Below are positions 1-26,658 of a stretch of 26,658 nucleotides of DNA, piece after piece (the stretch's first letter is position 1; each line of letters begins with the position of its first letter). The position numbers and the translations under genes are program-made. The notes under the pieces were generated by a model. The model saw only the letters and a list, made by a program, of their open reading frames with translations, had not been told where the DNA came from and did not search any database. Origin of the DNA: an uncultured Oscillospiraceae bacterium (GTDB taxonomy: Bacteria > Bacillota > Clostridia > Oscillospirales > Oscillospiraceae); NCBI GenBank assembly GCA_934589705.1, contig CAKTOH010000020.1:1-26658 (forward strand). The letters are read 5' to 3'.

Positions 1-212
1 AGTGGGGACAATGATACTCCCGTCCAGTCACAGCTAGGAACGCAATGAGGGCGGTCACATGAGAACCATGCGAGGGCGCTTAAAGACCCGTGGAGCTGGT
101 ACGCTGCCAGCCGTTTGATGACTTCCCATAATAGCCGGGGTGTCGAGGACAAATAGGCTTCTTCAAACAACAAATCCGCCAGCAACCAGAAATGGGCGCT
201 GGCGGTGTTTAC
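1..212. other. Element interior at left edge, no gene recognised
   Basis: No open frame of convincing length or start signal is visible on either strand. The stretch contains one 8-bp inverted repeat (CCGCCAGC at 176-183 with GCTGGCGG at 198-205) about 50 bases before the toxin gene. No antitoxin-sized ORF is present here. The mobile element continues beyond the left edge, so upstream partners may lie outside the window. Confidence 0.4.
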
Positions 213-236
213 ATAGGCATTCTGCCTATATTTTTT
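213..236 (+). terminator. Short hairpin with U-tract in front of the toxin gene
   Basis: A perfect 7-bp stem (ATAGGCA, loop TTC, TGCCTAT) is followed by an A and six T residues. It ends directly at the GAGGAGG ribosome binding site (237-243) of the MazF-like gene. It could terminate an upstream transcript or act as a weak attenuator for the toxin. The stem is short and AT-rich, so function is uncertain. Confidence 0.45.
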
Positions 237-253
237 GAGGAGGTCAAACACAT

Positions 254-790
254 ATGAAAAACACATATCTTAGAGGGGAATTGTACTACGCAGACCTGGG
301 TACGGGGATTGGTTCTGAGCAGAACGGTTACCGCCCAGTGGTCATCATCCAGAACGATGTAGGGAATCGGCATAGTCCCACTACCATTGTGGCTGCGATT
401 TCCACGCAGATTAAAACCAAGGCGAATCTGCCAACTCACTATCATCTGAAGCCGGGGAGTGGGCTTGTGCAGCCTTCTATGGTCATGCTGGAACAAATCA
501 GAACAGTGGACAAAACCCGATTGGTTCAGTACATCGGAAAGCTGTCTGACGGGGAAATCAAGGGACTGAATCATGCGTTGGCCGTCAGCATCGGCCTGAT
601 TCCCACAACACCCGGAAAACTCACATTGTGCCTGTGTAGCACCTGCGCCGAGAACTTCTACGGCTCAGGTGCTTATTATTTGCGGCGGGTGAATCCCATC
701 GAGGTTGAAAAGGAGCTTTGCACCTACTGTAATCAGAGATCCGGATTCACATATGAAGTTTCTCCCCGCAATAATCAAAGAGGGAAATGA
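254..790 (+). CDS. MazF/PemK-type toxin with C-terminal Cys-rich (zinc-finger-like) tail
   Basis: The 178-residue product begins with a PemK/MazF fold (about residues 1-115): an RGELYYADL strand, YRPVVIIQND, and a VMLEQIRTVDKTRL stretch that is typical of MazF endoribonucleases. MazF-family proteins are usually about 110-120 residues. Here a further ~60 residues carry C126, C128, C131 and C156, C159 (CxCxxC and CxxC), spaced like a small zinc ribbon. The start is set by a GAGGAGG Shine-Dalgarno at 237-243. MazF toxins cleave mRNA and are normally paired with a small antitoxin encoded just upstream, but none is visible in the 250 bases before it. It lies inside the mobile element, 5' of a small ORF and the recombinase. 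The family call is firm; RNase activity and zinc binding by the tail are inferred. Confidence 0.85.
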   Translation: MKNTYLRGELYYADLGTGIGSEQNGYRPVVIIQNDVGNRHSPTTIVAAISTQIKTKANLPTHYHLKPGSGLVQPSMVMLEQIRTVDKTRLVQYIGKLSDGEIKGLNHALAVSIGLIPTTPGKLTLCLCSTCAENFYGSGAYYLRRVNPIEVEKELCTYCNQRSGFTYEVSPRNNQRGK

Positions 791-899
791 CTTGAATTTT
801 GTGATATACAAGGACTTTTCAAATTTTTTTTCGATACAGAGAAACAGACAAGTTCTTGAATCATAGAGTAAGTATCATGCGCAGCCGGGAGTGATGTTT

Positions 900-1073
900 G
901 TGAGCGGTACTGCTTCGTATCAGGCAGAAACACATACGGCCTATATCGGATCAAAAGCAATTACAGTCATTGGATTGACGCCTGTTTTCTCCGACGAACT
1001 GGAAAAGCGAAAAAACAAAGAAAAGATTGAATACGGACTATTCAGCATTTTTGAGAAGTATTCGCACATTTGA
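900..1073 (+). CDS. Small unrecognised protein upstream of the recombinase
   Basis: This is a 57-residue frame starting at GTG 900, chosen because GGGAG (887-891) sits 8 bases upstream; ATG 894 is also in frame but too close to that site. The product starts with a Thr/Tyr-rich stretch and ends in a charged helix-like segment with a KRKNKEKIEYGLFSIFEKY run. I do not recognise the family. It ends 65 bases before the serine recombinase and reads the same way, so it may be an accessory protein of the element, but it could also be a chance ORF. Confidence 0.4.
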   Translation: MSGTASYQAETHTAYIGSKAITVIGLTPVFSDELEKRKNKEKIEYGLFSIFEKYSHI

Positions 1074-1138
1074 GCATATGGAGCTGCCACAGTATAATCA
1101 TGCTGTTGGTGGCTCTTTCTACATAGAGGGGAGAGCTT

Positions 1139-2656
1139 ATGTTAAAATATGATGCGATATACGCGCGACAGTCTGTTGATCGAATGGACAGCATTTCCAT
1201 TGAAAGCCAAATTGATTTTTGCAAATACGAAGCCAGGGGAGGGGAGTACCGAGTATTCCAGGATAAAGGTTACAGTGGTAAAAATACAGATCGGCCAAAT
1301 TTCCAGATCATGCTGGAGGCCATCCGCAGGGGAGAAGTAAAGCGTGTCATCGTGTACAAACTCGACAGAATCAGTCGCTCCATTCTGGACTTTGCCACTA
1401 TGATGGCCGAGTTTCAGGATAATGGCGTTGAGTTTGTATCCTGCACAGAAAAGTTTGATACTTCTACCCCTATGGGGCGGGCAATGTTCAATATTTGTAT
1501 TGTGTTCGCACAGCTTGAACGTGAAACAATACAGCAGCGTGTGACGGATGCCTATATATCAAGAAGCAGAAAGGGCTTCTATATGGGTGGCAGAGTTCCA
1601 TATGGATACCAACTGGAAACCTATACGATTGACGGTAAAAAAACATCTCGATATACCATCGTTCCAGAAGAATCCAAAATCGTGAAGGTTATTTTCTCAA
1701 TGTATGCCGTGCCTCAGACCTCCTTTGGCGATATTGTTCACTATCTGGTGGATAATGGCATTCCAAACGCAAGAGGGAAGGGGCAGGTTTGGGATCGTGC
1801 GAGAATCTCTGATATGATAAAGAACCCGATTTATGTCAAAGCGGACCTCGATATTTACCAGTTTTATAAGGATCAAGGCTCCATTGTACATGACGATCCT
1901 TGCTTGTTTATAGGTACAAACGGATGCTATCTCTATTCAGAGAAGGGGGCTGGGAGAAAAACCATCCATTTGGAAGGGCAGCATGTGGTTCTTGCCCCCC
2001 ACGAAGGAATCGTCCCTTCTGACATCTGGTTAAAAGCACGCCGCAAATGCCTGAATAACAAGCAGGTTGCAAAGCCTTTGAAAGCAAAAAATACATGGCT
2101 GGCAGGAAAAATCAAGTGCGGCAAATGCGGTTATGCGCTGACCATCCGAAAATCCAATACGCAGATCGGGCGCTATTTTATCTGCAGCAGAAGAATGCAG
2201 ACAAATTTCTGCGAAGGTGTCGGCGGCATTGACGCAACCGCGTTTGAAAACCTCATTCTGTCCGAAATGAAAAAGAAGGTGGAGCAGTTTGATGTGCTCA
2301 ATGCCCCGCCTCAAATGCAGAATAACCCACGGATTCTGGAATTAGGTGCCCAAATCGAACAAATTGAGGCAGAAATCGAAAAGCTTCTGAATCGTGTGTC
2401 AGAAGCAGATTCCGTTCTGATGGGATACATCAGCAAAAAAGTGTCTGAGCTGCACAATCAGTCATCAGAGCTGAAGCGCGAGATGAATGAACTGGAACAA
2501 GCGAACATTCAGCCGAAGCTGAATGTCAAACAAATCCGAAACTGTATGCAGCATTGGGAAAAACTGGAGTTTGACGATAAAAGAGCAGTCGTGGATCAGC
2601 TCATTGCCGTCATAAAAGCTACGGAAAACACCTGTGAAATTACATGGAAGGTCTGA
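1139..2656 (+). CDS. Large serine recombinase (site-specific integrase/excisionase of the element)
   Basis: The 505-residue protein has the domain order of large serine recombinases. The resolvase catalytic domain (about 1-150) has YARQS, with R10 and nucleophile S12, and VYKLDRISRS. The recombinase domain follows (about 165-300), then a zinc ribbon with C327, C330, C349 and C358, and a coiled coil rich in Glu/Leu (about 395-460). Length matches the family, and no interruption is seen. The start has GGGGAGA a few bases upstream. These enzymes integrate and excise DNA between attP and attB through a Ser-DNA linkage, and they are usually encoded at the very end of the element they move. Here the stop codon lies only about 20-30 bases from where cotJC sequence begins, which fits a role in inserting this element into cotJC. 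No directionality factor is recognisable in the window. Confidence 0.95.
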   Translation: MLKYDAIYARQSVDRMDSISIESQIDFCKYEARGGEYRVFQDKGYSGKNTDRPNFQIMLEAIRRGEVKRVIVYKLDRISRSILDFATMMAEFQDNGVEFVSCTEKFDTSTPMGRAMFNICIVFAQLERETIQQRVTDAYISRSRKGFYMGGRVPYGYQLETYTIDGKKTSRYTIVPEESKIVKVIFSMYAVPQTSFGDIVHYLVDNGIPNARGKGQVWDRARISDMIKNPIYVKADLDIYQFYKDQGSIVHDDPCLFIGTNGCYLYSEKGAGRKTIHLEGQHVVLAPHEGIVPSDIWLKARRKCLNNKQVAKPLKAKNTWLAGKIKCGKCGYALTIRKSNTQIGRYFICSRRMQTNFCEGVGGIDATAFENLILSEMKKKVEQFDVLNAPPQMQNNPRILELGAQIEQIEAEIEKLLNRVSEADSVLMGYISKKVSELHNQSSELKREMNELEQANIQPKLNVKQIRNCMQHWEKLEFDDKRAVVDQLIAVIKATENTCEITWKV

Positions 2657-2700
2657 TTTTTTATACTTCATCTTGATTGCAGTGCTTCGCCGAACCGCTG
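2657..2700. other. Putative right attachment junction (attR or attL) inside cotJC
   Basis: Left of this stretch is the recombinase gene; right of it, on the minus strand, is cotJC. The CotJC reading frame keeps family-like sequence up to RFGEAL and then ends after three further residues (Gln-Ser-Arg-stop), where homologues continue for roughly a dozen residues. The crossover therefore probably lies around 2672-2690. The exact core cannot be defined without the other end of the element or an empty site. Confidence 0.6.
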
Positions 2701-3210
2701 GAAGTGGACGATCTCCCGTTCCCGGAGGAACCGAATCACGTCATTCACATCCGGGTCATCGCTAAGCCTAAGAATATTGTCGTAGGTCACCCGGGCTTTC
2801 TGTTCTGCGGCCAGGTCTTCCGTTAGATCGGCTATGGGGTCGCCGGTGACGGCGATTCCGGCGGCGTTCCAGGGACTGCCGGAGGCGGCGGTGGGATAGA
2901 CACCGGTGGTGTGATCTACGAAATAGGGCGCAAAACCGGCTTCCCGAATCTGACTGTCGCTGAGCTTCCGGGTCAGCTGGTGGACGATGGCGCCGATCAT
3001 TTCCAGATGCCCCAGCTCTTCGGTCCCAATGTCCGTCAGCAGACCCTTGAGCTCATCGAAGGGCATGGAGTAGCGCTGGGACAGGTAGCGAAGGGAAGCA
3101 CCCAGCTCTCCGTCCGGGCCGCCGTACTGGGAAATGATGATGGCGGCAAGCTTCGGGTTGGGGTTCGTAATCCGGATGGGATATTGGAGCTTCTTGTCAT
3201 AAATAAACAT
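2668..3210 (-). CDS. Spore coat protein CotJC / manganese catalase, 3' end replaced by a mobile element
   Basis: The 180-residue protein aligns in memory with CotJC (B. subtilis CotJC is 189 residues), which belongs to the Mn-catalase family and sits in the spore coat. The expected di-manganese ligands are all visible: E35, E65 and H68 (in TEELGHLE), E136 and H169 (in REREIVHF), with the E65/H68 and E136/H169 spacings of the family. The natural C-terminal tail after RFGEAL is missing; the last codons and stop come from element DNA. The active-site shell is intact, so the truncated protein may still fold, but loss of the tail could affect assembly. It starts 4 bases after the cotJA-cotJB fusion, so the two are translationally linked in one sporulation operon. 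Confidence 0.9.
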   Translation of the reverse strand: MFIYDKKLQYPIRITNPNPKLAAIIISQYGGPDGELGASLRYLSQRYSMPFDELKGLLTDIGTEELGHLEMIGAIVHQLTRKLSDSQIREAGFAPYFVDHTTGVYPTAASGSPWNAAGIAVTGDPIADLTEDLAAEQKARVTYDNILRLSDDPDVNDVIRFLREREIVHFQRFGEALQSR

Positions 3211-3214
3211 AATA

Positions 3215-3655
3215 TTAGCCCTCCTTACTAGCGCCCAATTCCCAGGGCCAGGGATCGTCCAGCCAGGTGTAGCCCCCGTCTCTGGCGGAAATGTGGTTCA
3301 AGGGGCCGTATTTCTTCTCATAAACTTCACGGCAGCGGTCATACAGCTCCTGATACTTCCGGTAAAGCTCCAGGGCTTCCGAATCCTCCCGGTGGGTGTC
3401 CAGATACAGTGCCAGTTCCACAATGGCAAAGTCCAAAGCCTGAAGCTCCGCCAGGGTGGTGGCAGGCAGATTTTCCTTGTTGACCATGCCCAGGAAGGGC
3501 AGGTCAAGCCCCGGAAACAGGGTTCCCCGGGTCAGCGCCTTTTTTGCCTCATATTTGGGCGGATTTTCTAACTGAAAGGGGACATAGGGATTTGCCAGAG
3601 GCGCCATGGCCGGCAGCCGTCCTTGGTAGGTATTTTCCCGATTTTCCTGATTCAA
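3215..3655 (-). CDS. Fused spore coat assembly protein CotJA-CotJB
   Basis: The 146-residue product joins two proteins that are normally separate. Residues about 14-58 look like CotJA (a Pro-rich start, then KALTRGTLFPGLDLPFLG). Residues about 66-140 look like CotJB (LQALDFAIVELALYLDTH, a YEKKYGPL segment, and the closing WLDDPWPWE). In Bacillus, cotJA and cotJB each encode roughly 80-90 residues and are followed by cotJC. The single uninterrupted frame with one start supports a true gene fusion. The start follows an AGGAGG site, and a sigma-E-like promoter lies upstream on the same strand. The role inferred from the family is building a coat layer with CotJC in the mother cell. A frame-shift error joining two genes is possible but not suggested by the sequence. 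Confidence 0.85.
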   Translation of the reverse strand: MNQENRENTYQGRLPAMAPLANPYVPFQLENPPKYEAKKALTRGTLFPGLDLPFLGMVNKENLPATTLAELQALDFAIVELALYLDTHREDSEALELYRKYQELYDRCREVYEKKYGPLNHISARDGGYTWLDDPWPWELGASKEG

Positions 3656-3695
3656 AGCACATTCCTCCTAATGAAAAAGATTGTCGCTCCAGGGC

Positions 3696-3724
3696 AGTCT
3701 ATGTCTTTTCCCGCCGAAATGTTC
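3696..3724 (-). promoter_or_regulatory. Candidate sigma-E promoter of the cotJ operon
   Basis: Read on the minus strand, GAACATT is followed after 14 bases by CATAGACT. This resembles the mother-cell sigma-E pattern (GNATATT, 13-15 bases, CATACANT). It lies about 40 bases before the start of the cotJA-cotJB fusion. In B. subtilis the cotJ operon is sigma-E dependent, which supports the reading. It is a motif match only. Confidence 0.5.
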
Positions 3725-3768
3725 AATCTTGCCGGGCTGCCGCATAGAAATAGCGGGAGGTGGTGGCA

Positions 3769-4464
3769 GTGAAACGATGGGGCTATTATTTTGTGTGCAT
3801 CGGAGTCATGTGCGGGATGCTTCTGGGAGCCTATTGGGGAAACCGGGTGGTTTCTGTGATTTCGGAGGGGCTTTCCGGCAATAGTCGGCACTGTGTAATT
3901 CTCGATCCGGGCCATGGGGGAGAGGACGGTGGGGCGTCCTCCTGCACAGGCCGCTTGGAAAGTGCCTACAATCTGGAAATTGCTCTGCGGCTGGACGATC
4001 TGCTGCGCCTGCTGGGTTATGATACGAAGCTCATCCGAAAAGAGGACGTGTCCGTCTACACCACCGGGCAGACCATTGCCCAGAAGAAGGTTTCCGATCT
4101 GAAAAACCGGGTGAAAACCGTGAACGCCGCCCCAAACGGAATTCTCATCAGCATTCACCAGAATTATTTCCCCGATTCCCGGTACAGCGGGGCCCAGGTC
4201 TTCTACGGAACGTCCGAGGGAAGCGAGGCCCTGGCAAAGAAGCTGCAAGCCGCTGTCGTGACCACCCTGAACCCGGGAAGCCGCCGAAACGCCAAACAGG
4301 GGAGAGGGATTTATCTTCTGGAGCACGTCCGGTGCCCAGGGGTACTGGTGGAGTGCGGCTTTCTGTCCAATCCACAGGAAGAAGCTCTTTTGCGAGAACC
4401 CTCTTATCAGAAAAAGCTGTGCTGCGTCATTGGTACGGCGTTGAGTCAGTACCTGAACCCATGA
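3769..4464 (+). CDS. cwlD: N-acetylmuramoyl-L-alanine amidase CwlD (spore cortex)
   Basis: The 231-residue protein has an N-terminal membrane anchor (about residues 6-24) and an Amidase_3 domain. Zinc ligands are visible as H49 (DPGHGGEDGG), E64 (RLESAYN) and H130 (ISIHQN), with the catalytic E195 in VECGFLSN. Length and motif order fit CwlD, which removes the peptide side chain from muramic acid so that muramic-delta-lactam can form in the spore cortex. GTG 3769 is chosen as start because GGGAGG (3755-3760) lies 8 bases upstream; in-frame GTG codons at 3760 and 3763 overlap or abut that site. It is divergent from the cotJ operon, keeping two sporulation loci side by side. A vegetative amidase of the same family is the alternative. 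Confidence 0.9.
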   Translation: MKRWGYYFVCIGVMCGMLLGAYWGNRVVSVISEGLSGNSRHCVILDPGHGGEDGGASSCTGRLESAYNLEIALRLDDLLRLLGYDTKLIRKEDVSVYTTGQTIAQKKVSDLKNRVKTVNAAPNGILISIHQNYFPDSRYSGAQVFYGTSEGSEALAKKLQAAVVTTLNPGSRRNAKQGRGIYLLEHVRCPGVLVECGFLSNPQEEALLREPSYQKKLCCVIGTALSQYLNP

Positions 4465-4469
4465 AAAAA

Positions 4470-4493
4470 GACCATATCCGATCGGATACGGTC
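4470..4493. terminator. Hairpin after cwlD
   Basis: A 24-base near-perfect palindrome (one mismatch) starts 5 bases after the cwlD stop. It is preceded by six A residues and followed by GTTTCCTTCTT, so it could end transcription from either side, with a better U-tract on the minus strand. Confidence 0.65.
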
Positions 4494-4629
4494 GTTTCCT
4501 TCTTAGTCAGGATAAAAAGTCCGTTAAGGGGGTGCGGTTCTTTGCCGAAGAAAGGGGAGAGCCTTCCTGAAACATTGCGCTAAGTGAAAATACTTTTTTG
4601 TAAAATGAGTATGTTTTTCTATACACCCC

Positions 4630-4658
4630 TTGCAAACCGGAAAGAAGCGCGGTATACT
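4630..4658 (+). promoter_or_regulatory. Sigma-A promoter of the 40-residue ORF
   Basis: TTGCAA at 4630-4635 and TATACT at 4653-4658 are separated by exactly 17 bases. It is followed about 30 bases later by a strong Shine-Dalgarno and a short ORF, and there is no other gene before the next terminator. Confidence 0.7.
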
Positions 4659-4702
4659 ATGATTGGAAGAACCAAAACGGTCATATTTTAGGAGGCGCTT
4701 CC

Positions 4703-4825
4703 TTGGCTGCCGCCACTGTGCGGGGACGGATTCTCACCGTTTCGCACAAGGAGCAGATCGGAGAATTATATCCGCAGGTGCTGGAAACGCTGGTGTACGG
4801 TGCTTGCAGGGAGTTATTTGAATAA
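4703..4825 (+). CDS. Autonomous 40-residue protein, unknown function
   Basis: A TTG-started frame of 40 residues (starting MAAATVRGRILTVSHKEQ and ending in VYGACRELFE) is placed 7 bases after an AGGAGG (4690-4695). It has its own sigma-A promoter at 4630-4658 and its own terminator hairpin 7 bases after the stop codon. The full set of expression signals within about 225 bases argues that this is a real small gene. The composition is mixed charged and hydrophobic with no membrane segment. I do not recognise the family. A remnant of a longer gene is possible, but would not explain the compact promoter-ORF-terminator layout. Confidence 0.65.
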   Translation: MAAATVRGRILTVSHKEQIGELYPQVLETLVYGACRELFE

Positions 4826-4832
4826 GCGGAAG

Positions 4833-4854
4833 GCCGCAGAAATGCGGCTTTTCC
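4833..4854 (+). terminator. Terminator of the 40-residue ORF
   Basis: GCCGCA, loop GAAA, TGCGGC, followed by TTTTCC. It is a stable GNRA-type tetraloop hairpin placed directly after the small ORF. Confidence 0.75.
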
Positions 4855-4864
4855 AAGGCATATC

Positions 4865-4917
4865 GGTTAGCTACCTCTAACCAAGCAGCTGCGCGGATCG
4901 GTTAGCCGAATCTAACT
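4865..4917. promoter_or_regulatory. Two tandem operator-like dyads (GGTTAG-N6-CTAACY)
   Basis: GGTTAG and CTAACC with 6 bases between occur at 4865-4882. A second copy with one changed end base (GGTTAG, 6 bases, CTAACT) is at 4900-4917, exactly 35 bases downstream. Paired identical half-sites with fixed spacing suggest a dimeric repressor or activator. They precede the methyltransferase region. The half-sites recall DtxR/IdeR-type metal boxes, but the match is loose and the regulator is unknown. Confidence 0.5.
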
Positions 4918-4926
4918 CTGAGAGGA

Positions 4927-5091
4927 ATGACAGAGAAGCGAAAACATAAGAATTTCTGGGACAGAAATGCCGGTCGGTACGGCCGCGGCATGACCGTCTG
5001 CAAGGATGCCGAGCTGGAACAGGCGGACTTTCCCGATGAGCAGAGACACAAAAAGAAGGACTGGCTCCGCGCCACGGCGCGGAAGGGGTGA
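4927..5091 (+). pseudogene. N-terminal remnant of a SAM-dependent methyltransferase
   Basis: A 54-residue frame with a GAGAGG ribosome site begins with MTEKRKHKNFWDRNAGRYG, the typical opening of class I methyltransferases of the FWDR-A-x-RY type. No SAM-binding motif follows; the frame continues into an unrelated charged stretch and stops. It looks like the start of a gene whose body was lost by deletion. It ends just before the intact methyltransferase at 5130, which has its own different N-terminus. Confidence 0.55.
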
Positions 5092-5129
5092 AGACAAAGT
5101 ATGGAGATTTTGCATCTGGAGGGATGAAC

Positions 5130-5813
5130 ATGGAACGAAAAGAGACTATTCGCGGCGCATACCGACTGACAGGAGAAAACAGCTTCTATGACGGCATGAT
5201 TACCTGCTCTACCCTGAGCGGAAAAGCGGTGTGCCGTCTGGTGTGGGCAATGAACAAGGCGGAAAACGACGATTATCTGGAAAAGGCGCTGTCCGGTATT
5301 CCGGAGCATTTCTCCGGTAAGCTGCTGGAGGTACCGGTGGGAACCGGCATTCTGACCATGCCGGTTTATCAGACGATGCCCGAAGCGGACATTACCTGTT
5401 TGGATTACTCGGCGGATATGATGGGGCAGGCACGGGAAAAGGCAGAGCGCCTGCACCTGAAAAATGTAACCTTCCGACAGGGCGATGTGGGTGCGCTTCC
5501 CTATGCGGACGGTGCCTTTGACATTGTTTTGTCGCTGAACGGCTTTCACGCTTTCCCGGACAAGGAGGCAGCTTATCGGGAGGTTTCCCGGGTTTTGAAG
5601 CCCGGCGGAACCTTCTGCGGCTGCTTCTATGTGGCGGGAGAACAGAGACGGACGGATTGGTTCGTCCGGCATGTTTATGAAAAGACAGGATTTTTCACGC
5701 CGCCCTATGAGACGGTTTCCAGCCTGAAAAACCGTATGGAGCGCATGTATACAGCCGTGACCCTTGGAATAGTGAAGAGCATGGCATGGTTTACCTGCCG
5801 GAAAGCAGAATGA
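5130..5813 (+). CDS. Class I SAM-dependent methyltransferase
   Basis: The 227-residue protein has a Rossmann-type SAM-binding fold. Motif I is LLEVPVGTG (about 65-73, a slightly unusual Pro in place of the common Gly), followed by the acidic ribose-binding position in CLDYSADMM (about 90-98), GDVGALPYADGAFDIV (about 118-133) and LKPGGTF (about 156-162). It belongs to the UbiE/Methyltransf_11 group, but the substrate cannot be told. ATG 5130 is chosen because GGAGGG (5118-5123) lies 6 bases upstream; longer in-frame starts overlap that site or the upstream remnant. It is followed 13 bases later by a truncated hydrolase gene, suggesting a once longer operon downstream of the tandem dyads. Confidence 0.85.
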   Translation: MERKETIRGAYRLTGENSFYDGMITCSTLSGKAVCRLVWAMNKAENDDYLEKALSGIPEHFSGKLLEVPVGTGILTMPVYQTMPEADITCLDYSADMMGQAREKAERLHLKNVTFRQGDVGALPYADGAFDIVLSLNGFHAFPDKEAAYREVSRVLKPGGTFCGCFYVAGEQRRTDWFVRHVYEKTGFFTPPYETVSSLKNRMERMYTAVTLGIVKSMAWFTCRKAE

Positions 5814-5826
5814 GGAGGAACAAGTA

Positions 5827-5970
5827 ATGCTGTTTCAAACTTATGGCAACCGGAATCACCCTGCGGTGCTGTTCTTTCACGCTATGGGCGTGACAGGAGA
5901 GAGCAGCGAACCGGTTGCGAACTATTTGCAGGATCGGTATTTCTGCATTCTGCCCACCTCCACTGTGTGA
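5827..5970 (+). pseudogene. Truncated alpha/beta-hydrolase (N-terminal 47 residues)
   Basis: With a well-placed AGGAGG (5813-5818), this frame encodes a fragment containing AVLFFHAMGVTGESSEPVA and RYFCILPT, the first strands and oxyanion-hole region of an alpha/beta hydrolase that normally runs past 200 residues. It stops after 47 residues, before the nucleophile elbow, and the next gene begins at once. The C-terminal part is not present nearby, so a deletion is the likely cause. Translation of the fragment is possible but activity is not. Confidence 0.65.
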
Positions 5971-5992
5971 TATGCAATTGGAGGGACAAAGC

Positions 5993-6412
5993 GTGACCTA
6001 TTTTGGAATGCCCATGGGCATGTGGACGCTGTTTGCACCGTCCTTCCGAAACCAGCTGACAGTGGTGTTCGGCTACGGTACGAATACGGCAAAAGCCATC
6101 ACAGAAAAAGCCAAGCTGAAATACAAGGAGATCATCCGTGATCTGCCGAAGTTTGAAAAGGGCGACCGGTTCAAGATGAACCTTGTCAACTGCGCCATGA
6201 TCGGCGCGTTCATTCTCTCCATGCCGGAGCGCCCGGATGTGGAACGGCTGACGGATTACTACGCAAAATCCATGATGACAAAGCCGATGAAATGGTTCTG
6301 CCGCAGGAGCGGAAAGAGCTAATTCACCGAAAAGGACATTGCCGGTATGAAAGCCACCGCCGCCCTGAGAGCCGCTGACCGTAACCCCTATTCCTGGAAT
6401 GGTATCTTGTAA
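5993..6412 (+). pseudogene. Degraded L-2-amino-thiazoline-4-carboxylic acid hydrolase-like gene
   Basis: From GTG 5993 (GGAGGG just upstream) the frame reads about 109 residues, including YFGMPMGMW, KGDRFKMNLVNCAMIGAF and LTDYYAKSMMTKPMKWFC. It then meets TAA at 6320-6322. The same frame continues past the stop with family-like sequence (FTEKDIAGMKATAALR, then AADRNPYSW) before a second stop at 6410. This resembles the ATC-hydrolase family as I remember it, with an internal nonsense codon and loss of the C-terminal Cys-containing part. Sequencing error at the first stop would restore only part of the gene, so it is probably decayed. Confidence 0.65.
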
Positions 6413-6448
6413 GTATGGCTTTTAACATACTCAAACTGCACCATAAAA

Positions 6449-6483
6449 AACAAACAGGCCGGTTGGGAAACCACCTGTTTGTT
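6449..6483 (-). terminator. Terminator hairpin, minus-strand orientation
   Basis: AACAAACAGG and CCTGTTTGTT form a 10-bp stem with a further inner GGTT/AACC pairing. Read on the minus strand the stem is followed by TTTTTT. It could end transcription of the DMT-family gene (6773-7627), which reads toward it. Confidence 0.55.
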
Positions 6484-6510
6484 CCGGGAGCGGCATAGCA
6501 TATAAAAAAA

Positions 6511-6570
6511 GAAAACAGTACACTTTTTGAGAGGCAAAACCTGCCCCTCAGATTTTGTGTACTGTTTTTT
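6511..6570. terminator. Large bidirectional terminator-like hairpin
   Basis: AACAGTACAC (6514-6523) pairs with GTGTACTGTT (6557-6566), with a second inner pairing of GAG-GG and CC-CTC blocks. T-runs flank it in both readings. It separates the decayed plus-strand cassette from the minus-strand transporter operons. Confidence 0.6.
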
Positions 6571-6648
6571 GGGTATAATTGGCCGTTTTTTCCTGGGCAT
6601 GTGCCAAAAAGAGGGGCTGCTTCGAACGATTTTGAAAAATCATTTTGA

Positions 6649-6693
6649 GACAGTCCCTTGCAAAAATCTTTGATTTTTGACTGAGGGATTGTC
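6649..6693. repeat. Imperfect foldback sequence in intergenic gap
   Basis: GACAGTCCCT (6649 on) pairs imperfectly with AGGGATTGTC ending at 6693, and an inner AAAAATC (6662-6668) pairs with GATTTTT (6672-6678). It may be one copy of a dispersed intergenic repeat. The rest of the 6413-6772 gap contains the two terminators above and no gene that I can support. Confidence 0.4.
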
Positions 6694-6772
6694 AAATTGC
6701 GTCAGCAAATGAGTACCATTGGAAAACGTACAATCCACCGGTTCCGAGGGCAATTTTCGCTGATTACGGCTT

Positions 6773-7627
6773 TTACAGCAGCATTCCCAGGGTTCCCGCC
6801 ACAATCAGCCCCAGACCCAGGCCGGAGCGGCGGGTAAGCTTTTCATGGAAGACCACATAGGAAAAGGCCACGGTTACCAGAATGCTCAGTTTGTCGATGG
6901 GCACCACCACGCTGGCCAGGCCGTCCTGCAATGCCCTGTAATAGCACAACCAGGAGCCGCCGGTGGCAAGACCCGACAGGCAGATGAAGCCCAGCTCCCT
7001 GCCGGAAATTTCCCGGATCTCACCGCCCTTGCCGGTGACGAAGACCATGCCCCAGGCCATGACCAGCACCACCCCGGTGCGGATGGCGGTACCCAGATTG
7101 GACTCCACCCCGGAAATGCCGATTTTCCCCAGAATGGAGGTCAGGCTGGCAAACACCGCGGAGCCGATGGCATAGGGCAGCCACTTGCCGCTTTTGCTTT
7201 TCTGCCCCTCCTTCTTCTCGATCATCAGGAAAGTGCCGGCGCCGATGAGCGCCACGCACACCGCCTTAATCGCCGTAATCGGCTCTCCCAGAAGCAGGAA
7301 AGCCAGCACAATGGTCAGGACGGTGCTGGATTTGTCAATGGGCACCACCTTGTTGATATTTCCCAGCTGGAGTGCCCGGAAATAGCACAGCCAGGAGGCT
7401 CCGGTGGCAAGGCCTGACAGCACCAGAAACAGCAATGTCTTTCCCGTCAGACTTCCCAGCTGGCTCTGGGAGCCCACGAGAAACACCATCCCCCAGGAAA
7501 AGGCCAGCACCACAACGGTGCGGATGGCGGTAGCCAGGGTGGAATCCGTTTTCCGGATGCCGCACTTGGCGAGAATGGATGTCAGTCCGGCAAGCAGTGC
7601 CGAGCCGAACGCGAAGAGAACCCACAT
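6773..7627 (-). CDS. DMT/EamA-family transporter
   Basis: The 284-residue membrane protein is built of two EamA repeats. A near-duplicate motif appears in each half: GSALLAGLTSILAKCGI near the start and GSAVFASLTSILGKIGI after the middle, each followed by a TAIRT segment and, later, by LSGLATG-SWLCY. About ten hydrophobic segments are visible. This is the drug/metabolite exporter layout; the substrate is unknown. ATG 7627 is chosen because GGGAGGG lies 8 bases upstream. The operon-like neighbours to the right are separated from it by a strong terminator (7703-7738), so it is probably a separate transcription unit. Confidence 0.9.
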   Translation of the reverse strand: MWVLFAFGSALLAGLTSILAKCGIRKTDSTLATAIRTVVVLAFSWGMVFLVGSQSQLGSLTGKTLLFLVLSGLATGASWLCYFRALQLGNINKVVPIDKSSTVLTIVLAFLLLGEPITAIKAVCVALIGAGTFLMIEKKEGQKSKSGKWLPYAIGSAVFASLTSILGKIGISGVESNLGTAIRTGVVLVMAWGMVFVTGKGGEIREISGRELGFICLSGLATGGSWLCYYRALQDGLASVVVPIDKLSILVTVAFSYVVFHEKLTRRSGLGLGLIVAGTLGMLL

Positions 7628-7702
7628 CTTTCTTTCCCTCCCGGAACCGACGTTTTCCTCTATTATAGTACATCTTGCTTCCTCCGGCAAGTGCCGCCGC
7701 GG

Positions 7703-7738
7703 AAAAAGGCCCTCCGGTGCTGGAAAGCACCGAAGGGC
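7703..7738 (-). terminator. Terminator of the amino acid ABC operon
   Basis: On the minus strand GCCCTTCGGTGCT, a short loop and AGCACCGGAGGGC form a stem of about 13 bp (with one mismatch) followed by TTTTT. It lies 23 bases after the cytidylate-kinase-like stop codon. Confidence 0.85.
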
Positions 7739-7760
7739 GAAAGAATAAGGAGGGCGAGAT

Positions 7761-8354
7761 TCAATCCAGAGAAAAGTGCTGTCTGACGATGCCGCACAGC
7801 AGCTTTGCCGCCTCCGGGATGGAAAACCGGGCGGAGTTGATCAGCACATGGCTGTAGTGATCCGGCTCGCAGCCGCCGTACTCCCGGTGGTACTGCTCCC
7901 GGCTTTTGTCCACCCGGTCAATCATTTTCCGGGCCATCTTGGGATCCATGGACAGCTGCCCGGTGCACACCCCCAGCCGGTACTCATAGGGGGCATAGAC
8001 CCGGATGTTGAACACATCCGTCCGATCCTTCAGCACCGCGTCGGCGCAGCGACCTACAATGATGCAGCTTTCCTTCTCGGCCAAGTCCCGGATAATGTTG
8101 GACTGGGTCTGAAACAGCTCGTCCTGGACGCTTAAATTGCCGGTACCCAGGGGGTACAGACTCCGGAAGAAGCTGGTGCTGTGGGAGTCCTCGGTGTCGC
8201 TGACCTCCCGGACGGGAAGCCCCAGCCGGGAGGCTGTGGCCTCCACAATATCCCGGTCGTAGAAGTTGATCCCCAGCTCCCGGCTCATGGCCTGGGCAAT
8301 GGGACGGCCGTTGCTGGCAAACTGCCGGGTCAGGGTGACGACAAAATGCTTCAT
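7761..8354 (-). CDS. Cytidylate-kinase-like protein (AAA/NTP kinase fold)
   Basis: The 197-residue protein resembles the cytidylate-kinase-like family (PF13189 type): a degenerate P-loop in TRQFASNGRPIAQ near the N-terminus, NFYDRDIV, CIIVGRCAD, a run of Arg in the lid region (RVYAPYEYR) and a C-terminal helix. True CMP kinases have a clear GxxGxGK(S/T), which is lacking here, so its substrate is unknown. Its ATG overlaps the stop of the upstream permease (ATGA), so it is translated with the amino acid importer. That coupling is unusual and suggests a regulatory or signalling role, which is inference. The operon terminator follows directly. Confidence 0.8.
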   Translation of the reverse strand: MKHFVVTLTRQFASNGRPIAQAMSRELGINFYDRDIVEATASRLGLPVREVSDTEDSHSTSFFRSLYPLGTGNLSVQDELFQTQSNIIRDLAEKESCIIVGRCADAVLKDRTDVFNIRVYAPYEYRLGVCTGQLSMDPKMARKMIDRVDKSREQYHREYGGCEPDHYSHVLINSARFSIPEAAKLLCGIVRQHFSLD

Positions 8355-9112
8355 AGGGCTGCCTCCTGTTTTTTCCGGGTGGTTCCCCGCCGCTGAATCC
8401 GCCTGACGGCGCAGGACAGGGCAAAGTTGATGACAAAATAAATCACAAAGGCCAGACCGAACAGGACGAACACGTCGCTGACCATCTGCCGTCCCACCCC
8501 GTTGAACATATTGGAGGTGGCCAGGATCTTCCGCACCCGGCTCATCAGCTCAATGCAGGCCAGATTCGCCAGATAGCTGGAATCCTTCACCGTGGAGATC
8601 ACCTGGCTCAGCAGGGTAGGCACCACCGCCCGATAGGCCTGGGGCAGGATAATATATCCCATGGTCTGCACCATGGAAAAGCCCTGGGTGTGGGCGGCCT
8701 CAAACTGACCCTTGGGGATGGCGTTCAGTCCGCCCCGGATGATTTCGGCAATGATGGAGGACTCAAAGAGCACCAGAGCCACCACCGCCCGGAAGAGGAT
8801 TTTCATTTCCACGCTGGTCAGCCCCCACATTTTCCGGGCGAAGAACTTGGGGCAGGGGCAGGCCACCAGGCAGATAAAAATCCACAGAAGCAGCGGGGTA
8901 TTTCGGAAAATCTCAATATATACGGTAGAAATCCACTGAAAAATCCGGCTTTTTCCCGTGCAGTAGTTCCGGCACAAAGCCAGCACGCTGCCGAGCAAAA
9001 TGCTGATGACCACGGCCAGCACGGACAGCACCAGGGTAAAGGCCACGCCCTTGCCGATGTAGCTCAGCACACCGGGGTAGCTCAAAATGGAAACGCTTGC
9101 CTGCCAGTTCAT
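8351..9112 (-). CDS. Polar amino acid ABC transporter permease (second subunit)
   Basis: The 253-residue integral membrane protein has the HisM/GlnP-type fold, with several hydrophobic segments and the EAA loop readable as IPKGQFEAAHTQGFSM, which contacts the ATPase. RNTPLLLW is another family signature. The start codon follows the stop of the first permease with no gap (TAA then ATG), and the end overlaps the kinase-like gene. With its paralogue at 9113-9826 it should form the heterodimeric membrane channel. The substrate is probably a polar amino acid; which one is not visible. Confidence 0.93.
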   Translation of the reverse strand: MNWQASVSILSYPGVLSYIGKGVAFTLVLSVLAVVISILLGSVLALCRNYCTGKSRIFQWISTVYIEIFRNTPLLLWIFICLVACPCPKFFARKMWGLTSVEMKILFRAVVALVLFESSIIAEIIRGGLNAIPKGQFEAAHTQGFSMVQTMGYIILPQAYRAVVPTLLSQVISTVKDSSYLANLACIELMSRVRKILATSNMFNGVGRQMVSDVFVLFGLAFVIYFVINFALSCAVRRIQRRGTTRKKQEAAL

Positions 9113-9826
9113 TTACGCCGCCTCCTTTGTCAGTTTGGTGCTCTGGGATTCCCGCCGCTTCAGGCTGGTCTCCCAGCGGGTGGCCAGATGGCTCAAGGGA
9201 TAGCAGATGCAGAAGAACATGGCGCCGCACAGAATGTAAGCCGGGGCGTAAGCGCCGCCGGTGGAGGCGCCGGTGACAAAGCTGTAGGTCAGGCTGATGA
9301 GATCCGCGCCGCCGACGATGTACAGGCAGCTGGTATTCTTGATCAGGTTCACCATCTGGTTGACCATAGGCGGCAGGATAATCTTGATGCTCTGGGGCAG
9401 GATGATCTGCCACATGGTGTCAAAATAGCCGAAGCCCTGACTTTCCGCCGCCTCAAACTGTCCTTTCGGGATGGAGGCAATGCCCGCCCGAACCACCTCG
9501 GACATATAAGCTCCGGTGTAAACGCCCAGTGCCGCAATGCCGGTGGCGATGATGTCCGTCTTCACTCCGGAGAAGGCCAGCACATAGTACAGAAAACACA
9601 TCTGCAAAACCACCGGCGTATTCTGAATGAACTCCACATACACCCGAGCCACTGCCCGCAGTCCCCGGTTCTGGGAGGATGCCATCAGGCCGAAAAGGAA
9701 TCCCAGGATCAGAGCCAGAATCAGAGCCACCGCCGCGGTGCGCAGGGTGTTGCCAAAGCCGGTGAGAAAAGTAGCCCGGTAAATCCACAGCTTCTGCCAG
9801 GCAGCGGGAGAAAAAAATTCATCCAT
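9113..9826 (-). CDS. Polar amino acid ABC transporter permease (first subunit)
   Basis: The 237-residue membrane protein is paralogous to its downstream neighbour. It shows FGNTLRTAAVALILAL at the first membrane segment, EFIQNTPVVLQ and the EAA loop IPKGQFEAAESQGFGY. ATG 9826 is chosen because AGGAGG lies 8 bases upstream (9835-9840); the open frame extends further upstream but that part is rich in unlikely composition and lacks a ribosome site. It is separated from the binding-protein gene by 142 bases that hold two hairpins. Confidence 0.93.
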   Translation of the reverse strand: MDEFFSPAAWQKLWIYRATFLTGFGNTLRTAAVALILALILGFLFGLMASSQNRGLRAVARVYVEFIQNTPVVLQMCFLYYVLAFSGVKTDIIATGIAALGVYTGAYMSEVVRAGIASIPKGQFEAAESQGFGYFDTMWQIILPQSIKIILPPMVNQMVNLIKNTSCLYIVGGADLISLTYSFVTGASTGGAYAPAYILCGAMFFCICYPLSHLATRWETSLKRRESQSTKLTKEAA

Positions 9827-9887
9827 GGGTAGAACCTCCTTTGGGTTTCGGAATGTCCGAAAAGCGGTATGTTCCAAGGGAACACTT

Positions 9888-9959
9888 GGAAAATTCCCTG
9901 AAAGTCCAGGAAATTTTCCAAATGCTTCCGCAATCGCGGGGTGGAAACCCACCCCGCGA
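9888..9959 (-). promoter_or_regulatory. Two intercistronic hairpins between binding protein and permeases
   Basis: One stem pairs TTGGAAAATT with AATTTTCCAA around a 16-base loop (about 9893-9921). A second, GC-rich stem pairs GCGGGGTGG with CCACCCCGC (about 9936-9958). Placed right after the binding-protein stop, such structures commonly limit read-through or protect the upstream message so that binding protein is made in excess. That function is inferred from position. Confidence 0.6.
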
Positions 9960-9968
9960 AATTGACGG

Positions 9969-10889
9969 TCAGCCCAGGTTGTAATCCGCAACCCAGCCCG
10001 CGATGGTGCCGTCAGCCAGCTTGGCGGTGACGAAGTCCTCGCAGTAGGTGCTGAAGCCGGAGCCCTTCTTGGTGGCAATGCCGTAGTCCTGGGGGGCAAA
10101 CTCATCGGCAATGTAGCTGCGGCCCTCGGTCTTGTAAACCGCCAGGATGGACTTATCCACGCAGAAGGCATCTACCTGACCGGCAGCCAGAGCGGTGGAA
10201 ATGCCGGGATAGTCGTCGAACTGCTGGAAGGAAATGCCCTCGGTCCAGGTAGCCGGATCAAAGGTCTCCTTGTCGAAGCCCGTGCCGTCGATGACACCGG
10301 CATCGATCATGGCGGAGGTCAGTGCCCGGGCGGAGGTGGAGCCGGAGGACACGCCAACCAGCTTGCCCTTCAGGTCAGCCAGAGACTGGATTCCGGAGGA
10401 ATCCTCCACCAGCACCGTTACATGGTCGGTGTAGTAGGGGGTGGTAAAGTCCCAGCTCTGCTTGCGCTCGTCGGTGATGGTGAAGGTTGCCAGAACGCAG
10501 TCGATGTCGCCGGAATCCAGAAGCTCGGTACGGGTAGCGGCGGTGACGGTGGTAAACTCCACATCCACGCCCAGCTGCTCGGCCAGAGCCTTGGCAATGT
10601 CGATTTCCATGCCGATGTACTCACCGGTAATGGGATCCTGATAGCCGAAGCCGATAACGGCGTTCTTTACGCCCACACGCAGGACACCCCGATCCACGAT
10701 GGCCTGGACATCCGCGTCCAGGGCGGCGGCGGTTTCCCCGGCGGTGGTTGCCGCGGGCGCTTCCGTGGCAGCCGCGGTGGCGGCAGGGGCAGAGGTGGCA
10801 GCGGGAGCGGAACTACCGCCGCAGCCGGTCAGACCCAGTACCAGAAGGCCGGCCAGAACACCGGATAATACTTTTGTCAGCTTTTTCAT
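9969..10889 (-). CDS. Amino acid ABC transporter substrate-binding lipoprotein
   Basis: The 306-residue protein has a lipoprotein signal with the lipobox LTGC (Cys23), an Ala/Thr-rich linker (about 27-60), and an SBP_bac_3 domain: GVLRVGVKNAV, GMEIDIAKALAEQLG, ELLDSGDIDC, LADLKGKLVGVSSGST and FSTYCEDFV. It would capture the amino acid outside the membrane and deliver it to the permease pair. It sits between the ATPase gene (upstream) and the permeases, with a GGAGG ribosome site and a small GC-rich stem (CTCCCC/GGGGAG) just upstream. Confidence 0.93.
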   Translation of the reverse strand: MKKLTKVLSGVLAGLLVLGLTGCGGSSAPAATSAPAATAAATEAPAATTAGETAAALDADVQAIVDRGVLRVGVKNAVIGFGYQDPITGEYIGMEIDIAKALAEQLGVDVEFTTVTAATRTELLDSGDIDCVLATFTITDERKQSWDFTTPYYTDHVTVLVEDSSGIQSLADLKGKLVGVSSGSTSARALTSAMIDAGVIDGTGFDKETFDPATWTEGISFQQFDDYPGISTALAAGQVDAFCVDKSILAVYKTEGRSYIADEFAPQDYGIATKKGSGFSTYCEDFVTAKLADGTIAGWVADYNLG

Positions 10890-10958
10890 ATTCGTTTCCT
10901 CCTTATTGGTTGTCTCCCCTGGTCAGGGGGAGCTATATCCAGGCCAACAGCCCAAATA

Positions 10959-11693
10959 TCAGTGTTTCAGAATTTTGCCCAGGAACTGCTTGACTCTGGA
11001 ATTCTGGGGATTTTCGAAGAAGTGCTCCGGCGTGCCCTCCTCGATGATCTGGCCGTCTGCCATGAACACCACCCGGTCGGCCACCTTCCGGGCAAAGCCC
11101 ATTTCGTGTGTCACCACCACCATGGTGATGTTCTCGGAGGCCAGCTTGATCATTACGTCCAGCACCTCCTGGATGGTTTCCGGATCCAGCGCGGAGGTAG
11201 GCTCATCGAAGAGGATAATCCGGGACTGACAGCACAGCGCCCGGGCAATGGCAATTCTCTGCTGCTGGCCGCCGGAGAGGGTAGTGGGATAGGCACCGGC
11301 CTTGTCCCGCAGACCTACCACGTCCAGATAGTGATAGGCCAGAGCCTCCGCCTCCTCCCGGGTCTTGTGATGGAGCTTCATAGGCGCAAGGGTCAGATTT
11401 TTCAGCACGGTCATATGGGGATAGAGGTTGAACTGCTGGAACACCATGCTCATGTTCTCCCGAACCATCTGCCTCTTGTTCCGATGGGTCAGCTCCTGTC
11501 CGGCAACGAACACCTTGCCGCTGGTAGGCTCCTCCAGGAAGTTCATGCAGCGCACGGTGGTGGACTTGCCGGAGCCGGAGGGGCCGATGATCACCAGCTT
11601 CTCTCCTTCTGCCACGGTCAGATCCACATCCTTCAGCACATGCAGATCGCCGAACATTTTATTCACTTTTTCCAGCCGAATCATGTCGCCCAT
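10959..11693 (-). CDS. Amino acid ABC transporter ATP-binding protein (GlnQ type)
   Basis: The 244-residue ATPase has Walker [10 protein letters not shown] (37-45), a Q-loop in [13 protein letters not shown], the signature LSGGQQQR (139-146), Walker B IILFDE (159-164) and a switch His in VVTHEMGFA. It is first in the operon and powers the importer with the downstream binding protein and permeases. ATG 11693 is preferred over ATG 11699 because AGGTGA (11701-11706 on the minus strand) lies 7 bases before it and only 1 base before the other. Confidence 0.95.
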
Positions 11694-11708
11694 TGGCATC
11701 TCACCTCG

Positions 11709-11752
11709 AAAAAAAGGGCGCTTTGACTGCCTGCCGACAGTTCAAAGCGCCC
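11709..11752 (-). terminator. Terminator-like hairpin in the leader of the ABC operon
   Basis: On the minus strand GGGCGCTTTGA pairs perfectly with TCAAAGCGCCC (11 bp, plus an inner CTG/CAG) and is followed by seven T residues. It lies between the consensus promoter (11766-11795) and the ATPase ribosome site. It may attenuate the operon or give a stable 5' stem to its message. Confidence 0.7.
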
Positions 11753-11765
11753 TTGCTTTTGCCAT

Positions 11766-11795
11766 ATTATACCCGTCACCCGGTGAAATTGTCAA
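11766..11795 (-). promoter_or_regulatory. Consensus sigma-A promoter of the ABC operon
   Basis: On the minus strand TTGACA and TATAAT are separated by 18 bases. Both hexamers are perfect. Transcription would start near 11759, only about 7 bases before the hairpin listed above. Confidence 0.8.
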
Positions 11796-11893
11796 TACCG
11801 GGAATCTCCAAAATATCCCCCTCACGGACAAATGTCCTTTGTGCACAATCAACGAATTTGAATCGACCATTTGTGAGAATAGCCAAAGACCTA

Positions 11894-12290
11894 AGAAACC
11901 TCTGATTTAATCCGAGCTACCATCCGGCAGCAAAATATGATATAATAGAGCCATCAAACAAAGGCGGTGCCCAAAATGAAGCAAGATACCTTTACCGACA
12001 TTGAATACAGCTTCCGCAAGAAGAAAACCAAGCGGGAGAAATTCCTGGAAATCATGGACGAAATCATCCCCTGGGACGAGTGGGTTGGTGTCATTGAACC
12101 CTACTATCCCAAGGGAAAGCGTGGCCGTCCGCCCATGGGCATTGAAAAAATGCTGCGGATGTATCTGCTTCAGATCTGGTTCAACCTGTCCGATCCGGCA
12201 ACAGAGGATGCCATCTATGACAGCTATGCCATGCGGAAATTCACAGGCATTGACTTCATGACTGAGGCAGTGCCGGATGAAACAACTTTG
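11894..12290 (+). mobile_element. IS5-family element, left part only
   Basis: An inverted-repeat-like end (GAAACCTCTGATTTAATCC, starting about 11895) is followed by a TATAAT at 11941 and a transposase frame. The element breaks off inside the transposase near 12290 and no matching right half follows. The terminal sequence is similar to both ends of the MITE-like element at 15815-16032. Confidence 0.65.
11976..12290 (+). pseudogene. Truncated IS5-family transposase (N-terminal ~105 residues)
   Basis: The frame carries the N-terminal helix-turn-helix and dimer region of IS5 transposases: DIEYSFRKKKTKREKFLEI, IIPWDEWVGVI, KGKRGRPPMGIEKMLRMYLLQ and DAIYDSYAMRKFTGIDF. Family-like sequence ends at PDETTL, where homologues continue toward the first catalytic Asp region. 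The frame then runs on into unrelated sequence to a stop at 12434. The DDE catalytic core is absent, so the gene is dead. Confidence 0.8.
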
Positions 12291-12398
12291 GTCACCCCAA
12301 TGGTAAGAAGGTCCAGATCACGAATGGACAGCCCCAACTGGACACAGCGTAGGAGAAACAGGGGCGTGGTCATTTGCCGTTCAGTCGGGCGAAGTTTT

Positions 12399-12628
12399 TT
12401 AGACTCCACATCCGTCTGCACGTTCACCTGTTAAATCCGAACTTAAGGCAGCTTCAATTTCTTGCATGGCCAGAGTCTGACTGCCGTCTTTATAATGGTA
12501 GGTCAGGATTAGTTTATCGTCGCATCGATGATCCCCGGAATTCCATCTGGGATGATGACTTTCCCATATTTGTATTCTCCGATATACTTGCGATTTTTCA
12601 GAAAATTGCTGAGGACACCCGCAGAATT
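12399..12628 (-). pseudogene. Serine recombinase remnant with internal deletion
   Basis: On the minus strand one frame reads GVLSNFLKNRKYIGEYKYG followed by KVIIPDGIPGI, part of the recombinase domain of a large serine recombinase. Shifted by a frame, it continues with DDKLILTYHYKDGSQT and a LAMQEIEAALSSDLT segment, which matches the usual C-terminal end of such recombinases. The two parts abut near 12510, so the zinc ribbon and coiled coil were lost. No catalytic domain is present. It is unrelated in sequence to the intact recombinase at 1139-2656. Confidence 0.6.
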
Positions 12629-12631
12629 TTA

Positions 12632-12660
12632 TTGCACGACGCGCTCCGATGTGTTATAAT
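12632..12660 (+). promoter_or_regulatory. Promoter of the binding-protein/histidine-kinase pair
   Basis: TTGCAC (12632-12637) and a perfect TATAAT (12655-12660) are 17 bases apart. It lies beside the recombinase debris and leaves a leader of about 145 bases before the first gene, with a small ACTGCT/AGCAGT hairpin near its start. Confidence 0.65.
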
Positions 12661-12810
12661 TAATTGGTTAGACACTGCTAAGACCAGCAGTTTATGTTTC
12701 AAAACCGGTTGAGAGAAAGGTACGGGAAAAGACGGTCGGAGGCGTAAAATCCGGCGGAGGCGTACAGAATCGCAGGCCATTGAAAAGCAACAAAAGGCAG
12801 GAAATCAGAT

Positions 12811-13665
12811 ATGAGAAAAACGAAAGGGATCATCAGGAACAGACAGAAAATGAAAGGAAAAAGAGCAATTGCAGGCATTCTGCTTGCGGGAATTTTAGCT
12901 GTCACCCTGACAGGATGCAAAAGCACGGACAGCACGAAAGAAGAAACGGAAAATCCTGTTATTACCCTCGGCAGCGACAGCTATCCCCCATACAATTATC
13001 TGAATGAGGATGGGGTGCCGACGGGTATCGATGTAGAACTGGCTACGGAAGCATTCCAAAGAATGGGCTATCAGGTGGAGGTCGTCCAGATCAACTGGGA
13101 GAAGAAAAAAGAGCTGGTAGACAGCGGTGAGATCGACTGTATCATGGGCTGTTTTTCCATGGAAGGACGTCTTGACGATTACCGCTGGGCAGGGCCCTAC
13201 ATAGCAAGCCGTCAGGTGGTTGCCGTAAATGAGAACAGCAAAATCTATAAACTCAGTGACCTGGAGGGAAAGAACCTGGCTGTCCAGTCCACGACCAAGC
13301 CGGAAGGCATTTTCCTGAACCGGACGGATGAGAGGATCCCCAAATTGGGAAATCTCATCAGTCTTGGACACCGGGAGCTGATCTATACCTTTCTGGGAAA
13401 AGGATATGTCGATGCGGTTGCGGCGCACGAGGAATCGATTATCCAGTATATGAAGGATTATGACACAAGCTTCCGTGTTCTGGAAGAGCCGCTGATGATC
13501 ACCGGGATAGGTGTCGCTTTTGCGAAAGATGACGACCGGGGAATCTGTGAGCAGATGGATCAGGTGCTGGAAGAAATGCGTCAGGACGGCACATCCCTGA
13601 AAATCGTCGGAAAATACCTGGATGATCCGGAGAAGTATCTGGAGGTTGACGAGCTTGGATATTAA
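12811..13665 (+). CDS. Solute-binding lipoprotein paired with a histidine kinase
   Basis: The 284-residue protein has a lipoprotein signal with LTGC (Cys36) and an SBP_bac_3 fold: ITLGSDSYPPYNYLNEDG, GIDVELATEAFQRMG, ELVDSGEIDCIMG and LEGKNLAVQSTT. These are amino-acid-binding-protein features, but no permease or ATPase gene is near. The next gene, a hybrid histidine kinase, starts before this one stops. A role as the extracellular sensor feeding the kinase is therefore likelier than transport, which is inference. ATG 12811 has AGGA 8 bases upstream; ATG 12850 is a possible shorter start and also leaves a full signal peptide. Confidence 0.85.
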   Translation: MRKTKGIIRNRQKMKGKRAIAGILLAGILAVTLTGCKSTDSTKEETENPVITLGSDSYPPYNYLNEDGVPTGIDVELATEAFQRMGYQVEVVQINWEKKKELVDSGEIDCIMGCFSMEGRLDDYRWAGPYIASRQVVAVNENSKIYKLSDLEGKNLAVQSTTKPEGIFLNRTDERIPKLGNLISLGHRELIYTFLGKGYVDAVAAHEESIIQYMKDYDTSFRVLEEPLMITGIGVAFAKDDDRGICEQMDQVLEEMRQDGTSLKIVGKYLDDPEKYLEVDELGY

Positions 13666-15814
13666 GAGAAAGAAAACCGGAAAACGAACCCAGGTGCTCG
13701 GCGGTCTGATTGGAGTCTGTATGGCTGTAACCTCTCTGCTTTATTTCTTCTGCGCGGAAAAAGCGGACGCGGAGAAAAGAATGGTAGAGATTGTAAACTA
13801 TGTGAAGGTGCAGTGCTCGGCCTACACCCACTTCAATGAATCTTCGGAATCCAAAAGTCTCCTCCGGGCCATTGAAGGTGCCAGGCAGATGAGTACAAAC
13901 ATCGACATGGAAACCGAAAACGGCGGTCAGCTGAGCCAGGAGTTCCTGAAAGAAAATCTTCAGACGCTCTGGGTGGACGGTATCCTTGTACTGGATAAAG
14001 AGGGAAAGACGGACTGTAAATACAGCACGAACGAATCTCTGGCAGATGAGATCACAGAGTATCTGCAAAAAGACATTATCATGGATTTTGTCGGATATGA
14101 AGAAAGATCCTATTCGGAACGGTTTACCAGAGAAGACGGCGCCCATATTGACATTGCGGCCTGCGCCAGAAAAGACGCGCCGGGTATTGTGGCAATCTAT
14201 TATTACACATCTCCCGAATTTGCCAGAAACTACACTCTGACGATACAGAACCTTCTGAATGGCTATAGCACGCAGAAAGACGGAACGATTATTGTCGCGG
14301 ACGAAGGGATCGTTGTTGCCAGCAATGATGAGAGCCTGTTGGGGCAGAGTACGGCCGAAAACGAAGTTGTCCAGGCAATGAAAAAGCATACGGACAGTCA
14401 GCATATCTATCATTTGAGGAAGAACGGAATTGGATATTATGGGATCATGCTGAAGCAGCGGGATTATTATATCTTTGCGTATCTTCCGGATTTGGAAGTG
14501 TTCCATAACCTACCGTTAAGCGTGGCGGGCGTTATTCTGCTTTATCTCTCGATGTTCGGTATCTTCTGGTACTGGTCATATCGAACCGGCCTGGCCCACC
14601 GGAAACAGGAGCAGGAAAGAGATGAAAAATATAAAGCGGAACTTCTGATCGCGGCCAAAAAGGCAGAAGCCGCCAATGTGGCAAAAACGGAGTTTCTCCA
14701 GCGGATGAGCCATGATATCCGGACTCCCCTCAATGGAATCTGCGGCATGATCAATATGGCAGACCATTACGCGGATAATATGGAGAAGCAGACGGAATAC
14801 AGGAAAAAGGTGAAAGAGGCATCCAATCTGCTGCTGGAACTGGTAAATGATGTCCTGGATATGAGTAAGCTGGAGTCGGGTGAAATTGTTCTGGAAGAGG
14901 TTCCGTTCAATCTGAGCAGCATTTCCGGAGAAGTATTTATTGTGATCGAGCAGGTGGCTGCGGAGCGGAATATCCGGATTGTGTGGGAGAAAAATGAAAT
15001 CATACACCAGAATCTGATCGGAAGCGCGGAGTATGTGAAACGGGTGATGATGAATATCCTGTCGAACGCGATAAAATACAATCGAGAAAACGGCTCTATT
15101 TATATCAGCTGCGCAGAAATTCCCTCCGAGCAGCCGGAAATGACGACGATGGAATTTGTCTGCCGGGATACCGGCATCGGAATGACCGAGGAATTCCAGA
15201 AATATGTATTTGAACCCTTTGCCCAGGAAGACAGCGGAAGCCGCACAAAATTTGCCGGAACAGGCCTGGGCATGGCGATTGCAAAGAAACTGGTCGAGAA
15301 AATGGGCGGAACCATCGCTTTTGAAAGCGAAAAAGGCGTAGGAACGACATTTGTGATCCGGGTTCCGTTCAAAATCGATCCGGATGCGGGCAAACGGGAA
15401 GAACGGGAGGACGTATCCGATAAATCCATAAAAGGACTGCGTATTCTTCTGGCGGAAGATAATGAGCTGAATATGGAAATCGCGGAATTTGTGCTCCAGA
15501 GTGAAGGCGTTGACGTGACAAAAGCATGGAACGGTCAGGAAGCCGTCGAGCGATTCCAGAATAGCAAACCCGGTGAATTTGATGTCATTCTTATGGACAT
15601 TATGATGCCGGTCATGAACGGTTATGAAGCCACGAAGAAGATCCGGTCTTTGGACAGAGAGGACGCGAAGAAAATACCGATCATTGCAATGACCGCAAAC
15701 GCGTTCGCGGAGGACAGAATACGCACAAAAGAAGCCGGGATGGATGAACATATCCCCAAGCCGATTGATGTGAAATTACTGATAAAAGTAATTCATAAAT
15801 TGGTAAAATATTAA
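13655..15814 (+). CDS. Hybrid histidine kinase with receiver domain
   Basis: The protein has about 719 residues: a first membrane segment (about 14-33), an extracellular sensor region of ~255 residues with PAS/Cache-like strands, a second membrane segment (about 287-309), a coiled coil, a HisKA domain with phospho-accepting H353 (RMSHDIRTPLNG), a HATPase_c domain (NILSNAIKYN, DTGIGM, FAGTGLGMAIAKKL) and a receiver domain with D648 (ILMDIMMPVMNGYE) and the switch Lys in KPID. No output domain follows. TTG 13655 is chosen because GGAGG (13641-13645) lies 9 bases upstream; it overlaps the binding-protein gene by 11 bases. ATG 13622 is in frame but has no ribosome site. A partner response regulator is not in this window. 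The stop codon abuts a MITE-like element. Confidence 0.92.
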   Translation: MDIKRKKTGKRTQVLGGLIGVCMAVTSLLYFFCAEKADAEKRMVEIVNYVKVQCSAYTHFNESSESKSLLRAIEGARQMSTNIDMETENGGQLSQEFLKENLQTLWVDGILVLDKEGKTDCKYSTNESLADEITEYLQKDIIMDFVGYEERSYSERFTREDGAHIDIAACARKDAPGIVAIYYYTSPEFARNYTLTIQNLLNGYSTQKDGTIIVADEGIVVASNDESLLGQSTAENEVVQAMKKHTDSQHIYHLRKNGIGYYGIMLKQRDYYIFAYLPDLEVFHNLPLSVAGVILLYLSMFGIFWYWSYRTGLAHRKQEQERDEKYKAELLIAAKKAEAANVAKTEFLQRMSHDIRTPLNGICGMINMADHYADNMEKQTEYRKKVKEASNLLLELVNDVLDMSKLESGEIVLEEVPFNLSSISGEVFIVIEQVAAERNIRIVWEKNEIIHQNLIGSAEYVKRVMMNILSNAIKYNRENGSIYISCAEIPSEQPEMTTMEFVCRDTGIGMTEEFQKYVFEPFAQEDSGSRTKFAGTGLGMAIAKKLVEKMGGTIAFESEKGVGTTFVIRVPFKIDPDAGKREEREDVSDKSIKGLRILLAEDNELNMEIAEFVLQSEGVDVTKAWNGQEAVERFQNSKPGEFDVILMDIMMPVMNGYEATKKIRSLDREDAKKIPIIAMTANAFAEDRIRTKEAGMDEHIPKPIDVKLLIKVIHKLVKY

Positions 15815-16032
15815 GGAAGCTCTGATTAAATCGGCAAGAGCTGGTAGCGAGAGATTTTGTTCTCAGGCAAGGTTTGGAAAATGGGGGAATACTGCATGTA
15901 CCCGCAAGGGGTATGCCGCATCCGTAAGCCAGCTTCGCTGGCAACGGCTGCGCTATATTTCCCATTTTTCAAACCGCAGACTGGGGGCAAAAGATCCGCT
16001 GCCCAGCCACAGACGATTTATTCAGAGTTTCC
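15815..16032. mobile_element. MITE-like element with IS5-type ends (~218 bp)
   Basis: GGAAGCTCTGATTAAATCG at 15815 and the complement of GGAAACTCTGAATAAATCG ending at 16032 form terminal inverted repeats that match at 17 of 19 positions. Internally GGTTTGGAAAATGGG pairs with CCCATTTTTCAAACC, so the whole unit folds back. No transposase is encoded. The ends resemble the left end of the IS5 remnant at 11894, which could have supplied transposase. A clear target-site duplication is not visible. Confidence 0.7.
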
Positions 16033-16042
16033 CTATAACGAA

Positions 16043-16067
16043 GGGGTCAGGCTCATCGCCTGACCCC
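16043..16067. other. Perfect 10-bp hairpin preceding the intron fragment
   Basis: GGGGTCAGGC, loop TCATC, GCCTGACCCC. No U-tract follows; instead the group II intron start lies 9 bases downstream. Some bacterial group II introns (class C) insert just after such stem-loops, so this may be the original target. Confidence 0.6.
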
Positions 16068-16076
16068 AACATTTAT

Positions 16077-16200
16077 GTGCGCCTGGTGAGCGCACGATCT
16101 CTAGGGGGAAAGTCCCAAAGTCGCCCGGTAGCGGGAAGACTTAGCCAAAGGCAAGGGTATCCGCCGTGAGGCGAAATCTGAAGAAAGCCGGATTTTGGGA
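16077..16200 (+). mobile_element. Group II intron 5' fragment
   Basis: The stretch begins with GTGCG and forms the hairpin GTGCGC/GCGCAC (16077-16094), then continues with AGGGGGAAAGTCCC and GTCGCCCGGTAGCGGGAAGAC. This is the look of the first part of domain I of bacterial group II introns as I recall it. The rest of the ribozyme and any reverse transcriptase are missing, so the fragment is inactive. The right boundary is uncertain (about 16190-16215). Confidence 0.55.
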
Positions 16201-16248
16201 GCCCCAAAAGTCTCTTAGGGTCTATCTACTTTTTGATTTTTCCCATAA

Positions 16249-16324
16249 GGGGGTGCAAAGCAAAAAACAGCAGCTCATCTTCGGTAAAATAGAAAATCCG
16301 GGCATTGAGGACTTTTGCACCCCC
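16249..16324. repeat. Inverted repeat flanking a 52-base core
   Basis: GGGGGTGCAAAG (16249-16260) is matched by CTTTTGCACCCCC (16312-16324). The pair may be a foldback element or the debris of a larger insertion; no gene is supported here. It lies between the intron fragment and the tRNA-Ser terminator. Confidence 0.45.
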
Positions 16325-16370
16325 ATACTCGGAAAACTGCTTGATATAAAGACTTCTTCGACAGAAAAAT

Positions 16371-16408
16371 AAAAAAGTACGGTAGCCCATTGTATTATGG
16401 ACTACCGT
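16371..16408 (-). terminator. Terminator of tRNA-Ser
   Basis: On the minus strand ACGGTAGTCCAT pairs with ATGGGCTACCGT (12 bp, one mismatch) and a T-run follows. It starts 7 bases after the tRNA 3' end. Confidence 0.85.
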
Positions 16409-16414
16409 ATTTCG

Positions 16415-16505
16415 TGGCGGAGATGGAGGGATTTGAACCCCCGCACGCCTTGCGGCGCCTAGCGGATTTCGAATCCGCACCCTTCGGCCACTTGGGTACA
16501 TCTCC
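16415..16505 (-). tRNA. tRNA-Ser (anticodon CGA)
   Basis: A 91-base class II tRNA on the minus strand. Acceptor arms GGAGATG/CATCTCC, a G discriminator and an encoded CCA are visible. The anticodon stem GCGGA/TCCGC holds the loop TTCGAAA, giving CGA, which reads UCG serine codons. The long variable arm (GCGCC-GCAA-GGCGT) and the T-arm GGGGGTTCAAATCCC are clear. Confidence 0.95.
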
Positions 16506-16515
16506 AGACTGGGGT

Positions 16516-16544
16516 ATTATACCAGCTTTCTCCGGAAAAATCAA
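16516..16544 (-). promoter_or_regulatory. Promoter of tRNA-Ser
   Basis: On the minus strand TTGATT and a perfect TATAAT are 17 bases apart, with the tRNA starting 10 bases after the -10 box. It is divergent from the metY promoter. Confidence 0.7.
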
Positions 16545-16584
16545 GCCAAATTCCCGACAGCAGCTGAGGAAAATGCTATTTTCG

Positions 16585-16613
16585 TTGACAAATGCCAGGG
16601 AAGAAGGTACAAT
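16585..16613 (+). promoter_or_regulatory. Sigma-A promoter of metY-metA
   Basis: TTGACA (16585-16590) and TACAAT (16608-16613) are 17 bases apart. The predicted leader is only about 25-30 bases, leaving no room for a SAM riboswitch or T-box. Confidence 0.75.
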
Positions 16614-16646
16614 ATAGAACAGAATTGATAATATGAGGTGACCTTT

Positions 16647-17930
16647 ATGGAGAATCTGCATCCGGAAACCCTTTGCATTCAGGCGGGCTACAAGCCGGGA
16701 AACGGTGAGCCCCGTCAGCTGCCCATTGTTCAGAGCACGACCTTCAAGTACGCAACTTCTGCGGATATGGGAAAGCTTTTCGACCTGGAGGCTGAGGGCT
16801 ATTTCTATTCCCGGCTGGCCAATCCCACCTGCGATGCCGTTGCCGCCAAGATCTGTGCCTTGGAGGGCGGCTCTGCCGCCATGCTTACCGGCTCCGGCCA
16901 GGCGGCTACCTTCCTGGCGGTATTCAACATTGCGGGGGCAGGCGACCACATCGTTGCCAGCTCTGCCATCTACGGCGGCAGCTATAACCTGTTTGCCGTG
17001 ACCATGAAGCGAATGGGACTGGAGACTACTTTTGTGGATCCGGACTGCTCTCAGGATGAGCTGAACGCCGCTTTCCGCCCCAATACCAAGGCGGTCTTCG
17101 GCGAGACCATTGCCAATCCGGCTCTTACGGTGCTGGATATTGAAAAATTTGCCGGAGCGGCCCATGCCCATGGGGTGCCCCTGATTGTGGACAACACCTT
17201 TGCCACGCCCATCAACTGCCGCCCCTTCCAGTGGGGAGCGGATATTGTGACCCACTCCACCACCAAGTACATGGACGGTCACGCCGCCTGCCTGGGCGGC
17301 TGCATCGTAGACAGCGGCAATTTCGACTGGACAGCCCATGCGGATAAATTTCCCGGCCTCACCACTCCCGACGAAAGCTACCACGGCGTTACCTATACCG
17401 AGCATTTCGGTCAGGGCGGGGCCTTTATCAACAAGTGCGTTGCCCAGCTTATGCGGGACTTCGGCTGCGTTCAGTCTCCCCAGAACGCCTTTATTCTGAA
17501 TCTGGGGCTGGAAAGCCTGCCCTTCCGGATGAAGCAGCACTGCGCCAACGCATTGGCGATTGCTACCTTCCTCAAAGGCCATGAAAAGGTCAAGTGGGTC
17601 AAGTATTCCGGTCTGGAAGGGGACAAGTACTATGATCTTGCCAGGAAGTATATGCCGAACGGCACCTGCGGCGTGATTTCCTTTGGCCTGAAGGGGGGCA
17701 GAGCGGCGGCGGAGATTTTCATGAAGCATCTGCGCCTGGGCTCCATTGAGACCCATGTGGCCGATTCCAGAACCTGCTGCCTGCACCCGGCTTCCTCCAC
17801 CCATCGGCAGATGAGCGACGCTGAGCTGGAGGCTGCCGGGGTAGGAGCCGACCTGATCCGCCTGAGCTGCGGCCTGGAGAACGCCGAGGATCTGATCGGG
17901 GATATCGCCCAGGCTTTGGAGAACGTATAA
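16647..17930 (+). CDS. metY: O-acetylhomoserine sulfhydrylase (MetY)
   Basis: The 427-residue protein belongs to the Cys/Met metabolism PLP-enzyme family. The Schiff-base lysine is K207 in HSTTKYMDGH; GSGQAA, IYGGSYNLF, VDNTFATP and the C-terminal SSTHRQMSDAEL and IRLSCGLEN motifs are typical of O-acetylhomoserine sulfhydrylases of about 430 residues. It would make homocysteine directly from O-acetylhomoserine and sulfide in the cytoplasm. ATG 16647 follows GAGGTGA by a few bases; GTG 16638 overlaps the ribosome site and is less likely. metA follows after 15 bases, which supports the substrate call. A gamma-lyase or cystathionine gamma-synthase is less likely, given the length. Confidence 0.93.
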   Translation: MENLHPETLCIQAGYKPGNGEPRQLPIVQSTTFKYATSADMGKLFDLEAEGYFYSRLANPTCDAVAAKICALEGGSAAMLTGSGQAATFLAVFNIAGAGDHIVASSAIYGGSYNLFAVTMKRMGLETTFVDPDCSQDELNAAFRPNTKAVFGETIANPALTVLDIEKFAGAAHAHGVPLIVDNTFATPINCRPFQWGADIVTHSTTKYMDGHAACLGGCIVDSGNFDWTAHADKFPGLTTPDESYHGVTYTEHFGQGGAFINKCVAQLMRDFGCVQSPQNAFILNLGLESLPFRMKQHCANALAIATFLKGHEKVKWVKYSGLEGDKYYDLARKYMPNGTCGVISFGLKGGRAAAEIFMKHLRLGSIETHVADSRTCCLHPASSTHRQMSDAELEAAGVGADLIRLSCGLENAEDLIGDIAQALENV

Positions 17931-17945
17931 TCAGGAGGAAACAGC

Positions 17946-18881
17946 GTGCCAATTCAGATACCCAACGATCTCCCGGCGGCGGAGACCCTGAAAAAAGAGA
18001 ATATTTTCGTCATGAAGCAGACCCGAGCCCAGACCCAGCATATCCGGCCTCTGGAAATCGTGCTGCTGAACCTGATGCCCACAAAAATCGTCACCGAGAC
18101 CCAGCTGAGCCGGGTTCTGGGCAACACCCCCTTGCAGGTGCATCTGGAGCTGATGATGGTGTCCAGCCACCGAGCCAAGAATACGCCGGAGGAGCATCTG
18201 CTGTCCTTCTACAAGACCTTCGATGAGCTGAAGGACCGGAAATTCGACGGCATGGTCATCACCGGTGCGCCGGTGGAAAACCTGCCCTTTGAGCAGGTGG
18301 ATTACTGGCAGGAGCTGACTCAGATCATGGAGTGGAGCAAGACTCACGTCCATTCCACCTTCCACATCTGCTGGGGTGCCCAGGCGGGACTGTACTATCA
18401 CTACGGCATCCAGAAAAATCAGCTGCCGGAGAAGCTTTTCGGGGTCTATCCCCATCACGCGGACTATAAGCGGGCGATTTTGCTCCGGGGCTTTGATGAT
18501 GTGTTTTATGCCCCCCATTCCCGGCATACCACCGTCCTGCGGGAGGACATCGAGGCAGTGCCCGGACTGAAGATTCTGGCTTCCTCGGAAGAAGCCGGGG
18601 TGTACATCATCATGAATAAGGAGGGGCGACAGATTTTTGTTACCGGCCACTCGGAATACGACCCGGACACCCTGGAGCGGGAGTACCTTCGGGATAAAAA
18701 CCAGGGCCTTCCCATCCATGTGCCCGTGAATTACTACCCGGATGACGACGACACCAAGCGGCCCATTGTGCGCTGGCGGGGCCACGGGAACCTACTGTAC
18801 AGCAACTGGCTGAACTATTTTGTCTACCAGACCACGCCCTACGACATCATGTCTGTAGGCCAGGGGGTCATGGAGGATTGA
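17946..18881 (+). CDS. metA: Homoserine O-acetyltransferase (MetA family)
   Basis: The 311-residue MetA-family protein has the catalytic residues at the family's usual numbers: C142 (HICWGAQAG), H235 and E237 (GHSEYD). Residue 111 is Glu ([12 protein letters not shown]). In studied MetA proteins Glu at 111 goes with acetyl-CoA use, as in Bacillus cereus, and Gly with succinyl-CoA use, as in E. coli. The product is therefore called an acetyltransferase, despite the common 'succinyltransferase' label of the family, and its product fits MetY next door. The GTG start follows AGGAGG (17934-17939). It makes O-acetylhomoserine, the committed step to methionine. Confidence 0.93.
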
Positions 18882-18884
18882 CCC

Positions 18885-20066
18885 GTGACCCATAAGAAGC
18901 AAATCGTTCTGGATTTTTACAGCTGTCACAATCTGGGAGACGACCTGTTCGTGGAAGCCTTTGCCGAGCATTTCTCCGACTGCGAGATTCATCTGCTGGT
19001 CAATCCCAGATGCGTTCCTAAAAAGCTGCCTCCCAATGTCCGAATTCTCCATTTTTCCCATGTGGATCTGCGGCTTCGCAGGATTTCCAATCTGGCCTCC
19101 CACCGGGGACGGCAGAAAATGGTACATATAGTGGAGCATGTGCGCCAGAGACGGCTGAAGCATATTGCCAGTGGCTGTGATGCCTTCGTGAAAATCGGCG
19201 GCTCAATTTTCATGCAGCACGCTCCGGGATGCCAGGAAATTGACTTTTCGACGACGGAAAAGCCAGACTTTACCTTGCGTCCGGCCCGGGGCGGCAGGGG
19301 AAACCACTTCGTCATCGGGGCCAACCTGGGCCCGGTGTATTCCGAAGACTATTGGGAGCAGATGGCTGAAAAATTCCGGGAATACCGTCATGTGTGCCTC
19401 CGGGACTATGCCTCTTACTGCAAAATGCGCACCGCGCCCAATGTGCAGTACGCCCCGGATGTGCTGTTCCTGATTCCAAAGCCCTATGTAGGTGAGGTAG
19501 GGGAGAATGTGGCCATTTCCGTGATGGACCTGCGCCAGAATACCCAGGATGAAGCCGTGGCTCAGGCCTATTATGACCTGTTGGAGCGGGTAATTGCCTA
19601 CTTCCTGGGTCGGGAAATCCCGGTGACCCTCATGTCCTTCTGTCAGTGGCAGGGGGATGAGAAGGCGGTGCAGACGCTTCTGAACCGGTTCCCCGGGGAA
19701 AAACGCCTGTATTCCTGCTGCTATCGGGGAAGCGCCCGGCAGAGCCTGAAGGTGCTCTCCGGAGCCAGCTTCGTGGTGGGAACCCGGTTCCACAGCACCA
19801 TTCTGGGGATTTCCTTCGGAAAACCGGTGTTTCCCATTATTTACAATTCCAAGACTGCCCATTATCTGGCGGATCTGTCTTTCCCCGGGAAATCCGCTGC
19901 CTTGGAGGAGCTGCCCTCTGTGACCCTGGAGGATGTGCTCTATAACTATCAGAACAATATCATCGCCGACTGCACCGATCATCACCGGTATGCGGTGAAC
20001 CAGTTCAGCGGTCTGGAGAGTTACCTTAACGAAAAGGAGAGCGCAATTGAAAGCAGTATTGTTTGA
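18885..20066 (+). CDS. Polysaccharide pyruvyl transferase family protein
   Basis: The 393-residue protein shows the PF04230 pattern: an N-terminal FYSCHNLGDDLF glycine loop, FVKIGGSIFM, NHFVIGANLGPVYS, RDYASYCKM, YAPDVLFL and, late in the chain, FVVGTRFHSTILGISFGKPVFPI. This fold transfers pyruvyl or related groups to cell-surface sugars, but many members are uncharacterised. The GTG start has GGAGG 8 bases upstream and follows the metA stop by 3 bases, so it is cotranscribed with the methionine genes. No glycosyltransferases are near, so its substrate is open. Confidence 0.85.
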   Translation: MTHKKQIVLDFYSCHNLGDDLFVEAFAEHFSDCEIHLLVNPRCVPKKLPPNVRILHFSHVDLRLRRISNLASHRGRQKMVHIVEHVRQRRLKHIASGCDAFVKIGGSIFMQHAPGCQEIDFSTTEKPDFTLRPARGGRGNHFVIGANLGPVYSEDYWEQMAEKFREYRHVCLRDYASYCKMRTAPNVQYAPDVLFLIPKPYVGEVGENVAISVMDLRQNTQDEAVAQAYYDLLERVIAYFLGREIPVTLMSFCQWQGDEKAVQTLLNRFPGEKRLYSCCYRGSARQSLKVLSGASFVVGTRFHSTILGISFGKPVFPIIYNSKTAHYLADLSFPGKSAALEELPSVTLEDVLYNYQNNIIADCTDHHRYAVNQFSGLESYLNEKESAIESSIV

Positions 20067-20748
20067 CCTGGACGGAACCCTGCTTCCCATGGATCAGGAG
20101 GTGTTCGTCAAGGATTATTTGGGCCGGATGGCGGCTTTTCTGGCGCCTCACGGCTACGATCCGGAAAAACTCATCAAAGCTGTCTGGAAGGGCACCGGAG
20201 CCATGGTGAAAAATGACGGAAAGGCCAGAAATGAGGATGTATTCTGGGCTGTGTTTGACCGGGTGATGGAGCGAGACGGACGGGCGGACAATGCCCTGTT
20301 CGATGAATTTTACCAGAGAGAATTCCAGAAATCCCGCAATAGCTGCGGCTTTCAGCCTGCTGCGGCCTCGGCGGTGCGGGAAATCCGGAGTCTGGGCTAT
20401 CGGGTGATTCTTGCCACCAATCCTTTGTTCCCGGCGGTTGCCACCCAGAGCCGTATTCGCTGGGCCGGGCTGGAACCGGAGGACTTTGAATTCATCACCA
20501 CCTACGAAAATGCCCGGTTCTGTAAGCCAAACCCCGATTATTACCGGGAAATTCTGGGCAAACTGAACCTGGACCCTGGGGACTGCCTGATGGTGGGAAA
20601 CGATGTAGATGAGGATATGATTGCGGAAACTCTGGGAATGAAGGCGTTCCTGCTGACGGACTGCCTGATCAACCGGAACGGGAAGGACATTTTCCGGTAT
20701 CCAAGCGGAGGCTTTTCCGAACTGCTGCAATACGTTCGGAGTCTTTGA
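20047..20748 (+). CDS. HAD-superfamily hydrolase
   Basis: The 233-residue protein has HAD motif I FDLDGTLL (D7 nucleophile, D9), motif II near VILATNP, motif III Lys in FCKPNPDYY and motif IV GNDVDEDMIAE. The cap is inserted after motif I (a C1-type helical cap). It should be a phosphatase of a small phosphorylated metabolite; the substrate is unknown. The TTG start follows AAGGAG by 7 bases and overlaps the pyruvyl-transferase gene by 20 bases, so the two are translationally coupled. It is the last gene of the metY-metA unit. Confidence 0.9.
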   Translation: MKAVLFDLDGTLLPMDQEVFVKDYLGRMAAFLAPHGYDPEKLIKAVWKGTGAMVKNDGKARNEDVFWAVFDRVMERDGRADNALFDEFYQREFQKSRNSCGFQPAAASAVREIRSLGYRVILATNPLFPAVATQSRIRWAGLEPEDFEFITTYENARFCKPNPDYYREILGKLNLDPGDCLMVGNDVDEDMIAETLGMKAFLLTDCLINRNGKDIFRYPSGGFSELLQYVRSL

Positions 20749-20821
20749 CGGGGTGCTGGCGGTATTTACGTTTTCTGCGCGGCACCTGTTTGACAGACGT
20801 TACCGGCGGGGTGGAGCTGAA

Positions 20822-20852
20822 GAGCCACAGGTTGAGACACAACCTGCGGCTC
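20822..20852. other. Hairpin between the met operon and the FTR-like gene
   Basis: GAGCCACAGGTTG pairs with CAACCTGCGGCTC (13 bp, one mismatch, 5-base loop). No U-tract follows, so it is not a classic terminator. It lies in the ~200-base leader of the next gene; I recognise no riboswitch class. Nothing else is supported between 20749 and 20930. Confidence 0.5.
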
Positions 20853-20945
20853 ATGCGCTTGGCTTTCTGCGATTCAGAAACGGCATCAGATCGTCGTGAG
20901 AGCGTTTCCCGGAAGACGGATTACATAGAAAAAGGAGGAAACACC

Positions 20946-21140
20946 ATGGCAGTGCGGCTGAATGAGGATGCGGAAATGGTAAAGACCATCCGGGAGGGCC
21001 TGAAGCGGACGGGAGGCTACTGCCCCTGCCGGTTGGAGCGGACGCCGGAGAATAAGTGCGTGTGCAAGGAATTCCGGGATCAGATCGCCGACCCCAAATT
21101 CCACGGTTACTGTCACTGTATGCTCTACTATAAAGAGTAA
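20946..21140 (+). CDS. Ferredoxin-thioredoxin reductase catalytic-subunit-like protein
   Basis: The 64-residue protein carries six cysteines in three CxC pairs: C26/C28 (GYCPCR), C38/C40 (KCVCKEFR) and C56/C58 (GYCHCMLYYK). This is the cysteine arrangement of the FTR catalytic chain, which holds a [4Fe-4S] cluster beside a redox-active disulfide. Plant and cyanobacterial enzymes are about 110 residues and need a variable subunit; here the chain is half that size and no partner gene is near, as in many anaerobes. The spacing between CxC pairs differs from the plant type. AGGAGG lies 7 bases before ATG. The cluster and partner (ferredoxin, thioredoxin) are inferred. Confidence 0.85.
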   Translation: MAVRLNEDAEMVKTIREGLKRTGGYCPCRLERTPENKCVCKEFRDQIADPKFHGYCHCMLYYKE

Positions 21141-21167
21141 AAAATTGGCAGATTCCGAAAAAACCTG

Positions 21168-21196
21168 TTGACAAACGCCGCACCGTATGCTAGAAT
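21168..21196 (+). promoter_or_regulatory. Promoter of tRNA-Leu
   Basis: TTGACA (21168-21173) and TAGAAT (21191-21196) are 17 bases apart, about 40 bases before the tRNA. Confidence 0.75.
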
Positions 21197-21234
21197 AATC
21201 AAGCGCTGAGGGGAGCACCTCAGAAAGCGTATAT

Positions 21235-21322
21235 GGGCGAGTGGTGGAATTGGTAGACTCGCTAGATTCAGGTTCTAGTGTTCACTGCGGACGTGCGGGT
21301 TCAAGTCCCGCCTCGCCCACCA
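21235..21322 (+). tRNA. tRNA-Leu (anticodon CAG)
   Basis: An 88-base class II tRNA. Acceptor arms GGGCGAG/CTCGCCC, discriminator A and an encoded CCA are visible. The anticodon stem CTAGA/TCTAG holds the loop TTCAGGT, giving CAG, which reads CUG leucine codons. The D-loop TTGGTAGAC, the variable arm and the T-arm GCGGGTTCAAGTCCCGC are clear. Confidence 0.95.
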
Positions 21323-21325
21323 AAT

Positions 21326-21360
21326 AAAAGGACATCCGGTTGGATGTCCTTTTATTTTTT
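21326..21360. terminator. Shared terminator of tRNA-Leu and spoIIID
   Basis: AAAAGGACATCC, loop GGTT, GGATGTCCTTTT, then ATTTTTT. It sits between two convergent genes, and T-rich tails on both strands let it serve both. Confidence 0.85.
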
Positions 21361-21607
21361 ACTTCCGGAGATATTTTTGCCGGGTGGCAAGGCCGCCCCG
21401 GATGTGCCGCTCCTGCTTGTTTTTGTCCAGAACCTGCCGAACCTGGGTGTACAGGGGATAACTGGACAGCCGCAGCTGCTCCGTCAGTGCTTTGTGGACG
21501 GTGGATTTGGAAATGCCGAAGTGCCGGGCGGTTGCCCGGACGGTGGCACCGGTTTCAATCATGTACACAGCCAATTCACAGGCTCGCTCCTCCAGCTCTC
21601 GTTTCAT
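21359..21607 (-). CDS. spoIIID: Sporulation transcription factor SpoIIID
   Basis: The 82-residue DNA-binding protein has the SpoIIID pattern: an N-terminal helix, VRATARHFGISKSTVHKAL (helix-turn-helix recognition region, about 23-41), and a basic C-terminal end with RHIRGGLATRQKYLRK. B. subtilis SpoIIID is 93 residues. It acts in the mother cell to switch genes between the sigma-E and sigma-K phases, including coat genes and, in Bacillus, the control of sigK. ATG 21607 is preceded by GGAGGGG. A sigma-E-like promoter lies just upstream. Its presence supports a sporulating host. Confidence 0.95.
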   Translation of the reverse strand: MKRELEERACELAVYMIETGATVRATARHFGISKSTVHKALTEQLRLSSYPLYTQVRQVLDKNKQERHIRGGLATRQKYLRK

Positions 21608-21638
21608 AGGCTCCCCTCCGATGCTGTGCTGCTGGAAG

Positions 21639-21667
21639 ATTCTATGCGCCTTGACAGTCCCCTATTC
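21639..21667 (-). promoter_or_regulatory. Candidate sigma-E promoter of spoIIID
   Basis: On the minus strand GAATAGG, 14 bases, CATAGAAT. The -10 box and spacing are close to those of the cotJ candidate (CATAGACT, 14 bases). spoIIID is a known sigma-E target in Bacillus. It overlaps the divergent sigma-A promoter of the next gene. Confidence 0.5.
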
Positions 21668-21679
21668 CGGATGTAAAAT
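21651..21679 (+). promoter_or_regulatory. Sigma-A promoter of the threonine-aldolase-like gene
   Basis: TTGACA (21651-21656) and TAAAAT (21674-21679) are 17 bases apart. It overlaps the minus-strand spoIIID promoter, so the two may compete. Confidence 0.75.
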
Positions 21680-21711
21680 AAAGGCAGATTTCGACATTGG
21701 GAGGATATACG

Positions 21712-22761
21712 GTGATTTACTTCAATAATGACTATTCTGAGGGATGCCATCCGAAGATTCTGGAGGCGCTGACCCGGACGAATTACGAGCAGACCCTTGG
21801 CTACGGCGAGGACGAATACTGTGCCCGGGCGGCGGAAAAAATCCGTGCTCTCTGCGGCCGGGAAGACGCGGCGGTGCACTTTCTGGTAGGCGGCACCCAG
21901 ACCAACATGACGGTAATTGCGGCAGCTCTGCGGCCTCACCAGGGGGTGCTCTGCGCTGGCAGCGGCCATATCAACACCCACGAGACCGGTGCCGTGGAGG
22001 CCACGGGCCACAAGGTGCTGCCGCTGCCCTCCCAGGATGGAAAGATCCATGCCGGGCAGGTGAGGGAAGCGGTGCTGTCCCATCGGGGGGATGCCAGCTT
22101 TGAGCACACCGTGCAGCCGAAAATGGTGTACATTTCCAATCCCACGGAGTTGGGCACTTTGTACACGAAAGCCGAGTTGACGGCGCTGAGAGATACATGC
22201 CGAGAATTGGGGCTGTACCTGTTCCTGGACGGGGCCCGGCTGGGCTACGGCCTGATGGCAAAGGACAACGACCTGACCCTAAAGGACATTGGGGACTGCT
22301 GCGATGTATTCTACATCGGCGGCACCAAGGTGGGAGCCCTCTTCGGGGAAGCGGTAGTGATTACGAACCCGACTCTGAAAGAGGATTTCCGGTATCTCAT
22401 TAAGCAGCGGGGCGGTATGCTGGCAAAGGGACGACTGCTTGGTATCCAGTTTGACACCCTGATGACGGACAACCTGTATTTTGACATTTCCGCCCATGCC
22501 ATTGCCCTGGCGGAGAAGCTGGAAAACACCTTCAAGGAACTGGGCGTTCCTTTCCTGGTACCTGTTCAGAGCAACCAGCTGTTCCCGATTTTGCCGGACG
22601 GCGTGCTTGCCCGGCTGGCGGAAGCCTATGTATTCTGCGAGCAGTGCCGGGTAGATGAAAACCACAGAGCCGTCCGTTTCTGCACCAGCTGGGCCACGAA
22701 GGAAGAAAATGTCCAGGCTCTGTGCCGGGATTTGGAGGATTTGCTCGGAAGAAACGAATAA
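21712..22761 (+). CDS. Low-specificity threonine aldolase family enzyme
   Basis: The 349-residue PLP enzyme belongs to the beta-eliminating lyase group (PF01212). The Schiff-base lysine is K206 in YIGGTKVGALFGE; FLVGGTQTN, GHINTHETGA, YISNPTELGTLY and FLDGARLGYGL are typical of threonine aldolases, which split threonine or allo-threonine to glycine and acetaldehyde. Tyrosine/tryptophan lyases share the fold but are longer. GTG 21712 is chosen because GGGAGG lies 7 bases upstream. It is a single-gene unit between a sigma-A promoter and a terminator. Confidence 0.9.
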   Translation: MIYFNNDYSEGCHPKILEALTRTNYEQTLGYGEDEYCARAAEKIRALCGREDAAVHFLVGGTQTNMTVIAAALRPHQGVLCAGSGHINTHETGAVEATGHKVLPLPSQDGKIHAGQVREAVLSHRGDASFEHTVQPKMVYISNPTELGTLYTKAELTALRDTCRELGLYLFLDGARLGYGLMAKDNDLTLKDIGDCCDVFYIGGTKVGALFGEAVVITNPTLKEDFRYLIKQRGGMLAKGRLLGIQFDTLMTDNLYFDISAHAIALAEKLENTFKELGVPFLVPVQSNQLFPILPDGVLARLAEAYVFCEQCRVDENHRAVRFCTSWATKEENVQALCRDLEDLLGRNE

Positions 22762-22775
22762 AGCACCCCAAAAGG

Positions 22776-22806
22776 AACCCCCGCTGGCCTTTGACCAGCG
22801 GGGGTT
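22776..22806. terminator. Terminator between convergent genes
   Basis: AACCCCCGCTGG pairs with CCAGCGGGGGTT (12 bp, 7-base loop), followed by TCG. It separates the threonine-aldolase gene from the minus-strand small-protein gene, ends 3 bases before the latter, and may serve both. Confidence 0.8.
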
Positions 22807-22809
22807 TCG

Positions 22810-22965
22810 TCATACACGCGCGTATTCAAAATTCTCGAATTTCAGCACATCCCCAACGTCTGCGCCCTCAGGCAACAGAAACATGGCTACCTGAGAGGTG
22901 ACACCGGTGCTGTGATAGCGGACGGTGGCGTAATCGCCGTTGATTTCGGTTATGGTGCAAAGCAT
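22810..22965 (-). CDS. Small 51-residue protein, unknown function
   Basis: It starts at ATG 22965 (AAGGAG 7 bases upstream) with MLCTITEINGDYATVRYHST and ends LKFENFEYARV, with VAMFLLPEGADVGDV between. The alternating hydrophobic pattern suggests a small all-beta fold, similar in feel to DUF3006-type proteins, but I cannot name the family. It lies 10 bases after the flavoprotein stop codon in the same direction, so the two form an operon. Confidence 0.7.
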   Translation of the reverse strand: MLCTITEINGDYATVRYHSTGVTSQVAMFLLPEGADVGDVLKFENFEYARV

Positions 22966-22975
22966 GGTTGTCTCC

Positions 22976-23593
22976 TTATCGGATGAAGTTGGTGTGAGCG
23001 GCAGGCTCCGGCTCCGGCAAGCCGAACTGCTCCTTGCCCAGGGCAATGGACTTCATGAGAAAAGCCATATTCTTGGCCAGCTCCCGGACGGTGGCAATGC
23101 CCTCCAAATCCTGAGCGGCCTCACCGGGGACGCCGCCGTGGACACTGTTCCAGTACCGGCTGGAGGCCACGGGCATACCGGAGATGGTGAAGTACTTGTT
23201 CAGCTCATCGAAAGCGGCAGAGCAGCCGCCCCGGCGGGCAACCACAACCGAAGCACCTACCTTCATCCGCTTGTCGAACCGGGTGGAATGGAACAGCCGG
23301 TCGGCAAAGGCTGCCAGGGTGGCGTTTGCGGAGGCATAGTACACTGGGCTTGCCAGCACCAGACCGTCGGCTTTCCGGAAGGCCTCGGCAGCCTGGTTCA
23401 CAGCGTCATTAAAGACACACTTTCCGGTCTTGGCGCAGCCGCCGCAGGCGACGCAGCCCCGGATATCCTGATTGCCCACCTGAATGGTCTGAGTCTCAAT
23501 GCCCTGGTTTGCGAAAACCTCCGCCATCTGGCAAAGGGCATAGGCGGTGTTGCCCTTTGCCCTGGGGCTTCCGTTGATCAGTAAAACTTTCAT
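22976..23593 (-). CDS. Iron-sulfur flavoprotein (NAD(P)H-dependent oxidoreductase family)
   Basis: The 205-residue flavodoxin-fold protein begins with LLINGSPRAKGNT, the FMN phosphate loop, followed by a compact cysteine motif C47-x2-C50-x2-C53-x5-C59 (GCVACGGCAKTGKC). This is the CX2CX2CX4-7C signature of iron-sulfur flavoproteins, which carry FMN and a [4Fe-4S] cluster and pass electrons from ferredoxin or NAD(P)H to small acceptors in anaerobes. LASPVYYASANATLAAF follows, as expected. ATG 23593 is chosen because AGGAG lies 8 bases upstream. Confidence 0.88.
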   Translation of the reverse strand: MKVLLINGSPRAKGNTAYALCQMAEVFANQGIETQTIQVGNQDIRGCVACGGCAKTGKCVFNDAVNQAAEAFRKADGLVLASPVYYASANATLAAFADRLFHSTRFDKRMKVGASVVVARRGGCSAAFDELNKYFTISGMPVASSRYWNSVHGGVPGEAAQDLEGIATVRELAKNMAFLMKSIALGKEQFGLPEPEPAAHTNFIR

Positions 23594-23704
23594 AAATGCA
23601 ACTCCTGTCTGGAAGGAAATCGGGGAGGGTGCAGACACTTTTCCCAGGATTCTATGCGGGAATGGGGGAAAACATACACCCGTGCCCGGCGAGTGTTACG
23701 AAAT

Positions 23705-23727
23705 GCCCGCCCCCATTGGGGGCGGGC
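23705..23727 (-). terminator. GC-rich hairpin after PFOR
   Basis: GCCCGCCCCC pairs with GGGGGCGGGC (10 bp). On the minus strand it is followed by ATTTCG, so the U-tract is weak. It lies about 20 bases after the PFOR stop codon. Confidence 0.6.
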
Positions 23728-23747
23728 AAAGTGTTAAGGGAAGGGAA

Positions 23748-26658
<2,911 letters not shown>

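Follow-up and report, generated by a model that had tools for sequence, protein, structure and literature searches.

The stretch of DNA analysed here (the window, 26,658 nt from an uncultured Oscillospiraceae bacterium) begins, according to the reading that we prefer at a probability of roughly 0.7, inside the right end of a skin-type serine-recombinase element inserted at GGCGAAGC in the gene cotJC, and excision of this element in the mother cell would rejoin the gene. Breaks in cotJC recur at fixed positions in related genomes with both parts of the gene kept, which suggests that cotJC is rejoined, probably during spore formation. A skin-type element had already been proposed in the first-pass annotation of this DNA; the proposal gains from the family-wide pattern of split genes and from the purifying selection seen in one pair of genomes (G205 and G062). 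The breaks extend further than that annotation supposed, to four sites in cotJC and to a second gene, spoIVA. We infer the excision in the mother cell, its timing and its cell type, as well as the presence of the tail of the window's own cotJC copy at the far end of the element.

Recombinase gene and truncated cotJC in the window

The right-hand part of the integrated element occupies positions 1–2683, and window positions 1–3027 are 94.4% identical to contig C90 of a related genome, G001; the element of G001 runs for ~21 kb to the contig end, and the cotJC tail is absent along that stretch. A pemK RNA motif (8–93, + strand; Rfam RF02913, 44.5 bits against a gathering score of 34.8) lies 5' of a gene for a PemK/MazF-family toxin, which is element cargo (254–790, +; PF02452, E 2.6e-30). 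It is followed by an ORF with a GTG start for a small protein of 60 aa (891–1073, +), a candidate recombination directionality factor, and by a vegetative-type (sigma-A-like) promoter, TTGAGC-17 nt-TATAAT (1070–1098, +), which recurs in the upstream regions of relatives. A covarying inverted repeat or hairpin (1081–1115, +), whose loop contains the -10 box and which is followed by TTTC, stands between the small ORF and the gene for the large serine recombinase (LSR), a protein of 505 aa (1139–2656, +; stop codon 2654–2656) with Resolvase, Recombinase and Zn_ribbon_recom domains (Pfam PF00239, PF07508 and PF13408) that matches an integrase in PHROG (E 6.5e-103). The element closes with a terminal arm, ATACTTCATCTTGATTGCAGT (2663–2683); like arms are found at the LSR-side and, inverted, at the far-side ends of relatives.

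Positions 2684–2691 (− strand), next to this arm, form the junction core, which reads GGCGAAGC in the direction of cotJC and comprises the Gly-Glu-Ala codons; what the head and tail sides of relatives share there is GG[CT]GA. The 5' part of cotJC, or head (2668–3210, −; 180 aa, PF05067, E 3e-54), consists of codons 1–176 and four element-encoded codons, and converges with the LSR gene. The first CotJC-derived base is at ~2684, 27 nt past the LSR stop codon, in agreement with the 20–30 bases estimated at first. A fused cotJA-cotJB gene (3215–3664, −; PF11007 and PF12652) is unbroken upstream of cotJC, and in those split loci that give a match, CotJA-CotJB likewise immediately precedes the first piece of cotJC. 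Farther along are a CwlD-like gene (3760–4464; match below cut-off) and a SpoIIID-like gene (21359–21607, −; TIGR02844, E 3.6e-28, below the curated cut-off of the model), the latter corresponding to the SpoIIID that the earlier remark places nearby. The cotJC tail is absent from the 26,658 nt scanned; the window starts inside the element, and the far end lies beyond it.

The intact CotJC of close relatives has 198 aa and ends in ..RFGEACQLLREKLNQKNVYYMNPALDL. The window protein ends in ..RFGEALQSR*, with the break at GGCGAAGC and four residues (LQSR) in place of ~22. The claim that CotJC loses its tail on the recombinase side thus stands as regards the break after the RFGEA region, and needs correction as regards the foreign residues, said to be three; homologues without the element do not end at this point but run ~22 residues past it. 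A CotJC of 180 aa occurs in 12 of the 120 relatives listed (the others listed have 194–211 aa, nearly all 198), and all 12 end, when aligned, at the same position with QSR, QSI, QSK or QSA, which argues that the truncation point is not a matter of chance. Since the 180-aa and 198-aa forms are both present among relatives 94–98% identical to the window, the element is polymorphic among close relatives and not fixed.

Head and tail of cotJC at the ends of related elements

At nine of 66 genome loci the LSR matches over a single, nearly full-length segment with an identity of 57% or more, and in eight of these nine a piece of cotJC lies at the LSR end; the exception, L016, comes from a host genome without any cotJC match. 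No cotJC match was found within the locus DNA examined at the remaining 57 of the 66 LSR loci. The same junction is present in IMG/VR contigs L002, L003 and L006 (three of 11 loci).

In L018 and L020 the head and the tail lie on either side of the element in a single contig, and in L017, L018 and L020 the LSR gene is at the tail side, an orientation opposite to that of the window. Five genomes have the window orientation (G001, G002, G003, G004 and G009); the far-end tail was located in G003, G004 and G009 and was not found for G001 or G002, so that the 3' fragment sought at the far end of the element is real in three of these relatives. Both parts of cotJC are also retained in G007 and G008, which have the other orientation. 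Simple truncation without a tail is ruled out by the observed tails for G003, G004, G009, G007, G008 and G006.

The head and tail sides share GG[CT]GA in G003, G004, G008, G009, G076 and G081. When such pairs from this break site (site 180, below) are joined at that motif, six of seven are in frame (four of the window family and two other site-180 elements), and the joined product of G003 reads ..HFQRFGEAIELAKEKLDQKNIYLTNPAFDR; the head and tail of G007 do not fit the pattern. At the three other sites (28, 62 and 137) an open frame crosses the break in 19 of 20 pairs, the exception being G009; for these sites, however, the frame is a consequence of the profile alignment, and the cores in common span no more than 3–13 nt. 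In-frame rejoining refers throughout to joins made on paper with sequences of relatives, the window copy not being among them. At its two ends the element carries a sequence close to ACTTCAYSTTGRYTG in inverted copies; the recombinase site is thus nearly palindromic, which fits the occurrence of two orientations.

Recurrent breaks in the family and the order

Intact CotJC was searched against 200 genomes of the family of G001. Among the matches listed, 159 genomes gave a match, and 149 of these, with a best E no higher than 4e-47, were accepted as orthologous; the 10 further genomes, with weaker or paralogous matches, were left out. By hand count, cotJC is broken away from a contig edge in 47 of the 149, about a third, among the matches listed (G032 and G172, at contig edges, and the doubtful G033 were not counted as broken). 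The breaks fall at codons ~25–30, ~46–64 (most at ~58–64), ~137 and ~178–188, and are referred to as sites ~28, 62, 137 and ~178–180. A draw of 147 genomes at the level of the order gave 121 with a match, 10 of them already seen, and the same break places recur there, with 60 full-length and ~40 partial genes among the new genomes listed (hand count, contig edges included).

Break regions were read in 40 of the 47 broken genomes (G046, G084, G107, G138, G168, G195 and G199 were left out), and the resulting set comprises 60 breaks over 45 genomes and the window. At 37 of the 60 breaks a serine-recombinase gene is found no more than 250 nt from a junction that was read, with only one junction read at many of the breaks without a recombinase, and both cotJC pieces fall inside the stretch read at 25 of the 60. 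The window and G001–G009 were found through the LSR and are therefore biased toward a recombinase; with these excluded, 46 breaks have both pieces at 18 and a recombinase at 24. Two sites are broken in 14 of the 45 genomes, and G157 has three cotJC pieces and two recombinases.

Judged by best matches, the recombinases group by site. Those of site 28 are 45–64% identical to each other among the matches listed, those of site 62 form two groups, and those of site 180 comprise the window group, L155 and L165 (50–56% identical to it) and L153 and L138 (~36%). Split cotJC is found on megabase-sized contigs as well (2.28 Mb for G083:C7 and 2.19 Mb for G106:C1). The cotJC pieces of G009 (L062, the isolate Acutalibacter sp. 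1XD8-33) stand in an odd order for which no explanation is offered.

Genes used as controls are seldom partial. Ribosomal protein L4 gave a match in 166 of the 200 genomes, with three clearly partial by best E (G036, G102 and G156) and complementary pieces in none, and recR, equal in length to cotJC and unrelated to sporulation, gave one match each in 184 of 200, with one clearly partial (G025). SpoIVA, which is needed for sporulation, gave a match in 170 of 200 (G090, G111 and G127 with low best E), and nine genomes had two matches. In G041, G098, G150 and G186 the gene is split at codon ~399–406, each time with a serine-recombinase gene beside the tail piece; the other two-match genomes are at contig edges (G046 and G104), show an adjacent overlap (G055) or another break (G173), or are incomplete (G032). 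The rarity of partial control genes and the splitting of spoIVA together indicate that cotJC is typically affected by such breaks and that a second sporulation gene has them too. A sigK profile model, tried as a further sporulation gene, also picks up related sigma factors.

Selection on split cotJC

G205 (L153) and G062 (L154) share 14.5 kb at 89.1% identity, a stretch that comprises the flank, the cotJC head, a whole site-62 element of 4.8 kb, the middle piece and the start of a site-180 element; because the insertions are shared, the split state is most simply explained as inherited. Between the two genomes the cotJC pieces have a dS of 0.46 and a dN of 0.0024, a ratio of 0.005 (179 codons, the tail past site 180 being outside the test), and the site-62 recombinase has a dS of 0.89 and a ratio of 0.091. 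A useless, doubly broken gene is not expected to stay at a ratio of 0.005; on the evidence of these substitution rates, the split cotJC of this one pair, which is outside the window lineage, is a used gene under purifying selection. Group medians of pN/pS, in which synonymous sites are near saturation, point the other way, being slightly raised in split genes: 0.288 for split (10 C-terminal pieces) versus 0.266 for intact genes (43 sequences), and 0.218 for 17 split heads versus 0.182 for intact ones. Most cotJC insertions may be young, and G205 and G062 are the only pair in which an insertion is shown to be ancestral.

Small upstream ORF and promoter signals

An ORF of 57–60 aa is found 58–78 nt upstream of the LSR gene in 14 of the 15 window-family elements examined (the exception is L014), with the consensus ..G.K..TV.N..PVF..EE....I..GLY.IF.KY. 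It matches no Pfam or PHROG family, and profile and fold searches gave nothing meaningful; its model is a beta-beta-alpha fold (a beta hairpin and a helix) with a pLDDT of 78.5 and a pTM of 0.43. Its function as a directionality factor is a candidate assignment. A TTGA..-TATAAT promoter stands at the equivalent position in nine of 12 LSR upstream regions, and since it lies between the small ORF and the LSR gene, the two look separately transcribed. The hairpin alignment holds nine sequences and 12 pairs, with 94.4% of cells paired and changes on both sides in six pairs (L012 and L003 are duplicates of others in this set, and L018 has no hairpin); the structure at 1081–1115 is a candidate terminator or operator.

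Scans with the consensus sequences of the sigma factors upstream of the small ORF gave a sigma-E-like motif in two of 10 elements (0.76 expected, near background), a sigma-K-like motif in one of 10 (0.15 expected; confined to the window and to L012, its near-twin), and no SpoIIID box in any of the 10 (0.49 expected). With counts so near background, a shared sigma-E/K or SpoIIID motif before the small ORF was dropped. The SPbeta recombinase YokA (9dxh) is among the nearest solved recombinase structures.

Cargo of the inserts

Insert sizes range from ~1.9 kb (L136) to ~25 kb (G009). Small inserts (~2–5 kb) retain the recombinase gene, the smallest (L136) having only a 337-aa frame. Among the cargo are a type I-C CRISPR-Cas set (Cas1c, Cas4, Cas7 and Cas3) in G083, carboxynorspermidine and S-adenosylmethionine decarboxylases in G098, a pyrimidine-nucleoside phosphorylase in G106 and an oxidoreductase in G205. 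With metabolic and CRISPR genes of this kind, several inserts look like islands rather than phages, as does gin in gerE. No Pfam match to phage structural genes was obtained in three large ORFs of two related elements scanned. Within viral contigs, cotJC was seen at a single locus, which has three recombinase frames, two of them long and the third shorter.

Proposed mechanism and alternatives

The element divides cotJC into a 176-codon head and a tail of ~22 codons that would lie at the far end, outside the window, and it is one of a large set of serine-recombinase elements that use four fixed attachment sites in cotJC across the order. In the proposed mechanism, the LSR would be made from the sigma-A promoter, and its directionality factor would be the small protein whose ORF precedes the LSR gene; with the factor made in the mother cell, LSR and factor would recombine the two element ends, so that the element would leave as a circle and cotJC would be rejoined in frame, while the forespore chromosome would keep the element. 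This scheme is drawn by analogy. In skinCd of C. difficile the recombinase CD1231 is expressed from a sigma-A promoter, and the directionality factor CD1234 is a separate protein of 72 aa (PMC5025042); in SPbeta, sprA has a sigma-A promoter and sprB (rdf) a sigma-E/K promoter (PMC6957869). In both systems mother-cell control rests on the small directionality factor (PMC5025042, PMC6957869), and the same pairing of a sigma-A integrase with a mother-cell-controlled factor may apply here.

A wider reading, to which we give slightly better than even odds, treats cotJC as a gene in pieces, with four fixed sites, served by site-specific recombinase groups and occupied by single elements or by two, so that the mother cell would have to assemble the gene through one or several excisions; the excisable cargo (type I-C CRISPR-Cas, polyamine synthesis, nucleoside phosphorylase and toxin genes) would be kept in the spore and lost only in the dying mother cell, and spoIVA would behave likewise.

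It seems rather unlikely that these are ordinary mobile elements for which cotJC is a harmless landing site, left only at transfer or phage induction and without any link to development. Mobility is apparent from the intact and truncated alleles among close relatives, related elements occur in the viral contig set (IMG/VR), and CRISPR-Cas and polyamine genes are among the cargo of the inserts. A harmless site would also agree with mutant phenotypes: insertional mutants of two C. difficile CotJC genes have less catalase activity and no significant coat defect, and CotJC mutants of B. subtilis show no apparent defect (PMC11222575, PMC12122855). However, breaks at codons 28, 62 and 137 should leave no working protein, the cotJC pieces of G205 and G062 are near-frozen (ratio 0.005), inserts of ~2–5 kb still keep a recombinase gene, and spoIVA is split in the same manner. 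Against the skin-type reading it also counts that no tail was found for the window copy, G001 or G002, that the element is not fixed, that the promoter motifs are near background, that the 180-aa CotJC may be functional in its shortened form, and that the cell may be able to do without cotJC.

The pieces are open reading frames, and they might function as separate, RNA-spliced or protein-spliced fragments and never be rejoined as DNA; this we regard as very improbable, as no direct support came from any test, a site-specific recombinase gene stands at the edge of 37 of the 60 breaks, and no group II intron reached the Rfam gathering scores in the eight sources scanned, by which group II introns were rejected as the interrupting elements. 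Assembly chimeras of metagenome bins are hardly credible: most of the genomes are fragmented and the piece order in G009 is odd, but dozens of genomes are broken at identical points, also on contigs of 2.28 and 2.19 Mb, recombinase genes stand at the breaks, and control genes are intact.

If excision of these elements is developmental, mother-cell genome trimming would be common in gut spore-formers, and the question of why mobile elements settle in mother-cell genes would become testable in many natural cases. The four cotJC sites also provide site-specific recombinases in natural sets, each with its target, and where cotJC or spoIVA is annotated as truncated or missing in such genomes, the gene may in fact be whole and present.

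Comparison with known systems

The literature covered describes only a handful of genes with programmed DNA excision during sporulation, and the interrupted sporulation genes in its lists are sigK, spsM, spoVFB, spoVR, gerE, yabG and kamA (PMC10747680, PMC6957869). The statement in the first-pass annotation that no example is described in cotJC agrees with the literature searched, in which no paper on an insertion inside cotJC or spoIVA was found (subscription papers and supplements lie outside that search, and the tables of PMC10083194 may hold such sites). The nearest case is the phi027 prophage of C. difficile R20291, with the CotJC-like gene CDR20291_1465 (cotG) downstream of attR; there, as here, the attachment site adjoins a CotJC homologue, but the passages on it describe no split or rejoining (PMC11222575, PMC12122855). 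The LSR of the window differs from the multi-targeting LSR clade, 63% of which has DUF4368 (PMC10083194): this domain is absent from the window protein, for which Pfam gives only PF00239, PF07508 and PF13408 at E 0.001.

The skin element in sigK of B. subtilis and C. difficile resembles the cotJC element in its serine recombinase, in the interruption of a mother-cell sporulation gene and in in-frame rejoining. It differs in that the target here is cotJC, a coat protein gene, in that the small ORF here has no Pfam or PHROG relatives, and in that mother-cell control here is a matter of inference. The SPbeta prophage in spsM has a comparable unit of an integrase gene and a small rdf gene (sprA/sprB; PMC6957869), with a different target. 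The elements vfbin (in spoVFB), the spoVR element, yin (in yabG) and phi3T (in kamA) also lie in sporulation genes (PMC10747680, PMC6957869), and the passages on them in these two sources do not name cotJC or spoIVA. In Bacillus cereus ATCC10987, gin in gerE is a non-viral element in a sporulation gene that is rejoined in sporulation (PMC5595907); gin has one site and three recombinases, against four sites in cotJC with several groups of recombinases. The mechanism proposed for cotJC therefore belongs to a known class; what is new is cotJC as a target and the presence of several sites in one gene, and the breadth of its occurrence would be new as well.

Split sporulation genes and the sequences between their pieces

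The spoIVA gene is broken at codon ~399-406 in four relatives' genomes (G041, G098, G150 and G186; loci L172-L174, L177, L184-L186 and L188), and in all four the tail piece of the broken gene is adjoined by a serine-recombinase gene. The two spoIVA pieces of G098 lie on one contig and on the same strand, with ~30.7 kb between them. In the same genome cotJC is split at codon 137 (locus L159, G098:C8:50000-69950), and the DNA separating the pieces contains, at 10163-19172 of that locus, polyamine-synthesis genes: NspC, SAM decarboxylase and a basic amino acid decarboxylase-like gene. Another relative carries a type I-C CRISPR-Cas locus between two cotJC pieces (L141, G083:C7:906500-926400, at 3395-19387).

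The cotJC pieces of G009 were read on a single contig, G009:C50 (loci L098, L099 and L169), where their order is odd: the piece encoding residues 1-65 (40880-41086), to which cotJA/JB remain attached, is found on the far side of the 168-197 tail (about 55972-56061) and not upstream of the 60-178 piece (80983-81342). This order may reflect a rearrangement or an assembly fault.

A window-family recombinase (67%) was also found in genome G005 (locus L016), with the same element end as in the window family; no cotJC match was found in that genome.

Other features of the window

The recombinase promoter has its -10 box within the loop of a covarying hairpin at 1081-1115, and this hairpin could serve as a terminator for the transcript of the upstream small ORF or as an operator. 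A pemK RNA motif (Rfam RF02913) occupies 8-93, upstream of the element's MazF/PemK gene, and an IS5-family transposase fragment lies at 11967-12434.

Comparison with a known system

In C. difficile R20291, according to two reports, a CotJC homologue adjoins the attachment site of prophage phi027 (PMC11222575, PMC12122855).
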